This document shows positions 1 through 64,000 of a stretch of DNA of 64,000 bases, piece after piece (position 1 is the first letter of the stretch; the number at the start of each line of letters is the position of its first letter). A model generated the notes under the pieces. That model saw only the letters and a list, made by a program, of their open reading frames with translations, was not told the origin of the DNA and did no database searches. The stretch comes from Cytophaga sp. FL35 (GTDB taxonomy: Bacteria; Bacteroidota; Bacteroidia; Flavobacteriales; Flavobacteriaceae). The position numbers and the translations under genes were made by a program. Location: positions 62,001 through 126,000 of the forward strand of contig NZ_JACSOH010000001.1 in the NCBI RefSeq assembly GCF_014349235.1, read 5' to 3'.

Positions 1-819
1 ACGGGACATTCGGCAAGGGATGTTTTTCAACTTTTGGACAAGAAAAAAATCGACATTCAGGCCAAATCCTTTGCCATGGGCGTAAGGGCAGAACACCCTC
101 AGCACATTATCGATTCCATTCAATACCATTGTGATGGAAACCGAAATGAATTGCTTCCTGCTGCATCGTACAGTTTGGTGCATCAAGTTAAAGGTAGGGG
201 CGTTTATTCCTTTTGCATGTGCCCTGGAGGATTTATAGTTCCCGCGGCAACTGCACCGGGTGAGGTGGTTGTTAATGGCATGTCTCCCTCCAAAAGAAAT
301 AATAAATACGCCAATTCCGGTATCGTCGTTGAAATCAATATAGATGAAGATTTAAAACGATACGAAAAATTTGGTGCTTTAAGAGGGTTGGAATTTCAAA
401 AGGATTTGGAACGGCTAGCCTTTACAGCCGGTGGAAGAACGCAAACAGCACCTTCTCAACGAATGACGGATTTTGTGGAAGGCAAGCTTTCCGAAACCTT
501 AAACGATACTTCCTATCAACCAGGGTTACAAAGTGCCCCGCTCCATTCCTTGCTTCACAAACAGATCGGCAGTAGACTACGAAAAGGATTTGAAGAATTT
601 GGCAAAAAAATGAAAGGCTACTATACCGAGGAAGCCAATATAGTAGGTGTAGAATCACGTACCTCTTCGCCAGTTACCATCCCTAGAAACGATAAATTGG
701 AGCATCCCACCATTAAAGGTCTGTTCCCTTGTGGGGAAGGAGGCGGCTATGCCGGAGGTATCGTTTCCGCTGCCATGGATGGTGAACGTTGCGCAGAGGC
801 CGCCATTATTGGATTGTAA
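1..819 (+). CDS. FAD-dependent dehydrogenase, COG2509-like (5' end outside window)
   Basis: The frame is open to the first base, so only the C-terminal 272 residues are present. The visible part begins in mid-protein with TGHSARDVF, a segment I know from the uncharacterised NAD(FAD)-utilising dehydrogenases (COG2509). The tail holds GLFPCGEGGGYAGGIVSA, typical of the second half of an FAD-binding fold where the flavin is closed off. No membrane segment is visible in this part, so it is probably cytosolic. The substrate is unknown. The family call is fairly secure; the role is not. The next gene starts 53 bases downstream on the same strand with its own likely promoter. Confidence 0.75.
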   Translation, partial: TGHSARDVFQLLDKKKIDIQAKSFAMGVRAEHPQHIIDSIQYHCDGNRNELLPAASYSLVHQVKGRGVYSFCMCPGGFIVPAATAPGEVVVNGMSPSKRNNKYANSGIVVEINIDEDLKRYEKFGALRGLEFQKDLERLAFTAGGRTQTAPSQRMTDFVEGKLSETLNDTSYQPGLQSAPLHSLLHKQIGSRLRKGFEEFGKKMKGYYTEEANIVGVESRTSSPVTIPRNDKLEHPTIKGLFPCGEGGGYAGGIVSAAMDGERCAEAAIIGL

Positions 820-872
820 TTTATTTCTACCACTTGGTTAAATAAGCGTACCTTCGCGCCTTATTTTCAAGT

Positions 873-2168
873 ATGAACTTTAAAGACCTTGGCCTCGCCC
901 AACCTATTTTAAAAGCCCTTGATGCAGAAGGGTATACAACTCCTACCCCCATCCAAGAACAAGCCATTCCCATTTTGTTAAAGGGAAAGGACTTATTGGG
1001 AGTAGCCCAAACGGGTACAGGTAAAACCGCCGCTTTTAGTATTCCTATTATCCAGTTGCTTTTAGAAGAAAAAGAAGCATCTAACTCCTATAAAAAAGTA
1101 AAGGCACTGATTGTTACCCCTACAAGGGAATTGGCCCTTCAAATTGGAGAAAGTATTACAGCCTATTCGAGGTTTACCGGATTAAAAAACGCGGTCATCT
1201 TTGGCGGGGTAAAGCAAGGAAAGCAGGTAAAAGCATTGGAAAAAGGGGTGGACATCCTAGTTGCGACCCCTGGTAGGTTGTTGGACTTGATGGGACAAGG
1301 CTTTGTATCTTTTAAAGACTTGGAATATGTAGTCTTAGATGAAGCCGACCAAATGTTGGATATGGGCTTCATTCATGATATTAAAAAAATAATCGCAGCA
1401 TTACCCCCAAAACGCCAGTCGCTCTTTTTTTCGGCTACCATGCCCAAGGACATCGTGGAATTGTCCAAAAAAATGTTGGGAGATTTTGAGAGGGTCACCA
1501 TAAGGCCACAGCAAGCCACTGCCGAGCGCGTAGAACAGGGTGTTTACTACGTAAGTAAAAGAAATAAGACCCGTTTACTGATTCATTTATTAAGGGAACG
1601 ACCTAAAGATTCTACATTGGTATTCTCCCGAACCAAACACGGAGCCAATAAAATTGTAAAAAAATTAGACCAGGCAGGAATCAAGGCCGCGGCCATTCAC
1701 GGGAATAAATCGCAAACGGCCAGACAAAATGCACTTGGTGCATTCAAAGATGGTAAATTGAAAGTATTGGTGGCAACGGATATTGCCGCGAGGGGCATTG
1801 ATGTGGAAGAATTGGCCTTGGTCATTAATTTTGATTTACCCAATGTACCGGAAACCTATGTGCACCGTATTGGCCGAACCGGACGAGCCAGCGCCAGTGG
1901 TATTGCCCTATCATTCTGTGATAAGGATGAGCGACCCTATTTAAAGGATATAGAAATGTTGATCAAACAACGTGTACCTTTAATGCCGGAACATCAATTT
2001 GTTGATGATGAGCCGGAGCAGGAAAAAACTCCTGAAAAAAAACCCGCCAACAACCCCAATCCCGCAAAAAGAGGTCAGGGCCAGCGCCGAAGAAATTCAA
2101 ATTATAGAGGTAGAAATAAAAATCGCAGAAATAGAAGGCAGGGAGGTAATTCTAAAGACAAAAATTAA
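873..2168 (+). CDS. rhlE: DEAD-box ATP-dependent RNA helicase, RhlE type
   Basis: Complete 431-residue helicase with all classical motifs: Q-motif (PTPIQEQA, about 25-32), Walker A AQTGTGKT (45-52), PTRELALQI, TPGRLLDL, DEAD at 156-159, SAT near 188, ATDIAARGID, and HRIGRTGR near 331. After about residue 375 comes a lysine/arginine/asparagine-rich tail typical of RhlE-like enzymes, likely used for RNA binding. The family unwinds short RNA duplexes in ribosome assembly and mRNA turnover, often in the cold. A TACCTTCG element at 849-856 is a candidate -7 box. The gene ends 8 bases from the convergent permease gene. Assignment to the DEAD family is certain; the exact orthologue name is less so. 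Confidence 0.93.
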   Translation: MNFKDLGLAQPILKALDAEGYTTPTPIQEQAIPILLKGKDLLGVAQTGTGKTAAFSIPIIQLLLEEKEASNSYKKVKALIVTPTRELALQIGESITAYSRFTGLKNAVIFGGVKQGKQVKALEKGVDILVATPGRLLDLMGQGFVSFKDLEYVVLDEADQMLDMGFIHDIKKIIAALPPKRQSLFFSATMPKDIVELSKKMLGDFERVTIRPQQATAERVEQGVYYVSKRNKTRLLIHLLRERPKDSTLVFSRTKHGANKIVKKLDQAGIKAAAIHGNKSQTARQNALGAFKDGKLKVLVATDIAARGIDVEELALVINFDLPNVPETYVHRIGRTGRASASGIALSFCDKDERPYLKDIEMLIKQRVPLMPEHQFVDDEPEQEKTPEKKPANNPNPAKRGQGQRRRNSNYRGRNKNRRNRRQGGNSKDKN

Positions 2169-2176
2169 TTCTTAGA

Positions 2177-3205
2177 CTATAACCGCTGTTCTTGAGTATC
2201 TGCTTTTCCATATTCGTTTTTATAGATTTTCACTATTATTAGGAACAAGCTTATTAATAATGGTCCGAATATAAGTCCGATAAACCCAAATAGCGGAACC
2301 CCCACAATGACACCGATAAGCGTAATCAAGGGGTGTACATCATCCAATTTCTGTAAAATGTAAAGTCGGATAATATTATCCGTTGAGCCCACCACAATTA
2401 ATCCGTACAGGAGAATTCCCCATGCCTGAACATCATTTCCGCTGGCCAGGGTAAGAATAAAAACGGGCAGAATACCTACCAAAGTACCTATAAAGGGAAT
2501 CATGGAGCCAACAGCCACTATGGCGAACCAAAAGAAAGGATTATCAATACCAAAAATAAAGAATCCGATTAGGGCTACAATTCCCTGGGCCACAGCTACT
2601 AAAGGAATACCTAATGCATTGGAACGTACCATTGCCTGTACTTCCTTACCAATTATTCGTAAGTTCATTTTACTAATGGGGATATATTCAAACAACGACT
2701 CTTTTAATTCCTTTCTATTGGTCAACATATAGTACAACAAAAAGTACATGATAGCTATAGAAATAAACAGGTTAAAGGTGCTGCCCGCAAAAGCGGAAAC
2801 ACTTTCCGTTAACCAAGCAGATGCCCCAGATGGGTCAATCTGCGAGGTTAAATCATAGTCCACCGTTTTTTCGACAACGAAAAGTTGGTCTTTGACAATT
2901 TCAATAACACTTTCAGATTTTTCTACGGCCTTGCCCATTTTACTTCCCAACATGGCAATAAGACCTCCAACAGGAATTAATATACCAATGAAAGAAAGCA
3001 CCATTAATAAACCCGCAGCAATATTGGGGTTCCACCCTTTTTTAATCAGTTTGATCATCCACTTCCTAAAAATGACGTAAAGCGTAACCGCTCCAAGAAC
3101 TCCTGTTAAATAAGGTACAATTTCCCAAAAAATAAGACCTCCAATTACTAATATGAGAAGAAGGACAAATATTTGTCTTATGATATTTGGGTGAATTGAT
3201 TTCAT
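2177..3205 (-). CDS. AI-2E family transporter (PerM/YdiK-like permease)
   Basis: 342-residue integral membrane protein with an N-terminal hydrophobic pair of helices, a soluble stretch around residues 85-130, and a C-terminal cluster of long hydrophobic segments containing glycine-rich GTLVGILPVFIL and LIGVIVGVPLFGFIGLIFGP. This helix pattern is that of the AI-2E/PerM family. Members have been linked to autoinducer-2 export, sodium/proton antiport or unknown export; nothing here decides between them. It converges on the helicase gene and is followed divergently by an exported hydrolase gene. It is a single-gene unit as far as I can see. Confidence 0.85.
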   Translation of the reverse strand: MKSIHPNIIRQIFVLLLILVIGGLIFWEIVPYLTGVLGAVTLYVIFRKWMIKLIKKGWNPNIAAGLLMVLSFIGILIPVGGLIAMLGSKMGKAVEKSESVIEIVKDQLFVVEKTVDYDLTSQIDPSGASAWLTESVSAFAGSTFNLFISIAIMYFLLYYMLTNRKELKESLFEYIPISKMNLRIIGKEVQAMVRSNALGIPLVAVAQGIVALIGFFIFGIDNPFFWFAIVAVGSMIPFIGTLVGILPVFILTLASGNDVQAWGILLYGLIVVGSTDNIIRLYILQKLDDVHPLITLIGVIVGVPLFGFIGLIFGPLLISLFLIIVKIYKNEYGKADTQEQRL

Positions 3206-3406
3206 AAACTAAGGATATATTGGTTGCTTTTTGCTGGCCGAAATGTATACGCTACTGATGAAAACCCCTATCCTTTACACACCTATTTTTGACTGTATCC
3301 GAACGAACTTTAAAAAAAAGTAAAGTCAAGATTTTAACTTTTAATTGAATATTCTTTTGATAGGGAAATTGCTAAATTGCCAGTTATCAAACTATCATTT
3401 CCTAAA

Positions 3407-4240
3407 ATGAAAAAGAACCTATTACTTTCCAGTCTTCTATTTCTTGCCTTTGCATGCGCTTTTGCCCAAAGTCCAACTGTGATGACCTACAATATAAAGT
3501 ATGATAATAAGGAGGATCAGGTCAACAATTGGAATTTTAGAAAAGAGGCCATGGTAGATTTGATTCACAATCAGCGACCTGATGTTATAGGTATGCAAGA
3601 AGTACTTCACAGGCAATTAGAATTTTTGGATAAGGGTTTGGATAATTACGCCTATGTAGGAGTGGGCAGGGATGATGGAAAGGAAAAGGGTGAGTACTCC
3701 CCTATCTTTTACAACTCCAGCGAATATGAGGTTTTGGAATCCAACACGTTTTGGTTGTCCAGATCACCTGAAAAAGTTTCCGTAGGTTGGGATGCTTCCA
3801 TGGAAAGAATTTGCACCTATGCAAGATTTAGAGAAAAAAAGAGCCAAAAAGAATTTTGGATGTTCAATACGCATTTTGACCATAGGGGCGATAAGGCACG
3901 GAAAAAATCCGTTCGCTTAATCCTTAAAAAGATTGATGAAATAAATTCTGAAAATCTACCGGTAGTATTGACCGGAGACCTTAACCTGCTACCGGAGCAA
4001 GCGCCCATTCAGTATTTGAGCAAGAGAATGAGCGACGGTCTGGAAACTTCCAGAAAAAAGAATGAAGGTCCGCATGGCACTTTTAACGGATTTAATCTGG
4101 AGGACCCCATAAGCAATAGAATAGACTATATTTTTACCCGAGGCTTTTCTGTTAACAATTACCAGCACATAGACGAACGATTGGAGAATGATAACCATAT
4201 ATCCGATCATTTACCAGTAGTTGCTGAGTTGGTAAGGTAA
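3407..4240 (+). CDS. Exported endonuclease/exonuclease/phosphatase (EEP) family hydrolase
   Basis: I choose the ATG at 3407 because it opens a clean signal peptide (MKKNLLLSSLLFLAFACAFA then Q), whereas an in-frame TTG 30 bases upstream adds a non-signal extension. The mature part shows the EEP fold: VMTYNIKYDN at the first strand, GMQEVLHRQ with the metal-binding Glu, TGDLNLLP with the Asp/Asn pair, and ISDHLPVVAEL with the SDH catalytic triad. About 277 residues is the usual length. Members of this exported group cleave phosphodiesters or phosphomonoesters (sphingomyelinase/DNase-like). The substrate cannot be told from sequence. It probably acts in the periplasm or outside the cell. Confidence 0.87.
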   Translation: MKKNLLLSSLLFLAFACAFAQSPTVMTYNIKYDNKEDQVNNWNFRKEAMVDLIHNQRPDVIGMQEVLHRQLEFLDKGLDNYAYVGVGRDDGKEKGEYSPIFYNSSEYEVLESNTFWLSRSPEKVSVGWDASMERICTYARFREKKSQKEFWMFNTHFDHRGDKARKKSVRLILKKIDEINSENLPVVLTGDLNLLPEQAPIQYLSKRMSDGLETSRKKNEGPHGTFNGFNLEDPISNRIDYIFTRGFSVNNYQHIDERLENDNHISDHLPVVAELVR

Positions 4241-4243
4241 CTA

Positions 4244-5377
4244 TTATTTAGAAATAGATTGGCCGATGGACAGCAGGCTTTGGTGCACAAAGGCCCTTTG
4301 TTCTTTAAACTTAATATGTACCCAGTTACCTGAAAAACCCAACACCTGAAGGGAGTCCTTTAATCTAACCTCACCTATTTTGCTATATGCCGTAGCAGGC
4401 CCTTGCCTTATATTGGCTCTGGATGCCGCAATTACGGCCCATTTTCCATTAGGACTACTTTTAAGTTCAGTGTTAAGAGGTCGTTCTCTCATTTTTACGA
4501 AAGGCAAAGGATCAATTGCCCCTTTGTAACCGTCATAAATACCAAAGTGTAAATGAGGCGCGGTAGTTCTAGCATTTCCTGTATTCCCTACCAAACCTAG
4601 GGTATCTCCTACTTTTAATTTCTGACCCGTCTTAACAAGAATACTATCTAAATGGGCATAATACAGCGAAAGGCCCAAAAAACCTGTTCGTTGCCATACC
4701 TGTTTACCTCCAAGGCCTTTATTCGTCACAGAACTTACCCTACCCGAGGTCACTGCCAAAACTGGTGTTCCTCGTTCCGCAAAAACATCGATTCCCTCGT
4801 GGGACCTTCTTCCTCCGTCCCTGCTAGCTCCCCAAAAACTTATAATCGCCTTATTACTCTTTCCAAGAACAGGAAAAGCAAAAGATGGCTCCGTATATAA
4901 TTCCAACTGAAAGGGTGCTGTTCCATAGATTTCTGGCTGTACAACTAGTTTATAAATGCCATTTTTTTCCACTTTATAGGACAAATTACGCTCTCCGCTT
5001 TCGTTGGATAGGATGGAATTAAAATTTTCATCTTTTTCAAAAAGGTTGATAAAAATTTTTTTATCCAGGGTATCTGTCAGAACCTTAATGTTCAAAATTT
5101 CCCCTTTTTGCAACTCAAGTTTGTAGCTTCGAGCAACGGTACTTTTAGTATAAAAATATCCGTTCTCCACATACGGTAACGGTACTTCTAAACTATCTAA
5201 AAGACTGCGTTCAAAATCATTTTTCCAACTTGTAAATAAAAGGCTGTCCCTTTGTAAATTCCTTTCATATAATTCGCGTGCCGTTGATTGTGTGATTATA
5301 TCGGTAACCTTTCTAACTTGATTACATCCCAGTATCAAACAACAGAAAATAACCACAAATAATGACTTTAACCCCAT
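4244..5377 (-). CDS. M23 peptidase lipoprotein with C-terminal SH3-like domain
   Basis: 377 residues with a lipoprotein signal ending LILGC (Cys18). A middle beta-rich domain is followed by an M23/LytM zinc peptidase domain: HEGIDVFAERGTPVLAV gives the first His and Asp ligands and APHLHFGIYDG gives the HxH ligand pair. A bacterial SH3-like segment (ANIRQGPATAYSKIGEV) lies at the C-terminus. Such proteins cut peptide crosslinks in peptidoglycan or act as amidase activators. All zinc ligands are visible, so catalysis is likely. It is lipid-anchored in the envelope. It converges tightly (3 bases) with the EEP gene and lies downstream of a strong terminator that separates it from the hydrolase gene to its right. 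Confidence 0.88.
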   Translation of the reverse strand: MGLKSLFVVIFCCLILGCNQVRKVTDIITQSTARELYERNLQRDSLLFTSWKNDFERSLLDSLEVPLPYVENGYFYTKSTVARSYKLELQKGEILNIKVLTDTLDKKIFINLFEKDENFNSILSNESGERNLSYKVEKNGIYKLVVQPEIYGTAPFQLELYTEPSFAFPVLGKSNKAIISFWGASRDGGRRSHEGIDVFAERGTPVLAVTSGRVSSVTNKGLGGKQVWQRTGFLGLSLYYAHLDSILVKTGQKLKVGDTLGLVGNTGNARTTAPHLHFGIYDGYKGAIDPLPFVKMRERPLNTELKSSPNGKWAVIAASRANIRQGPATAYSKIGEVRLKDSLQVLGFSGNWVHIKFKEQRAFVHQSLLSIGQSISK

Positions 5378-5397
5378 ACTACCGAAAGAACAAAAAT

Positions 5398-5427
5398 GAA
5401 AAAGCCAAGTGTAGACTTGGCTTTTTC
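5398..5427 (-). terminator. Rho-independent terminator after the alpha/beta hydrolase gene
   Basis: Perfect 13-bp inverted repeat (5398-5410 and 5415-5427) around a GTAG loop, with A/T tracts on the outer edges, located 14 bases past the stop of the leftward hydrolase gene. The stem GAAAAAGCCAAGT carries the T-run when read on the minus strand. Confidence 0.85.
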
Positions 5428-5440
5428 AAATTATCAATTT

Positions 5441-6271
5441 TTACTTGCTTATAAAGTCTATAAGTAGCTCATTTAACTCTTCGGCATGAGTAATGTTAAG
5501 ACCATGTGGTGCACCTTTTATAATCTTATAAGTATTGTCTCTTATACCTTTTGCCGCCTGCTCTGCAGAGGTAGCAATAGGGACCGTCTCATCCGCATCT
5601 CCATGTACAATGAGGGTGGGCAAATCTATATTTTTAAGTTCTTCCCTAAAATCTGTATGCATCCAAGCAAGGGCCGTCTGGATGGTGGCCCTGGGAGAGG
5701 CGTGACTGGCAATTATAAAATCATAGTCTAACTGTGCTTGGCTAACTTTATCCTTATTACTATCATAGTTATAAAATCCTCTGTGAAAGTCTTTTAAAAA
5801 GCCTACACGATCACTTTGCAGTGCATTTTTTATGTCATCCAAAGCCGTTTCGGGCACCCCGTCCGGATTATCATCTTTCTCCTTGACCAAAGGAATAATT
5901 GAACTTATCAAGGCCGCTTTGGAAATTTTATTCGACCCATAATCGGTTAAATATCTAACTACCTCACCTCCGCCCATGGAAAACCCCACGATAATGGCAT
6001 CCTCAAGCTTGAGACCTTCAATTATAGTATGCAGGTCGCTAGCTAAGGACGAATAGTCATATCCATCCCATGAAACAGAGGAAATTCCAAACCCTCTACG
6101 ATCATAAGTGATACACCTGTATCCAGATTCTACTATTTTCCAAACCTGTTGTTCCCAAGATTTGCTGCTTAATGGCCAACCATGAATTAAAATTACCGGT
6201 TGCCCTTCACCGTGATCCTCATAAAATATATCTACGGATTCTTTTCCTGTTGTATTTGTTATAAATGGCAT
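5441..6271 (-). CDS. Alpha/beta hydrolase, non-haem chloroperoxidase-like
   Basis: 276 residues with the full alpha/beta hydrolase set: oxyanion region HGWPLSS (30-36), nucleophile elbow GFSMGG with Ser98, acid in HGDADETVPI and His in GAPHGL near the C-terminus. The pattern YDRRGFG...GFSMGGGEV is that of the esterase/perhydrolase group often named non-haem chloroperoxidases. These are cofactor-free esterases that can show perhydrolase activity. There is no signal peptide, so it is cytosolic. It is transcribed alone with a strong terminator downstream. The true substrate is unknown. Confidence 0.88.
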   Translation of the reverse strand: MPFITNTTGKESVDIFYEDHGEGQPVILIHGWPLSSKSWEQQVWKIVESGYRCITYDRRGFGISSVSWDGYDYSSLASDLHTIIEGLKLEDAIIVGFSMGGGEVVRYLTDYGSNKISKAALISSIIPLVKEKDDNPDGVPETALDDIKNALQSDRVGFLKDFHRGFYNYDSNKDKVSQAQLDYDFIIASHASPRATIQTALAWMHTDFREELKNIDLPTLIVHGDADETVPIATSAEQAAKGIRDNTYKIIKGAPHGLNITHAEELNELLIDFISK

Positions 6272-6379
6272 ATAAATTAATTTTTAGTTCAAGCGAAATG
6301 TAGGACCATTTAAACCCAATCATTAATGCAAAACATAAACTTGTTGCTTTGAACAAAGATTTAAGTTAGCTTTAAGTAT

Positions 6380-6742
6380 ATGGCGTACGATAGTTATATG
6401 GCCGATAGGCTACGGAATTTATTAAGGGAAAAATCCATCTATTTTGAAGAAAAGAAAATGATGGGGGGACTTTGTTTTATGGTCGATGAGAAAATGTGCT
6501 TCGGTCTCATTAGCGATAAATATGCTGATACGCCCCTATTGATGTGCCGAGTAGGACCCGAAAATTATGAGAGAGCCCTGCAAAAGCCACATTGTTCCGA
6601 AATGAACTTTACCGGACGTGCGATGAAAGGCTTTGTTTTTGTTTCCGCCGAAGGCTTGGATACCGAACAAGATTTGGAAGAGTGGGTTCAGTTTTGTTTG
6701 GACTACAACCCTATAGCCAAGAAAAGTAAAAAGAGAAAATGA
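6380..6742 (+). CDS. TfoX/Sxy N-terminal domain protein
   Basis: 120-residue protein matching the N-terminal domain of TfoX/Sxy: an early MADRLRNLL segment, a K-x-M-GGLCFMVDEKM core, then DTPLLMCRVGPENYE and GFVFVSAEG. In gamma-proteobacteria TfoX governs competence, but single-domain Bacteroidota members have no known role and the resemblance may be structural only. A TAGCTTTA element ends 5 bases before the ATG with a TTG 20 bases further upstream, so the transcript may be nearly leaderless. A perfect terminator begins at the stop codon. Confidence 0.8.
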   Translation: MAYDSYMADRLRNLLREKSIYFEEKKMMGGLCFMVDEKMCFGLISDKYADTPLLMCRVGPENYERALQKPHCSEMNFTGRAMKGFVFVSAEGLDTEQDLEEWVQFCLDYNPIAKKSKKRK

Positions 6743-6768
6743 AGAACCCTTCCGTTGGAAGGGTTCTT
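6742..6768. terminator. Bidirectional terminator between TfoX-like and alcohol dehydrogenase genes
   Basis: Perfect 12-bp inverted repeat AAGAACCCTTCC / GGAAGGGTTCTT (6742-6753 and 6757-6768) with a 3-base loop, between two convergent genes. Confidence 0.85.
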
Positions 6769-6776
6769 GGTAGAAA

Positions 6777-7832
6777 TTAACTATCTTTTAATGATTGCAT
6801 ATCAATTACAAATCGGTATTTCACATCGGACTTTACCAATCTATCATAGGCTTCATTAATATTCTGGATATTGATCATTTCAATCTCAGAGACTACATCG
6901 TTCTCCCCGCAAAAATCGAGCATTTCTTGGGTCTCTTTAATACCACCGATCATAGAACCTGCTATTCGCTTTCTTCCCATAATGATTCCGCCACCATGCA
7001 ATGACTCAAGTGGTTCTACAGCTCCGACAAGCACCATGGTCGCATCTCTTTTTAATAGAGATACATAAGGATTCATATCATGGCCCACCGGAATAGTGTT
7101 CAATAAGAAATCAAAAGAACCGGCATGTTCTTTCATTTGTTTCTCATCTTTAGAAATTAAAACCTCATCTGCGCCTAGTTTTTTTGCGTCCTCACTTTTA
7201 TTGGGAGATGTGGTTATCATTACGGTATGTGCTCCCATGGCATGGGCAAATTTGATACCCATGTGACCCAATCCTCCCAGACCGATCACGCCAACCTTAT
7301 CCCCTTTTTTTACATTCCAGTGAGACAAAGGAGACCAAGTGGTAATTCCGGCGCAAAGCAAAGGTGCAGCTGCCTTGGGGTCTAGATTTTTCGGTATATG
7401 AAGTACGAAATTTTGGTCTACCACTATTTTTTCGGAATAGCCCCCAAAAGTATGTCCTCCCAGATGTTTGTCCGGTCCATTATAAGTCATCACAGCACCT
7501 TTTTCACAATACTGTTCCAAATCATCCTTGCAAGCACTGCATGTCTGGCAAGAGTCGACCATACAACCAACCCCGACCATATCATTTACTTTAAAATTTT
7601 CTACGTTTTCACCTACTGACACTACTTTTCCTATAATTTCATGCCCAGGAACTACCGGATATTTAGAGTTTTTCCAGTCATTTCGCACTTGGTGTAAATC
7701 GCTATGGCACACGCCACAATACAATATCTCAATTTCTACATCTTCTGGAGTAGGTTTTCTTCTATTGATTACGAATGGTTCTAAATCTGCCTCTTTTGAT
7801 GAGGCAGCATATGCTTTAGTTTCTTTTGACAT
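6777..7832 (-). CDS. Zinc-dependent NAD(P) alcohol dehydrogenase (YahK/cinnamyl-alcohol type)
   Basis: 351 residues of the medium-chain dehydrogenase family. Visible are the catalytic zinc motif GVCHSDLHQV, the GHEIIGKVVSVG segment, four structural-zinc cysteines in DSCQTCSACKDDLEQYC, and the Rossmann motif GVIGLGGLGHMGIKFAHAMG. The late KYRFVIDM is typical of the YahK/AdhP-like aldehyde reductase branch. It likely reduces aldehydes with NADPH in the cytosol. It is a single gene, bounded by terminators at 6742-6768 and 7906-7929. Confidence 0.9.
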   Translation of the reverse strand: MSKETKAYAASSKEADLEPFVINRRKPTPEDVEIEILYCGVCHSDLHQVRNDWKNSKYPVVPGHEIIGKVVSVGENVENFKVNDMVGVGCMVDSCQTCSACKDDLEQYCEKGAVMTYNGPDKHLGGHTFGGYSEKIVVDQNFVLHIPKNLDPKAAAPLLCAGITTWSPLSHWNVKKGDKVGVIGLGGLGHMGIKFAHAMGAHTVMITTSPNKSEDAKKLGADEVLISKDEKQMKEHAGSFDFLLNTIPVGHDMNPYVSLLKRDATMVLVGAVEPLESLHGGGIIMGRKRIAGSMIGGIKETQEMLDFCGENDVVSEIEMINIQNINEAYDRLVKSDVKYRFVIDMQSLKDS

Positions 7833-7905
7833 ACATTTAATTTTTGAACAATCTAGGTTATTAAAAAATTTGCTAGTTGTTCAATTCAATAAATTATTGA
7901 ACAAA

Positions 7906-7929
7906 AAGCCCCACCAAATGGCGGGGCTT
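7906..7929 (-). terminator. Terminator of dps
   Basis: On the minus strand AAGCCCCGCC / GGTGGGGCTT pair over 10 bp with one G-U, loop ATTT, followed by TTTTTGT. It lies 26 bases past the dps stop. Confidence 0.8.
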
Positions 7930-7954
7930 GTATAAATCTTTAAACTTTAGTGCA

Positions 7955-8434
7955 TTAAATTTCCTCGGCCAACCAAGCTTTCATCATCCAAACCGTTTTC
8001 TCTTGTTCCGTGATAAAATCACTCATCATCGCATTGGTACCTTCATCCCCGGATTTATCCGTAGCATCTAAGATACGCCTTTCAATAACCAATAATTCCT
8101 TTAGGGAATCCACTATCAATCTAATAGAATCCTCGTCATTAGAGACATTCTTTCCCACCGGTACCTTGGATGTTTTGATATAGTCCTCAAAAGTATGTAG
8201 TGGTACGCCTCCCAAAGTTAGAATACGCTCTGCAATCATATCTACCTTTTCATTGGCATCATCATATAGTTCCTCGAATTTTGGATGCAGTTCAAAAAAA
8301 CGCTTCCCTTTAACGTTCCAATGTATACCTCTTAAATTCTGATAATATCTTTGGAAATTGGCTAAAAGTTCATTTAAATCCTCGCTTACTGTTTTAGAAT
8401 CTTTTTCACTTAATCCTATGCTATTCAATTTCAT
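7955..8434 (-). CDS. dps: Dps family ferritin-like DNA protection protein
   Basis: 159-residue, single-domain ferritin-like protein of the usual Dps length. The ferroxidase region is visible: GIHWNVKG with the first His, then HPKFEELYDDANEKVDMIAE with the His/Asp/Glu ligands supplied across the dimer interface. Dps dodecamers oxidise and store iron with hydrogen peroxide and shield DNA. The gene is divergent from oxyR with 107 bases between the start codons, the arrangement expected for a peroxide-induced target of OxyR. Confidence 0.93.
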   Translation of the reverse strand: MKLNSIGLSEKDSKTVSEDLNELLANFQRYYQNLRGIHWNVKGKRFFELHPKFEELYDDANEKVDMIAERILTLGGVPLHTFEDYIKTSKVPVGKNVSNDEDSIRLIVDSLKELLVIERRILDATDKSGDEGTNAMMSDFITEQEKTVWMMKAWLAEEI

Positions 8435-8541
8435 TTCGTTTCTATATTTTTGATTACACCATAAAATTATAAAATATCAGAGGCTTACATAATAAGTTTT
8501 ATTGATAGTTTTTATAACTTTATCGCTTTAATTTATTTACA

Positions 8542-9486
8542 ATGACAATAACGCAATTGCAATATGTTTTGGCGGTCGCAGAACATAAAAATTTTACCTT
8601 GGCTGCTCAAAAGAGCTTTGTTACCCAACCTACTCTGAGTATGCAGGTACAAAAATTGGAGGATGAACTTGATATACTCATTTTTGACCGAAGCAAAAAA
8701 CCGATTACCATTACTGAGGTGGGAAAAAAAATTGTAAACCAAGCTAAGAATATTGTCAATGAGGCCAACCGTATTCAGGACATTGTAGACCAAGAAAAAG
8801 GATTTATTGGCGGGGATTATATGCTGGGTATTATACCCACTGTAATGCCCACCCTACTGCCCATGTTCCTTAAGACCTTTATAAAAAGATATCCAAAGGT
8901 CAATCTTATTATTAAGGAACAAAGCACGGAAAATCTCATTAAAAATCTTCAAGACGGTCATTTAGATGCAGGAATAGCCGCCACACCATTGGAAATTGAA
9001 TATTTAAAGGAACGCCCGTTGTACTATGAACCTTTTGTGGGTTATGTACCTCCCGGACATAGACTTTATCAGCAACCAAAACTTAAACCCGAAGATTTGG
9101 ATATACAAGATGTTCTTCTATTGCAAGACGGCCATTGTTTTAGGGATGGAGTTATCAATCTTTGCAAGGCGCCTAGAAATTTTCAGGAAGAACATTTTAG
9201 ATTGCAGAGTGGTAGTTTTGAAACTTTGGTCAACTTAGCGGATGAGGATTTGGGAATGACTTTACTACCCTACCTCAACACTTTGGAGTTGGATGAGCAT
9301 AAAAAAGAAAAATTAAAATACTTTGAAGCCCCTTCTCCTGCCAGGGAAGTGAGTCTTATCTACCATAAAAGCGAATTGAAAATTCAAATTACAGAAGCCC
9401 TACGTGACGTAATACTAGGCATTGTGAGAGGTGCCATTGCCTTTCAAGATGTAAAAATTGTAAGCCCCTTAAATAAAAAAGCTTGA
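8542..9486 (+). CDS. oxyR: LysR-type peroxide sensor OxyR
   Basis: 314 residues with an N-terminal LysR helix-turn-helix (TQLQYVLAVAEHKNFTLAAQ at 3-22) and a LysR substrate domain. The redox pair is clear: GHCFRDGVINLC places cysteines at residues 199 and 208, the same numbers as in the E. coli protein, in the same GHC-x-RD context. Oxidation of this pair to a disulphide by peroxide activates the regulator. Its divergent neighbour is dps, a classical OxyR target. The gene ends just before a perfect terminator hairpin. Confidence 0.95.
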   Translation: MTITQLQYVLAVAEHKNFTLAAQKSFVTQPTLSMQVQKLEDELDILIFDRSKKPITITEVGKKIVNQAKNIVNEANRIQDIVDQEKGFIGGDYMLGIIPTVMPTLLPMFLKTFIKRYPKVNLIIKEQSTENLIKNLQDGHLDAGIAATPLEIEYLKERPLYYEPFVGYVPPGHRLYQQPKLKPEDLDIQDVLLLQDGHCFRDGVINLCKAPRNFQEEHFRLQSGSFETLVNLADEDLGMTLLPYLNTLELDEHKKEKLKYFEAPSPAREVSLIYHKSELKIQITEALRDVILGIVRGAIAFQDVKIVSPLNKKA

Positions 9487-9493
9487 ATTGTAC

Positions 9494-9536
9494 AAAAGCA
9501 AATCGCCCTCCAAAATGTGGAGGGCGATTTGCTTTT
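9494..9536. terminator. Bidirectional terminator shared by oxyR and the small gene at 9535-9732
   Basis: Perfect 18-bp inverted repeat (9494-9511 and 9519-9536) with a 7-base loop and A/T edges on both sides. The right arm runs into the stop codon of the leftward small gene. Confidence 0.9.
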
Positions 9537-9732
9537 ATGCCTTTAGATAAATTAAACTTTGTTGTAATTCTGGCTTATCAGTTAAATATTGCTGTAACCA
9601 TATTTTTAGCTCTTCCACTTCCTCTGGCAGTAATCTCTCTACCGCCTTTTTAAGCTCTTTTAAAAACAACCTAGAATCGAAACTAACTTTTTTCAATACA
9701 GTTTTAGTGTACTCTAGCATACCTTTTGCCAT
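9535..9732 (-). CDS. Small conserved-looking protein of unknown function (65 aa)
   Basis: 65-residue protein starting MAKGMLEYTKTVLKKVSFD, predicted largely helical and charged, with no signal peptide, cysteine or membrane segment. I recall similarly sized Bacteroidota proteins with the same MxKGMLEYTK opening, but cannot name a domain. It lies between oxyR (convergent) and a PBP4-type peptidase gene (divergent), and its stop codon is part of the terminator stem. It is probably a real, separately transcribed gene; function unknown. Confidence 0.7.
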   Translation of the reverse strand: MAKGMLEYTKTVLKKVSFDSRLFLKELKKAVERLLPEEVEELKIWLQQYLTDKPELQQSLIYLKA

Positions 9733-9855
9733 TGATTATTTATTTAGTTAATTGTTCTTTGGGGACCTTTTTGGTCAACCTAAAGTTAAACATTAAACCT
9801 CCTCTATTAGTGTAATTCCGTTGTTAAATCTTAGCCAATTTCTTGTTAAATAGCC

Positions 9856-9863
9856 TATTTTTG
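9856..9863 (+). promoter_or_regulatory. Candidate -7 box of the dacB-like gene
   Basis: TATTTTTG matches the Bacteroidota -7 consensus TAnnTTTG exactly and lies 19 bases before the start codon at 9883. I see no TTG at the usual -33 spacing, so confidence is limited. Confidence 0.4.
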
Positions 9864-9882
9864 GGGTGCCAAACAAATCTAT

Positions 9883-11151
9883 ATGTATAGAATATTTCTT
9901 TCCGCCCTCCTTGTAGCCTTACTTTCTGCATGTGCCAGTAGTTCCAAGATCATCAACAAAACTTCTAAAGAATTATTACAAACGGAGTTTTACGATAATC
10001 ATTTTACCGGCATGCTAATTATTGATCCTTCCTCCAATGATACCCTTTTGGACTACGATAGCGAGAAATATTTTATACCCGCAAGCAACACTAAAATTTT
10101 TAGCCTCTATACTTCTTTGAAAATGTTACCGGATAGTATTCCGGCATTCTCGTACATCAAAGAAAATGATACTACGTACATTCAAGGTACCGGCGATCCC
10201 ACCTTATTTCATCCATATTTCAATAGTGACAAAGTGGTTAAATTTCTAAAAAACCAGTCCAACCTAAAATTTAAAATAAACAATCTGAAGGATGAAAAAT
10301 TAGGACCGGGTTGGTCATGTGGCGATTACCAATATTACTATCAAGTTGAGCGAAGCGCTTTACCCCTTTACGGAAATGTCTTAACAGTTACCAATAGTAC
10401 GGAACCTAAGGTACAGCCTTCCGTCTTTAAGGATAGTATTATCGCTATTAATTCCCGTGATAACCGAGAGCAGGAAAAGAATATCTTCTACTTTGACTCC
10501 AATAGGAAAGACACTTTAGAAGTTCCTTTTAGAACCAGTGAACTGCTTTCCAAATCTATTCTGGAATCTGAGTTGGGAAAAGAAATTATGGTAGGGAATG
10601 ATTTTCCTCTCGGGACAAAATCAGTTTTTTATAGCATGCCCAAAGATACCGTGCTTAAGAGGATGATGCATGTTAGCGACAATTTTATAGCAGACCAACT
10701 ACTCATCTTAGCTTCTTCTACCCTGTCTGATACGCTCAGCATTCATATGGCTCAAAAATATATGCTTGAAAATTATTTAAATGATTTAAAGCAAGAACCT
10801 AGGTGGGTAGATGGTTCGGGGCTCTCGAGATATAATCTCATAAGCCCAAAATCAATCGTTCATGTTTTGCATAAAATGTACAGGGAAATAGAAATGGAGC
10901 GACTATTAAGCTTCTTTCCGGCTGGAGGAGCTTCTGGAACTTTGAAAAGTTGGTACCCTGGCGACCCAGAACCGTATGTTTACGCCAAAACCGGAAGTCT
11001 GAGCAATAACCATTGCCTGAGCGGCTTTATAAAAACAAAATCTGGCAAGACCCTAATTTTCAGCTTTATGAACAATCATTTCAGGAAGCCTTCATCCGAC
11101 GTCAAAAAACGTATGCAGATGATTCTGGAAAACGTAAGGGATACTTATTAA
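9883..11151 (+). CDS. dacB: D-alanyl-D-alanine carboxypeptidase/endopeptidase, S13 family (PBP4-like)
   Basis: 422 residues. Lipoprotein-type signal ending LLSAC. The penicillin-binding triad is complete: SNTK (Ser68/Lys71), SDN (265-267) and KTG (369-371). The order and spacing, with a long insert between the first two motifs, is that of the S13 family which trims or cleaves peptide crosslinks in peptidoglycan. The mature protein likely sits in the periplasm, perhaps lipid-anchored. It converges on a Nudix gene with only 5 bases between stops and no hairpin visible. Confidence 0.9.
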   Translation: MYRIFLSALLVALLSACASSSKIINKTSKELLQTEFYDNHFTGMLIIDPSSNDTLLDYDSEKYFIPASNTKIFSLYTSLKMLPDSIPAFSYIKENDTTYIQGTGDPTLFHPYFNSDKVVKFLKNQSNLKFKINNLKDEKLGPGWSCGDYQYYYQVERSALPLYGNVLTVTNSTEPKVQPSVFKDSIIAINSRDNREQEKNIFYFDSNRKDTLEVPFRTSELLSKSILESELGKEIMVGNDFPLGTKSVFYSMPKDTVLKRMMHVSDNFIADQLLILASSTLSDTLSIHMAQKYMLENYLNDLKQEPRWVDGSGLSRYNLISPKSIVHVLHKMYREIEMERLLSFFPAGGASGTLKSWYPGDPEPYVYAKTGSLSNNHCLSGFIKTKSGKTLIFSFMNNHFRKPSSDVKKRMQMILENVRDTY

Positions 11152-11156
11152 CCTTT

Positions 11157-11744
11157 TTATTCATCTATAAGTCCATGTATTTTAGCATACTGCAAAAGCA
11201 TAATGGATTTGGAGTCTTTAATCTCCCCACTTGAAATCATGGACATCGCAGTTGAAAACGGCATTTCAAGAACTTCTATATTTTCGGTTTCATCTGCTGC
11301 ACCGCCGCCTTCGTTCACTTTCATACGGGCCTCATATTCGCCCACGAAAAAATGAAGGATTTCCGTTACCGAACCGGGAGACATATAACTTTCAAAGACT
11401 TTTCTAACCTTATCTATTTGATATCCGGTTTCTTCCTCTACCTCTTTCTTAATGCATTCTTCTGGGTTCAAACCGTCTAACAGTCCTGCGCATACTTCCA
11501 CCATCATGCCGTCTTCGTTACCGTTCACGTAAGTAGGCATTCTAAACTGTTTGGTCAACACTACGGTCCCTTTCTTTTTGTTATATAACAAAATAGCAGC
11601 TCCGTTACCCCGGTCATACGCTTCACGCTCTTGGATCTCCCACAAGCCGTCATCTTTTTGATATTCGTAGGTGTATTTATTTAAGGTATACCAGTTGTCT
11701 GATAGTACTTCCTTGGTAATATTCTTTATTCGGGAATTGTTCAT
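11157..11744 (-). CDS. Nudix hydrolase, NudK/GDP-mannose pyrophosphatase-like
   Basis: 195 residues with a Nudix box, [20 protein letters not shown] followed by TGYQ, in which Lys replaces the usual Arg before the first catalytic Glu, as I recall for NudK. The preceding [13 protein letters not shown] and the [15 protein letters not shown] segment also fit NudK/ADP-ribose pyrophosphatase-type proteins that hydrolyse nucleoside diphosphate sugars. Cytosolic. It lies 9 bases downstream of the Tat-type subunit gene and may share its transcript. Confidence 0.85.
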
Positions 11745-11753
11745 CTAGGCTAT

Positions 11754-12347
11754 TTACAAACTCCATTTATTCCCCACTTCGGATAGGGGCTTACAAGGTT
11801 CATACACCCCTGGGACAGGGTCATAACTCAATACATTTTCGCCAATTTCTTGGGAGGTGGTATAGGCCCAAATAGCCATTGATTTCATTGACCTATAAAA
11901 GCCAATAGGCTGTTGGTCACCAACGGAGGTTCCCCATATTCCAGGGTTGAATTTCCCAGAGTTGGCTTCTTGTTCCTTCAAAAAGGCCATTTTGTTATCG
12001 TCATTTAAATCTGCAAAATTAGAGCCATAAGCCTTGGTACTCTGTTGGTTAAAAGCAAGAATATCCGCTCTCATTGCCTTTTGTCCTTCTTCATCATAGG
12101 TATGTGCTATGACCTTATCAATAAACATATCCGCTTTTACATCTAGAGCACCAGGAGTTTGGGTTCTGGGCAAAATGGTATCTAAAAGAGATGAAATGGT
12201 TACCGCTTCATTTTGGGTTAAAAATTCAGGCTGCCAGTCTACTCTTTTTTCTTCTTTACAAGCTTGAAACAAGGAAAATAAGGTTGGGGTCAACACTGTA
12301 GCCCCCGCCAATAATCCCGTTCTTTTTAATGCTTTTCTCCTATCCAT
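11754..12347 (-). CDS. Gluconate 2-dehydrogenase subunit 3 family protein, Tat signal
   Basis: 197 residues. The N-terminus MDRRKALKRTGLLAGATVL carries a twin-arginine-like motif and hydrophobic core. The rest (ISSLLDTILPRTQTPGALD, then GFYRSMKSMAIWAYTTSQE) matches the small subunit partner of membrane-linked GMC sugar dehydrogenases. It starts 3 bases after the stop of the GMC gene, so the two are co-translated. The small subunit usually supports folding and Tat export of the flavoprotein, which itself lacks a signal. Confidence 0.87.
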   Translation of the reverse strand: MDRRKALKRTGLLAGATVLTPTLFSLFQACKEEKRVDWQPEFLTQNEAVTISSLLDTILPRTQTPGALDVKADMFIDKVIAHTYDEEGQKAMRADILAFNQQSTKAYGSNFADLNDDNKMAFLKEQEANSGKFNPGIWGTSVGDQQPIGFYRSMKSMAIWAYTTSQEIGENVLSYDPVPGVYEPCKPLSEVGNKWSL

Positions 12348-12350
12348 AAC

Positions 12351-14051
12351 CTATAAATTCATTTTTTTCAATTCTGATACCGCATGGTCTGCCGCCCGGG
12401 CCGTAATAGCCATATAAGTAAGTGAAGGATTCACGCATGATGAAGATGTCATACAAGCTCCATCCGTTACAAAAACATTATTGGCCCCATGTACTTGGTT
12501 AAACTCATTTAAAACAGAAGTTTTTGGGTCGCGGCCCATTCTGGCCGTACCCATTTCATGCACACCATATCCTGGCGGATGTTCCTTGTCAAAACCTAAT
12601 ACATCCTTGACGCCTGCTTTTTCAAGCATTTCCACAGCATCTTCCTGAATTTGTTTATTGAGTGCCTTTTCGTTCTCCTTAAATTCAGCATCTATAGTAA
12701 GCGTAGGTTGTCCCCATTTATCCAATACATCCTTGTTAAGGGAAATTTTGTTCTCATGGTATGGTAGGCATTCCGCAAAACCGGTAATGAAAAACTCCCA
12801 CGGACCTGGTTTTAGAAGTCCGTCTTTAAAGTCGGCACCAAACTCTTCCTTATTGGCAGCATTACCCCCTCTATAGGCTCCTCCCTGATACCCAAATCCT
12901 CTTAAAAATTTGTCCGATTTACTATTTTCGTCAATATTCCAATAGCGAGGGATGTAAATTCCGTTGGGTCTTCGTCCTTTATAATAGGTATCTTCAAAAC
13001 CTTCCACTTTTCCAATAGCCCCAACTCTATAGGTATGGTCCATTAGGTTATGGCCCAATTCTCCACTATCATTTCCCAAACCGTTTTCAAACCTTTTGGA
13101 AACGGAGTTCATTAAAATATGGGCTGTACTAAGTGCAGAAGCGTTTACGAAAATGATTTTTGCGGAAAACTCCATATCCTCGTTTGATTCCGCATCAATA
13201 ATTCTCACGCCCGTTGCTTTTCCTTTCTTGTCATCATATAGAACCGATTGTACAATCGAGAAAGGCCTAATGGTAAGATTTCCGGTTGCATTGGCCGCTG
13301 GCAAGGTAACCGCATTACTACTAAAATAGGCACCAAACGGACACCCACGGCTACATCTGTTCCTATACTGGCATTGCCCCCTTCCATTATGAGGTTGTGT
13401 TAAATGGGCTACACGACCTATGGTCATGTTTCGTCCGGGAAAGTTCTTTTCAATTCTAGACTTTACGTGTTTCTCAACACAGTTAAGTTCCATGGGAGGT
13501 AAAAAATGACTGTCTGGCAATTGCGGAAGTCCCAAGGCCTCTCCACTGATACCCGCAAATTTTTCTACATAAGTGTACCAAGGTTCTAAGTCCTTATATC
13601 TTATGGGCCAATCTATTCCGTGTCCATCTTTGGCGTTGGCCTCAAAATCTAAATCGCTCCATCGGTAGGTTTGTTTCCCCCACAATAAGGATTTTCCTCC
13701 CATTTGATGCCCTCTAAGCCAAAGAAATGGCTTTTCTTCGGTATAAGGATTTGCTTCGTCATCTGCCCAAAAGTGCTCTGTATCTTGACCTACCCAGCCA
13801 GAACGTATATTTTTGTAATGCTTTTTTTTCTGCTCAGGAGTGAGTCCACCTCTATAGTCCATATCCCATGGGTCCAAGTTCATGGTAGGATAATCTATTA
13901 CGTGTTTCACTAAAGGGCCGCGTTCCAACACCAAGGTTTTTAATCCCTTTTCACAAAGTTCTTTGGCTGCCCATCCTCCGCTAATTCCAGATCCTATGAC
14001 TATGGCATCATAGGTCATTTCCTTTTTCGCATCAATATTGTAATTGGCCAT
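12351..14051 (-). CDS. GMC family FAD-dependent oxidoreductase
   Basis: I start at the ATG at 14051 (MANYNIDAKKEMTYDAIVIG); an upstream in-frame ATG at 14093 would add 14 hydrophobic residues not seen in relatives. The 566-residue product has the FAD motif AIVIGSGISGG, an ATG-like GGKSLLWG segment, a cluster of cysteines (CQYRNRCSRGCPFG) and the C-terminal GMC signature GVHEMGTARMG with NPSLTYMAITARAA. The partner downstream is a gluconate dehydrogenase subunit 3-like Tat protein, so this enzyme probably oxidises a sugar or polyol in the periplasm after hitch-hiking through Tat. The substrate is not known. Confidence 0.88.
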   Translation of the reverse strand: MANYNIDAKKEMTYDAIVIGSGISGGWAAKELCEKGLKTLVLERGPLVKHVIDYPTMNLDPWDMDYRGGLTPEQKKKHYKNIRSGWVGQDTEHFWADDEANPYTEEKPFLWLRGHQMGGKSLLWGKQTYRWSDLDFEANAKDGHGIDWPIRYKDLEPWYTYVEKFAGISGEALGLPQLPDSHFLPPMELNCVEKHVKSRIEKNFPGRNMTIGRVAHLTQPHNGRGQCQYRNRCSRGCPFGAYFSSNAVTLPAANATGNLTIRPFSIVQSVLYDDKKGKATGVRIIDAESNEDMEFSAKIIFVNASALSTAHILMNSVSKRFENGLGNDSGELGHNLMDHTYRVGAIGKVEGFEDTYYKGRRPNGIYIPRYWNIDENSKSDKFLRGFGYQGGAYRGGNAANKEEFGADFKDGLLKPGPWEFFITGFAECLPYHENKISLNKDVLDKWGQPTLTIDAEFKENEKALNKQIQEDAVEMLEKAGVKDVLGFDKEHPPGYGVHEMGTARMGRDPKTSVLNEFNQVHGANNVFVTDGACMTSSSCVNPSLTYMAITARAADHAVSELKKMNL

Positions 14052-14212
14052 AAATAATATAAAATTTACCATCCCAAGATAGGGATATTTCAAAGAGCCT
14101 ACAAAAAAATACGATATCTCAAAAAGTCTTGTACTTCTCCTTTCTCAAGATAATATAGATTCCAAAAGTTGTACCTTTTACTGCTCCAAACTAAACCAAA
14201 CAAAAATTTCTC

Positions 14213-15775
14213 ATGAAAAATTTTTTTGCTCTATTTTCCGTATTATCCTTTCTTTTTGGATGTAATAGTCCCGCCGATAAAAAAACAAAAGGCGATCTTC
14301 CAAGAATCGCCATTGCTGGTATAGGTATTGAATCCAGCACCTTTTCACCAGCTACGACCGATGAGGCAGCTTTTCATGCGCGCATCGGAGATTCTATTTT
14401 TGGGCGCTATCATTTTTTTGCAGATACCACGAGTATTCGCCAAAGGGTCGAATGGATACCCACCGTATTGGGAAAATCAATACCGGGAGGTATTGTAACC
14501 CGCGAGGCCTACGAATCTTTGGTAGAAAAAACCTTAAAGATGCTTGAGGAAAATGGACCTTATGACGGATTGTTCTTTGATATTCACGGTGCAATGAGTG
14601 TGCAAGGAATTTCTGATGCCGAAGGTGACCTCATTAAAAGAATTCGAGAAGTTGTTGGACCGGAAGTCATGATTTCTACCTCTATGGATCTTCATGGCAA
14701 TGTTTCGTATGATCTTGCCAAACATTCGGATTTAATTACCTGTTATAGAATGGCCCCTCATGAAGATGCCCTAGAATCCAAACTAAGGGCTATCACCAAC
14801 TTATTAGATCGTTTAGAAAGTGGTAAGGGCAAACCGGCCTACAAAGCGTATGTTCCAGTTCCTATTTTACTTCCAGGGGAAAAAACGAGTACCCGTATAG
14901 AACCGGGAAAAAGTCTTTATGCAAAAGTACCGGACGTTGCTGACAAGGAAGGTGTTATTGATGCCGCGATTTGGATCGGTTATGCTTGGGCAGACGAACC
15001 TAGAAACCATGCGGTAGTCATGGCATATGGAGATGATGAAGAAGCGGTTAAAAAAGGCGCCGAATATTTGGCTGATTCTTTCTGGAACGTACGCAAACAA
15101 TTTGAGTTCGTTGCCCCTACCGCCACCTTGGATGAAAGTCTTAAAAAAGCACTTTCAAGTAACAAAAAACCATTTATGATAAGTGATATGGGCGACAACC
15201 CAACTGCTGGTGGCGCGGGAGATGTTACGTGGACTTTAAATGAATTATTAAAAAGATCGGAGTTTAAAAGGGAAATCGGCCCCTCCGTTATATATGCTTC
15301 TTTGCCCGGACCTGACTTGGTTGAAAAAGCATTGGAAGTGGGTGTTGGTAAAAGAGTCAAGGGGTTGGTAGGTGCCCAGGTTGATGACCGCTTTGCCCCT
15401 CCTATTGAATTGGAGGGTATCATTACCGCAATCAAGAAAGGTGACCGAGATGCAGAAGTTGAAGTGGTCGTAAAGGTGGGTAGCATCCATGTTATTGTGA
15501 CACAAAAACGAAAGCCTTACCACCATAAAAAGGATTTTACGGATTTACAGCTCGACCCGGAAAACACGGATATTGTAGTGGTGAAAATTGGTTATTTGGT
15601 ACCTGAGCTATATGACATGCGAGGTGATTGGATCATGGCCCTGACTCCTGGTGGAGTAGACCAAGATTTGGAAAGATTAGGCTACCAAAATATTAAGAGA
15701 CCTATGTTCCCGTTGGATGCGGACATGGAGACTCCTAATCTAAAGGCACAGTTAATTCCGTTGGCCAACCAATAA
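14213..15775 (+). CDS. M81 family metallopeptidase (MlrC-like) lipoprotein
   Basis: 520 residues. Lipoprotein signal ending FLFGC. The body matches the M81/MlrC family: GIESSTFSPATTDEAAF near the start, FFDIHGAMSVQG, STSMDLHGN and YRMAPHEDALE, which supply the Asp/His metal ligands, then SDMGDNPTAGGAGDVTW. MlrC degrades linearised microcystin and its wider family is thought to cleave small peptides or amides; in a flavobacterium the natural substrate is open. Outer-leaflet or periplasmic lipoprotein by inference. Confidence 0.87.
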   Translation: MKNFFALFSVLSFLFGCNSPADKKTKGDLPRIAIAGIGIESSTFSPATTDEAAFHARIGDSIFGRYHFFADTTSIRQRVEWIPTVLGKSIPGGIVTREAYESLVEKTLKMLEENGPYDGLFFDIHGAMSVQGISDAEGDLIKRIREVVGPEVMISTSMDLHGNVSYDLAKHSDLITCYRMAPHEDALESKLRAITNLLDRLESGKGKPAYKAYVPVPILLPGEKTSTRIEPGKSLYAKVPDVADKEGVIDAAIWIGYAWADEPRNHAVVMAYGDDEEAVKKGAEYLADSFWNVRKQFEFVAPTATLDESLKKALSSNKKPFMISDMGDNPTAGGAGDVTWTLNELLKRSEFKREIGPSVIYASLPGPDLVEKALEVGVGKRVKGLVGAQVDDRFAPPIELEGIITAIKKGDRDAEVEVVVKVGSIHVIVTQKRKPYHHKKDFTDLQLDPENTDIVVVKIGYLVPELYDMRGDWIMALTPGGVDQDLERLGYQNIKRPMFPLDADMETPNLKAQLIPLANQ

Positions 15776-15783
15776 AAACCTTA

Positions 15784-16203
15784 TTAAAGATAATTGGCAT
15801 TAAAAGTCTCTTCCAAAAGTGGTTTGGATAAAGGCTTATCAAAATGCCCTTTTACGGAAGGGTGTTCTTTTGCTTTCTTTCGGTCTTTAGAATTGGTAAA
15901 GGCCGAAAGAATGTAAACATCTGTGGAAGATTTTCCCTTTGTCATTTTATCAAAATTGGCGAGAAACGTCCAGCCATCCATACCGGGCATAATCAAATCC
16001 AAAAGAATGATATCGGGTTTTTCTTCATCACTGTCCAAAGAATCGGAGAAAATTTTTAGTGCCGTTTCCGCACTATCGAAATCGATGACCTTGCAGTTTC
16101 CGTTCCATTGCTCTATACCATAACGAGTGGCGAAAAGAGAAACAAAATCATCATCAATGACCCACACTACTAATTGTGTGTTCGTAACCGATTTAGACTT
16201 CAT
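15784..16203 (-). CDS. Single-domain response regulator (CheY-like)
   Basis: 139 residues, receiver domain only. Acidic pocket WVIDDDFVS, phosphoacceptor Asp69 in DIILLDLIMPGMDGW, then YILSAFTNS (conserved Ser/Thr position) and DKPLSKP with the conserved Lys. No output domain. Similar stand-alone receivers are common in Bacteroidota and may act in phosphorelays. No kinase gene lies next to it. It converges with the M81 gene. Confidence 0.9.
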   Translation of the reverse strand: MKSKSVTNTQLVVWVIDDDFVSLFATRYGIEQWNGNCKVIDFDSAETALKIFSDSLDSDEEKPDIILLDLIMPGMDGWTFLANFDKMTKGKSSTDVYILSAFTNSKDRKKAKEHPSVKGHFDKPLSKPLLEETFNANYL

Positions 16204-16383
16204 GAAAAAAAATCAGGGCTTTAGGGGGTTGATACTGAGATTCGCAGGGTAAATATAGGTAAAAGTGTCAATGGCCTAGTTCTATTTCTCTTCAAATTAC
16301 CAATTACCTCTATAACGAACAAAATTTTGGTAAATTTAATCAGTAAGATACATCATGCCTTATAAAACCATTTTCTACCCGTC

Positions 16384-17859
16384 ATGAAAAATGCAATACT
16401 TTTCATTGTTCTTTTAACAAGTATATTTTCATTTGCCACTGAAAAATGGGATGTTTTTGAAGTGGAATTCAAAGGTCCAGTCACCACTAATCCATTTACC
16501 GACGTACAATTGGAAGCGCAATTCAAGCACGGAAATATTAGCTACATAGTCAACGGCTTTTATGATGGCAATGAAACTTATAAAATTAGGTTTATGCCAG
16601 AATTTGAAGGAGAATGGACATTTAAAACCCAAAGTAATATAAGCTCTCTTGATAATCAGACAGGAAAATTTATTTGTACCCCAGCCACGGAAGGTAATCG
16701 CGGGCCTGTAGTAGTTCGAGATACGTTTCACTTTGCCTATTCAGACGGTACTCCTTTTTATCCTTTAGGAACAACTGCTTATGCTTGGGCACACCAAAAC
16801 GATAAGTTGATCGAACAAACATTAAATACGCTTTCTGAGCATAGTTTCAATAAGATTAGAATGACAGTAATGCCAAAATACTATGGGCGATATATTTCTA
16901 ACGAACCTATACATTATCCTTTTGAAAAATCATCCGATTCTACTTGGAACCACAAAAAATTCAATTTGGAGTTTTTCAGGAATATTGAAAGGCGCATTGG
17001 ACAGCTGAAAGAACTTGGAATTGAAGCAGATGTTATTCTATTCCATCCGTATGACAAATGGGGTTTTAGTAAAGGAACGGTAGAAGAAAACCAGTTGTAT
17101 CTCAAATACCTCATTGCGCGCATCTCTTCCTATAGTAACGTTTGGTGGAGTATGGCCAACGAGTACGACCTTATGAATAAATCAGAAGAAGAGTGGGAAG
17201 TTTATTTTAAAAGCATTCTAAAAAACGACCCGCACCGCCACTTAAAATCCATTCACAACGGGAAAGCTTGGTACAACCACTCAAAACCATGGATTACCCA
17301 TTTAAGCGTTCAGACGCCCTACTTAGAAAAAACACAACAATGGCGAGAAACTTACCAGAAGCCAGTTATCAATGATGAGTTCGTTTATGAAGGCAATGTA
17401 CCCTATGACTGGGGCAACTTGACGGCAGAAGAAACGGTGAACCGCTTTTGGATTCTTTATTGTCGCGGTGCATACGCCTCTCACGGAGAAACCTATACCC
17501 ACAAAGAAAACATTCTTTGGTGGTCTAAAGGAGGGAAATTATACGGTAAAAGCCCGAAGCGGCTAACTTTTTTGCATCAAATTATGAAAGAAGCTCCCGA
17601 TGTGGTTCATCCCATTCATACAGAATGGAACAAAGAAACGTACTTGTACAACGGTACTGATTACTATCTCCACTACTATGGCAATAGTCAACAAGCAAGC
17701 GCCATCTTAAATCTTTCAGAGGGTAAAAAGTATAAGCTTGAGGTAATCGATGCTTGGAATATGACCGTTGTCCCCTTAGGTGGTCATTATTCGGGTAAGG
17801 TTGAAATACCACTGCCCCAACGACCTTACATGGCAGTTAGGGCAAAGGTGATTCACTAA
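16384..17859 (+). CDS. DUF5060/DUF4038-type glycoside hydrolase-like protein, exported
   Basis: 491 residues with a short signal peptide (MKNAILFIVLLTSIFSFA). Residues about 20-100 form a DUF5060-like beta domain (WDVFEVEFKGP, FMPEFEGEWTFKT). From about 105 comes a DUF4038-like TIM barrel: YSDGTPFYPLGTTAYAWAH, MTVMPKYYGRY, VILFHPYDKWGF, WWSMANEYDLM with the likely acid/base Glu after Asn, and VINDEFVYEG as a candidate nucleophile. A short beta domain ends the protein (DUF5605-like). This is the shape of clan GH-A glycosidases acting on cell-wall or host glycans. Substrate unknown. Its stop overlaps the convergent AIM24-family gene. Confidence 0.82.
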   Translation: MKNAILFIVLLTSIFSFATEKWDVFEVEFKGPVTTNPFTDVQLEAQFKHGNISYIVNGFYDGNETYKIRFMPEFEGEWTFKTQSNISSLDNQTGKFICTPATEGNRGPVVVRDTFHFAYSDGTPFYPLGTTAYAWAHQNDKLIEQTLNTLSEHSFNKIRMTVMPKYYGRYISNEPIHYPFEKSSDSTWNHKKFNLEFFRNIERRIGQLKELGIEADVILFHPYDKWGFSKGTVEENQLYLKYLIARISSYSNVWWSMANEYDLMNKSEEEWEVYFKSILKNDPHRHLKSIHNGKAWYNHSKPWITHLSVQTPYLEKTQQWRETYQKPVINDEFVYEGNVPYDWGNLTAEETVNRFWILYCRGAYASHGETYTHKENILWWSKGGKLYGKSPKRLTFLHQIMKEAPDVVHPIHTEWNKETYLYNGTDYYLHYYGNSQQASAILNLSEGKKYKLEVIDAWNMTVVPLGGHYSGKVEIPLPQRPYMAVRAKVIH

Positions 17860-18653
17860 AATCGGTTATCGCCACCTACAATATCGCCAAGGGTACCTAA
17901 AATGCTTCCTTCTCCCTTATCTTTACCTCCTCTAGGAATAGAAGCCAATACACGACCTGCCAAACGGCTAAAGGGCAAGGATTGTATATAAACGGTTCCG
18001 GGGCCACGTAACGTGGCAAAAAATAGACCTTCTCCGCCAAAAACGGTATTTTTGATACCACCTACAAATTCAATATCATAATCCACCTCTTGGGAGAAAC
18101 CAACGATACAACCGGTATCTACTTTGAGTACTTCACCGGGTGCCAATACTTTTTTAGCCAAGGTACCGCCTGCATGGATAAAAGCAAGGCCATCTCCTTC
18201 CAGTTTTTGCATAATAAAACCTTCTCCCCCAAAAAGACCACGGCCCAATTTTCTAGAAAATTCGATACCTACGGATACACCTTTGGCTGCGCATAGAAAA
18301 GCATCTTTCTGACATATGAATTTTCCATTTTTCTCGGAAAGGTCTATGGGTACTATTTTACCGGGATAAGGCGATGCAAAACTCACTTGCTTTTTCCCCA
18401 TTCCAATATTTAAAAAAGCCGTCATAAAAAGACTTTCCCCTGTCAGTATTCGCTTTCCGGCAGAAAAAATCTTACCTAGAACTCCCTTTTCTTGATTGCT
18501 TCCATCTCCAAAAATGGTGTCCATTTTAATATCGGAGTCCATCATCATAAAGCTTCCGGCTTCGGCAACCACCGCTTCTTGGGGATCCAGCTCAATTTCT
18601 ACATATTGCATCTCTTCGCCGTAAATCTGATAGTCTATTTCGTGTGCATTCAT
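17856..18653 (-). CDS. TIGR00266/AIM24 family protein
   Basis: 265 residues of repeated beta-strand motifs rich in glycine: VVAEAGSFMMMD, GESLFMTAFLN, GGEGFIMQKLEGDG, GGIKNTVFGGEGLFFATLRG and YIQSLPFSRLAGRV. This is the AIM24/TIGR00266 fold related to tryptophan-attenuator-like beta barrels. It ends in a glycine-rich tail. Function in bacteria is unknown; Tat-independent, no signal peptide. It lies 67 bases left of another leftward small gene and may be co-transcribed. Confidence 0.88.
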   Translation of the reverse strand: MNAHEIDYQIYGEEMQYVEIELDPQEAVVAEAGSFMMMDSDIKMDTIFGDGSNQEKGVLGKIFSAGKRILTGESLFMTAFLNIGMGKKQVSFASPYPGKIVPIDLSEKNGKFICQKDAFLCAAKGVSVGIEFSRKLGRGLFGGEGFIMQKLEGDGLAFIHAGGTLAKKVLAPGEVLKVDTGCIVGFSQEVDYDIEFVGGIKNTVFGGEGLFFATLRGPGTVYIQSLPFSRLAGRVLASIPRGGKDKGEGSILGTLGDIVGGDNRF

Positions 18654-18720
18654 TTTTTTGATTGATTTATTGTGATGCTTATTAGTAGTCTAAAATAGTC
18701 GGTTTGTTACAAAACAATCC

Positions 18721-19203
18721 TTATTTTGAACTTTTTACCTTCACCGTCCATTCAAAATTAAAGGTAGATACCACTACCCCATCTTCATTAACCCCTACGG
18801 ACTTCATCCAAAAGGTTTGTCCTTCCCCAGTCGCTACCGTTTTATCAATGGCCTCTTTTATCAGATGTCCGTCATTGCAGGTAAAGGTGATTCTTCCTGT
18901 GGCTTTTTTAGAGAAGTTGGCATTGTTGTTGGCCACTAACATGCTAATTTTTTTTCCGCTTTGCCGTATTTGATTGATAACCATAGCCCCTGTACTGAGC
19001 TCGGCCGCCATACCTTGAACGGCCCAAAACATACTCTTAAATGGGTTCTGATTGCGCCACGAATGTTTAACAGTAACCACACAGCTACCCTCATTTATCG
19101 ATTTTACACGAACACCTGTCCACCAAGCGGCAGGTAACTTAAAAAAAGTGAATTGATTGAACTTCTTAGCGGAAACGCCCATATTCATTAAGGTTTTTCT
19201 CAA
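18721..19203 (-). CDS. DUF4442 hotdog-fold protein
   Basis: 160 residues resembling the DUF4442 branch of hotdog thioesterases: LPAAWWTGVRVKSINEGSC, TVKHSWRNQNPFKSMFW, AVQGMAAELSTGAMVINQI with the alpha helix and active-site region, and GRITFTCNDGHLIKEAIDK. Probably acts on an acyl-thioester such as a CoA ester, but no specific substrate can be named. Cytosolic. Upstream and divergent lies the DUF4870 gene. Confidence 0.82.
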   Translation of the reverse strand: MRKTLMNMGVSAKKFNQFTFFKLPAAWWTGVRVKSINEGSCVVTVKHSWRNQNPFKSMFWAVQGMAAELSTGAMVINQIRQSGKKISMLVANNNANFSKKATGRITFTCNDGHLIKEAIDKTVATGEGQTFWMKSVGVNEDGVVVSTFNFEWTVKVKSSK

Positions 19204-19263
19204 AAATATGCAAAATAACCGAAACTCAAATTGTTAATTAATTCTTAAATTTTAGTACTTTGT

Positions 19264-19296
19264 TTTGCATAGTACCTTTTTTTAGAAATATATTTG
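19264..19296 (+). promoter_or_regulatory. Promoter of the DUF4870 gene
   Basis: TTTG at 19264-19267 and TATATTTG at 19289-19296, 21 bases apart, match the Bacteroidota -33/-7 promoter pattern closely. The start codon follows at 19316. Confidence 0.6.
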
Positions 19297-19315
19297 CATA
19301 AGAAATTACTAAGTC

Positions 19316-19798
19316 ATGGAAAGTACAATCACCAAACACGAACGAAATTTATCGGCTATCATACATGCTTCTACCTTTTCGAAGTTTGTGGTTCCCTTTG
19401 GCAACTTTATCATTCCATTGGTATTGTGGACCGCCAATAAAAATGAATATGAGTTTGTAGACTACAATGGAAAGCAGGCCCTTAATTTTCAAATTAGCCT
19501 TTTGTTATACTCGGTTATTTTGGGAGCCATCAGTATACCGTTTTTCATTGGCTTCTTTCCTGAGATTTTTGATTTTGGTCTATTTGGTTTCGATAGGCTG
19601 AACAACTATAACAATTTTTCGATTCAGCTAGACCCCGATAATTTTCACTTTGGTTCTTGGCTGATTCCATTAAGCCTAGCCGGTTTAGTACAAGCGGCTT
19701 TATTCTTACTAAATGTGGTTTATAGCATTCTTGCAACCATCAAAACTAATGAAGGACACCATTTTGAATATCCGCTAACCATAAAATTTATTAAATAA
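19316..19798 (+). CDS. DUF4870 domain membrane protein
   Basis: 160 residues. About three hydrophobic segments: SKFVVPFGNFIIPLVLWTAN, the ISLLLYSVILGAISIPFFIG region, and a C-terminal ALFLLNVVYSILATI. The phrase YEFVDYNGKQALNFQISLLL is the DUF4870 hallmark. Role unknown, but the family often neighbours PspC and PadR genes in Flavobacteriia, as here, which hints at envelope homeostasis. An excellent promoter lies upstream. Confidence 0.88.
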   Translation: MESTITKHERNLSAIIHASTFSKFVVPFGNFIIPLVLWTANKNEYEFVDYNGKQALNFQISLLLYSVILGAISIPFFIGFFPEIFDFGLFGFDRLNNYNNFSIQLDPDNFHFGSWLIPLSLAGLVQAALFLLNVVYSILATIKTNEGHHFEYPLTIKFIK

Positions 19799-19834
19799 AA
19801 ATACCGGGGTCTCATCAGCCCTTAATCATAGAGA

Positions 19835-19881
19835 GTTTATTCATCAATCAATCACCATCAGAATGTTTATTCATCGATCAA
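19835..19881. repeat. Pair of 17-bp direct repeats upstream of padR
   Basis: GTTTATTCATCAATCAA (19835-19851) and GTTTATTCATCGATCAA (19865-19881) differ at one base and start 30 bases apart, in the leader of the PadR gene. They could be an operator or a duplicated leader. No dyad symmetry typical of PadR sites is seen. Confidence 0.5.
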
Positions 19882-19971
19882 AAAACGAACAGTCAACCCA
19901 TGCAGAAGACATTTACAGAAAAAACGCGTTCCCCCAATGCGAAGGAACTGCATAAAAAGCGAAACGAAATT

Positions 19972-20301
19972 ATGAACGTAGAGAATACAAAAGCGCAGAT
20001 GCGCAAAGGGGTTTTGGAGTACTGCATCCTATCCATTCTTAATGGAAAGGACAAGTATGCCTCTGAGATACTTCAAACCCTTAAAGACGCAAAAATGCTC
20101 GTAGTGGAGGGTACTATTTACCCCCTACTGACCCGATTGAAAAATGCGGGACTATTGAGCTATAGATGGGAAGAGTCTACCTCTGGCCCACCTAGAAAAT
20201 ACTACGCCCTAACAGAGACGGGCAAACTTTTTCTAAAAGAACTTGATGCCACTTGGGACGAGCTTAGAACCGCCACCAATTTGGTAACCAGCAACAAATA
20301 A
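19972..20301 (+). CDS. PadR family transcriptional regulator
   Basis: The ATG at 19972 gives a 109-residue protein that begins just before the conserved domain (MNVENTKAQMRKGVLEYCIL), the normal PadR start; an ATG at 19900 would add 24 unusual residues. The winged helix is visible: ILSILNGKDKYASEILQTL, then VEGTIYPLLTRLKNAGLLSY and the SGPPRKYYALTETGK wing. PadR proteins are dimeric repressors. It lies 45 bases ahead of the PspC gene and likely autoregulates the padR-pspC-GIN unit. Confidence 0.92.
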   Translation: MNVENTKAQMRKGVLEYCILSILNGKDKYASEILQTLKDAKMLVVEGTIYPLLTRLKNAGLLSYRWEESTSGPPRKYYALTETGKLFLKELDATWDELRTATNLVTSNK

Positions 20302-20346
20302 CTTAAAAGCAAAAGGCCAACGGCACACCGCCTAAAAATAAAGACA

Positions 20347-22161
20347 ATGAACAAAACGATAAATATAAACCTAGCCAACATGCTTTTTCATATGGATGAG
20401 GAAGCATATAACAAAATGCAGCGCTACCTAGAATCGGTCAAGCGTTCTTTTGCCAATACCCCGGGCAGCGAAGAAATCATAGCTGATATCGAGGCGCGCA
20501 TAGCGGAACTTTTTAGTGAAAAACTAGAAAATGAACGTCAGGTCATCACTACCAAAGAGGTAGATGCCGTAATAGCTATTATGGGGCAGCCAGAAGACTA
20601 CATGGTAGATGAAGATATGTTTGAAGACGAACCAAAATCTACCTATAAAAAGTCAAGAAAACCCAAAAAATTCTATAGGGATACGGAGCATAAATACATT
20701 GCCGGAGTTTCTTCTGGCTTGGGCCACTACTTTAATATCGACCCACTTTGGATTCGCCTCATTTGGATTATATTGACTATCGGTTCTACCGGAGCCTTCA
20801 TTTTCATCTATGCCCTGCTTTGGTTATTGATACCGGAGGCAAGAACAACTTCGCAAAAATTGGATATGCGGGGGGAGGATATCAACATCAGCAATATAGA
20901 ACGCAAGGTCAAGGAAGGCTTTGATGATGTTGCCCAAAAAATTAAGAGCGTCGATTACGAAGGTGTATCCCAAAAGGTCAAAAATGGCGGAAAGTCGTTT
21001 TTTGATACCCTAGGAGATATTATCATGTTCTTCTTTAAGATTTTCGGGAAGTTCATAGGTATTATTCTCGTGGTCATTGGAGCCGCGACCATTATTGGAA
21101 TGTTCATTGGCATGCTTACCATGGGCACCCTAGGTTGGGTTGACTTACCAGGAATGGATGGCTTTCTGAACAACATAACGGGCGCTCCAATCTGGGTATT
21201 TTCTCTTTTGCTCTTCTTTGCAATAGGCATCCCTTTCTTTTTCTTGATGTACTTGGGACTAAAAATCTTGGTCAACAACTTAAAATCCATAGGTAACGTA
21301 GCCAAGTTTTCCTTATTGGGGCTTTGGCTCATCTGTATCATTTCACTGATTGTTTTAGGTGTCAGGGAAGCTGCATCGCACGCATTTACCGGGAGCGTTA
21401 AGAATGATTATGAACTTAATCTAAGTGCAGAAACGGATACCCTGAACTTACAATTAGTGGCATCGGAATTTTATGATGATGGTGAATATGTACGTATGAA
21501 CGATATGATTCTTGTTTACGATAATGAGGGCAACCCCATGTTGCAATCAGAAGATGTGCGTTTCAACATCAGAAAGGCGACTGATTCCGTTGCAAAAATC
21601 ACTATCAGAAAAGAAGCTAACGGACCTTCATTTGATGAAGCGCGGGCAACCGCAGAAACCATAGATTACCAATACGAACTTAGAGGTCAAACCCTTCTTT
21701 TAAACAGTTTTCTAACGACTACCGATAAAAGTAAGTTTAACGACCAAGAAGTTAGGGTGAACCTTTATTTACCCGAAGGTCAGTTCTTAAAGTACTCCCC
21801 TTCAAACTCACGTAATTGGACGATAAGGGCAGAACACGACCCTGAAGTAGATGAACCGGAAGATTACCTATGGCAGATGGGTAATGATGGAGAGCTCAAA
21901 TGTCAGAATTGTCCCGAAGAGATTCTGAACGAATCCAATGATGAAAACAGAATTCGTATCAACGAAAATGGGATAGATATCAATATAAAGGATGAGAACG
22001 GAGAATCTTTCAAGATGAAAATAGGCAACGAAGAGGATCAGATTAAGGCCAGGGACCATGAAGATAACGTTGACATTAACATAAGCGGAGAAGGCAACCA
22101 AATTAAAATAGAAGCAGAAGATGGGGAAAAGACCATCACCAAAACCATCATTCAAGACTAA
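20347..22161 (+). CDS. PspC domain membrane protein
   Basis: 604 residues. Residues about 1-100 are soluble and contain FHMDEEAYNKMQRYLES and AIMGQPEDYM, then the PspC domain (HKYIAGVSSGLGHYFNIDPL with its membrane helix and LLWLLIPEA) at about 115-175. Three to four more membrane helices follow (230-350). The C-terminal 240 residues are acidic and beta-rich and end in an Asn/Asp/Glu repeat-like stretch. PspC proteins sense inner-membrane stress. The companion PadR and head-GIN lipoprotein genes form a typical Bacteroidota set. Confidence 0.9.
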   Translation: MNKTININLANMLFHMDEEAYNKMQRYLESVKRSFANTPGSEEIIADIEARIAELFSEKLENERQVITTKEVDAVIAIMGQPEDYMVDEDMFEDEPKSTYKKSRKPKKFYRDTEHKYIAGVSSGLGHYFNIDPLWIRLIWIILTIGSTGAFIFIYALLWLLIPEARTTSQKLDMRGEDINISNIERKVKEGFDDVAQKIKSVDYEGVSQKVKNGGKSFFDTLGDIIMFFFKIFGKFIGIILVVIGAATIIGMFIGMLTMGTLGWVDLPGMDGFLNNITGAPIWVFSLLLFFAIGIPFFFLMYLGLKILVNNLKSIGNVAKFSLLGLWLICIISLIVLGVREAASHAFTGSVKNDYELNLSAETDTLNLQLVASEFYDDGEYVRMNDMILVYDNEGNPMLQSEDVRFNIRKATDSVAKITIRKEANGPSFDEARATAETIDYQYELRGQTLLLNSFLTTTDKSKFNDQEVRVNLYLPEGQFLKYSPSNSRNWTIRAEHDPEVDEPEDYLWQMGNDGELKCQNCPEEILNESNDENRIRINENGIDINIKDENGESFKMKIGNEEDQIKARDHEDNVDINISGEGNQIKIEAEDGEKTITKTIIQD

Positions 22162-22288
22162 AAATGACGATTCAGGTTATAAAAAGAACATTTCAGTAAC
22201 AATTAAACAAGTCAATCGTCTTTAACATACATCTTTGTCATATCAATAAAACGAACATCAAAAAACAACAATCAAAAAACCAACAGTC

Positions 22289-23020
22289 ATGACAACTTTA
22301 GTACGCGCAGCAATTGCATTCATCGTCGCCATATTCCTCTCCTCATGCGGCTTTGACATTAACATTGGAGATTTTGGTTCCGGCACGCCGGGAGATGGAA
22401 ACGTAGTAACGGAAAACCGTGAAATATCAGATGATTTTACCGAAATAGCCTCCTCAGAAGGTCTGGAAGTAATTGTCTTACAAGAGGACAACTATAAAAT
22501 TAAGGTAGAGGCCGATGAAAATATCATCGATTTGATAGCTACCGATATCAAAGATGGCAAACTGAAAATTCATGCGAGGGAGAATATTGGGCGGGCCACC
22601 AAAAAAATATATGTTTCCCTACCCGAAATTGATTTGCTCAAAGCATCCAGCGGAAGTTATTTAAAAGCAGAAAATTCAATTACCTCCGGAGATTTGGAGA
22701 TTGACGGTAGTAGCGGGGCTCGAATGATCGTTGAACTTAATGCAACATCCCTAATGATAGATGCCAGCAGTGGTGCCAATTTAACAATTTCAGGAGAAGC
22801 GGAACAAAGCAACGTAGATGTTAGTTCCGGGGGCAACATCAATGCAAAAGACCTACAGGTACAATCTTGTAATGCAGAAGCTAGTAGTGGTGGCAACGTA
22901 AAAATTATGGTAGCCAAAAATCTTGTTGCGGAGGCCAGTAGTGGAGGTAATATTTCATACTCGGGCGACCCCGAAGTTTCTCAAAAAAAATCCGTTTCAG
23001 GTAGCGTACATCAGTACTAA
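22289..23020 (+). CDS. Head-GIN domain (DUF2807) lipoprotein
   Basis: 243 residues with a lipoprotein signal ending FLSSC. The mature part is a repetitive beta structure of the DUF2807/head-GIN type: EGLEVIVLQEDNYKIKVEAD, then repeated units such as EIDGSSGARM, MIDASSGANL, VDVSSGGNI, AEASSGGNV and AEASSGGNI. The Ser-Ser-Gly turn recurs every 15-20 residues, as in a right-handed beta solenoid. Function unknown; likely an envelope structural or adhesive element. Last gene of the padR-pspC unit, followed by a strong terminator. Confidence 0.9.
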   Translation: MTTLVRAAIAFIVAIFLSSCGFDINIGDFGSGTPGDGNVVTENREISDDFTEIASSEGLEVIVLQEDNYKIKVEADENIIDLIATDIKDGKLKIHARENIGRATKKIYVSLPEIDLLKASSGSYLKAENSITSGDLEIDGSSGARMIVELNATSLMIDASSGANLTISGEAEQSNVDVSSGGNINAKDLQVQSCNAEASSGGNVKIMVAKNLVAEASSGGNISYSGDPEVSQKKSVSGSVHQY

Positions 23021-23043
23021 CAACCATCATTGAACACATATTC

Positions 23044-23075
23044 ATACCCGTTGTTTAAGCAACGGGTATTTTTTT
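23044..23075 (+). terminator. Terminator of the padR-pspC-GIN unit
   Basis: 10-bp stem ATACCCGTTG / CAACGGGTAT (23044-23053, 23060-23069), 6-base loop, then a run of T to 23075. Confidence 0.9.
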
Positions 23076-23116
23076 AAAAAAGACCGAAGACATTTAGATG
23101 CGTGAAAAGGTCTTTA

Positions 23117-23124
23117 TATCTTCG
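23117..23124 (+). promoter_or_regulatory. Candidate -7 box of the dipeptide epimerase gene
   Basis: TATCTTCG, a common variant of TAnnTTTG, ends 18 bases before the start codon at 23143. No clear -33 element seen. Confidence 0.35.
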
Positions 23125-23142
23125 TGCAAACTAAACTAACGT

Positions 23143-24153
23143 ATGCAGCTAACTTTACAGAAAAAGGTGCTACAGCTAAAGCACACTTTTAGCATATCAC
23201 GTGAATCGCACGATTTTCAGGACACTTTAATTGTAAGCCTAACCCTGGATGGCAAAACCGGTTTTGGGGAGAGTACCTCCAATCCCTATTACAAAATAAC
23301 CGTCGAAAGTATGATGGCCGAAATTGAGAATATTCGTCCTGATATTGAATCCTTCGATTTTAAAAAACCAGAAGATTTTCATAAATTCTTGACTGAAAAG
23401 GGACTTACCAATTTTGCTATATGTGCCTTGGACCTTGCCGCTTGGGACTTGTATGGTAGATTGGAGAACCAACCGTTGTACAAAATTTGGGGAACATCCA
23501 ATGAAAATTACCCCATTACCAACTATACCATAGGCATAGCTCCCATTGATAAAATGGTAGAGAAAATGAAAGAAATGCCATGGCCCATTTACAAAATTAA
23601 ACTGGGTACGGAAGATGATGTGGCTATTGTTCGGGAATTACGAAAACATAGCGATGCCCTTTTCCGAATCGATGCGAATTGTGCCTGGACGGCGGAAGAG
23701 ACCATTGAAAACGCCCCACAGCTTAAAGAATTAGGGGTAGAATTTTTAGAACAACCACTAAGAGCCGATGATTGGGAAGGCATGGAAAAAGTAGCTCACA
23801 ACAGCGTGTTACCGGTTATTGCAGATGAAAGTTGTATTGTAGAGCAAGACGTAGAAAGATGTGGATTGCATTTTAATGGCATCAATATTAAATTGACCAA
23901 GTGCGGAGGCCTTACCCCTGCCCTGCGCATGATCAAAAAGGCCAAGGAAATGGGACTTAAAGTAATGGTAGGCTGTATGACAGAATCTACCGTTGGTATT
24001 TCTGCCATTGCACAGTTGCTTCCGCAATTGGATTATGTTGATATGGACGGCCCTTTGTTGTTGAAAAATGATATTGCAGATGGCATTAGAATTTTGGATA
24101 ATGGTCAACTTATCTATCCCGAACTGGCCGGGTCGGGTATAACCTTACGATAA
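23143..24153 (+). CDS. Dipeptide epimerase (L-Ala-D/L-Glu epimerase type), enolase superfamily
   Basis: 336 residues. The enolase-superfamily catalytic set is present: KIK (Lys151-x-Lys153), metal ligands Asp178 (RIDANCAWT), Glu203 (FLEQPL) and Asp228 (IADES), and the second-face lysine in NIKLTKCGG (250-253). This set is typical of muconate-lactonising-enzyme-like dipeptide epimerases, which epimerise the Glu of L-Ala-D-Glu from peptidoglycan turnover. The exact dipeptide is not fixed by sequence. Its stop codon overlaps the next start (TAATG), so the two proteins are made together. Confidence 0.87.
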   Translation: MQLTLQKKVLQLKHTFSISRESHDFQDTLIVSLTLDGKTGFGESTSNPYYKITVESMMAEIENIRPDIESFDFKKPEDFHKFLTEKGLTNFAICALDLAAWDLYGRLENQPLYKIWGTSNENYPITNYTIGIAPIDKMVEKMKEMPWPIYKIKLGTEDDVAIVRELRKHSDALFRIDANCAWTAEETIENAPQLKELGVEFLEQPLRADDWEGMEKVAHNSVLPVIADESCIVEQDVERCGLHFNGINIKLTKCGGLTPALRMIKKAKEMGLKVMVGCMTESTVGISAIAQLLPQLDYVDMDGPLLLKNDIADGIRILDNGQLIYPELAGSGITLR

Positions 24154-25208
24154 TGGCATATGAAATAGACACATTCCCCGGGAGAACGGTTTCCGTGAAA
24201 GGAGAACCCCACCTATATTTTGGAGGTACCGGTTACCTGGGACTTCAAACGGATGCGCTATTTCAAAACCTTTTTATCCAAAACGTGCGTAAATACGGCA
24301 CCAACTATGGGGCATCGCCAAAATCGAACATACAAATAGACGTTTACCGAAAAACGGAATACGTTTTATGCCATTTGGTTGGCAGTGAAGCGGCCCTTAC
24401 CCTCTCATCTGGTTATTTGACCGGACAATTATTGGCCCAAACGTTGGATGATAAATACCATCACCTATTCTACGCTCCAAACACCCATGCAGCCTTGTTT
24501 CAAAGAAAAATTAAGCCATTTACCACCTTTACGGCTTTGAACATTGCGGTCAGGGAGCAGTTGGAATCTAAAAACAATAAAGAAACCCCAGTAGTATTTT
24601 TGGACTCCATTGACTTCTCAGGATGTAACTATCCCAATTTCAATGCCTTGAAAGCACTGCCTTTGGAAGAGGTTATTTTGGTGGTCGATGATTCCCATGG
24701 AATTGGAGTTGTTGGTGAAAATGGAGGTGGGGTTTTCAATCAACTAAAAGAACTTAATTGTAAAGAGTTAATCGTTTGTTGTTCCTTAGGAAAAGGCTTT
24801 GCTATACAGGGTGGAGCTATTTTTGGAAGTGTTGAGCGGATTAAAAAGCTAAAGAACACTGCATTTTTCGGCGGCGCAAGTCCGGCAACTCCAGCTTCTT
24901 TGGCCACGTTTTTAGATGCGCAAAAGTTGTATGGCGAAAAAAGAAGGGAATTGCGAAAACACATTGCCTATTTTTCTACCCATCTGAAAAGACCAAAGAA
25001 ATTCCATACCATGAAGGAGCATCCTGCATACACCTTTGCCGACCCTCAGTTTACGGAGTATCTGGAAAGTCAAAAAATTATTGTGACGAGTTTTCCGTAT
25101 CCGGACGAAGATGCGCAATTAATGAGTAGGATTGTTTTGAGTGCAGGCCATAAAAAAGAGGATATTGACCATCTTTTGGAATGTATCAATATCCTCCCTA
25201 AACTTTAA
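24153..25208 (+). CDS. PLP-dependent aminotransferase-fold enzyme, AONS-like
   Basis: 351 residues resembling 8-amino-7-oxononanoate synthase and other alpha-oxoamine synthases: FGGTGYLGLQTD near the start, SSGYLTGQL, VVDDSHGIGVVG (Asp/His near the pyridine ring) and SLGKGFAIQGG with the likely Schiff-base Lys214. It is somewhat shorter than a typical AONS (about 385). The start overlaps the stop of the dipeptide epimerase by one base, so it probably belongs to the same small-peptide or muropeptide pathway rather than biotin synthesis; no other bio gene is near. Function is inferred only at family level. Confidence 0.8.
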   Translation: MAYEIDTFPGRTVSVKGEPHLYFGGTGYLGLQTDALFQNLFIQNVRKYGTNYGASPKSNIQIDVYRKTEYVLCHLVGSEAALTLSSGYLTGQLLAQTLDDKYHHLFYAPNTHAALFQRKIKPFTTFTALNIAVREQLESKNNKETPVVFLDSIDFSGCNYPNFNALKALPLEEVILVVDDSHGIGVVGENGGGVFNQLKELNCKELIVCCSLGKGFAIQGGAIFGSVERIKKLKNTAFFGGASPATPASLATFLDAQKLYGEKRRELRKHIAYFSTHLKRPKKFHTMKEHPAYTFADPQFTEYLESQKIIVTSFPYPDEDAQLMSRIVLSAGHKKEDIDHLLECINILPKL

Positions 25209-25217
25209 ACCAATTAT

Positions 25218-26693
25218 TTATCTATCCCACCAAACGGGTTCTACCGGAGATTTTTTAAATTGTAAAACATTCTCGGGATTGCGAGTCTCTTCCCTGTCCG
25301 GATATACCGCACGAACGTACCATTCTCCTGGGAATTCACTTTCATCACTATCCAATGGTAACTCTAAATCTAGAAATACATCTGAAGAAAAGTCATATCT
25401 ACGGAAATCGACAAAAGTTTCAGGGTTAAGAAAGTTCGCTATATATTTCTCTTTCATAATATGGTTTAGCATAAGACCACCTTCTCCCATAGCTATGGAG
25501 GAATCTGCCAAATAGTTAGTCCCATCAACCCCTAGTTTGTCCATATTAGCCTGTATTCCATCTAAGTAAGCTGTATATGCCGTTACTGTAGTTCCAGAAG
25601 AGGTTGTAGTTCCTCCATTGATCAAAAATTCGGCTTCAGCTTTAATGAACATGGCTTCGGCATATGTTATAATGGGAATGGGTGAATCTAATGAGGTATA
25701 AAACCCGGCATCTGCAAAGTCAGTATTAGCATCTTCGTTATCAGATGAAACACCATCACCACCACTCACATAACCCCTATAGGGTTCACCTTCTTCTCCT
25801 TCATTGTCTGCATAGACCGGTAACCTAGGATCAAATTGCAACTCAGGGTTGGTGAATGGACTAGTTGTACCATTCATATAACTAACTAATTGATCACCAA
25901 TTTTATCGTGTACATTTCCGGTGTTTGGAGCAAGTACCTCTCTTGAATGCCATGGGTTTATATTTCGTTCTTCAAAATAGACTTGAAAATCATCATCGTT
26001 AGAAGAAAATCCATTTTCTATATTGGTCAAAGCTTCTTCCGCTGCTTGAATTCCATTTACTTCGGTCAAGTGAAGTGCGTACCTAGCTTTTAACGTGTAG
26101 GCAGCTTTTAACCATTTATCTGAATCTCCTCCATAAACTATATCCCCCGAACCAGGAGCAAATTCTGAAGCATTTTCTGTACTTAATTCCGAAATTGCCT
26201 CATTCAACAAACTATTGATACTCGCATAAATTTCTTCCTGACTATCAAAAGCAGGTTTAGAATTTACCGTGCCTTGGGCGGATTCGGAATAGGGAATGTT
26301 CTCATAACTATCCGTTGCCAATCCTAAATTTATGGCTATCAATACCTTTGCGATACCGCTGTAATGGTTCGAGTTTGTTTCCTCTGCCTTCATGAGGATG
26401 GTATTTAAGTTAGGAAGAGCGTATAAATAGGTTTCGCTCCAAGTACTGGTTATACTACTAGGTCCAATGGTGGTACCTCCCTGTCCCGTAAAATATTGGG
26501 TATAATTTCCAAAACTGCGCTCTGCCCAATATTGGGCCATGACAGTATGGTAGATAGATGGTCCCAATAAATCTTCCATACTCAACTGCTCCTCAGTTGC
26601 GGAACCTGTGGGGACATTAACATCAAAATATTCATCACTACAGCTATAAATCAATATGCCGAGTAAAACAATTATATAATTTTTTATCCTCAT
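25218..26693 (-). CDS. SusD/RagB-type nutrient-binding outer-membrane lipoprotein
   Basis: I start at the ATG at 26693, which directly opens the lipoprotein signal MRIKNYIIVLLGILIYSC and lies 4 bases after the SusC stop; an ATG at 26708 would overlap SusC. The 491-residue product fits the SusD-like family 2: tetratricopeptide-like helices, the SDKWLKAAYTLKARYALHL segment, and a C-terminal EKYIANFLNPETFVDFRRYD. It caps the SusC channel and binds the substrate at the cell surface. No glycosidase is adjacent, so the ligand could be a peptide or glycan. Confidence 0.9.
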   Translation of the reverse strand: MRIKNYIIVLLGILIYSCSDEYFDVNVPTGSATEEQLSMEDLLGPSIYHTVMAQYWAERSFGNYTQYFTGQGGTTIGPSSITSTWSETYLYALPNLNTILMKAEETNSNHYSGIAKVLIAINLGLATDSYENIPYSESAQGTVNSKPAFDSQEEIYASINSLLNEAISELSTENASEFAPGSGDIVYGGDSDKWLKAAYTLKARYALHLTEVNGIQAAEEALTNIENGFSSNDDDFQVYFEERNINPWHSREVLAPNTGNVHDKIGDQLVSYMNGTTSPFTNPELQFDPRLPVYADNEGEEGEPYRGYVSGGDGVSSDNEDANTDFADAGFYTSLDSPIPIITYAEAMFIKAEAEFLINGGTTTSSGTTVTAYTAYLDGIQANMDKLGVDGTNYLADSSIAMGEGGLMLNHIMKEKYIANFLNPETFVDFRRYDFSSDVFLDLELPLDSDESEFPGEWYVRAVYPDREETRNPENVLQFKKSPVEPVWWDR

Positions 26694-26697
26694 AATA

Positions 26698-29600
26698 TTA
26701 AAATTCAAGATTAAGACCTAACGAATAATTCTGCGTCAAAGGGGTTGTTAATCCAGTAAACCCATAGATATTGCTTCCTGCACTAAATTGATTACTCTCC
26801 GGATCAAAGCCATCAAAAGGTGTCCATAATATTATGTTGTTCGCATTTAGATTTACCGAAAGCTTCGATACACCCAAATTGTCCAATATTTTATTTGGTA
26901 AATTGTAACTGAGAGCTATAGTTCTCAATTTCACCCATGAACCGTCTTGTAGCAATATTTCCGACGCTGCATTATAAACAGATGCGCTTCTGTAAAAATT
27001 ATCTGCCGTTATAATAGTCTCGGTGGTATTGGGAACAAAACCTCCGCTACCATCGGACATAACTCCATCTAAAACCTTTGGCATATCTCGGAATTCGGTA
27101 ATGGCCAGATTTCCATTTCGGATATTATTACGTAAGCCTCTATCATACAAATCTCCTCCAGCTTTATACTCAACCAAAAAATTAAGTCCTAAATTTTTAT
27201 AGGTAAAGTAATTTGACATGGAAAGTACGTAATCAGGAAAAGCGTTTCCTACTTTTACCTTGGCATTATCTCCCTCAAAATAATAACCTTCGTTTTCCGA
27301 GCCTGTAACTACCCAATTTCCTCCGTCATCAACAAAACGTTCTCCGTTTGGCGCGGTTTGAAAAACCCATCCATATAAAGTACCTAGGGCATCTCCAACC
27401 TTAGCTTTTCCTGTTATCCAATCATCAAAGAAGATAATTTCATCAAGGTCTTCAGGTATTGCCGTAACTTCCCCTCCTGTTGTTGAAAAGTTAACAATTG
27501 ACTCCCATTTAAATTTATCTTGATCTACAATTTTTGCACTCAACAATAATTCGTGACCCCAAGTTTCATAATCCCCAGCATTTCTTATGATGCTTGAAAG
27601 CCCAGAAGAATAGGCGGAACCTACAGGGAAAATTTGGTCGGATACCTTGGTGTTATAATAAGAATAATCTAATCTGATCCTATTGTTCCAAAAACGTACA
27701 TCAGCTCCAACCTCCGTAGTATTATTTCTTTCCGGAATTAAATCGGGGTCTCCAAATTGGGTACTGGCTCTATATCCTCCAGCACCTCCAAACGGAAAGT
27801 CATTATCTTTAATAAAGTATTGACCTATCTGTCCAAAATTGGGTCCTTTACCTACCTGAGCCCAAGAGCCTCTCAATTTTCCAAAAGTTAGGACGTTCCC
27901 ATTAGGATCAATTAAATCGTTGAATAAATAAGACATACTGACTGATGGATAAAAGAAAGATCTATTCTGTGGGGGCATTACGGAAATCCAGTCATTTCTA
28001 CCGGTTACCGATAAAAACAACTTATCCTTGTACTCAAATCTTAAATCCCCAAAGACTCCCACATTTCTCAACTGAGTAACCGTTTTATCTCCAAAAAGAT
28101 TGGTTGTATTGCTAATTTCCTTAATGTCTGGAATGTTAAAGCCTTCTCCACGAATAAAGCTATAGTCAGTTTTAGTATCCGAAACTTGATGACCTGCTGT
28201 CAACGTGGTTGTAAAATCATCTGAAAAATCTTTAGTAAATGTGGCCAGAAGATTTGATTCCAAGCCAAAAAAGTTAATATTTTCATTAACCAAAAAGCCT
28301 CCAACCTGGGATCCGGCATCAACATCTGGCGGAACAAACCTGTTTCTCAAATCAGAATAGTTATCTACTTGAATAGCATAGGATATGTTTGCCCAGTCGG
28401 CAGGCTTCCAATTTAAAGTAACATTTCCAACCCAGCGATTAACATCGTCCTCAAGATTACTCATTTCAGCTAAATATCTGGGATTGTCAATAATACCATC
28501 AGAATAATTCTTTTCACTACCATCTGGCAATAAATAATCATTAATATCAAAAGTAGCCGCCCAATAAGAAAGAGAACTATATATAGACTTATCACCTCCC
28601 GTACCTCTAGAACCACCGGAGTTGGTGTAAGCAATAGATGAATTGATATTGAATTTATCGTTCACCTTATACCCCCCTTTAAATCTAAAATTGGTCTTAT
28701 CGTATGAAGTATTAGGTTCAATTCCTTGGTCGCTGCTACGCCCAGCAGAAAAGTAATAATCTAACTTTTCAGTAGCCCCACTAAGGTTGAAGTTAACTTG
28801 GGTGTTGATCCCTGTTCTAAAAAAATCATGAGGGTCATAAAAACGATCATTACTGAGATCTATAACCGTTCCATCCTCTAAAGTAAAGGAATCGTCCGTA
28901 TATGGAACACCCCAAGCATAAAATGAGAACCCTGCATAATAATTATAGCCATTAGGCTGAGTAGGATCTTCAACAGCAGGAATTTTAGTAGTTCTATTAC
29001 CTTCTCGATAGGTTGTTTGCAAGGTGGGGGTTTTCTTAACCTCTCTTACCGTAGTTGAGGCGGTGACTCCCACCCTAACCTTACCTTGCTTACCTTTCTT
29101 AGTTGTAATGACAATTGCCCCATTGGAAGCTCTAATCCCATATAAGGAAGTTGCTGCTGCTCCTTTCAACACATTAAAGCTTGCTATGTCCTCGGGATTT
29201 AAATCTCCGGCCCTGTTTGAAAAGGCAAACTGTTCTGAACTGCCCGTAGCATTTGACCCAGCACTTGGCAAAACATTACCTGTAAAAGTATCATTGTTTA
29301 GGGCTATACCATCCACGATGATCAATGGCTGGTTATCCCTGCCTGGATTTACTGAAGTTACCCCTCTTATCAAGATATCCACTCCGCCACCTGCTGATCC
29401 AGAGGTCCTATTAATTTGTACCCCGGCCACACGCCCTTGCAGCGATTCAAGAGGATTTACCTGCCCAGCCAAGTTTAATTCTTCCGCATCCACTTTTTGA
29501 ACAGCGTATCCTAAACTCTTCGTCTCCTTTTCTAGACCAAAAGCCGTAACGACGACCTCATCCAATTGCTCGGAATCCTCTTCCAATACAATATTAATGA

Positions 29601-29853
29601 CCGATTGATTACTTACAGTAACTGTTTTGGCTTTCATACCAATATAGGTAAACTGTAAAATATCACCACTACTTGCACTAATGGAGTACTCCCCATCAAA
29701 ATTAGTGGTTGCTCCCCTACGCGTTCCAGATACTATAATGGTAACTCCTGGCAAGGGTTCTCCATTAGTATCCGATACGGTTCCAGAAATCATTTGCCCC
29801 CATGAAGCCTGAATGCACATGATGGCAAAAATGGCAATGAAAATGTTTCTCAT
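26698..29853 (-). CDS. SusC/RagA-type TonB-linked outer-membrane transporter
   Basis: 1051 residues. Signal peptide, then a carboxypeptidase-regulatory-like beta domain (ISGTVSDTNGEPLPGVTIIV), a TonB-box-like VVVTAFG, and the plug domain with LQGRVAGVQINRTSG, ILIRGVTSVNPG and LIIVDGIALNN. The remaining ~800 residues are a 22-strand barrel ending in Phe (SLGLNLEF). No N-terminal STN domain, so it is not a FecA-type signal transducer, and no sigma/anti-sigma pair lies nearby. It forms the SusCD complex with the gene immediately downstream. Confidence 0.95.
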   Translation of the reverse strand: MRNIFIAIFAIMCIQASWGQMISGTVSDTNGEPLPGVTIIVSGTRRGATTNFDGEYSISASSGDILQFTYIGMKAKTVTVSNQSVINIVLEEDSEQLDEVVVTAFGLEKETKSLGYAVQKVDAEELNLAGQVNPLESLQGRVAGVQINRTSGSAGGGVDILIRGVTSVNPGRDNQPLIIVDGIALNNDTFTGNVLPSAGSNATGSSEQFAFSNRAGDLNPEDIASFNVLKGAAATSLYGIRASNGAIVITTKKGKQGKVRVGVTASTTVREVKKTPTLQTTYREGNRTTKIPAVEDPTQPNGYNYYAGFSFYAWGVPYTDDSFTLEDGTVIDLSNDRFYDPHDFFRTGINTQVNFNLSGATEKLDYYFSAGRSSDQGIEPNTSYDKTNFRFKGGYKVNDKFNINSSIAYTNSGGSRGTGGDKSIYSSLSYWAATFDINDYLLPDGSEKNYSDGIIDNPRYLAEMSNLEDDVNRWVGNVTLNWKPADWANISYAIQVDNYSDLRNRFVPPDVDAGSQVGGFLVNENINFFGLESNLLATFTKDFSDDFTTTLTAGHQVSDTKTDYSFIRGEGFNIPDIKEISNTTNLFGDKTVTQLRNVGVFGDLRFEYKDKLFLSVTGRNDWISVMPPQNRSFFYPSVSMSYLFNDLIDPNGNVLTFGKLRGSWAQVGKGPNFGQIGQYFIKDNDFPFGGAGGYRASTQFGDPDLIPERNNTTEVGADVRFWNNRIRLDYSYYNTKVSDQIFPVGSAYSSGLSSIIRNAGDYETWGHELLLSAKIVDQDKFKWESIVNFSTTGGEVTAIPEDLDEIIFFDDWITGKAKVGDALGTLYGWVFQTAPNGERFVDDGGNWVVTGSENEGYYFEGDNAKVKVGNAFPDYVLSMSNYFTYKNLGLNFLVEYKAGGDLYDRGLRNNIRNGNLAITEFRDMPKVLDGVMSDGSGGFVPNTTETIITADNFYRSASVYNAASEILLQDGSWVKLRTIALSYNLPNKILDNLGVSKLSVNLNANNIILWTPFDGFDPESNQFSAGSNIYGFTGLTTPLTQNYSLGLNLEF

Positions 29854-29900
29854 ATAACTTTTAGTTAATTAGTTTAAATTAAATATAACAAAACGTTAAT

Positions 29901-29933
29901 GAAACCTATCATTTTTAAGAATAATTAGCAAAA
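29901..29933 (-). promoter_or_regulatory. Candidate promoter of the susC/susD operon
   Basis: On the minus strand TTTTG (29929-29933) and TAGGTTTC (29901-29908), 20 bases apart, fit the Bacteroidota pattern with one mismatch at the last base. The susC start lies 48 bases further on. Confidence 0.42.
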
Positions 29934-30125
29934 CATAAATTTTAAATAGCGATTATTATTTTAATCACGATTTTTTGCCTTTAGGTTGTATTCCTAATAA
30001 AACCAAATACCTAAACACCCTATTATTGATTTACAACAAAAAAGCCTATTCCGTTAATAAATTGAAAAAAATATTGTAACTTAATAATGATTAAATGAAT
30101 ATCAATCCTTTAAAAACACTAGATT

Positions 30126-30572
30126 ATGAAAAAACTATTCGGATTGGTTTTCTTGATGTTATTTTTGGTCTCGGCCACGTTATATACATCTTCAAAACCT
30201 CAAACGGCCCCTACGTTAGAGGGCACTTGGGAACTTATAAACCGTTACAATTGGGAAGACGGTAGCGTTTTAGATACCATTCATAATACCAATGGTTACC
30301 AACAAGTAAAAATTTACAGTAAAGGTAAAGTTATGTGGACACGCTATTCACCGGATGACCCTAACGAATGGTTTGGTTATGGTTCCTACAAAACTTCTGC
30401 CAACAGCTTGGAAGAGCGCTTGGAATATGGTTCAAAAGTAATGATGAGTATCCAGGACACGATAGACTCCTTTAAATTTGAACTCGTGTTGGATGATGAT
30501 ACCTATAGCCAAATATCACTTGATCAAGATGGCAATAGAATATTCTCAGAAAACTATAAACGAATTGATTAG
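30126..30572 (+). CDS. Exported lipocalin-like small protein, function unknown
   Basis: 148 residues with an N-terminal signal peptide (MKKLFGLVFLMLFLVSATLY). The mature part starts with LEGTWELINRYNWEDG and continues with alternating beta strands (YQQVKIYSKGKVMWTRYS, YGSYKTSANSLEERLEYGS), as in small lipocalin-like proteins of Bacteroidota such as the DUF4488 group. No catalytic motif. Likely periplasmic binding protein. Between divergent susC and convergent trxB, terminated by the hairpin at 30602-30625. Confidence 0.75.
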   Translation: MKKLFGLVFLMLFLVSATLYTSSKPQTAPTLEGTWELINRYNWEDGSVLDTIHNTNGYQQVKIYSKGKVMWTRYSPDDPNEWFGYGSYKTSANSLEERLEYGSKVMMSIQDTIDSFKFELVLDDDTYSQISLDQDGNRIFSENYKRID

Positions 30573-30601
30573 GGCAATAACCCAAATGAACCAAAAATAG
30601 A

Positions 30602-30625
30602 AAATCCGGCTGTAGGGCCGGATTT
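30602..30625. terminator. Bidirectional terminator between the lipocalin-like gene and trxB
   Basis: 9-bp stem AAATCCGGC / GCCGGATTT (30602-30610, 30617-30625) with a 6-base loop and A/T edges, between convergent stops. Confidence 0.8.
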
Positions 30626-30648
30626 CTTATTCTATATCTGTTTCAAAT

Positions 30649-31617
30649 TTAAGAAACCACTTCCTTCTCGGTTTCTACCGTAGCCAGATATCTTTCGGCA
30701 TCCAAGGCAGCCATACATCCGGTACCGGCTGCAGTTACGGCTTGCCTGTATTCCTTATCCTGTGCATCACCACTGGCAAAAACACCAGGTCTATTCGTCT
30801 TGGTAGATTTTCCCTTGGTAATGATATAGCCAGTTTCATCCATATCTAACTGCCCTTTGAAAATATCGGTATTTGGTTTGTGACCAATAGCTATAAAGAG
30901 GCCTGTGATAGAAATATCCTCTTTTTCACCAGTTTGGTTATTTACAACACGTAAGCCTTCTACTACCTGGTCTCCCAAAACCTCATCAACCTCAGTGTTA
31001 TATTTGATTTCTATATTTTCCAAGCTATTTACCCTATGCTGCATTGCTTTTGAAGCTCTCATATAATCCTTTCTCACCAACATGGTAACTTTATTACAGA
31101 TATTAGCTAAATAGGAAGCTTCTTCAGCCGCGGTATCTCCAGCACCCACTATGGCCACATCCTGTCCTTTGTAAAAGAACCCATCACAAACGGCGCAGGC
31201 GGATACCCCACCACCTCTTAAACGTTGTTCACTAGGAATATTAAGGTATTTGGCAGATGCCCCGGTTGAAATAATAACCGTTTCAGCCTCAATTTCCTTG
31301 CTATTGTCTATGGTCAATTTGTGTATACCTCCTATATCATCACTTAACTCCACTCCCGTCACGAGACCTATACGTACATCAGTACCAAACCTTTCTGCTT
31401 GCTGTTGCAGCTGAACCATCATTGTTGGCCCATCAATCCCTTCCGGATATCCTGGAAAGTTATCGACCTCCGTAGTGGTAGTCAACTGCCCACCAGGTTC
31501 CATACCTGTGTAAAGAACTGGTTTCAAATCTGCCCTAGATGCATAAATAGCCGCTGTGTATCCCGCAGGGCCCGAACCAACTATTAAAGTCTTTACTCTT
31601 TCTATCTTCTCAGCCAT
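30649..31617 (-). CDS. trxB: Thioredoxin-disulfide reductase
   Basis: I choose the ATG at 31617 (MAEKIERVKTLIVGSGPAGY), the usual start. 322 residues, the normal length. FAD motif GSGPAGYTAAIYASRADL, NADPH motif VAIVGAGDTAAEEASYLA, redox-active CAVC in SACAVCDGFFY, and C-terminal GVFASGDAQDKEYRQ. It passes electrons from NADPH to thioredoxin in the cytosol. A good promoter lies upstream at 31647-31680. Confidence 0.96.
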   Translation of the reverse strand: MAEKIERVKTLIVGSGPAGYTAAIYASRADLKPVLYTGMEPGGQLTTTTEVDNFPGYPEGIDGPTMMVQLQQQAERFGTDVRIGLVTGVELSDDIGGIHKLTIDNSKEIEAETVIISTGASAKYLNIPSEQRLRGGGVSACAVCDGFFYKGQDVAIVGAGDTAAEEASYLANICNKVTMLVRKDYMRASKAMQHRVNSLENIEIKYNTEVDEVLGDQVVEGLRVVNNQTGEKEDISITGLFIAIGHKPNTDIFKGQLDMDETGYIITKGKSTKTNRPGVFASGDAQDKEYRQAVTAAGTGCMAALDAERYLATVETEKEVVS

Positions 31618-31646
31618 AATCAAAAGCTCATTTTTAGATTAAAAAA

Positions 31647-31680
31647 CAAATGTAACTTTTTTGAAAAAACATTCCCCAAA
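31647..31680 (-). promoter_or_regulatory. Promoter of trxB
   Basis: On the minus strand TTTG (31677-31680) and TACATTTG (31647-31654), 22 bases apart; the -7 element matches TAnnTTTG exactly. The start codon is 29 bases downstream. Confidence 0.52.
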
Positions 31681-31849
31681 AGTTATTAAAAGTTATAGCA
31701 ATAGGTCGATATTTATTTTCAATACTTACAGATATGCAGTGCTCATTAACTGCCAAGAAATTTTGAATTTCAATTTCATAAAATTTTGTTAAAATAAAAC
31801 CCCTGTATTTCAATTTCGTAGGTACTAGAAAGACCTAAACACCGAAAGA

Positions 31850-32539
31850 ATGGAAAAACTAAAAATAGCCGTAATAGACGCTTCGGAAACGCATAGAAAC
31901 CAACTAGAGAATTTAATTAAAAATAACAGTAGTTTAGAGCTAATAGGAAGTTACCGAAACGCCATACAAGCAAAGGGTGAACATGTAAACCAGTTGGCTG
32001 ATTTAATATTCTTGGATGTAGAGATGCCTTTGATCAATGGGTTTGATCTACTGGATTTTTATAAGGATACACCCGAAATTATACTTATAAGCGATAAAGC
32101 TGAATATGCCGTGAAAGCATTTGAGTACAACGTTACGGACTATCTTCTTAAACCTTTAAACAAGGAACGCTTTACCAGAGCGATTACCAGAGTAAAAAAT
32201 AACTTAAAGCTTAAAGCAGATTCTCAAAACAATGCACATCTTTTTGTTAAAAGTAATTTTAGAAAGGTGAAAATTAATTTTAGTGATATTAAGTGGATAG
32301 AAGCCTTGGGAGACTATATTAAGCTAGTTACCAAAACTAGCAATCACGTGGTTTTAAGTTCTATGAAGGCTTTTGAAAAACAGCTGCCTACGGAACAGTT
32401 CATTCGAATACATAAATCCTATATTATAAATGTAGACCGCGTGGAAAATCTGAACCATGCTATCGTAGAGGTAGACGGCAAACAAATGCCTATTAGTAGA
32501 AAAAGAAGGCCATCATTAATGAATGCTCTTGGAATTTGA
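31850..32539 (+). CDS. LytTR family response regulator
   Basis: 229 residues: receiver domain (about 1-120) with phosphoacceptor Asp56 in LIFLDVEMPLINGF and the conserved Lys in YLLKPLNKERF, then a LytTR DNA-binding domain (130-229) with KVKINFSDIKWIEALGDYIK and IRIHKSYIINVDRV. One residue of the acidic pocket differs: VIDASE has Ala where most receivers have Asp or Glu, which may weaken phosphorylation. No kinase gene is adjacent. A paralogue follows 206 bases downstream. Confidence 0.92.
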   Translation: MEKLKIAVIDASETHRNQLENLIKNNSSLELIGSYRNAIQAKGEHVNQLADLIFLDVEMPLINGFDLLDFYKDTPEIILISDKAEYAVKAFEYNVTDYLLKPLNKERFTRAITRVKNNLKLKADSQNNAHLFVKSNFRKVKINFSDIKWIEALGDYIKLVTKTSNHVVLSSMKAFEKQLPTEQFIRIHKSYIINVDRVENLNHAIVEVDGKQMPISRKRRPSLMNALGI

Positions 32540-32643
32540 CCCAAAAAAACTGTGGTTGAAGACCAAATTGAAAAGACCAATAAAACCATTTCCCTTTTCC
32601 AAAGCTGACTTAAGACAATATCTAAAAGATATACTTAAAGTCT

Positions 32644-32651
32644 TATATTTG
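32644..32651 (+). promoter_or_regulatory. Candidate -7 box of the second LytTR gene
   Basis: TATATTTG, an exact TAnnTTTG match, in the 206-base gap between the two LytTR genes, giving a leader of about 85 bases. No TTG at the usual -33 spacing, so the second gene may be transcribed on its own but this is not certain. Confidence 0.42.
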
Positions 32652-32745
32652 TACTACAAGGCGAGCGATAGGGGGGAAACTCGTTACTTCAGTCAACTTA
32701 TCAGTGTACTCAGGTATTATTTCCATCTATCCATGAATTTACATT

Positions 32746-33450
32746 ATGAGTATCCAAACCTTAAAATGTGCAGTCATTGACGATTCCAAAATGCAAAGGA
32801 CTGCCGTAAACAAACTGATAAACAACCACAAGAACTTAGTTTTGGTTTCAGAATATGAAAACGGAATTAAAGCTCAGAAAGGACTTCCCAATGATGATAT
32901 CGACCTTATTTTTCTAGATATCGAAATGCCCGTAATCAACGGATTTCAGTTTATAGAAACATTAGGAAACAGGCCTCAAATCATTCTCATTACCTCAAAA
33001 CCTGAGTATGCCATGCAAGCTTTTGATTATGATGTCACAGATTATTTGATGAAGCCCATCAATTCAGAACGTTTTAATACTTCAGTTCAAAAAGCATTGT
33101 TCCGTACCATTGGCGTTAATAGTGATGAGGAAAAACACATCTATGTTAACAGTAAGCTTAAACGTATAAAAGTATTCCTTAAAGATATAAAATGGATAGA
33201 AGGCCTAGGTGATTATTTAAAGATTATTACCGATGATACCTCGCTTTTGGTTTTAAGTACCATGAAAAGCTTTTTGACACAATTGCCGGAGGATGAATTT
33301 ATGCGAATTCATAAATCCTACATTATTAACCTAAACAGGGTGGACAGATATAACAGCCAGCATGTAGAGGTTTGCGGAGAAAAGATTCCTTTAAGTAGGC
33401 ATAAAAAGACTGAACTGGAAGAGGCGTTATTAAACGCCTCTATAAATTAA
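32746..33450 (+). CDS. LytTR family response regulator (paralogue)
   Basis: 234 residues with the same layout as the preceding gene and clear similarity along its length. Receiver: VIDDSK acidic pocket intact, Asp58 in LIFLDIEMPVINGF, YLMKPINSERF. LytTR domain: KRIKVFLKDIKWIEGLGDYL and MRIHKSYIINLNRV. A tandem duplication is likely. The stop codon overlaps the stop of the convergent galK gene within a TTAA palindrome. Confidence 0.93.
   Translation: MSIQTLKCAVIDDSKMQRTAVNKLINNHKNLVLVSEYENGIKAQKGLPNDDIDLIFLDIEMPVINGFQFIETLGNRPQIILITSKPEYAMQAFDYDVTDYLMKPINSERFNTSVQKALFRTIGVNSDEEKHIYVNSKLKRIKVFLKDIKWIEGLGDYLKIITDDTSLLVLSTMKSFLTQLPEDEFMRIHKSYIINLNRVDRYNSQHVEVCGEKIPLSRHKKTELEEALLNASIN
33421..33440 (+). 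terminator. Possible terminator inside the 3' end of the LytTR gene
   Basis: 8-bp stem GAGGCGTT / AACGCCTC (33421-33428, 33433-33440), ATTA loop, in the last codons of the LytTR gene, followed by A/T-rich sequence. It may end transcripts from either side of the overlapping stops. The T-run is poor. Confidence 0.4.
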
Positions 33451-34583
33451 ACGAGTTCCTTGGCCGAAGTTCCTCCCGTAGGTTTCACTTCAAAAGGTTC
33501 CAGTTCTATATCAAATTTGCTTTTGTAGGCCGCAAACGCTTCCTTAATAAAAGCTTCAACTCCATTTTGGTGTACGATATTCAACGTACAGCCCCCAAAA
33601 CCACCACCGGTCTGTCGTGCACCAAGTACGGTATCATATTTTTTTGAAAACTCTACCAAAAAATCGGATTCAGGACAGCTTACTTCATAGAAGGAACTAA
33701 TACCTTCGTGAGCTTCATAGAGCAACTTCCCAACTCGTTCAAGTTCATTCTTTTTCAAGTGCTCGGTCATATCTAGCACTCGTTTGTTTTCAGCAATAAT
33801 AAAAGAACACCTTTTATAAATCACCTCCGGCAAATCCATCTTACAAGCATCCAAAATCTCCGGAGTAACATCACGTAGCGACCTTACTTTGGGATATTTC
33901 CTTTGAATAATTTCCACTCCTTCCTCGCACTCTTTTTTTCTGACATTATATTCGCTGGTAGCCAAATTATGCGAAACCTTGGTATTCAGAAGTATGATTT
34001 TATAGGGATACAGGTTAATGGGTATATAATTACTTTCCAAGGATTGACAATCCAATAGTATTACATGGCCTTCCTTGCTCATTACGGATGCAAATTGGTC
34101 CATGATTCCGCACTGCGTTCCCGCATAGGTATGTTCAGCTGTCTGGGAAAGCTGAACCATCTCCAATTTGGTAAGCCCTAAGTTGAAGAGCTCATTCAAA
34201 CCAAAGGCCAAACCACATTCCAAAGCTGCCGAAGAACTTAATCCGGAACCAGTAGGCAAATTACTCTCCAAGATACAATCAAACCCTTGGAGCCGGTTTG
34301 TACGCTTTTGAATTTCATTGACCACCCCAAGAATATAGTTTCTCCATTCAACTTCACTCCTGGCCACTTCCTTTAAATTGAACTCAAAACCAGTATCAAA
34401 GGTTTTGCTGTATACGCTGCAGGTGTCCGTAGTGCCATTTTTTTGAAAATTGAAGGTAATGTTCTTCTCTATGGCCGTGGGCAAGACATATCCCATATTA
34501 TAGTCCGTATGCTCACCGATCAAATTGATTCTCCCTGGGGAAACCACTTCCAGTTCTGATTTAAAACTATCTAAAAATTCCAT
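33447..34583 (-). CDS. galK: Galactokinase
   Basis: 378 residues of the GHMP kinase family. Galactokinase signature GRINLIGEHTDYNMGYVLP near residue 17, the ATP-binding LPTGSGLSSSAALE motif, and the third motif TGGGFGGCTLNIV close to the C-terminus. It phosphorylates galactose to galactose-1-phosphate, first step of the Leloir pathway. It is the last gene of a leftward operon with an oxidoreductase, a sulfatase and an FGE-type enzyme; gap to the upstream gene 13 bases. This ties the operon to galactose-containing glycans. Confidence 0.95.
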   Translation of the reverse strand: MEFLDSFKSELEVVSPGRINLIGEHTDYNMGYVLPTAIEKNITFNFQKNGTTDTCSVYSKTFDTGFEFNLKEVARSEVEWRNYILGVVNEIQKRTNRLQGFDCILESNLPTGSGLSSSAALECGLAFGLNELFNLGLTKLEMVQLSQTAEHTYAGTQCGIMDQFASVMSKEGHVILLDCQSLESNYIPINLYPYKIILLNTKVSHNLATSEYNVRKKECEEGVEIIQRKYPKVRSLRDVTPEILDACKMDLPEVIYKRCSFIIAENKRVLDMTEHLKKNELERVGKLLYEAHEGISSFYEVSCPESDFLVEFSKKYDTVLGARQTGGGFGGCTLNIVHQNGVEAFIKEAFAAYKSKFDIELEPFEVKPTGGTSAKELV

Positions 34584-34596
34584 TAAACTAATACTG

Positions 34597-35736
34597 TTAC
34601 TGATTCTTAATCATTTCCGCAGAGGCCACAGTCCTGAATCCCAAATGCTCCAAGGAAGAGTCCAAACTAGTTGCCATTCTTGAAGATATCCTATAACTGG
34701 CACAATAGGACGCATTACATAGAAAAGAACCGCCTTTCATTACCTTTTCCCTTGCATACGGGTCACGCTCATTATAAGCCGATGCTGCGCCCTGTGGATT
34801 TTTAGGCACTACTCCTTGATTTTTAATCTCTTGGTAGTAATTGGTATTATACCAATCCTGTGTCCATTCCCAGACATTACCAGCCATATCGTATAAACCA
34901 TTGTCATTGGGAGGGTACGATTTAACGGGAGCCCTATCTTCATAACCGTCTGCTTTAGTATTAATGACGGGAAATTCGCCTTCCCAAGTATTCGCCTGCT
35001 CATCTAATGACTTGTCTTCATCACCCCAAAAATAGGTGGTGTTCTTATGATTTCCCCTAGCGGCCAATTCCCATTCCGCTTCCGTAGGTAATCTTCTATT
35101 GGCCCATTCACAGTAAGCCAGTGCATCTTCATAAGCGATATGTACTACGGGATAATTGCCTTTTCCCTTTATGTCACTTTCCGGTCCATTGGGATGACGC
35201 CAATTAGCTCCTATGGTCCATTTCCACCATTGCGAAAAGTCATAGAGATTGGCTACTGTAGATTTGGCCTTTTTAAAAGTTAAGGAGCCCGGTTGCATAA
35301 TGGAATCATGTGGCCTTGGGGTACCTTCAGGAAGCTGTTTTTTCATTTCTTCCCAATCAATTTCCCTTTCGGCGACCGTAACATAGCCAGTTTCATCCAC
35401 AAACTTTTTAAAAGCATTATTGGTCACTTCTGTAGCATCTATGAAGAAACCGTCTACAGCAACTTTATGTGCCGGCTTTTCGTGGCCCATAGCCATTTGG
35501 TCCTGAGGAACCGCCCCTTGCTTAAAAACCTCCCCTGAAATCCAAACCATTCCAGGAGGAGTCTCAATGTCCTCTGGCCTTTTCTTAATTACAGAAGTAT
35601 CCACTTGCACCGGTTCAACGGCATTTCTCTCTGCTACGACCTTTTTTTCAGTTATTTTATTTTTGGGGTTATCCTTGCATTGAACAAAAAGTAAAACAAC
35701 CACGAACGCCGTTGCTAATCGAAACAAAACTTTCAT
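34597..35736 (-). CDS. Formylglycine-generating enzyme (SUMF1/FGE) lipoprotein
   Basis: 379 residues with a lipoprotein signal (VVLLFVQC). The FGE-sulfatase fold is clear: TPPGMVWISGEVFKQGA, FFIDATEVTNNAFKKFVDET, CEWANRRLPTEAEWELAARG and NVWEWTQDWY. Most telling is GGSFLCNASYCASYR with Cys340 and Cys345 in the C-x4-C arrangement of the copper-binding active site of true FGEs. These convert the Cys of the sulfatase C-x-P-x-R motif to formylglycine using oxygen. The gene lies 25 bases downstream of a Cys-type sulfatase gene that is its likely substrate. Confidence 0.9.
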   Translation of the reverse strand: MKVLFRLATAFVVVLLFVQCKDNPKNKITEKKVVAERNAVEPVQVDTSVIKKRPEDIETPPGMVWISGEVFKQGAVPQDQMAMGHEKPAHKVAVDGFFIDATEVTNNAFKKFVDETGYVTVAEREIDWEEMKKQLPEGTPRPHDSIMQPGSLTFKKAKSTVANLYDFSQWWKWTIGANWRHPNGPESDIKGKGNYPVVHIAYEDALAYCEWANRRLPTEAEWELAARGNHKNTTYFWGDEDKSLDEQANTWEGEFPVINTKADGYEDRAPVKSYPPNDNGLYDMAGNVWEWTQDWYNTNYYQEIKNQGVVPKNPQGAASAYNERDPYAREKVMKGGSFLCNASYCASYRISSRMATSLDSSLEHLGFRTVASAEMIKNQ

Positions 35737-35761
35737 ATTTAATCTTTATTGAGACGTAAAT

Positions 35762-37342
35762 TTAATCGTTATTTTCTGCAATGAGTCCATTCTCAATTAA
35801 AGGAATTTTAAAGTGTTCCAATTCAGGGGTCTGTCGCTCCCTTTCATAAATATCGGCTGCTTTTTGAATGATTTCTGGATGTTCACTTGCCACCTCATTC
35901 TCTTCGGTAGGGTCATTCTTTAAATCATACAGTTCCAACGTTGCGGGTTTTTCATTGGACAAATTCTGCCTCACCACCTTCCAGTCACCCATACGTATGG
36001 CAACTTGCCCACCATAGCTAGGAAATTCCCAATACATAAAATCGTGCTTCTGTTGGTCTTTTCTACCTATCATTGTTGGCAACATGCTTATTCCATCGGA
36101 TACTTCAGGTGTTTCAAATCCCGTAATTTCGGCAAAGGTGGCAAGCATATCATAATGGGCAGAGGGCAAATCACTTTTAGTTCCACCTTTTATTTTATTT
36201 GGCCAACTGGCAATCATAGGAACTCGAATTCCTCCCTCGTACAAATAACCTTTACCTCTCCCGTGTTCCCCACGAAAAGGCTTGGCACTCTCAAAAAACT
36301 TAGGGTCTGCCCCTCCCGCATAACTAGGTCCGTTATCCGAAGTAAAAACAATTAATGTATTGTCATAAATACCTTCGTCTTTTAGTTGCCTAACCAATTT
36401 ACCAATATTTTCATCCAAATAGGATACCATGGCCGCATAAGCAGCATGTGGGTTTTTATGAGGAAAGTAGCCTATCTCCCCTAAATAAGGCTCCTCATCA
36501 CCAAATTTCTTTTCATAATAATCTACCCATCTCTTGGGTGCCTGTAGGGCCACATGCGGAATTGGTGTAGCCCAGTAGAGATAAAATGGTTTTTCTTTAT
36601 TATTAGCCACAAAATTGGTAATCTCATGAAACATTAAGTCAGGCGCATAATCCGTAAGGGTATAGTTTGCATAACTTTTAGGGTCGTTGGAATCAGCCCC
36701 TTTTTCCAGTTTTGTGTTAGGTGCAATAGTATCATTTGCCAAATGAACCCGTTCCCTATTTTTATATAGATGTAAAGGATAGTAGGTATGTGCTTGGCGT
36801 TGGCAATTAAAACCATAGAAAAAATCAAATCCCATATCATTGGGAACAGAATGGGTATGTGGGGCACCTAATCCCCATTTGCCAACAATACCAGTGGTGT
36901 AACCCACATCTTTTAATTTATGTGCAAGAGTTACGGTGTTTTTTGGCATGGGGCCTTGACCTTCTAAAGTAGAATCTTTTGCCATGGCTCTATAATCCCA
37001 TACAGCACCTCTTTCTCTCCATTCAGAATTGCTACGAATATAGGCGTGCCCCGCATGCTTACCAGTGAGCATCATATACCTTGCCGGAGCACAAACCGGT
37101 GCACTGCTATAATGTTGTGTAAACATCATTCCCTCTTTCGCCAAAAGGTCTATATTGGGTGTTTCAATTTTTTCTTGCCCGTAAACGCCCAATTCCGCGT
37201 AGCCTAAATCATCTGCCAATATATAAATGATATTGGGTTTATCCAGTTCGGCCTTTTTTTCCTCAACTTTTTTATCTTCCTTACAAGATAAAAAAAGTGT
37301 CCCTGCCAGAAGCAGGGACTTAAATACGTTATTCAATTGCAT
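35762..37342 (-). CDS. S1 family sulfatase lipoprotein (Cys type)
   Basis: 526 residues with lipoprotein signal ending LFLSC (Cys20). The alkaline-phosphatase-like sulfatase fold shows the metal-binding DD (Asp44-Asp45 in ILADDLGY), the maturation motif CAPAR at 84-88 followed by TG, and later FTSDNGPSYAGG with the Asp/Asn ligands. Cys84 must be oxidised to formylglycine for activity. It removes sulfate esters, probably from an algal polysaccharide. Flanked in the operon by a Gfo/Idh dehydrogenase 10 bases upstream and the FGE 25 bases downstream. Confidence 0.92.
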   Translation of the reverse strand: MQLNNVFKSLLLAGTLFLSCKEDKKVEEKKAELDKPNIIYILADDLGYAELGVYGQEKIETPNIDLLAKEGMMFTQHYSSAPVCAPARYMMLTGKHAGHAYIRSNSEWRERGAVWDYRAMAKDSTLEGQGPMPKNTVTLAHKLKDVGYTTGIVGKWGLGAPHTHSVPNDMGFDFFYGFNCQRQAHTYYPLHLYKNRERVHLANDTIAPNTKLEKGADSNDPKSYANYTLTDYAPDLMFHEITNFVANNKEKPFYLYWATPIPHVALQAPKRWVDYYEKKFGDEEPYLGEIGYFPHKNPHAAYAAMVSYLDENIGKLVRQLKDEGIYDNTLIVFTSDNGPSYAGGADPKFFESAKPFRGEHGRGKGYLYEGGIRVPMIASWPNKIKGGTKSDLPSAHYDMLATFAEITGFETPEVSDGISMLPTMIGRKDQQKHDFMYWEFPSYGGQVAIRMGDWKVVRQNLSNEKPATLELYDLKNDPTEENEVASEHPEIIQKAADIYERERQTPELEHFKIPLIENGLIAENND

Positions 37343-37352
37343 GAAAAGCTAT

Positions 37353-38702
37353 TTATATTACGGTAGTTTTTCCTGGAGTAGGAATATCATACATTCCATC
37401 TGCGTTTGGTTGTACTGGCGCTTGGGAGTCCCAAGTTAGATTGTCCGGAACTAAGGCCAAATTGGACTGCATGGCCTCTTCCCACTTAATTACTTTACCA
37501 CTATAAGTAGCCATTCTACCGATTATAGCACTCATGGTACTCTTGGCACCGTTTTCGGCATCTGCAATAACTCCTCCGTTTCTTATGGATTCAAAAAGTT
37601 TTATATGTTCTACCTGATAGGGATTTGGATCATCTTTTCCTCGGTGTTCAAAAATAGTTTTACCGCTCCAATCTTTTAGAGTAGCATTATCACCCTCAGT
37701 GGATACCGTTCCCTTGGTTCCTTGGAAAAATTCCGAAACCCTGCTCATTGTTTCAGGCATATGTCTACACTGGCTAGCAATTACCGCCCCGCTGGGATAA
37801 GTGAATTCCACAAAATGATGATCATAAATTTCACCGTGGTCCTTACCTGTCCTAACTTGTCTACCCCCCATACCTTGGGCAGAAATAGGATATTCACCAA
37901 TAAACCAGTTGGCAACATCAATGTTATGAATATGCTGTTCCAATATATGATCGCCGCACAACCAATTAAAATAATACCAGTTACGCATTTGGTACTCTAA
38001 TTCCGTTTGGCCTGGCTGTCTTTCGCGCACCCAAACCCCACCACTGTTCCAATAAACCTGGCCGGAAACTATGGAGCCTATGGCATCCTTTTTTAAATGG
38101 TCCAAGGCTGCAAGATAGTTGTCCTGATAATGGCGCTGAAGACCTACAACCACATTTAATTTATTCTCTTTGGCTTTTTTTGCTGCGGCCAAGACTTTAC
38201 GAACCCCCGGTACATCAGTGGCGACAGGTTTTTCCATGAAGACGTGCTTACCATTGTTAATGGCATACTCAAAATGTTGTGGGCGGAACCCCGGAGGGGT
38301 AGCCAAAATAACCACATCTGCCAAATCCATCGCCTTTTGGGCAGCATCAAAACCTACGAACTGATTCTTCTCCTTTACCTTAACTTTTTTGGACTCCCCC
38401 ATAGCTTTGGTAATGTTCATAAGGCTACTTTTAAGTCGATCTTCAAAAGCATCGGCCATAGCTACCAATTCCACATTATCATCAGCGTTCAAGGCCTGCA
38501 CAGCAGCTCCAGTTCCCCTACCTCCACAACCTACCAAGGCTATTTTAAGTTTTTTATCATTTAGGACATTAACCATTGCATTCATTTGCAAATTGGGCAA
38601 GAGCATGGCACCTCCAGTAAAAAGAGCGGTATTTTTAACGAAACCTCTTCTGGTATTGGAAAGAAGTTGCGTTTTTTGTTTTTTCTTGTTAGAATTTTTC
38701 AT
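37353..38702 (-). CDS. Gfo/Idh/MocA family oxidoreductase with Tat-like leader
   Basis: 449 residues. After about 15 polar residues comes TRRGFVKNTALFTGGAMLLP, a twin-arginine-like leader. The Rossmann domain follows: LKIALVGCGGRGTGAAV, VILATPPGFRP and the family EKP motif (FMEKPVATDVPG). GfO/Idh enzymes oxidise or reduce sugars with NAD(P). Related exported forms act in glycan breakdown, including newly described glycoside-cleaving members, and the substrate here may be a sulfated galactoside. First gene of the leftward operon that ends with galK. Divergent from an MFS gene. Confidence 0.88.
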   Translation of the reverse strand: MKNSNKKKQKTQLLSNTRRGFVKNTALFTGGAMLLPNLQMNAMVNVLNDKKLKIALVGCGGRGTGAAVQALNADDNVELVAMADAFEDRLKSSLMNITKAMGESKKVKVKEKNQFVGFDAAQKAMDLADVVILATPPGFRPQHFEYAINNGKHVFMEKPVATDVPGVRKVLAAAKKAKENKLNVVVGLQRHYQDNYLAALDHLKKDAIGSIVSGQVYWNSGGVWVRERQPGQTELEYQMRNWYYFNWLCGDHILEQHIHNIDVANWFIGEYPISAQGMGGRQVRTGKDHGEIYDHHFVEFTYPSGAVIASQCRHMPETMSRVSEFFQGTKGTVSTEGDNATLKDWSGKTIFEHRGKDDPNPYQVEHIKLFESIRNGGVIADAENGAKSTMSAIIGRMATYSGKVIKWEEAMQSNLALVPDNLTWDSQAPVQPNADGMYDIPTPGKTTVI

Positions 38703-38770
38703 TTCTCAGCTTTGTTAAGTTGAATTTGGATTTTAAACAATAATGTCGTGAATATATAAATAATATCGCA

Positions 38771-38784
38771 CTCAATCGTTTGAG
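38771..38784. promoter_or_regulatory. Palindrome CTCAA-N4-TTGAG
   Basis: CTCAATCGTTTGAG is a perfect 5-4-5 inverted repeat 69 bases from the oxidoreductase start. A binding site for a sugar-responsive regulator is possible but no regulator gene is adjacent. Confidence 0.35.
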
Positions 38785-38943
38785 ATATTGGGTTTTTACA
38801 TTTATCGTTCCTTACGTTATGAAAATAAAACCGTGATGAAACGCTTAAGTTCTGCAATTGAGTTTTTTATGAATAGAATGGACTGCTATAGACCTTAGAA
38901 AATTGTCCTTATCAATTTTAAACACTTGACTATTTTATCGGTT

Positions 38944-38953
38944 AAAGCGCTTT
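38944..38953. promoter_or_regulatory. Palindrome AAAGCGCTTT
   Basis: 10-bp perfect palindrome with a central GCGC, followed by a T-run, 118 bases before the MFS start. Operators of LacI-type regulators often have a central CG/GC step, so this is a candidate operator. Weak evidence. Confidence 0.33.
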
Positions 38954-39070
38954 TTTTTTATCAATTAAGGATTTTTGAATTATCTTTCGTTGCAATTTTC
39001 GTAAAAAATCCTGTTTATTGGATGCAATTCGGAAAGAGAACACTTAAAACAATAAACCAAATAAAACCTT

Positions 39071-40339
39071 ATGGAAACATCAAGTAATGTGTCGGCAACC
39101 AATGCCAACAGACTCTTTTATGCAAGTTGCTTTGCATTGATTACCACAGCCTTTTCCTTTAGTATACGGGCTGGTATTTTACCTCAATTAGGAGAAGAAT
39201 TAAGTTTAACCGCAGAACAACTAGGGTTTATCAACTCCATGTGGTTTTTAGGCTTCCCCATATCTATGGTCATCGGTGGATTGATTTACCATAAGGTGGG
39301 CGGTAAAGCTATTATGCAATTTGCCTTTTTTGCCCATGCATTGGGTATTATCCTTACTATTTATTCGGGAAGTTATACAGGCCTTCTTATATCCACTTTG
39401 TTAATAGGGCTAGGTAATGGATGTACTGAAGCCGCTTGTAACCCAATGATTGCAGATGCCTACCAAGGTACCCGAATGAGTAAAATGATGAACCGTTTTC
39501 ACATGTGGTTCCCAGGAGGTATCGTAATTGGTAGTTTAATTTCCAAATTTATGACCGATTGGGGCATGAGCTGGGAAACCCAAATTTGGATCATAATGAT
39601 TCCTACTTTGATCTATGCTTATTTATATTTTGGTCAAGCCTGGCCAAAAGCAAAAGTGGAAGAAGGGGCTACTCTCTCTGGAAATTTCAAGGCAATGCTT
39701 TCGCCCCTGTTCCTTTTCATGGTAGTTTGTATGGCATTAACCGCTGCTTCGGAATTTGTACCGCAACAATGGTCCAGCATTATCCTTGCTAAAAGCGGGG
39801 CCCAACCCATGTTAATTTTGGCATTGGTTACGGGAATTATGGCAGTGGCCCGTTATTTTGGTGGAGAAATGGTTCATAAATTTGACCAAACCGGAGTATT
39901 ATTGGGATCAGCAGTACTAGCTGCCGTAGGAATCTATTTATTTAGTACACAAACCGGTGCAATGGCCTATGTAGCTGCCATCTTTTTTGCTTTGGGTGTT
40001 GCTTATTTCTGGCCTAATATGCTTGGCTTTGTTGCTGATAAAATTCCAAAAAGTGGAGCATTGGGACTGTCTATTATGGGTGGTGTTGGTATGTTCTCCC
40101 AAACTATTTTCCAACCAATTACGGGAAGATGGATCGATAACGACCTTAAAGAAGTAGCTGCTAGAGGTCTTACTGGAGATGAATTGGAATTAGTGGCCGG
40201 TCAACAAACCATGCAAACACTCACAATTTTCCCAATTATACTAATTGTACTATTTACAATTTTATTCTTCTGGGTTAGAAAAATGAAAGCAACATCAACC
40301 GCTGAAGCTCAATCACCCTCCGAGAATACAGCGATGTAA
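39071..40339 (+). CDS. MFS transporter, probable sugar uptake
   Basis: 422 residues with twelve likely membrane helices. The first half has FSIRAGILPQLGEELSLTAE and a GLIYHKVGGKAIM loop of the MFS type; LIGLGNGCTEAACNP and the MNRFHMWFPGGIVIG helix resemble FHS/glucose-galactose-like MFS proteins of Bacteroidota. It is divergent from the sulfatase-FGE-galK operon and is likely its cytoplasmic-membrane sugar importer. Followed by a strong terminator. The sugar is inferred from context only. Confidence 0.85.
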   Translation: METSSNVSATNANRLFYASCFALITTAFSFSIRAGILPQLGEELSLTAEQLGFINSMWFLGFPISMVIGGLIYHKVGGKAIMQFAFFAHALGIILTIYSGSYTGLLISTLLIGLGNGCTEAACNPMIADAYQGTRMSKMMNRFHMWFPGGIVIGSLISKFMTDWGMSWETQIWIIMIPTLIYAYLYFGQAWPKAKVEEGATLSGNFKAMLSPLFLFMVVCMALTAASEFVPQQWSSIILAKSGAQPMLILALVTGIMAVARYFGGEMVHKFDQTGVLLGSAVLAAVGIYLFSTQTGAMAYVAAIFFALGVAYFWPNMLGFVADKIPKSGALGLSIMGGVGMFSQTIFQPITGRWIDNDLKEVAARGLTGDELELVAGQQTMQTLTIFPIILIVLFTILFFWVRKMKATSTAEAQSPSENTAM

Positions 40340-40363
40340 AGTTATACACTCAACTTAATCATG

Positions 40364-40398
40364 AAGCGGTTCCGAAATTTTTGGGGCCGCTTTTTTTT
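40364..40398 (+). terminator. Terminator of the MFS gene
   Basis: 10-bp stem AAGCGGTTCC / GGGGCCGCTT with two G-U pairs (40364-40373, 40383-40392), then eight T to 40398. Confidence 0.82.
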
Positions 40399-41839
40399 AT
40401 GCAATCTCGAGGCTAACACTTGAGAAATTGCTTTTTGGCCCTTCGCAAACAGGGCATATATAATTACTTGGTAAATTTTCAAAAGTGGTTCCAGCAGGTA
40501 TTCCAGACTTTTCATCCCCATAGGATTCATCAAAAACCGTAAGACATTTAGAGCATTGATACACTGTACGGGCTTCCTTGTCTTTTTCGCTTTTGTTTTC
40601 CAAAGTTGCAGAAACCCCAGAAGCAAAGCCCAACTGCTCAAAGTATTTCTTACTTAACTCCATCAATAACCCAGGTAATTCAATCTTATCCACATCTTGG
40701 GCCAACGCCTGATATTTAAGGGAATTAGGGTCAAAATTTTCAAAGTGAAGTACGTTGTATGTTGGCCTTACCTCAAAATCCTTTACAATGGATGGCGGAG
40801 CATTTTTTTCGATAATGACCGATGCAAAATGGGAACGCTTGCCCACATCATTGCTTATACCAAAGGTTAGGCCATAGGTGCTAATATCATTCTGATCAAA
40901 ACTCCTCACCAAAAACTTTTTCAATTCCATAGCTTCTTCATCATCCACAGGAAGATGCCAGTTCATCTCTAGTTGAGAATGCCTAATGTTAATACCCCTT
41001 TGCCCTAAGAACCTTTCCAATTCTGGTCTTGATTCTTTTTTTATGCCTTTAATTATAAAGGATTTCCATGGGGTAATACAGATTTTACCAATGCTGTTAT
41101 TCAAACAAAATCCACATAGCTCCCTTAAAAAATAAAGGTCGTACTTATTGTTTCGCCAATAGAGACCTAACCAGTACTGGTCAAGGCCCATACGATTCAT
41201 ACCTTCGTAATAGGGAAATTTGATATACGGAATCTCCAGAGGTTTATCTATGGTCCTACTATTGGTGTCCAACTGTTTGTGAATGTAAAAAGACAGCTCC
41301 TCTACATTATCCGCCTCTATTTGAAACTCTTCTATTGCTTTGGTGACTTTTACAATATCCCAACTATAAATTAAAACAGGGTAGTAGTCTGAGTCTTTCC
41401 AATGGGGTAATTTGATATGCAAGTACCAATAATCTTCATTTTCCGAAGCAATAAAATTTAGGTTGCCACTAAACAAGGGAACCAACCTCTGTTTTGGATC
41501 GGTAATATTGATTTTAAGCTGGGGCTTAAAGTCAAACCCCTCCAAAATATACAGATAGGTAGACCCTTTAAGCCAATGCGTCATATCAAAAATATCGGCG
41601 GAAACATAAGAACAAACTATATTTTGAAAGCTTCTGTTCGCTTCTATATTAACATTGAATTTAGACGTTATTTCCTTATAATCCTCCGAGGTATTTAATG
41701 GAAACAATAGATCTTGCCTAGAACCAAAATGAACCTCTTTAAGACCTGCGGCCTCCAGCATGGCAATACAATCCTTCAGTTCGCCCGGGGAGGTTACCCC
41801 TCCTTTAAGCATTATTCTATGCAGATTATCATTTGTCAT
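40397..41839 (-). CDS. Rubredoxin-tailed protein with nitrite/sulfite-reductase-like half domains
   Basis: 480 residues. The C-terminus is a rubredoxin: CSKC (429-432) and CPVC (462-465) with the usual spacing and GTTFENLPSNYICP. The rest resembles the paired ferredoxin-like half domains of siroheme nitrite/sulfite reductases: GGVTSPGELKDCIAMLEAAG with VHFGSRQDLLFPL at 13-48, and GKICITPWKSFIIKGI at 251-266. The siroheme-[4Fe-4S] cysteine pattern C-x5-C...C-x3-C is absent, so it is unlikely to reduce nitrite itself. It starts 13 bases after the nitrate reductase stop and is probably co-transcribed; a role as electron carrier or assembly partner is my inference. Confidence 0.72.
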   Translation of the reverse strand: MTNDNLHRIMLKGGVTSPGELKDCIAMLEAAGLKEVHFGSRQDLLFPLNTSEDYKEITSKFNVNIEANRSFQNIVCSYVSADIFDMTHWLKGSTYLYILEGFDFKPQLKINITDPKQRLVPLFSGNLNFIASENEDYWYLHIKLPHWKDSDYYPVLIYSWDIVKVTKAIEEFQIEADNVEELSFYIHKQLDTNSRTIDKPLEIPYIKFPYYEGMNRMGLDQYWLGLYWRNNKYDLYFLRELCGFCLNNSIGKICITPWKSFIIKGIKKESRPELERFLGQRGINIRHSQLEMNWHLPVDDEEAMELKKFLVRSFDQNDISTYGLTFGISNDVGKRSHFASVIIEKNAPPSIVKDFEVRPTYNVLHFENFDPNSLKYQALAQDVDKIELPGLLMELSKKYFEQLGFASGVSATLENKSEKDKEARTVYQCSKCLTVFDESYGDEKSGIPAGTTFENLPSNYICPVCEGPKSNFSSVSLEIA

Positions 41840-41852
41840 ATGACCTATAGTT

Positions 41853-44800
41853 TTAATTGACCGCAGTTTTCAACTGGGCCGATAAAATTTCCTGTACTTC
41901 CGGTTTACAACTACCACAACCGAGTCCGGCACCAGTTTGCGAACACAACTGACCAAAATCCTCACATCCTCCTCTAATGGTGTCAATAATATTTCCTTCC
42001 CCTACCTGACTGCAGGAACACACCATTTTACCCTTTAAAGGCACTGAAGTATTATTGCCCCTTAGCAATTCCTCTCTTTTTTCACTTAGTTCAATTTCTT
42101 CTTCAATTAGTCTTTTAAATTCTGCAAATTCGTTCTTATCGCCCATCAAAATAGCCCCTTTTAGGATGTCATTCTGTACAATACACTTTTTATAATACCT
42201 TTTGCTTACATCCATAAAAATAATTTCTTCAAAAGAAGCATCAGAGGAAGGCGCATTTACCATACCTAAACTACAAAGGTCTAAATCCTCAAATTTTAAA
42301 ATATTCATAAGAATGGACCCGTTGTAGTAGCTACCATAGTCCCCCAAGATAAACCTGGCTGCAATATCTGCCTGTTGTTCCGCGGCAGAGGTTATTCCAA
42401 AAAGGGAATTTTTAAACTCGGCTATTTCCCCAAGGGCAAATATGTTGGGCTGATCGGTCTGCAAATACTCATTGACAATAACCCCTCTACTGGTCAATAA
42501 GTTTGATGTTTTGGCCAATTCAATATTTGGCCTTGTACCTATAGCATAGACGATTGCATTGCATTTTATGGTTCGCCCGGTTTTTAAGGTAACGGACAAA
42601 TAGTTCTTACTGTCCTTTTCTTCAAAAACGGTACTCACCTCATTATCAAAATAGACCTTGATTCCTCGTTCCATCACATCTTGTGCCAGTAGGTTACTGG
42701 CCACTCGATCTAATTGTCGCTCCATTAATCGTGGCGCTCGCTGAATAATACTTATCTGTACTTTACGCTTTTTGAGTGCTGCAGCCAATTCCAGTCCCAG
42801 AAGTCCGCCACCCACTATGACCACGTGCTGTTCCTCTTCTGGCAAACCTGTTTTTTGGAGATAGGAACGTAGTCTATCCGCATCTCCACGTTCCCTCATA
42901 GTAAACCTCCCTGGTAAATTTATTGGTACATCATTGGGTACAAAAGCACGACTTCCCGTAGCCATTATCAAAATATCATAGGTATGCGTTACGCCCAAAT
43001 CATCTACCACTTCCTGATTCTCCTTATCCAACTTTTTTATTCCCACCCCGGAATGTAAACTGATACCCAATTTTTGTACTTCTCCCTTTTTAAGTTTTTC
43101 GAGAGCTTCCCACGAAAGCTCTTCACTTACATATTCAGGCAACAAAACCCTGTTATAGAATGGGTCTTTTTCTTTGGAGAACACATGAATTTCATCACTC
43201 TTATTTTTTGAACGGTAGGTTTGAACGAACCTATAGGCAGCGGCTCCCGCTCCTATAACCACCACTTTTTGTTTCGGCTTTACATATTTGGCGACCTGAA
43301 CGGCACAATATTTAAAATCCGGCTCCTTGGAAATGGGGTCTACTAAATCATTCGTCATGTTATTGGCACGACCAAAATCATTGTTCAATACCTTGCCCCA
43401 GTGCATGGGCAAAAAGACCACCTGCTCCCTTATGTCATAATTTACCTTGACCTTTACCTGTACTTCTCCCCTACGGCTCTTTACAGTAGCTACATCACCT
43501 TCTTTAAGCCCTCTTAGGTAGGCATCTACTTTGTTCATTTCCAAGTAAGGTTCCGGAATGTGGGTGAGCAATCTTTTCACCTTTCCCGTCTTGGTTCGGG
43601 TATGCCATTGATCTCTAACCCGGCCGGTATTTAAAATAAGTGGATATCGTCCATCTGTTTTCTCGGACTGATTATACAGTTTGGGCGGAGCATTAAAGTG
43701 CGATTTTTCATCATTGGTGAAAAACTTACGATTCGTGAACAATCTTGGAGTACCCATATGTTCTTTATGCGGAACGGGCCATTGAAAACTACCTTCATTT
43801 TGTAGACGTTCATACGATAATCCTGAAATATCAATATTGGTGCCCTTGGTCAATAGACAATGCTCATCATATACTTCACTAGCATTGGAATAATCAAATC
43901 CCTTATAGCCCATTTTCTGGGCAAAGCGCCATAGAATTTCCGCATCTGCCATGGCTTCCCCGGGAGGGTCTATGACCTTGGGAAGGTAACTGATACGACG
44001 TTCTGAATTGGTCATCGTACCTTCTTTCTCTAACCATCCGGCTGCCGGTAATAACAAATCTGCATATTTGGTAGTTTCGGCATGATGTGAAATATCCTGA
44101 ACCACCACAAAACTGGCGTTTTCCAGCGCTTTCTCCACTTTATGCACATTGGGAAGACTCACAATAGGATTTGTACAAATTATCCAAATGGCTTTCATTT
44201 TACCAGATGCCAAAGCATCGAACATCTCCGTTGCGGTATACCCTGCTTCACCTGAAATTTCCTTTCCTCCCCAAAAGTTAGATACTTCCTTTCTGTGATT
44301 AGGGTTCCCTAAATCCCTATGCGCCGCCAATAAACTGGCCATACCTCCTACCTCTCTACCCCCCATGGCGTTGGGTTGACCCGTTAAGGAAAAGGGGCCA
44401 GCCCCAGGTTTACCAATTTGTCCCGTCAATAGGGAGAGGTTAAGAAGGGCCAAATTTTTACTGACCCCAATTACGCTTTGGTTTAAGCCCATGGTCCACA
44501 TAGAAATGAAGGCTTTTGCATTGCCAATATAACTGGCAGCAGTACGAATTTCTTCCACGGTAATTCCGCAAAGTTCCGCTGCCTTTCGTAAACTCAACTG
44601 AAATGCGCTCTCTTTACATGCCTCAAAATTAACCGTATGTTGTTTTATGAATTTTCGGTCAATTTTTTTCTTTTCTATGAGCCACCTTGCTATCGCGTTG
44701 AATAAAATAACATCCGTACCCGGTAATATTTGTAAATGAAGGTCTGCCAAAGCACAAGTCTGTGTCTTTCTAGGGTCCACTACAATTATTTTAACATCTG

Positions 44801-45386
44801 GATTCTCTTCCTTGTGTTTTTCAATTCGCCTAAAAAGTATAGGATGACACCAAGCAGGGTTGGCTCCGGCAATCAGAAAACAGTCTGCCAATTCAATATC
44901 GGCATAGGAAATAGGAACTGAATCTTCACCCAGGATTTTTTTGTAGCCCACAACGGCCGAGCTCATACACAACCTAGAATTGGTATCGATATTATTGGTG
45001 CCAATAAACCCCTTGGTAAGTTTGTTGACCAAATAATACTCCTCAGTAAGGCATTGGCCTGAAACGTAAAAGCCCACACTATCCGGGCCATGTTTATTAA
45101 TAATACTCTTAAAAACTGCTACGGCACGATCAAATGCGGTATCCCATGAAACCCTTTGCATAGGATGGTTTCTGCTCCACCTCATTTGTGGGTAAAGAAT
45201 CCTATCAGTAGTATCTTGCGCTACGTAGTTTAGGTTTTTCCCTTTGGAACAAAGCATTCCTTTGTTCACCGGATAGTCCTCATCGCCTTCAACGCCAATG
45301 GTACCCTTTGCATCTACTTTAACCTTTATACCACAGCCAACACCGCAATAGGAGCAAATTGTTTTATGTTCAGTTTCTCTATGCAT
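41853..45386 (-). CDS. nasA: Assimilatory nitrate reductase fused to NAD(P)H/FAD reductase and BFD [2Fe-2S] domain
   Basis: 1177 residues, about 400 longer than a NasA alone. Residues 11-46 bind a [4Fe-4S] cluster (CSYCGVGC and later Cys46 in GMLCSKG). The molybdopterin domains follow to about 690, with NTNSRLCMSSAVVGY and LTGQIGKPGAGPFSLTGQPN. From about 705 there is a pyridine-nucleotide-disulphide-type FAD domain (VVVIGAGAAAYRFVQ, HVVIVGGGLLGLELAAALKK). The last 57 residues form a BFD-like [2Fe-2S] domain (CSCSQVG...GCGSCKP). Klebsiella uses separate subunits for these roles. It reduces nitrate to nitrite in the cytosol. A 7-2-7 palindrome lies upstream. Confidence 0.92.
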   Translation of the reverse strand: MHRETEHKTICSYCGVGCGIKVKVDAKGTIGVEGDEDYPVNKGMLCSKGKNLNYVAQDTTDRILYPQMRWSRNHPMQRVSWDTAFDRAVAVFKSIINKHGPDSVGFYVSGQCLTEEYYLVNKLTKGFIGTNNIDTNSRLCMSSAVVGYKKILGEDSVPISYADIELADCFLIAGANPAWCHPILFRRIEKHKEENPDVKIIVVDPRKTQTCALADLHLQILPGTDVILFNAIARWLIEKKKIDRKFIKQHTVNFEACKESAFQLSLRKAAELCGITVEEIRTAASYIGNAKAFISMWTMGLNQSVIGVSKNLALLNLSLLTGQIGKPGAGPFSLTGQPNAMGGREVGGMASLLAAHRDLGNPNHRKEVSNFWGGKEISGEAGYTATEMFDALASGKMKAIWIICTNPIVSLPNVHKVEKALENASFVVVQDISHHAETTKYADLLLPAAGWLEKEGTMTNSERRISYLPKVIDPPGEAMADAEILWRFAQKMGYKGFDYSNASEVYDEHCLLTKGTNIDISGLSYERLQNEGSFQWPVPHKEHMGTPRLFTNRKFFTNDEKSHFNAPPKLYNQSEKTDGRYPLILNTGRVRDQWHTRTKTGKVKRLLTHIPEPYLEMNKVDAYLRGLKEGDVATVKSRRGEVQVKVKVNYDIREQVVFLPMHWGKVLNNDFGRANNMTNDLVDPISKEPDFKYCAVQVAKYVKPKQKVVVIGAGAAAYRFVQTYRSKNKSDEIHVFSKEKDPFYNRVLLPEYVSEELSWEALEKLKKGEVQKLGISLHSGVGIKKLDKENQEVVDDLGVTHTYDILIMATGSRAFVPNDVPINLPGRFTMRERGDADRLRSYLQKTGLPEEEQHVVIVGGGLLGLELAAALKKRKVQISIIQRAPRLMERQLDRVASNLLAQDVMERGIKVYFDNEVSTVFEEKDSKNYLSVTLKTGRTIKCNAIVYAIGTRPNIELAKTSNLLTSRGVIVNEYLQTDQPNIFALGEIAEFKNSLFGITSAAEQQADIAARFILGDYGSYYNGSILMNILKFEDLDLCSLGMVNAPSSDASFEEIIFMDVSKRYYKKCIVQNDILKGAILMGDKNEFAEFKRLIEEEIELSEKREELLRGNNTSVPLKGKMVCSCSQVGEGNIIDTIRGGCEDFGQLCSQTGAGLGCGSCKPEVQEILSAQLKTAVN

Positions 45387-45435
45387 AAACTAAGGGTTCT
45401 TGACAACAATAATTTATACTTGCAAATTATAAAAT

Positions 45436-45451
45436 TACGTATATATACGTA
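45436..45451. promoter_or_regulatory. NarL-type 7-2-7 site upstream of the nitrate reductase gene
   Basis: TACGTATATATACGTA, a perfect 16-bp palindrome that can be read as two inverted heptamers TACGTAT with a 2-base spacer. It ends 49 bases upstream of the nitrate reductase start, in a 137-base gap. An ATAATTTG element (minus strand, 45423-45430) may be the -7 box. Confidence 0.7.
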
Positions 45452-45523
45452 GTTTTTAATTCGTAAAAATTGAACGATTATTTACGGGTACCGAAAAATA
45501 TTATGAGAAATTCAATGAAATAT

Positions 45524-46873
45524 TCATTTTGAATCCGACAACAGCCTGAAGCTTAAAGGTGGAAGATTCAAAACAAATGACCCCTTAATCACATTAATGC
45601 TAAGGTTCCTATCCAGAACATCCTTTATTTCAGTTGTTTCCAAGGCAGAATGAACCATTTTCAATTCAACGCAAGAATTATCTAGATTATAAGCTGCCAC
45701 AATACGTTCATTTTCAAACTCCCTGGCAAAAACCAATACCTTCTTCCTTAAGACAATTAAAATAAAATTACCATGGCCAAGCGATGGAAGTTCTTTTCTT
45801 AGTGAAATCAACTGCTTAATAGTTTGGAAAATTTCAGGATATTTTGCTTCTCGCCACCTATTTGAATAGGTAATGGCAGGCCTTAATTCTGTATCGTTAA
45901 ATCCTTGCCTAGTACCCGCATACCCAAATTCACTACCGTAATAAATAGATGGTACACCGGGAAGGGTAAAAAGTAAGGCGTATAACAATGGTAAATGCTG
46001 CCTATTGATCAAACTACTAAACGCCCTATTGACATCGTGATTATCTACAAATGTGTACAACTGTACATTTCTATACTTACCTCGCGCACCAGATTGTCTT
46101 TGTAGTAAAGGACCCAAAAGGTTAAAATCGTGCTTATTAAAACATTCGTACAGAGGCGAATGCAATTCATAATTGGTAACCGAATCCAACATTTTATCAT
46201 TTACCCAGGTTAAATAATTACCTGATACCGTCTCGCCCAGTAACCAGAATTCCGGATGTAACGTTTTAGTAAAAGTTGAAAGTTCTATTAAGAATTTTTT
46301 GTCAAGAATATCTGCCGTATCCAGACGTAACCCGTCAATATTAAGAAAGTTAATCCAAAATCGTACAGCCTCTAAAAGGTGTACTCTAACCTCTGGGTTT
46401 TCGTGATTTAATTCTACCAATTGATAATGGTCTTGCCAACCGGAATATGAAAAGCCATCTAAAAACACTCCTTCTTTAGAAAAATCAACGTTTTTAAACC
46501 AATCCCTATACCTTGAATTATTTTTATTCTTAAGCAAATCCTTAAAGGCCCAGAACTCCCTTCCCACATGATTGAAAACCGCATCCAACACCACCGCAAT
46601 TCCTTTTGAATGCGCCACATCTATTAATTCCTTTAAAAGTTTATTGGAGCCCAATCGCCGATCAACCCGAAAAAAATCTACGGTATCATATCCATGTGAT
46701 ACACTTTCAAAGACAGGTCCTAAATAAAGTGCATCACAACCCAAATCCAGCATATGATCAAGCCAAGGCTTTAATTTTGAAATTTTTGAGGTAGGCTGAA
46801 AATCAAAAGAATTTCTTTCCGGAGCACCCAAAAGACCTAAAGGATATATCTGATAAAAAATTCGATTGACCAT
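45524..46873 (-). CDS. GH13 alpha-amylase family glycosidase
   Basis: 449 residues with the four GH13 regions: DAVFNHVG, GLRLDTADILD with the nucleophile Asp, LLGETVSG with the acid Glu, and FVDNHDVNR with the third carboxylate. The barrel starts at IFYQIYPLGLLG and ends with a short C-terminal beta domain. No signal peptide, so it is cytosolic and likely acts on maltodextrins or related short alpha-glucans. It is oddly placed between the nitrate reductase and nitrate uptake genes and has no evident link with nitrogen metabolism. Confidence 0.9.
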   Translation of the reverse strand: MVNRIFYQIYPLGLLGAPERNSFDFQPTSKISKLKPWLDHMLDLGCDALYLGPVFESVSHGYDTVDFFRVDRRLGSNKLLKELIDVAHSKGIAVVLDAVFNHVGREFWAFKDLLKNKNNSRYRDWFKNVDFSKEGVFLDGFSYSGWQDHYQLVELNHENPEVRVHLLEAVRFWINFLNIDGLRLDTADILDKKFLIELSTFTKTLHPEFWLLGETVSGNYLTWVNDKMLDSVTNYELHSPLYECFNKHDFNLLGPLLQRQSGARGKYRNVQLYTFVDNHDVNRAFSSLINRQHLPLLYALLFTLPGVPSIYYGSEFGYAGTRQGFNDTELRPAITYSNRWREAKYPEIFQTIKQLISLRKELPSLGHGNFILIVLRKKVLVFAREFENERIVAAYNLDNSCVELKMVHSALETTEIKDVLDRNLSINVIKGSFVLNLPPLSFRLLSDSK

Positions 46874-47070
46874 CTTTTAATTTTGGTATTCTAAAAATAA
46901 ACAATGCCAGTCTCAAACGAAATGAAACAATCAACTTCTCTCAAGAGACGGCTGAAAGATGAAGTGTTAAAAAATAACAATTAGTATAAGAATTTATGCA
47001 TTTCATCCGTTATTTAAGTAATTCATCCTATATTCAAGCCCTATAACCCTAAAGTCAATCCAATATCCCC

Positions 47071-48354
47071 ATGCGATCATTTAAAGTATTCGCCATTTTC
47101 GCCCTTCTTACCTTTACCTTATTTTTGGCGACATCTGGCGTAAAGAGTGAAGAACAACCAAAACCTAGTACCTCTTCCGAAATCGTTGTAGAAAATACAA
47201 CAAAACCTTTGTCCAAAGTGGACATAGAGAAATACCACGCAAAAAAAGAAGAATTACAAAAGGCCTTGAACGACTATTTTGATAGGGCAATCAAAAATGG
47301 TGATATAGTAGGTGCAGGGGTAAGTATCGTGCAAGGTGATAGCATTATCATTTCAAATGGCTTTGGCAAGAGAAACGTGAATTTTAATGATAAAGTTGAT
47401 GGCGAAACTGTTTTTAGACTGGGATCATTAAGTAAAGGGTTTGCAGGTGTACTTGCTGCCAACCTTAAAAATGATGGCTATTTGAACTGGAGAGATCGCG
47501 TTATTGATTATTTGCCACAATTTAAATTGGGTGATGCCAGCAATACTTCTGAAATTACCTTAGCGAACATTATGAGCCATACCTCAGGTACTCCCTACCA
47601 CAGTTTTACCAATTTGGTAGAAGCCAACTTACCATTGGAAACCATTGCCGAACGATTTAAGGAAGTGGCCCCGATCAGCAAGCCTGGCGCCATGTATAGC
47701 TATCAAAACGCAATTTTTGCCTTGTGCGGAGAAATCATGAAGAAAGCAACTGGTGACGAAATCTCCACATCTTTACAAAACAGGTTCTTTACCCCATTGG
47801 GAATGTGCAGCACTTCTATGGACCATAAGACCTTGAACAAAACGATTAATGTTGCGTTACCACATTCTAAATGGCGTAGTGGCTATAAAACCCTACAACT
47901 TACCAACAAATATTACAATGCTATTGCTGCAGGGGGTATTAATGCAAATGCCCACGACATGGGGAGGTGGATGCGTTTCCTTTTAGGCCATAACCCTGAA
48001 ATCATGAAAAAAGAAGCTTTAGAAGAAGCCTTTACCCCATTTATTGAAATTTCTGGAAGCCATAAATATTACCACAAATGGCCCGGACATCAAAAGTCCT
48101 ATTATGGATTTGGGTGGAGAATTCACAAGTTCATAGAGGAAGATTCTACCGTAGAAAAAACTATTTGGCATCACGGAGGCAGTGTAAACAATTACAGAAA
48201 CGAAATAGCAATGTACCCAGAGACAGACCTTGGAATCTGTGTGCTATTGAACAGTAATTCCAAAATTTCCAAAACAGTGATTCCTGACCTTTATGAAATA
48301 GTGAGGGATGTTTACAAAGATGAACCATTGGCAATTGCAAATAATAAAAGTTAA
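47071..48354 (+). CDS. Serine hydrolase, class C beta-lactamase/penicillin-binding family
   Basis: 427 residues with an N-terminal signal peptide (MRSFKVFAIFALLTFTLFLA). Motifs of the class C family: RLGSLSKGF with the SxxK nucleophile (Ser-Leu-Ser-Lys), YSYQNAIF with Tyr-x-Asn, and WHHGGSVNNY replacing the KTG motif. Such proteins are D-aminopeptidases, esterases or beta-lactamases; the natural substrate is probably a D-amino-acid peptide. Periplasmic. It is unlinked to the nitrate genes around it. Confidence 0.87.
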   Translation: MRSFKVFAIFALLTFTLFLATSGVKSEEQPKPSTSSEIVVENTTKPLSKVDIEKYHAKKEELQKALNDYFDRAIKNGDIVGAGVSIVQGDSIIISNGFGKRNVNFNDKVDGETVFRLGSLSKGFAGVLAANLKNDGYLNWRDRVIDYLPQFKLGDASNTSEITLANIMSHTSGTPYHSFTNLVEANLPLETIAERFKEVAPISKPGAMYSYQNAIFALCGEIMKKATGDEISTSLQNRFFTPLGMCSTSMDHKTLNKTINVALPHSKWRSGYKTLQLTNKYYNAIAAGGINANAHDMGRWMRFLLGHNPEIMKKEALEEAFTPFIEISGSHKYYHKWPGHQKSYYGFGWRIHKFIEEDSTVEKTIWHHGGSVNNYRNEIAMYPETDLGICVLLNSNSKISKTVIPDLYEIVRDVYKDEPLAIANNKS

Positions 48355-48644
48355 CGGGATAAATTCTTAGCTCTTCTCCAATTGCCCCATAACCCAATTG
48401 AATTCTTAAGGGAGTTTTTTTGAACTTCGACAATTAAATACGCTATCAACATATAGTTTTGTGAATTGTCTATTTAGTTGAACTGCTTACACTGTGATAA
48501 ACACTTTCAATCAATAAGTGAATCTTCTATTAACTTTGAAAACGAGCCATCTACATTTATAAGTACACAACTTAACAGCATTTAAAACGTTCTTCTAAGA
48601 ATCAAAAAAAGGTGTTTTTCCAATTTGACAGCCACTAACCGCAC

Positions 48645-49241
48645 ATGGATACGAACCTAAAATCAAACTCCCCGGAAGATCAGCTCATCAATGCATGTTT
48701 TAAAGGATATGCCAAGGTGGCAACAGACTTGCTACAAAAAGGCATTTCGCCCAATTGTCAAGGGGTCATTAAAACTACACCGTTGAATGCGGCCGTAACG
48801 CACCGGCATTTTGATGTTGTGGACATCCTACTTGATTTTGGTGCAGATATCAATTATGAATCAGGTGAAATACTATCCTTTTCCCGGACTCCGTTGGCTA
48901 TTGCCTGTCATAACGGGGACATGGAAATGGCGGAATTCTTAATGCAACGTGGAGCACAAATTGATTTAATGAGTGGAATTTATGGTAATCCGCTTCATGC
49001 CGCCATTGAATCCAACAACTTGCAATTGCTTAAGTTTATATTGGAAATGAATGCCAACGTTGAAGCAAAAATTGGTGTTTATTTAGACACGCCTATCTGT
49101 GCAGCGGCCAGATCGGGTAATAAGGAAGCTATTGAATTATTGGTGCAATTTGGAGCGAAAACCAAACCTCTTAGAAAAATGGAAAGGCATAAGCTTTCCC
49201 CAGCAATAGTCAGGTTTTTGAAAAGTAAAAAATACATTTAA
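48645..49241 (+). CDS. Ankyrin repeat protein
   Basis: 198 residues made of about five ankyrin repeats: DQLINACFKGYAKVATDLLQ, TPLNAAVTHRHFDVVDILLD, TPLAIACHNGDMEMAEFLMQ, NPLHAAIESNNLQLLKFIL and TPICAAARSGNKEAIELLVQ. No other domain and no signal peptide. It likely binds another protein in the cytosol; partner unknown. Converges with the response-regulator gene, 5 bases apart. Confidence 0.9.
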   Translation: MDTNLKSNSPEDQLINACFKGYAKVATDLLQKGISPNCQGVIKTTPLNAAVTHRHFDVVDILLDFGADINYESGEILSFSRTPLAIACHNGDMEMAEFLMQRGAQIDLMSGIYGNPLHAAIESNNLQLLKFILEMNANVEAKIGVYLDTPICAAARSGNKEAIELLVQFGAKTKPLRKMERHKLSPAIVRFLKSKKYI

Positions 49242-49246
49242 CAGAC

Positions 49247-49918
49247 CTATATCAAATTAAATTTCTGTGCCTTTTTTGATAGGTCAATAAGGTTTTTCAC
49301 ATCCATCTTCCGCATAAGATTAAACCTATGGGTTTCTACCGTTCTTTTACTATTCTGAAGTTTTTCGGAAATCTGCTTATTGGTTAGTCCGGACAATACC
49401 AATTCCAGAATCTGTAATTCCTTATTGGTCAATTCAAAAGGATTATTGCCCACCTTTAGCTTGGATACTTTCTCAACAATTTTCTTCGTGGGATTCAAAA
49501 GGTTGTTTACCAGAACATTGGAAATATCACCGCTGTAATAAGTTCCGCCTTCCCTAACGGTTTGTATGGCTTTAATGAACTCTACTTTACCCGTATCCTT
49601 TAAAAGATATCCTTTGGCACCAGCACTTACCGATTTTAAAATATATTCTTCGGAATCATGCATGGAAAGAATGATACACTTAACACTGGATTTTCTTTTA
49701 TTCAGCTCATTGACCGCCTCAATCCCCGTCATATTTGGCATCCTGATGTCGATAATCAAAATCTCAGGATTTTTTTCCTCCACTAGTTGCAATGCTTCTA
49801 GGCCATCATCTCCCTCTCCTATAACTTCTAAATCAGATTCGCTCTCTAGCAAAGCTTTAATCCCATCTCTTACTAAAGAGTGGTCATCAACCAAAACGAT
49901 ACTTGTGGTATTGCTCAA
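49247..49918 (-). CDS. NarL/LuxR-type response regulator, probable nitrate/nitrite regulator
   Basis: 223 residues. Receiver domain with VLVDDHSLV, phosphoacceptor Asp57 (ILIIDIRMPNMTG), ILSMHD and YLLKDTGK; LuxR helix-turn-helix at about 160-220 (LTNKELQILELVLSGLTNKQ, TVETHRFNLMRKM). I find no ATG or GTG in frame; the likely start is TTG at 49918. A 16-bp 7-2-7 palindrome lies 4 bases upstream and a good promoter just beyond. The placement beside nitrate uptake genes and matching operators at nas, nrt and nir genes make it the likely island regulator; its partner kinase is probably the gene at 60465. Confidence 0.87.
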   Translation of the reverse strand: MSNTTSIVLVDDHSLVRDGIKALLESESDLEVIGEGDDGLEALQLVEEKNPEILIIDIRMPNMTGIEAVNELNKRKSSVKCIILSMHDSEEYILKSVSAGAKGYLLKDTGKVEFIKAIQTVREGGTYYSGDISNVLVNNLLNPTKKIVEKVSKLKVGNNPFELTNKELQILELVLSGLTNKQISEKLQNSKRTVETHRFNLMRKMDVKNLIDLSKKAQKFNLI

Positions 49919-49922
49919 AACA

Positions 49923-49938
49923 TGCGTATTAATACGTA
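49923..49938. promoter_or_regulatory. 7-2-7 site at the regulator's own start
   Basis: TGCGTATTAATACGTA, one base from the perfect palindrome found at nirB. It lies directly after the -7 box (49939-49946, read leftwards) and would cover the transcription start, a repressor position. Confidence 0.65.
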
Positions 49939-49968
49939 CAAATATAATTGAATTTTAATTTTTACAAA
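49939..49968 (-). promoter_or_regulatory. Promoter of the NarL-like regulator gene
   Basis: On the minus strand TTTG (49965-49968) and TATATTTG (49939-49946), 18 bases apart. Exact -7 match. Transcription would begin close to 49932, about 14 bases before the TTG start. Confidence 0.6.
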
Positions 49969-50053
49969 TTACCTCAATTTGACATTACAGAAAATGAATG
50001 AACCGCCATAACCCAGAGGCTACAACGGCTCAATCGAAGCATCCTATAAACAA

Positions 50054-51346
50054 CTAATCCTTAGCGGTATTTAAAAATTTTGGTTTGATGACCAGCATGG
50101 CCCAAGCCCAGTTTTGGCTACTTGCCGCCATATCCTCGGCAACTCCCTTTAATTCGTACATCCCGCTAGCGGCAAACATGTGGGAATAGCCTATTTTAAG
50201 GGCATAGCCATTAAATGCCTGTGAATAGACCAAATCAACTTCAGTTCCTAAATTGCTTTCGCCACTAGGCAAATCTTGTTCCCCATTGAACTTTAAGATT
50301 TTAAGAAGTAGACTTGATTTTTCTCCCAATTTAAAGTTGGCACTGGCATGTATATCAAATAGACCCACAGAGTTCGCGTGGTTGCCTACGTAGAAATAAT
50401 CCATGAAGCCATTAAATTTGTGATTCGTTCCGTAAAGTGGAAAAAATGCTTCGGTTTCACCAGTGGTATCGGCCTTATTACCACTTATAATTTCGGTACC
50501 GATACCCAAGCCTATCGTATTGGAAGCTTTATAGGTCAGATCGAGCCCCAATAAATAGGCCCCGCTTACTTTTGCCTCATTTTGCCTTTCGCCTGTCTGT
50601 AAAAAGGCATTCAAAGCTGCACCGAATTTCCCTGAACTATAATTTAAATGAGTACCCAAGGTCTGCAGATTACTCACCCCGTCGGCCACTTGGGCATCAC
50701 CTTCTGTTATAAAGTTTTGAAATCCGTTATTGAGCAATAAAAGGCTACCGGAAAAATTATCCCATTTTTGCTTGAGATAAAGGTACTGCATAGTTTTATA
50801 GGAAAAGAATCCCGTGGTATTGTAGGCCGTTCCCACCGATTGAAAACCAGCCGGATTGCTGAAATCCTGATTAAATGCCAGACCAAGATCAAGCATAAAC
50901 CTGTCTTTGTTATAGCTGAGAAGGGCTGCATCGTGATTTCGGCCTTGTTGAGCCCAGTCAAGTCCCCCAAAAATTCGTTGATCATCATACGAAATTACCT
51001 GTCGGCCTAATTTAGTGGAAAAGCCCTTGCCCAAGTTCAATTTTGCCCAAGCCTGAAAAACAGCAAAGGAATTATTTTGATCGTAGGGTAAAATCTGCCT
51101 ATTCTCGCCCCAGACCATGACATCTTGAAGACTCAAATAAAATTCATACGAACTAAACTTATAACCCGCGTTCAATCGGGTTCGGGTCGAAATTGCGTAG
51201 CCAGGGTCCGCCACATCTGGAATGATGGAACCAAAGCCATTGCGATATTCGGTACGGGGCCTAAATTCACCATCCAAAATAAATTGAGAATTAATATAGT
51301 TTACCGATAGAAATACTAGGATTAATAAAATGTATTGGTTTTTCAT
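50054..51346 (-). CDS. Alginate-export-family outer-membrane beta-barrel, probable nitrate-island porin
   Basis: 430 residues with a signal peptide (MKNQYILLILVFLSVNYINS) and a long run of amphipathic strands, e.g. FILDGEFRPRTEYRNGFGS, YAISTRTRLNAGYKFSSYEF and KLNLGKGFSTKLGRQVISYD, as in the alginate-export (AlgE-like) barrel family. Relatives are often generic porins unrelated to alginate. It follows the second nitrate ATPase gene by 31 bases in the same direction, so it probably ends the nrtABCD operon and provides outer-membrane passage for nitrate or nitrite. That role is inference from position. Confidence 0.8.
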   Translation of the reverse strand: MKNQYILLILVFLSVNYINSQFILDGEFRPRTEYRNGFGSIIPDVADPGYAISTRTRLNAGYKFSSYEFYLSLQDVMVWGENRQILPYDQNNSFAVFQAWAKLNLGKGFSTKLGRQVISYDDQRIFGGLDWAQQGRNHDAALLSYNKDRFMLDLGLAFNQDFSNPAGFQSVGTAYNTTGFFSYKTMQYLYLKQKWDNFSGSLLLLNNGFQNFITEGDAQVADGVSNLQTLGTHLNYSSGKFGAALNAFLQTGERQNEAKVSGAYLLGLDLTYKASNTIGLGIGTEIISGNKADTTGETEAFFPLYGTNHKFNGFMDYFYVGNHANSVGLFDIHASANFKLGEKSSLLLKILKFNGEQDLPSGESNLGTEVDLVYSQAFNGYALKIGYSHMFAASGMYELKGVAEDMAASSQNWAWAMLVIKPKFLNTAKD

Positions 51347-51377
51347 TTTCCTTAAATTATTTGAGTTTGTTAGTTAC

Positions 51378-52211
51378 TTAATGCTCTAGAAAATCAATCA
51401 AATGTTTGCGGTAGGCATAGTAATCATCCTGCTCTAGCACCGATTTTCTGGTTCTTGGTCTTTCAAAATCAATATTGAGAATATCACCGATTTTAGCTCT
51501 AGGTCCGCTAGTCATCATCACAACCCTGTCTGCCAAGAAAATAGCTTCGTCCACATCGTGGGTAATCATCACCGCCGTAATCTTTTCTTTGTTCCATATC
51601 TCAATTAAAATATCTTGCAATTCTCCTCGGGTGAGGGAATCGAGCATTCCAAAAGGTTCATCCAACAATAACACCTGTGGTTTTATGGCAAAAGCCCGTG
51701 CAATACCTACCCGTTGTTGCATGCCTTGCGAAAGTTCTTGTGCTTTTTTATCGAATGCACCATCCAGGCCTACCTTATGCAAATAGTATTTGGCAATGTC
51801 CTTTCTCTGTTGCTTGGTAGCATGTGGGAATACCTGATTGACTCCTAACATTACGTTCTGCAAAGCGGTCATCCAAGGCATTAAACTTGGTGCTTGAAAA
51901 ATAACCCCTCTATCCGGTCCAGGACCTTTTACAGGATTGCCCAAGACCGAAATATTTCCACCAGAAATAGCGTTCAAACCCGCTATCATTGATAACATGG
52001 TGGTTTTACCACAACCAGAATGCCCAATAATGGTCACAAATTCTTCTTTCATAATCTGAAGATTCAAATGTTCGAGTACCACATAATCTCCTTTGGGAGT
52101 TGGATACACCTTTTTTAGATCATTCAAATCAAGCATTACAGGCGACGGGTAGAGTATACCGTTTTCATAGGTTCCTAAACTTTCTTTATTCTCAATGGTA
52201 GATGTGTTCAT
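51378..52211 (-). CDS. nrtD: ABC transporter ATP-binding protein, nitrate type (NrtD-like)
   Basis: 277 residues. Walker [11 protein letters not shown], signature [16 protein letters not shown], Walker [15 protein letters not shown] and the switch His in [10 protein letters not shown]. An N-terminal extension of about 25 residues precedes the domain. Similar to nitrate/sulfonate/taurine importer ATPases. It pairs with the preceding ATPase as a heterodimer. Gap to the upstream ATPase gene 17 bases. Confidence 0.9.
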
Positions 52212-52228
52212 CTTTGTGATTTTTAAGG

Positions 52229-53068
52229 TTAGGCTACAAAACTTTTCGGACTAATTTCAGGCAGTTCGTATTGCGTCTGCACTTCGGCTTTTCTTTCGTT
52301 TCCGATATCCATCAGATATTCAATAATGGCATTTCGTGTTTTCTTATAATTGACATTGTCGTTCAACTCGGTTTTATCCCTTGGCCGGTCGATATCAATT
52401 TTAAATTCAGGTCCTAAAGTTGCCCTTGGTCCCGGACGGAGCGGAATAATGCGATCAGCCATATAAATTCCCTCATCCACATCATTGGTAATCAAAAGGG
52501 CGGTGCGCTTATCCTTACTCCAGATATTGAGTATTTCATCTTGTAGGTTGCCACGGGTCAAAGCGTCAAGGGCTCCCAACGGCTCATCCATAATGATCAT
52601 TTCCGGATTCATGGCCAGGGCCCTTGCGACTGCTACCCGTTGCCTCATTCCCCCAGAAAGCTCTTTGGGTCTTTTGTTAATGGCGGGACTAAGACTTACC
52701 ATCCCCACAAATTCTTTCACCCTTTTCATGAGCTCCGATTTTTTTTCCTTTGGGAATGCTTCCTTGACAGCCATATACACATTTTGACCAACCGTCAACC
52801 ATGGCAAAAGCGAATAGTTTTGAAAAATTACCCCCCTATCGTGGCTTGTACCCTTAACCGGTTCGCCCTTAAAAAGAACCTCTCCGCTGGTGGGTTGTAA
52901 CAAACCGTTTATCAGGTTGACCAATGTTGTTTTTCCGCTTCCCGTAAATCCTACGATGGCCACGAACTCTCCCTCTTCAATACTCAGATTAATATCGGAA
53001 AGTACTTCTGTAGCACTGCTACCTTGTCCGTAAGTTTTGTACACATTGTTTAATTCTAAATAGGCCAT
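52229..53068 (-). CDS. nrtC: ABC transporter ATP-binding protein, nitrate type (NrtC-like, without the C-terminal sensor domain)
   Basis: 279 residues. Walker [13 protein letters not shown], signature [16 protein letters not shown], Walker [13 protein letters not shown]; the usual switch His is Asn in [10 protein letters not shown], as is often seen in nitrate ATPases of this type by my recollection. Cyanobacterial NrtC carries a fused NrtA-like C-terminal domain of about 400 residues; this protein lacks it. Gap to the permease gene 18 bases. Energises nitrate uptake. Confidence 0.9.
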
Positions 53069-53086
53069 ACCCTTTGTTTTTATAAA

Positions 53087-54193
53087 TTATATAGCTTCGC
53101 TTTTATTGAAAGACACCATGTTTTGAATGGTCAGCATAAGCCTATCCAATAAGAAACCGATGATTCCTATGACAAACATGGCCACAATGATTTTTGAATT
53201 GGAATCGATGGCCCCATTCTGAAATTCCTCCCAAACGAAAGATCCTAAACCAGGACTCTGGGCCAAAAGTTCAATGGCGATCAACACCATCCAAGCCACG
53301 GAAAGTGTAATTCTCAAACCTGTAAAAATCAATGGTAACGACGATGGTAATATCACCTTGAACACCTTCTGCAAAGGCTTCAATTTTAATACTTTGGCAA
53401 CATTTATATAGTCCTTATCCACCGTGGCGACACCCATGGCCGTATTGACCAAAGTGGCCCACATGGCACAAAGACCTACACTTATAAATGAAATGATAAA
53501 AGCACTATCTGAATTGGAATCTTTGGTCATCGTCTTTACGATCATGAATACCAATAACAACCAAACTACGGGCGATACAGGCTTAAATATCTGTATTAAC
53601 CAATTGAAAGAACTTCTAAGTACGGGACTCAAACCAATAATTATACCGATGGGAACCGCAATGATCAATGCCAATAAAAATCCCGCAAAAACGGTTTTTA
53701 AACTGGTGAAAATTTGGTCCACAAAAGATGGGCGACCTGTATAAGTTATAGGTGCTTTACCTTCCGCTTCACGTTTGGCATTCAGTGCAGCCGTTTTTTC
53801 TGCAAAAGCATCCTTATCGGCGCTGATTACTTTATGATCGGCAATTAATGTTTGCAACGATTGCCACACCTGGCTGGGTGACGGTAAGGTATTGGGTTGA
53901 CAACTGATATCCCCAGATGCGATACAAGCTTTCATGGCTTCCGCTGCCTCAGCACCCTGATCGGCCAGTGCCTTTTCGATTTTATAATCGGCCTCCATAT
54001 TAAAAAGTGCTTTTGAGCCTAGTTGCCAAAGACCAATGAAAAGCAATATGGAAAGCAAAGGAATAACAAACTTTCTAAAGATGCTCTTCACATCAAATTT
54101 AAAGGAGCCCAGTTTTACCTTGCCCGCAACCGATCCCGACGAAAAACTTCCGACCAGGTCATTTACTTTGGTTAATACAATACTTTGTTTCAT
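53087..54193 (-). CDS. nrtB: Nitrate ABC transporter permease (NrtB-like) with periplasmic insertion
   Basis: 368 residues, nearly 100 more than usual. After a cytosolic N-terminus and first helix (VIPLLSILLFIGLWQLG) there is a soluble stretch of about 100 residues containing CIASGDISC, a possible disulphide pair, before the second helix (FAGFLLALIIAVPIGIIIGL). The core binding-protein-dependent permease domain follows with the EAA-like loop and SSLPLIFTGLRITLSVAW. It forms the channel for nitrate. Gap to nrtA 29 bases. Confidence 0.9.
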   Translation of the reverse strand: MKQSIVLTKVNDLVGSFSSGSVAGKVKLGSFKFDVKSIFRKFVIPLLSILLFIGLWQLGSKALFNMEADYKIEKALADQGAEAAEAMKACIASGDISCQPNTLPSPSQVWQSLQTLIADHKVISADKDAFAEKTAALNAKREAEGKAPITYTGRPSFVDQIFTSLKTVFAGFLLALIIAVPIGIIIGLSPVLRSSFNWLIQIFKPVSPVVWLLLVFMIVKTMTKDSNSDSAFIISFISVGLCAMWATLVNTAMGVATVDKDYINVAKVLKLKPLQKVFKVILPSSLPLIFTGLRITLSVAWMVLIAIELLAQSPGLGSFVWEEFQNGAIDSNSKIIVAMFVIGIIGFLLDRLMLTIQNMVSFNKSEAI

Positions 54194-54222
54194 GATGCTT
54201 CTGATTTAAGTAATTGATTATT

Positions 54223-55623
54223 CTACAAAGAGGCGTTGTCTTTGTTACCTATACTAAAACTGTTGATATAGCCCAAAGGATCTTTGGCATCAAAGCTTTT
54301 CCCGTCTATAAATTCATTGGTAGCTGGCTTATAGCCATCGGTATCAGGCACGTCGGCGGCAGGAATGTGCCCTTCCTCCACTAAAATTTCGGCAGCTTTT
54401 TTCCAGATATCGGGTCTGTAAATTTCTTTAATGGTCTCATCATACCACTCGGCCGGTTTCGCATCAGGAATTTGCCCCCACCGTCTCATTTGGGTCAAAA
54501 ACCAAACTCCATCGGAATAAAAAGGATACGTAGCATTGTACTTGTAGAATACATTAAAGTCTGGCATTTCCCTTTTGTCTCCCTTTTCAAACTCGAAAGT
54601 TCCCGTCATAGAATTGGAAAGTACCGCTTCATCAGCCCCTACATATTGAGACATGCTCAATATTTTAACGGCCTCTGCCCTATTCTCAGGTTCGTCTAAC
54701 CACTTACCAGCTCTTATTAAGGCCTTGGTTACGGCAATAGCTGTATTGGGATTTTCCTCAACAAACTTTTTGGTCATCACAAATACCTTCTCAGGATTGT
54801 TCCTCCAGATATCGTAATTGGTAGTGACCGGTACCCCTATTCCTTTGAATACGGCCTGTTGGTTCCAAGGCTCACCTACACAATATCCATAAATAGTACC
54901 CGCTTCAAGAGTTGCCGGCATTTGCGGTGGTGGTGTTACGGATAATAAAACCTCGGCATCGATTTGCCCCTGCACATTATCTTTTGTGTACATGCCCGGA
55001 TGAATACCAGCAGCAGCCAACCAATATCTTATTTCATAATTGTGGGTAGAAACTGGAAAAACCATTCCCATCTTAAAAGGCTTTCCGCTATTCTTATACT
55101 CCGTTATAACAGGCTTTAGAGCATCTGCTTTAATAGGATGTTGCGGTTTACCATCTTCATTTAAGGGAATGTTGGGTTTCATTTTAGACCAAACTTCATT
55201 TGAAACCGTAATGCCATTTCCATTAAGATCCATTGAAAATGGTGTTACCAGTTGGGCCTGACGACCAAAACCTGCACCAGCGGCTATGGGCTGGCCGGCC
55301 AACATGTGCGAACCATCTAACTGCCCATCTATTACTCGGTCCAAAACATTTTTCCAGTTTGATTGCGCTTCTACAGAAACAAATAATCCTTCATCCTCAA
55401 AAAAGCCTTTTTCCTTGGCAATGGCCAAAGGAGCCATATCCGTAAGTTTAATAAAACCAAACGTCAATTGTGGTTTTTCAACATCAAGGGTCTTTGAAAT
55501 AGCACTAGTAGAAGAAACTTCTGCGCTTGCCGTTTCTTTTGATTGTTTCTCTCCTTTTCCGCCACATGCTACTATAAGTAATGCAGACAAAAAGAAAAAA
55601 ACTGTTTGAGTTCTCGATTTCAT
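54223..55623 (-). CDS. nrtA: Nitrate ABC transporter substrate-binding lipoprotein (NrtA/CmpA-like)
   Basis: 466 residues with lipoprotein signal ending LLIVAC (Cys20). The body matches NrtA/CmpA proteins: [20 protein letters not shown], then the binding half [34 protein letters not shown] and [19 protein letters not shown]. It captures nitrate in the periplasm and hands it to the permease. First gene of the nrtABCD-porin operon. A 7-2-7 site with one mismatch and a perfect TAnnTTTG -7 element lie upstream. Confidence 0.93.
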
Positions 55624-55663
55624 GTTTTAGAGTTTTAAAAGGTGAACAATTAATTCTATGTAA

Positions 55664-55671
55664 CAAACATA
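55664..55671 (-). promoter_or_regulatory. -7 box of the nrtA operon
   Basis: TATGTTTG on the minus strand, exact TAnnTTTG, 40 bases upstream of nrtA. Its centre lies 22 bases from the centre of the operator at 55682-55697, so that operator occupies the -33 position. Confidence 0.6.
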
Positions 55672-55681
55672 CGTATATTAT

Positions 55682-55697
55682 TAAGTATTAATACGTA
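55682..55697. promoter_or_regulatory. 7-2-7 site upstream of nrtA
   Basis: TAAGTATTAATACGTA, one mismatch from the nirB palindrome. Additional single TACGTAT half-sites occur at 55670-55676 and 55722-55728 in the same gap, so there may be more than one regulator dimer. Confidence 0.65.
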
Positions 55698-55880
55698 GTA
55701 TAAATAAAAATCATTGATTTTATACGTATTTTTACCAGAATGAATATATGCGCAGTAGTAATTTGAGGAATTCAAAATATGCGCCTTAGAAATTTCATGA
55801 ATATGAAAAACGAGAAATCAATTGACATTAAATCTATTGCGAATTTTTAAAGAGAGATGGATTCTTTATTGTAATGCTTA

Positions 55881-56654
55881 CTAAAATGCAGAGAAGAGTA
55901 TTCTTTGGACTTCCTCATTAAAATACAAAGGATGTTTCGCCACTACATCGCCAATTACAATGATACCAGGTCGCTCACAATCAATGGCAGGAAGTTTTGT
56001 AGAAAATGACGATAACGTACCCAAAAAACATTGCTCGTTGCTATTAGTGCCGTTTTGAATTATCGCCGCAGGAGTTGAAGAATCCCTATATCTACTGACT
56101 TCAAGCATTATTTCTGCGGCTTTTCTAATCCCCATCAAAATGACTAAAGTGGCCGTAGAGCGAGCAGCATGTTGCAAATCTTCTGAAAAATTACCATCTC
56201 TTTTTGTGGCAGTCATTACCCAGAAACTGCTGCTCAAACCTCTTGAGGTCATGGGAATTCCCTGACTTGAAGGTACGGCGATGGCACTGCTTACCCCCGG
56301 AACAACCGTCACCGGAATACCAAAAGACTCTACATATTCGATTTCTTCACAGGCCCTGCCGAAAACAAAAGGATCTCCTCCCTTTAAGCGAACAACATGA
56401 CCAAATTCCAAAGCCATTTTTACAATCAACTCATTTATTTGTTCTTGACTGCGACTGTGGGTGCCACATCTTTTCCCTACGTATATCACTTTAGATTTTT
56501 CACCTACGAATTGCAATAGTTCTTCGTCAATAAGAGCGTCATACAAAACTACATCGGCATCTTTCAAAGCTCTCAAACCCCTAATAGTAATAAGGTCTGA
56601 CGCACCTGGGCCAGCACCTACCAATGTTACCTTTGGTTCAAATGTAGATTTCAT
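55881..56654 (-). CDS. cobA: Uroporphyrinogen-III C-methyltransferase (siroheme synthesis)
   Basis: I choose the ATG at 56654 (MKSTFEPKVTLVGAGPGASD); an ATG at 56726 would add 24 atypical residues. The 257-residue product has the SUMT motifs VTLVGAGPGASDLITIRGL, YVGKRCGTHS and RLKGGDPFVFGR. It methylates uroporphyrinogen III with SAM to precorrin-2, leading to siroheme, the cofactor of the NirB enzyme encoded divergently. Stand-alone CobA type without the CysG dehydrogenase/chelatase domain, so those steps must be encoded elsewhere. Confidence 0.93.
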   Translation of the reverse strand: MKSTFEPKVTLVGAGPGASDLITIRGLRALKDADVVLYDALIDEELLQFVGEKSKVIYVGKRCGTHSRSQEQINELIVKMALEFGHVVRLKGGDPFVFGRACEEIEYVESFGIPVTVVPGVSSAIAVPSSQGIPMTSRGLSSSFWVMTATKRDGNFSEDLQHAARSTATLVILMGIRKAAEIMLEVSRYRDSSTPAAIIQNGTNSNEQCFLGTLSSFSTKLPAIDCERPGIIVIGDVVAKHPLYFNEEVQRILFSAF

Positions 56655-56732
56655 AATACTTAATTTATTTAGGTAGGATTGACAATTCCTCAACAAAACT
56701 ACGTAATTATTTTCATAAAAACACACTTAAAA

Positions 56733-56748
56733 TACGTATTAATACGTA
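56733..56748. promoter_or_regulatory. Perfect 7-2-7 palindrome between cobA and nirB
   Basis: TACGTATTAATACGTA, a perfect 16-bp palindrome ending 31 bases before the nirB start. A TAGTTTAA element (56760-56767) at the same distance (centre 23 bases away) as the -7 box of nrtA is a weak -7 candidate. A further TACGTA is at 56700-56705 on the cobA side. Confidence 0.75.
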
Positions 56749-56779
56749 ATATTGCTAAGTAGTTTAAAATCGAAGCGAA

Positions 56780-59296
56780 ATGAAAACAATAATTGTTGTC
56801 GGTAACGGCATGGTAGGCTATAAGTTCTGTGAGAAATTCGTATCCCATGAAAAAAGCAAAAACTTCCAACTTGTTGTTTTTGGCGAAGAACCAAGACCAG
56901 CTTATGACCGCGTACATTTAAGTGAATATTTTGAAAGCCAAGATGCCAAAGCGCTTGAGATGGCCCCGAAAGAATGGTATTTAGAAAATAAAATAGAATT
57001 GGTGACTTCTGAACGCGTGCTCGATATCAATCGCGATTCAAAAACTATTTCCACATCTAAAGACCGCATCTTCAGTTATGACTACTTGGTTCTTGCTACG
57101 GGTTCATCCCCTTTCGTACCTCCAATAAAAGGAGTAGAAAAAAAGGGGGTTTTTGTCTATAGAACCATAGAAGATTTAGAAGGAATGTTGGCGTATGCCG
57201 CCGACCTTAAAAAGACAAAACCCAATGCAAAGGCCGCTGTTTTGGGCGGTGGCCTCCTAGGACTCGAAGCCGGTAAGGCAGTGTTGGATATGGGCTTAGA
57301 ACCCCATATTGTAGAGTTCGCCCCAAAACTAATGCCCAGACAATTAGATTCTAGAAGTAGTAAGGTACTACAATTAAAGTTGGAGTCCATCGGGTTGAAC
57401 ATTCATTTAAGTAAGGCCACCAATCAAATTTTAGGAAATGGCTCGATCGAGGGTATGGAGTTTGGTGAAGACGACCTGCTTGATGTCGATATGCTCATCA
57501 TTTCTGCAGGTATTAGACCTAGGGATGAACTTGCAAAAACCTGCGGTCTAGAAATCGGTGTGCGTGGCGGAATCGTCGTTAACAATAAAATGCAAACCGC
57601 TGATGAACATATCTATGCCATTGGCGAGGTAGCATTATTGAATCAAATGATTTACGGACTGGTGGCTCCTGGCTATGACATGGCCGATGTGGCCGTCAAA
57701 CAGATTTTAGGCGAAACTGAACCCGATATGCCTACAGACATAGATATGTCCACCAAACTAAAGTTAATTGGTGTTGATGTGGCCAGTTTTGGAGAACCCT
57801 TTATGCCTGCTTCCAAAGGCCATTCCATTATTTACGAAGACAAAACCAAATTTCTCTACAAACGTATTAACGTTAGCCACGACCGTAAAAAGCTTTTAGG
57901 TGGTATTTTGGTGGGAGATGCTTCCGATTACAATATGCTACACCAAGTATATCTGAACGGTATGCCAATTCCCGAAGAACCTGCTCAATTGATTTTACCT
58001 AGTTCCGATGGTGCCGCTTCCTTTGGCAATGTCATGGATTTACCGGACGAAGCACAAGTCTGTTCCTGTGAAAGCGTCACAAAGGGACAAATTTGTGGGG
58101 TTATAGAAAACGGGGAAGCCAAAGACTTGGCCGATGTGGTCTCCTGTACCAAAGCAGGGACCGGTTGTGGTGGCTGCAAACCCATGGTAAAGGATATTAC
58201 CGAAGCTACTTTGAAGTCGCTGGGCATAGAAGTGAAAGACTCCATCTGTGAACACTTTGATTACAACCGACAAGATTTGTACAAAATCATTCAGGTAAAA
58301 GGCTATACTACTTTTAATGAGGTACTAGACAATCACGGTAACGGTGGTCATGGTTGTGAACTGTGCAAACCCGTAGTAGCCTCCTTAATGGCAAGTATTC
58401 ATGCGGATACGGCCAATAAGGAATATGCCATTCAAGATTCAAACGATCGGTTTTTGGCCAATATTCAGCGTAATGGTACTTATTCGGTAGTTCCTAGGGT
58501 GCCAGGGGGAGAAATTACCCCCGATAAATTGATTGCCCTTGGTGAAATCGCCAAAAAATATGACCTGTACACCAAAATTACCGGTGGGGTACGTGTCGAT
58601 TTGTTCGGAGCAACCTTAAGACAGTTGCCTCTTATCTGGAAGGATTTGATCGCTCACGGATTTGAAAGTGGCCATGCCTATGGTAAATCCTTACGTACGG
58701 TAAAAACCTGTGTAGGTTCCACTTGGTGTCGCTATGGTATGGATGAAAGTGTAAGCTTCGGCATTGAATTGGAAAACCGGTACAGAGGTATTCGAGCGCC
58801 GCATAAAATCAAGGGTGGGGTTTCGGGATGTATCCGGGAATGTGCAGAAGCCCGTGGTAAAGATTTCGGACTTATTGCCGTTGAAGGAGGATGGAACCTT
58901 TACGTAGGTGGTAACGGAGGGGCAAATCCCCGACATGCCGAACTCTTTGCGGAACAAATAGATAATGAAACCGTCATTAAATATTTAGACCGCTACTTAA
59001 TGCTCTACATGCGTACGGCCAAGCCTTTACAGCGTACAGCGGCCTGGCAAGAACGTTTGGAAGGGGGAATTGAATATTTGAAGGAAGTAGTTATTGAGGA
59101 CAAATTAGGCATCGCCAAAGATTTGGAAGAAGAAATGCAAACCTTGGTCAACAAATTTGAATGTGAGTGGACCCAAGCGGTCAACAACCCTGAAATGATG
59201 AAACGCTTCAACCACTTTGTGAACAGCAAAGAAGAAGATGATAACTTGGTTTTTGTTCCCATGAGGGAGCAAAAAATGCCTGAACCTTGGAAATAA
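56780..59296 (+). CDS. nirB: NAD(P)H-dependent nitrite reductase large subunit
   Basis: 838 residues, normal NirB length. FAD/NAD domain at 1-400 (IIVVGNGMVGYKFCEKF, AAVLGGGLLGLEAGKAVLD), first BFD [2Fe-2S] domain at about 426-475 (CSCESVTKG...GCGGCKP), a second partial BFD-like segment ending GHGCELCKP near 525, then the siroheme/[4Fe-4S] domain with Cys644, Cys650, Cys684 and Cys688 (CVGSTWC and GCIREC). It reduces nitrite to ammonium with NAD(P)H in the cytosol. Its gene has a perfect palindrome upstream and is followed by nirD. Confidence 0.96.
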   Translation: MKTIIVVGNGMVGYKFCEKFVSHEKSKNFQLVVFGEEPRPAYDRVHLSEYFESQDAKALEMAPKEWYLENKIELVTSERVLDINRDSKTISTSKDRIFSYDYLVLATGSSPFVPPIKGVEKKGVFVYRTIEDLEGMLAYAADLKKTKPNAKAAVLGGGLLGLEAGKAVLDMGLEPHIVEFAPKLMPRQLDSRSSKVLQLKLESIGLNIHLSKATNQILGNGSIEGMEFGEDDLLDVDMLIISAGIRPRDELAKTCGLEIGVRGGIVVNNKMQTADEHIYAIGEVALLNQMIYGLVAPGYDMADVAVKQILGETEPDMPTDIDMSTKLKLIGVDVASFGEPFMPASKGHSIIYEDKTKFLYKRINVSHDRKKLLGGILVGDASDYNMLHQVYLNGMPIPEEPAQLILPSSDGAASFGNVMDLPDEAQVCSCESVTKGQICGVIENGEAKDLADVVSCTKAGTGCGGCKPMVKDITEATLKSLGIEVKDSICEHFDYNRQDLYKIIQVKGYTTFNEVLDNHGNGGHGCELCKPVVASLMASIHADTANKEYAIQDSNDRFLANIQRNGTYSVVPRVPGGEITPDKLIALGEIAKKYDLYTKITGGVRVDLFGATLRQLPLIWKDLIAHGFESGHAYGKSLRTVKTCVGSTWCRYGMDESVSFGIELENRYRGIRAPHKIKGGVSGCIRECAEARGKDFGLIAVEGGWNLYVGGNGGANPRHAELFAEQIDNETVIKYLDRYLMLYMRTAKPLQRTAAWQERLEGGIEYLKEVVIEDKLGIAKDLEEEMQTLVNKFECEWTQAVNNPEMMKRFNHFVNSKEEDDNLVFVPMREQKMPEPWK

Positions 59297-59307
59297 TCAA
59301 TTCAAAC

Positions 59308-59694
59308 ATGCTAGAGATGATTGCAACAACCAAAAAATACGAAACTGTTAAAGCAAACGAAGTGACCGTATGGTTCAAAGCGGCTTCGGTAAATGAATTT
59401 CCCAAAGATGGAGGTGCCTGTGTAAAGTATAAAGACCTGCAGATTGCCGTTTTTAACTTTACGCGACTGAATAAGTGGTATGCCACCCAAAACCTATCTC
59501 CAGAAAAACAGGAAATGGTTCTTAGCAGGGGGATGATTGGTGACCATAAGGGAATTCCCATGGTAGCCTGCCCCTTGCACAAACGTATTTTTTCGCTTGA
59601 GGACGGCCGTAACCTCAACGGTGATTTAGAACCAATAGCCACCTACCCTGTTAAGATACTTGATGGATATGTTCACATAGGCTTTTCCCATTAA
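59308..59694 (+). CDS. nirD: Nitrite reductase small subunit, Rieske-like
   Basis: The ATG at 59308 gives 128 residues and starts 11 bases after the nirB stop; a TTG inside nirB is a less likely start. The Rieske-like fold is visible (TVWFKAASVNEFPKDGG, GIPMVACPLHKRIFSLEDGR), but only one Cys-x-x-His box is present, as usual for NirD, so it does not bind a [2Fe-2S] cluster. It stabilises or supports NirB. Co-transcribed with nirB. Confidence 0.93.
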   Translation: MLEMIATTKKYETVKANEVTVWFKAASVNEFPKDGGACVKYKDLQIAVFNFTRLNKWYATQNLSPEKQEMVLSRGMIGDHKGIPMVACPLHKRIFSLEDGRNLNGDLEPIATYPVKILDGYVHIGFSH

Positions 59695-59778
59695 TTAACA
59701 TAAAACTGCAAGCAAATGGATTTAGGTATTCTAAGGAATAGAAGCGGAAATTACTATCTTTCCTAAAAATTACATTGT

Positions 59779-60369
59779 ATGCCTACCTCCGAGAAATTAG
59801 CGGAAGCCTTTAAGAAGTTTGACGAAGCCAATAGCAAAGACCCAAATACCGAGGAGTATCAGGGAAAAAAATATCCTAAGGAAGTGTTGTACGCACAGAG
59901 GATGACGCAAAAACTGGACGATTTTGATTCCAATGCCTCCGATGCCCTTAGACTTACGGCACGTTGCCAGCATATTCGCCGGTGGGAAATACCGCGTGAT
60001 AGCTATGAGATGAACCGTGTAGGCTATTTAAAATGGCGACAAGATTTAAAGAAATTCCATGCGAAAGTGGCGGCTGAAATTTTGGAACAAGTAGGATACG
60101 ACCAAGCGACCATTGACAAAGTCGCCTTTCTTTTAGAAAAAAAGCAACTCAAAAAAAATGAGGAGACCCAAACATTGGAAGATGTCATCTGCCTTGTTTT
60201 TTTAGAATATTATTTTGAAGACTTCAGTGAGGAACATCCGGAAGAAAAAATAATCGATATTCTCCAGAAAACATGGAGAAAAATGTCTCCTAAGGGGCAT
60301 GAAGCTGCTTTAAAACTGCCTTTATCCCCTACCTCCCTTGAGCTAATTAAAAAAGCGCTGGAGGCATAA
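59779..60369 (+). CDS. DUF4202 protein, nitrite-reductase associated
   Basis: 196 residues matching what I know as DUF4202: KFDEANSKDPNTEEYQGKKY at the start, YAQRMTQKLDDFDSNASDAL, RLTARCQHIRRWEIPRDSY and KWRQDLKKFHAKVAAEIL. The conserved His residues in an all-helical frame suggest an HD-like metal-dependent hydrolase, but a proper HD pair is not certain. It lies 84 bases after nirD on the same strand and before the sensor kinase gene, so a link to nitrite assimilation or its control is likely. Biochemical role unknown. Confidence 0.8.
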   Translation: MPTSEKLAEAFKKFDEANSKDPNTEEYQGKKYPKEVLYAQRMTQKLDDFDSNASDALRLTARCQHIRRWEIPRDSYEMNRVGYLKWRQDLKKFHAKVAAEILEQVGYDQATIDKVAFLLEKKQLKKNEETQTLEDVICLVFLEYYFEDFSEEHPEEKIIDILQKTWRKMSPKGHEAALKLPLSPTSLELIKKALEA

Positions 60370-60464
60370 ATACGGTCTAAAACAGTTGGTTTATAGAAAA
60401 GAGTCCAAAATATAGACAGTCTTTAGATAATGCAACCTTTCTACGCATTCGCAAATGGTATTTA

Positions 60465-62240
60465 TTGGCATTTGCAGGCATTGCTTTGACCATCATCATT
60501 GCACAAATCTTAATACAATCTCACCTTAATTCGCAATTAAGTGACTCAAGAATTATAAATGTTGCCGGTTTTCAAAGGGCCTACAGTCAGAAATTGACCA
60601 AGGAAGTATTACTGATCAAGGATTTGTTCCCAGAAAAGAATATTGACCACGTAGTTCAGAAAATGAACGAGACCCTGGAAACTTGGAAAAGTAGACATGT
60701 TGGACTTCAAATGGGCAGTAAGGAATTAACATTGCCAAAGGAGACCAATGAAGAAGTGTTGCAATTGTTCACTCAAGTAGAGCCCCACCATACCGCAATG
60801 GTAACGGCAGCAGAAAAAATAGTTGAACTGCACCTACAAAAAAAACTATCAACCGATCAATTGGCTGGGCTAACTACTACCATTCTTAATAATGAGGACG
60901 GGTTTCTTCAAATAATGGACCACATAGTAAACGAGTATGACAATAGAAGCAAAGAAAAACTTGAAAGTTTAAAACGAAAAGAGTACCTGCTATTAATAAT
61001 TTCAATTCTCATTCTCCTATTGGAGATTATTTTGATTTTTAGACCGCTATCCCTACAAATTAGAAAAACCATTTTCAAGTTGATGGAAAGCAGGCTACAG
61101 TCAGAAAATCAGGCCAAAGAAACAGAACGGTTATTTTTGGAAAAGGAAAAATCATTAAAAGACCTTCAAGAACTCAACTTTGTAATTGACAATGCAGCGC
61201 TTTTTGCAAGTGCCCGCCAAGACGGAAGTATTGTCTTTATGAGCAAAAAATTTCTTCAGCTATTGGGCTTGGAGGCATCGGATTTAAAGCGGCCCTTGTC
61301 TGAGGTGCTAACTACAGAGGAGGGACAACAACAATATTTGAAGGAAATTTTAAAAAACAACAGAAAAAACTTCATTAGAACGGAGGAAATCAAAATCACT
61401 ACGGAAAAAGAGGATGAATATTGGCTGGATGTTTCCATTGTTCCCATGCACCAATCCAGCCAGCAGCAAAGTGTACTTATTCTTTGCTCAGATATTACAG
61501 AACGTAAAGAAAATGCCTTGAAGGTAGAGCAGCTTACCCAACAGAATTTTGAAGAAAGAATGCAACAAAAAAAGCTGCAGGCAAGTCAAATAGTTGAAGG
61601 CCAGGAAGAAGAACGCAAGCGCATTGCAAAAGACATTCATGATGGCATAGGCCAAATGCTTACAGCTTTGAAGTTCAATATAGAATCCATTGATACAAGC
61701 GATCAAACAAAAACAAAGGAAAAAATTGAATACCTCAAAACTCTCACTGCCGATCTTATTAAAGGGGTACGTACCGCCACATTTAATTTAACACCTCCAG
61801 AACTTAGTGACCATGGTATTTTTCCGGCTTTGCATAAAATGACCAATGAGCTATCCAAGTTAACCGGTAAAAATATCCTGTTCGAAAATAAAACAGAAGA
61901 TTACATCCGTTTTGATTCCTTGGCGGAAACCAATATTTATAGGGTTACCCAAGAAGCGGTAAACAATGCCATAAAGTATGCCGAGGCCAATTACATTTTG
62001 ATAACAATTGATTATAAAAATCAAATTTTAAGTGTGGTCATAGATGATGATGGTAAGGGTTTTAATACTGATATCATGAAAAGCCTACCCACCAATCAAA
62101 GTGATGGTGGAATGGGTCTCTTTTTTATGAAAGAACGAATTAGCTATATTAACGGTAGATTATTCATTCATTCTGAACCAGGGAAAGGAACACGGGTAAC
62201 CATAAATTACAAAACAGAACAGAAAGAATTAGTGGTATGA
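60465..62240 (+). CDS. NarX-like sensor histidine kinase (PilJ-N input, PAS, HisKA_3)
   Basis: 591 residues from a TTG. Membrane helix at about 1-15, periplasmic PilJ/NarX-type sensor with NVAGFQRAYSQKLTKEVLLI, second helix near 172-190, a PAS domain (about 235-340), HisKA_3 with His392 in RIAKDIHDGIGQMLTALK, and an HATPase domain (VTQEAVNNAIKYAEAN, DDDGKGF, GGMGLFFMKERI). The PilJ-N domain is the type that binds nitrate/nitrite in NarX. No ATG or GTG is in frame: coding-like codons continue upstream to 60381 (through LRIRKWYLLA before the helix), so the true start may be further up. The likely partner is the regulator at 49247. Confidence 0.85.
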   Translation: MAFAGIALTIIIAQILIQSHLNSQLSDSRIINVAGFQRAYSQKLTKEVLLIKDLFPEKNIDHVVQKMNETLETWKSRHVGLQMGSKELTLPKETNEEVLQLFTQVEPHHTAMVTAAEKIVELHLQKKLSTDQLAGLTTTILNNEDGFLQIMDHIVNEYDNRSKEKLESLKRKEYLLLIISILILLLEIILIFRPLSLQIRKTIFKLMESRLQSENQAKETERLFLEKEKSLKDLQELNFVIDNAALFASARQDGSIVFMSKKFLQLLGLEASDLKRPLSEVLTTEEGQQQYLKEILKNNRKNFIRTEEIKITTEKEDEYWLDVSIVPMHQSSQQQSVLILCSDITERKENALKVEQLTQQNFEERMQQKKLQASQIVEGQEEERKRIAKDIHDGIGQMLTALKFNIESIDTSDQTKTKEKIEYLKTLTADLIKGVRTATFNLTPPELSDHGIFPALHKMTNELSKLTGKNILFENKTEDYIRFDSLAETNIYRVTQEAVNNAIKYAEANYILITIDYKNQILSVVIDDDGKGFNTDIMKSLPTNQSDGGMGLFFMKERISYINGRLFIHSEPGKGTRVTINYKTEQKELVV

Positions 62241-62608
62241 AAATAAGAATTAGGGGTAATTCCGTAAGGTTGAGGCTGACCAAACCGGAAGTGGAAAATT
62301 TTTGTGAAACGGGAGAATTTTCTGAGACTACACGGTTTAATTCCCAAATATTCACCTATAAAATTGTCTCCAGGGAAGATATTGATTGTCTAAAAGCCGA
62401 TTTTGTTGATAATACGATTGTCATTTTTATTCCTAGACAGGAAGCCTTGAACTGGGATCAAGATGAAAGGGTTGGTTTTAAGAACGAGTTTATCTTAAAT
62501 GACGGTACCCTACTAAACCTTTTGGTTGAAAAAGATTTTGTTTGTTTGGATAAGAGGGATGAAGATGAGAGTGATAATTACCCCAATCCCCTATTGGCAA
62601 AAAAGTAA
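62237..62608 (+). CDS. Conserved hypothetical protein (DUF7009-like), coupled to the sensor kinase
   Basis: 123 residues: KIRIRGNSVRLRLTKPEV at the start, QIFTYKIVSREDIDCLKADF in the middle and LLVEKDFVCLDKRDEDESDN near the end, in a mostly beta layout. I recall similar Bacteroidota proteins grouped as DUF7009 but am not sure of the number. No signal or membrane segment. Its ATG overlaps the kinase stop (ATGA), so the two are translationally coupled and may act together. Function unknown. Confidence 0.75.
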   Translation: MKIRIRGNSVRLRLTKPEVENFCETGEFSETTRFNSQIFTYKIVSREDIDCLKADFVDNTIVIFIPRQEALNWDQDERVGFKNEFILNDGTLLNLLVEKDFVCLDKRDEDESDNYPNPLLAKK

Positions 62609-62694
62609 AGCCATACAAGAACATTCATTTTGTAAGAAATCCCTTTAAAAACGGGGTTTACGGCATTTTTCTTTAACCGTTTCAATACTACCAT

Positions 62695-62724
62695 TCGTCT
62701 ACACTTAATTCCCACTCGTCTACA
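62695..62724. repeat. Two 9-bp direct repeats TCGTCTACA, 12 bases apart
   Basis: TCGTCTACA at 62695-62703 and 62716-62724, identical, 21 bases start to start, about 60 bases before the CheY-like gene. Paired 9-bp direct repeats with a 12-base spacer are the layout reported for LytTR-domain regulators, though the sequence differs from the published consensus. Confidence 0.5.
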
Positions 62725-62783
62725 GTTGAACTTTTTTCCGATCAAAATGTAGGTACTTTGGGGTTCACTTAATTATTAGCGCC

Positions 62784-63185
62784 ATGAAAATACTTTTTAT
62801 AGAAGATGATCAGGTAGAGACCATGAAAATGACGAGAACTCTTTCTAAGCTGCATTTAAATCATGAGCTTATCTTGGCCGAGAATGGAGAAGATGCATTA
62901 GAAAAATTAAAAAATACACTGAGGCTACCGGATTTAATCCTGCTGGATTTGAATATGCCACGCATGAACGGAAATGAATTCTTGGTTGCCATCAAAAAAA
63001 ACTCGCATTTAAAAAATATACCGGTGGTGGTACTTACTACATCTCAAAACAGAGATGACCTTTTGGAATGCTACAGTTCTGGAATTGCCGGGTATGTGAC
63101 CAAACCTCTTAAATATGAGGACTATGTTGAGAAAATGAGAAAAGTGTTTGCTTATTGGGAAGTAAACGATTTGATCAACGCATAA
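62784..63185 (+). CDS. Single-domain response regulator (CheY-like)
   Basis: 133 residues, receiver only. IEDDQVETM acidic pocket, Asp55 in LILLDLNMPRMNG, VVLTTSQN, and YVTKPLKYEDY with the conserved Lys. The type resembles Rcp1-like receivers that serve phytochrome or hybrid kinases. No kinase adjacent, although the nitrate sensor kinase lies 540 bases upstream. It has its own upstream region with a direct repeat and is closed by a hairpin terminator. Confidence 0.9.
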   Translation: MKILFIEDDQVETMKMTRTLSKLHLNHELILAENGEDALEKLKNTLRLPDLILLDLNMPRMNGNEFLVAIKKNSHLKNIPVVVLTTSQNRDDLLECYSSGIAGYVTKPLKYEDYVEKMRKVFAYWEVNDLINA

Positions 63186-63253
63186 ACGAGAAAAATAGGT
63201 GGTTGCATCCGCTTGGGTGCAGTAGTTCATATTTTTGATTAATAGTTAGGTGA

Positions 63254-63283
63254 AAGAAGCCCCGCAGTTTTGCGGGGCTTCTT
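63254..63283 (+). terminator. Terminator of the CheY-like gene
   Basis: 13-bp perfect stem (63254-63266, 63271-63283) with a GTTT loop and core GAAGCCCCGCA. T-run is short. Confidence 0.8.
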
Positions 63284-63468
63284 AATATCTAATAATCACA
63301 ATGATTACCAATGTAACCTCCTACCTTTAATAAGACTTTATTTACAAAAAATACAATTACATTAGTGTTGTTTTCGTTACCTTAATAAGATGAAAGGGGA
63401 AAAATGATGTGTGAAACAGATTTTCTCAGTACTTTTATATTCAATTTTAAGTCGATAACACACTGAAA

Positions 63469-64000
63469 ATGAACTGTATAATAATCGATGATGAAGCCAC
63501 AGCTAGAGCTATAGTTGCTCAATTATGTGCGAAATTTTCAGATCTTAATGTGATAGAAGAATTTGAAAGCGCGGTTGAGGCCATAAAGTTTTTGAACCAA
63601 CAACAAGTGGATGTCATTTTTCTGGATATTCATATGCCTGGGTTCACTGGAGTAGATTTTGTACAGACCTTAAAAAACCCTCCGCATATTGTTCTAACTA
63701 CCTCTGATACAGAATTTGCAATTGAAGCTTATGAATACGAAGCTATTGTAGATTATATAGTAAAACCTATAACACCGGAGCGCTTTGAAAAGTCCATTCA
63801 AAAAATAAAAAAGGTAGCATCACAGCCGGTGGTTAAAACTCCTGTCTCCAAAACAGAAAGTAATAATTCTTCGGTCACAGATCTTTACATTAATATTGAT
63901 AGAAGGCTTATCAAATTAAAATTTAATGAAATCCTTGTTGTAGAGGCAAAAGGCGACTATATTGAAATAAGGTTGGAAAAGGATACCTATCGTGTACATA
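63469..64000 (+). CDS. LytTR family response regulator (3' end outside window)
   Basis: Translation from the ATG at 63469 stays open to the window end (177 codons). Receiver domain: CIIIDDEATARAIV, Asp53 in VIFLDIHMPGFTGVDF, VLTTSDTEFAIEAYEYEA, YIVKPITPERFEKSI. After a linker rich in Val, Lys and Ser comes the start of a LytTR domain (LYINIDRRLIKLKFNEILVV, EAKGDYIEI). The C-terminal DNA-binding half is cut off. It resembles the two LytTR regulators at 31.9-33.4 kb and has intact acidic pocket residues. Confidence 0.88.
   Translation, partial: MNCIIIDDEATARAIVAQLCAKFSDLNVIEEFESAVEAIKFLNQQQVDVIFLDIHMPGFTGVDFVQTLKNPPHIVLTTSDTEFAIEAYEYEAIVDYIVKPITPERFEKSIQKIKKVASQPVVKTPVSKTESNNSSVTDLYINIDRRLIKLKFNEILVVEAKGDYIEIRLEKDTYRVH

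Follow-up and report, generated by a model that had tools for sequence, protein, structure and literature searches.

What does a reductase-like protein that ends in a rubredoxin do directly beside a nitrate reductase? The gene that raises this question lies on the minus strand at 40397-41839 of the window, as we call the whole 64,000-nucleotide stretch of Cytophaga sp. FL35 DNA that was analysed. Its open reading frame, which has an ATG start, encodes 480 amino acids, and Pfam and the predicted fold divide the product into a body of the sulfite/nitrite reductase (SiR/NiR) type and a rubredoxin. The ORF is separated by 13 bases (41840-41852), a spacing already given in the initial annotation, from that of a fused assimilatory nitrate reductase, NasA (41853-45386, minus strand, 1177 aa, identified with Pfam and NCBIfam). 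That annotation had read the body as two ferredoxin-like half domains of a degenerate reductase from which the siroheme-[4Fe-4S] ligands are missing, and had suggested an electron-transfer or nitrite-channelling partner in nitrate assimilation. The host genome holds a single copy of the gene, and the closest named relatives, among the 80 of 575 relatives listed, are from Euzebyella, at 97 and 87% along the body.

Domain make-up and predicted fold

We observed in a Pfam scan of the 480-aa protein that residues 427-472 match PF00301 (Rubredoxin) at E 4e-16 and that the CxxC...CxxC knuckle formed by Cys429, Cys432, Cys462 and Cys465 is complete, so that the rubredoxin domain proposed initially was borne out; the NCBIfam rubredoxin equivalog remained under its cut-off (45.9 vs 90 bits). 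Solved rubredoxins match residues 424-477 of the predicted model (40409-40570, minus strand) with Z up to 9.8; the two best rubredoxin rows align over 52-53 residues at 38-40% identity, and the other rows listed show 27-41%. In contrast to these, the rubredoxin here is tethered to a reductase-fold body, through a linker of low model confidence (residues 408-423; 40571-40618, minus strand). In members with a full rubredoxin, 22-31 residues (median 24) lead from residue 403 of the body to the first cysteine of the rubredoxin. The scan also placed PF03460 (NIR_SIR_ferr) over its cut-off (E 7.6e-8) in two stretches, the better of which is residues 237-278, and this family was matched by 27 of the 27 members of the body alignment at E 0.01. 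The catalytic family PF01077 (NIR_SIR) was not matched by the 480-aa protein at E 1 nor by any of the same 27 members at E 0.01; the control, a genuine sulfite reductase of locus L058, matched it at 3.7e-45.

A structure model of the 480-aa protein was built with 57 relatives (mean pLDDT 83.8, pTM 0.77), and was least certain (pLDDT <50) at residues 287-290 and 410-421. Fold comparison of this model gave Z 25.3 with SiRHP (rmsd 3.6 over 369 residues, 15% identity), Z 23.8 with spinach NiR and Z 22.7 with NirA, and the best Foldseek match, at E 3.9e-16, was also to NirA. The match to SiRHP takes in SiRHP residues 80-545. Because the model matches the whole of SiRHP, NiR and NirA, the core domains that lie between the half domains and behind them are predicted to be present as well, and the body (residues 5-407; 40619-41827, minus strand) is, by this model, the entire two-fold SiR fold. 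The two half domains of the initial annotation are therefore there, but they are not all that is there; the unrelated fold for which that annotation had allowed did not occur. Profile-profile alignment with hhalign paired residues 5-404 of the protein with CysI 80-543, at a probability of 84.8% when run locally and 95.2% when run globally, when the family body was set against a siroheme-reductase profile of 11 sequences (E. coli CysI, eight CysI-like proteins, one HEPN-tailed SiR and the C-terminus of the window NirB). The aligned span is 400 residues in the protein vs 464 in CysI.

The SiR likeness of the body was visible only by fold comparison and profile-profile alignment. A phmmer search against solved structures returned 67 matches, the best 60 of which were all confined to the rubredoxin region, and the family body profile found in the solved structures two matches at chance level (E 0.36 and 0.51). 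We also considered whether the protein stems from NirB, as its detached siroheme-binding C-terminus, NasA itself having a NirB-like FAD/BFD module. This origin is weakened because the NirB of the window shows, by Pfam, one half domain and one NIR_SIR unit, whereas the present protein matches SiRHP 80-545. An F420-dependent sulfite reductase, in which the SiR fold is joined to other redox modules and which is such an enzyme by its title (7npa), matched the model in part, with Z 10.0 over 184 residues.

In the profile alignment, the positions of E. coli CysI C434 and C440 fall in a deletion of the 480-aa protein, and those of C479 and C483 are occupied by other residues. In none of 157 relatives do residues 280-345 contain a CX5C or CX3C motif. 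The absence of the siroheme-[4Fe-4S] ligands and the description of the protein as a degenerate SiR/NiR were thus upheld: as judged from its sequence, the protein is not a siroheme reductase by the defining cysteines, though it is of that fold. It differs from CysI and NirA/NiR also in the missing PF01077 match, in the missing R153 and in the added rubredoxin; it resembles CysI in its GxRQ motif (R117) and in the equivalents of N154 and K217.

Several residues of the old active site are retained. The equivalents of CysI R117, a residue of the SiR active site, and of N154 are R41 and N73, both invariant (59/59 and 72/72, the 72 sequences being less than 80% identical), and the equivalent of Q396 is an invariant lysine, K259 (72/72). 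As to CysI R83, R153, K215 and K217, presumably the residues that hold the substrate anion, K217 corresponds to K109 (K in 68/72; K/R in 58/59), while R83 is of middling conservation (R/K in 58/59; R in 41 and K in 27 of 72, at position 8), K215 is K/R in 40/59 and Gln in the window protein, position 107 is middling or variable, and R153 is not retained in the family by the profile alignment. In addition, Q42 and E291 are invariant among the 72 sequences, and N111, N284, R286, H287 and N293 are each present in 71 of them; the block from N284 to N293 sits just ahead of the lost cluster site. Half domain 2 keeps a CxxC (residues 242-245; 41105-41116, minus strand), with C242 in 57/59 and C245 in 59/59 sequences, and in the larger set in 67 and 69 of 72. 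In all, 35 of 399 body positions are near-invariant in the 72 sequences.

Strict linkage to the fused nitrate reductase

The NasA of the window is made of Molybdop_Fe4S4, Molybdopterin and Molydop_binding domains, a NirB-like FAD part (Pyr_redox_2, Rubredoxin_C) and a Fer2_BFD [2Fe-2S] domain, and the redox cysteines of such proteins (4Fe-4S, Mo-Cys and BFD) are complete in 104 of 104. We found the SiR-body/rubredoxin gene in 77 of 299 genomes of the host's family and a full-length fused NasA, at 64% identity or more, in the same 77; one of the NasA matches, in genome G062, carries an internal stop. In 77 of 77 genomes the two genes lie on one contig and one strand and are adjacent, with 14-101 bases (median 29) between alignment ends. 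The survey of neighbourhoods suggested at the outset covered 100 of them (loci L056-L155, in which some genomes occur twice), and in 98 an upstream NasA shares the strand of the gene, at a median distance of 24 bases, with five distances above 200 and a maximum of 982. The two neighbourhoods without NasA, one of which (L057) begins at a contig end, both hold a copy without rubredoxin. The genetic linkage of the gene to NasA is strict.

Co-occurrence was rejected as a tie to nitrate on its own, because the genomes with a NirB match are again these 77 of the 299. Since NirB shares this 77-genome profile, it is the adjacency and not the co-occurrence that points to nitrate reduction over nitrite reduction; NirB lies on another contig than the gene in 4 of the 77.

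Of 392 genomes across the phylum, 110 gave a match; on our reading of the rows, 33 match the body and the others the rubredoxin only. Outside the Bacteroidota, the gene was sought in a plasmid collection and among the 80 of 575 relatives listed. Four of 72,556 plasmid records carry it (Persicobacter twice, Hymenobacter and Spirosoma), and the best four plasmid matches of the fused NasA, at 57-61% identity over 99% of the query, are the same four records; NasA matches with at least 80% coverage came from six records, five of them among the 40 rows listed, where the fifth is from Nonomuraea at 31% identity. The Hymenobacter and Spirosoma copies bear the RefSeq product name 'rubredoxin', and in both plasmids the gene ahead of it is named nitrate reductase.

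The gene and NasA stand in a nitrate island. On the plus strand it includes nirB (56780-59296; NCBIfam NirB over cut-off), for the large subunit of siroheme nitrite reductase, and nirD (59287-59694; TIGR02378 over cut-off), for the small subunit. A uroporphyrinogen-III methyltransferase-like gene of siroheme synthesis (55881-56726, minus strand; TP_methylase) precedes nirB, and cobA is annotated at the Hymenobacter and Spirosoma islands. Four ABC-transporter genes (51378-55623, minus strand), coding by Pfam for an NMT1_2 binding protein, a permease and two ATPases and syntenic in relatives, form a transporter that is by context of the nitrate type. The MFS transporter at 39071-40339 (plus strand; MFS_1) is probably NarK-like; no NCBIfam model was over its cut-off for it, and the MFS gene of the Spirosoma island is annotated as NarK family. 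Directly after nirD there is a DUF4202 gene (59779-60369, plus strand). The Hymenobacter plasmid has a gene annotated as DUF4202 by its island as well, and 6 of 122 neighbourhood loci were found to hold one. An alginate-export-type outer-membrane protein, possibly an outer-membrane nitrate channel, is encoded inside the island (50054-51346, minus strand) and recurs in relatives. A PilJ-PAS histidine kinase (60465-62240, plus strand) and a LuxR-type response regulator (49247-49918, minus strand), possibly a nitrate-sensing pair, flank the island, and in many relatives the regulator is again found upstream of NasA.

Copies of the body without rubredoxin

We reduced 204 loci to 157 members by removing identical, incomplete or <380-aa proteins. 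The rubredoxin cysteines are full in 145 of these, shortened in 2 and absent in 10. They are present in all 143 unique members linked to NasA (141 full, 2 shortened) and in 2 of the 11 evaluable members that are not so linked; for the remaining 3 of the 157, the upstream sequence was too short to judge NasA. The two shortened forms (L059, 6977-8422, a gene also covered by L055, 1477-2922; and L056, 6989-8365) have a rubredoxin-like knuckle in which a short loop joins CX2C to CX2C.

In a midpoint-rooted tree of 72 of the 157 members, all below 80% identity, the nine rubredoxin-less copies that were included form one clade (support 1.0), nested among rubredoxin-bearing, NasA-linked members. Because they nest in this manner, the tree suggests that the rubredoxin was most likely lost once. 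NasA was in the flank of 0 of the 10 rubredoxin-less copies examined, the flank being 7 kb on each side where available and, for L057, running from the contig end; rubredoxin and NasA linkage were thus lost together in this clade. A second Bacteroidota family has a member of the gene in 50 of 194 genomes, and we searched 13 of these 50 for NasA and for reductases. Fused NasA was absent from all 8 examined genomes that have a rubredoxin-less copy only. The molybdo-enzyme of G703, 795 aa long and 36% identical, lacks the FAD part. Two genomes, G749 and G783, hold both kinds of copy, and there NasA adjoins the rubredoxin-bearing one. Two further copies, L196 and L198 (genomes G676 and G811), keep the rubredoxin with no NasA nearby, and the same genomes also hold a NasA-linked copy.

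The 10 rubredoxin-less copies all keep R41, Q42, N73, K109, N111, C242, C245, K259, N284, R286, H287, E291 and N293, with Lys at position 8. The rubredoxin, it appears, goes with the nitrate reductase, and the body must have a further, rubredoxin-independent role, since these copies persist without NasA and keep the pocket residues and the CxxC. The claim of a partner in nitrate assimilation accordingly held with regard to the adjacency to NasA in 77 of 77 genomes, but it does not cover a body that survives alone without fused NasA.

We considered whether the rubredoxin-less copies are partners in sulfite assimilation, and found no rule to this effect: 2 of 10 (L058, 827-10630, and L189, about 4678-13906) adjoin genes for a HEPN-tailed sulfite reductase and tetrapyrrole genes, along with genes of the siroheme-synthase type and TauE. 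The L058 sulfite reductase has NIR_SIR twice and a C-terminal HEPN by Pfam; its Pfam neighbours include TauE, ALAD, porphobilinogen deaminase and a siroheme-synthase-type gene, and a class I/II aminotransferase-fold gene there was read as ALA synthase. No neighbour shared by L057, L186, L187, L188, L190, L191 and L193 was found on reading their ORFs over about 3.5-12.5 kb. A PF01077 reductase was present in 12 of the 13 genomes searched, and the exception, G684, has a rubredoxin-less copy.

Possible roles of the protein

The protein is probably an undescribed partner of the fused nitrate reductase. For a more exact version, in which it is an accessory subunit of NasA whose non-catalytic SiR body carries the rubredoxin as a tethered shuttle, we consider the chances to be about even. 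Its ancestor would have been a full-length siroheme reductase from which the [4Fe-4S]/siroheme anchor was lost; the body, no longer capable of SiR/NiR chemistry, would serve for docking on NasA in a physical complex; and the rubredoxin, presumably holding iron, would on its flexible linker of ~24 residues take electrons from the flavin/BFD module of NasA or from another donor and hand them to the Mo-side 4Fe-4S cluster of NasA or to another acceptor. By Pfam and NCBIfam, NasA has an FAD part of the pyridine-nucleotide/rubredoxin-reductase type, which is a possible donor to the rubredoxin; the match is unspecific in that the FAD part of the window NirB, an enzyme with its own reductase domain, matches the same models. 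On paper a further carrier is not required, because NasA carries all of its own cluster cysteines. Docking on NasA moreover cannot be the whole role of the body, because rubredoxin-less copies persist with the pocket residues and the CxxC. The association of rubredoxin with NasA depends on one loss event and has L196 and L198 as counter-examples. For nitrite channelling, the other role first suggested, we found no specific support.

Dedicated redox partners of assimilatory nitrate reductases have a precedent in Flp and NasG. Flp of Bradyrhizobium, encoded next to NasC, is reported to be needed for growth on nitrate and not on nitrite and is a proposed NasC donor, and the ferredoxin NasG of the Paracoccus nas cluster is ascribed the electron flux from NasB to NasC and NasB (PMC4724949). 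The present protein would resemble both as a supposed electron supply to the nitrate reductase; it differs from the ferredoxin NasG and the flavoprotein Flp in that the flavin module is here already fused to NasA. In two taxonomic papers on Aquirufa, a 'rubredoxin' is listed with the nitrate genes; one of the papers places it in the nitrate operon, and a table in the other scores it + + + - over four strains, the same as nitrate reductase (PMC11861422, PMC10821818). This 'rubredoxin' is probably the same gene as ours; the passages on it name the rubredoxin only and do not mention a reductase fold. In the literature searched, which lay mostly outside subscription journals and preprints, no description of an SiR-fold/rubredoxin protein or of its function was found. 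What appears to be new is an SiR fold without cofactor anchor, joined to a rubredoxin and with a fixed place next to the fused nitrate reductase in Bacteroidota.

The conserved pocket could be read otherwise: with new ligands, such as the His/Asn/Glu block at 284-293 or the CxxC, the old site of the body would still bind a tetrapyrrole, metal or anion, and the body might act on products of nitrate reduction such as nitrite or NO. The near-constant R41, N73, K109 and K259 and the 284-293 block (71-72 of 72), retained in 10 of 10 rubredoxin-less copies, are consistent with such a site, as is the low pLDDT at 287-290 and 410-421, which loops round a missing ligand may show. Yet the cofactor cysteines are lost (CX5C/CX3C in 0 of 157), R153 is gone, K215 is partial and R83 middling, and we know of no siroheme enzyme without a cysteine anchor. 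The two rubredoxin-less copies beside sulfite reductase and tetrapyrrole genes would fit this reading, but tetrapyrrole genes also adjoin the rubredoxin-bearing sister copies L201 and L204, so their position may be inherited. We regard such binding as rather unlikely, and give a similarly low probability to its boldest form, in which a pocket with re-engineered ligands is a third component that nitrate reduction in Bacteroidota cannot do without, and the rubredoxin a detachable electron supply, given up along with the nitrate reductase while the pocket goes on with another reaction.

An assembly or maturation factor, acting on NasA or in siroheme delivery to NirB, with the rubredoxin giving electrons or iron, would agree with the strict 1:1 adjacency to NasA. 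Such factors exist: NarJ is reported as a maturation factor of both the respiratory and the assimilatory nitrate reductases of Paracoccus (PMC6618116). However, our Pfam scan found no NarJ-type family, and the tie to NirB is looser, since nirB does not adjoin the gene in the window and 4 of 77 genomes carry the two on separate contigs; we think this role unlikely. It is very doubtful that the protein is a sensor of, or brake on, redox or nitrogen status, the body binding an anion and the rubredoxin reporting the redox state to NasA: the anion-site residues are conserved in part and the body is kept elsewhere without rubredoxin, but the Pfam scan found no signalling domain in the 480-aa protein, and the window has its own PilJ-PAS kinase and LuxR-type regulator, if these act on nitrate. 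To an ordinary rubredoxin behind a decaying, functionless reductase relic, as the plain RefSeq name 'rubredoxin' of two relatives might suggest, we give hardly any credence, the body being strongly constrained and outliving the rubredoxin.

An accessory subunit of NasA, as we favour, would bear on the wiring of flavin-fused nitrate reductases. As an SiR fold that lacks the cofactor cysteines, the protein would be useful for learning what this fold does without its anchor, and the rubredoxin-less clade is at hand for comparison. Should the pocket still be active, one of the oldest redox folds would have been put to a new use. If the proposed role is true, nitrate assimilation in many Bacteroidota has an obligatory component that has been hidden by its annotation as 'rubredoxin'.
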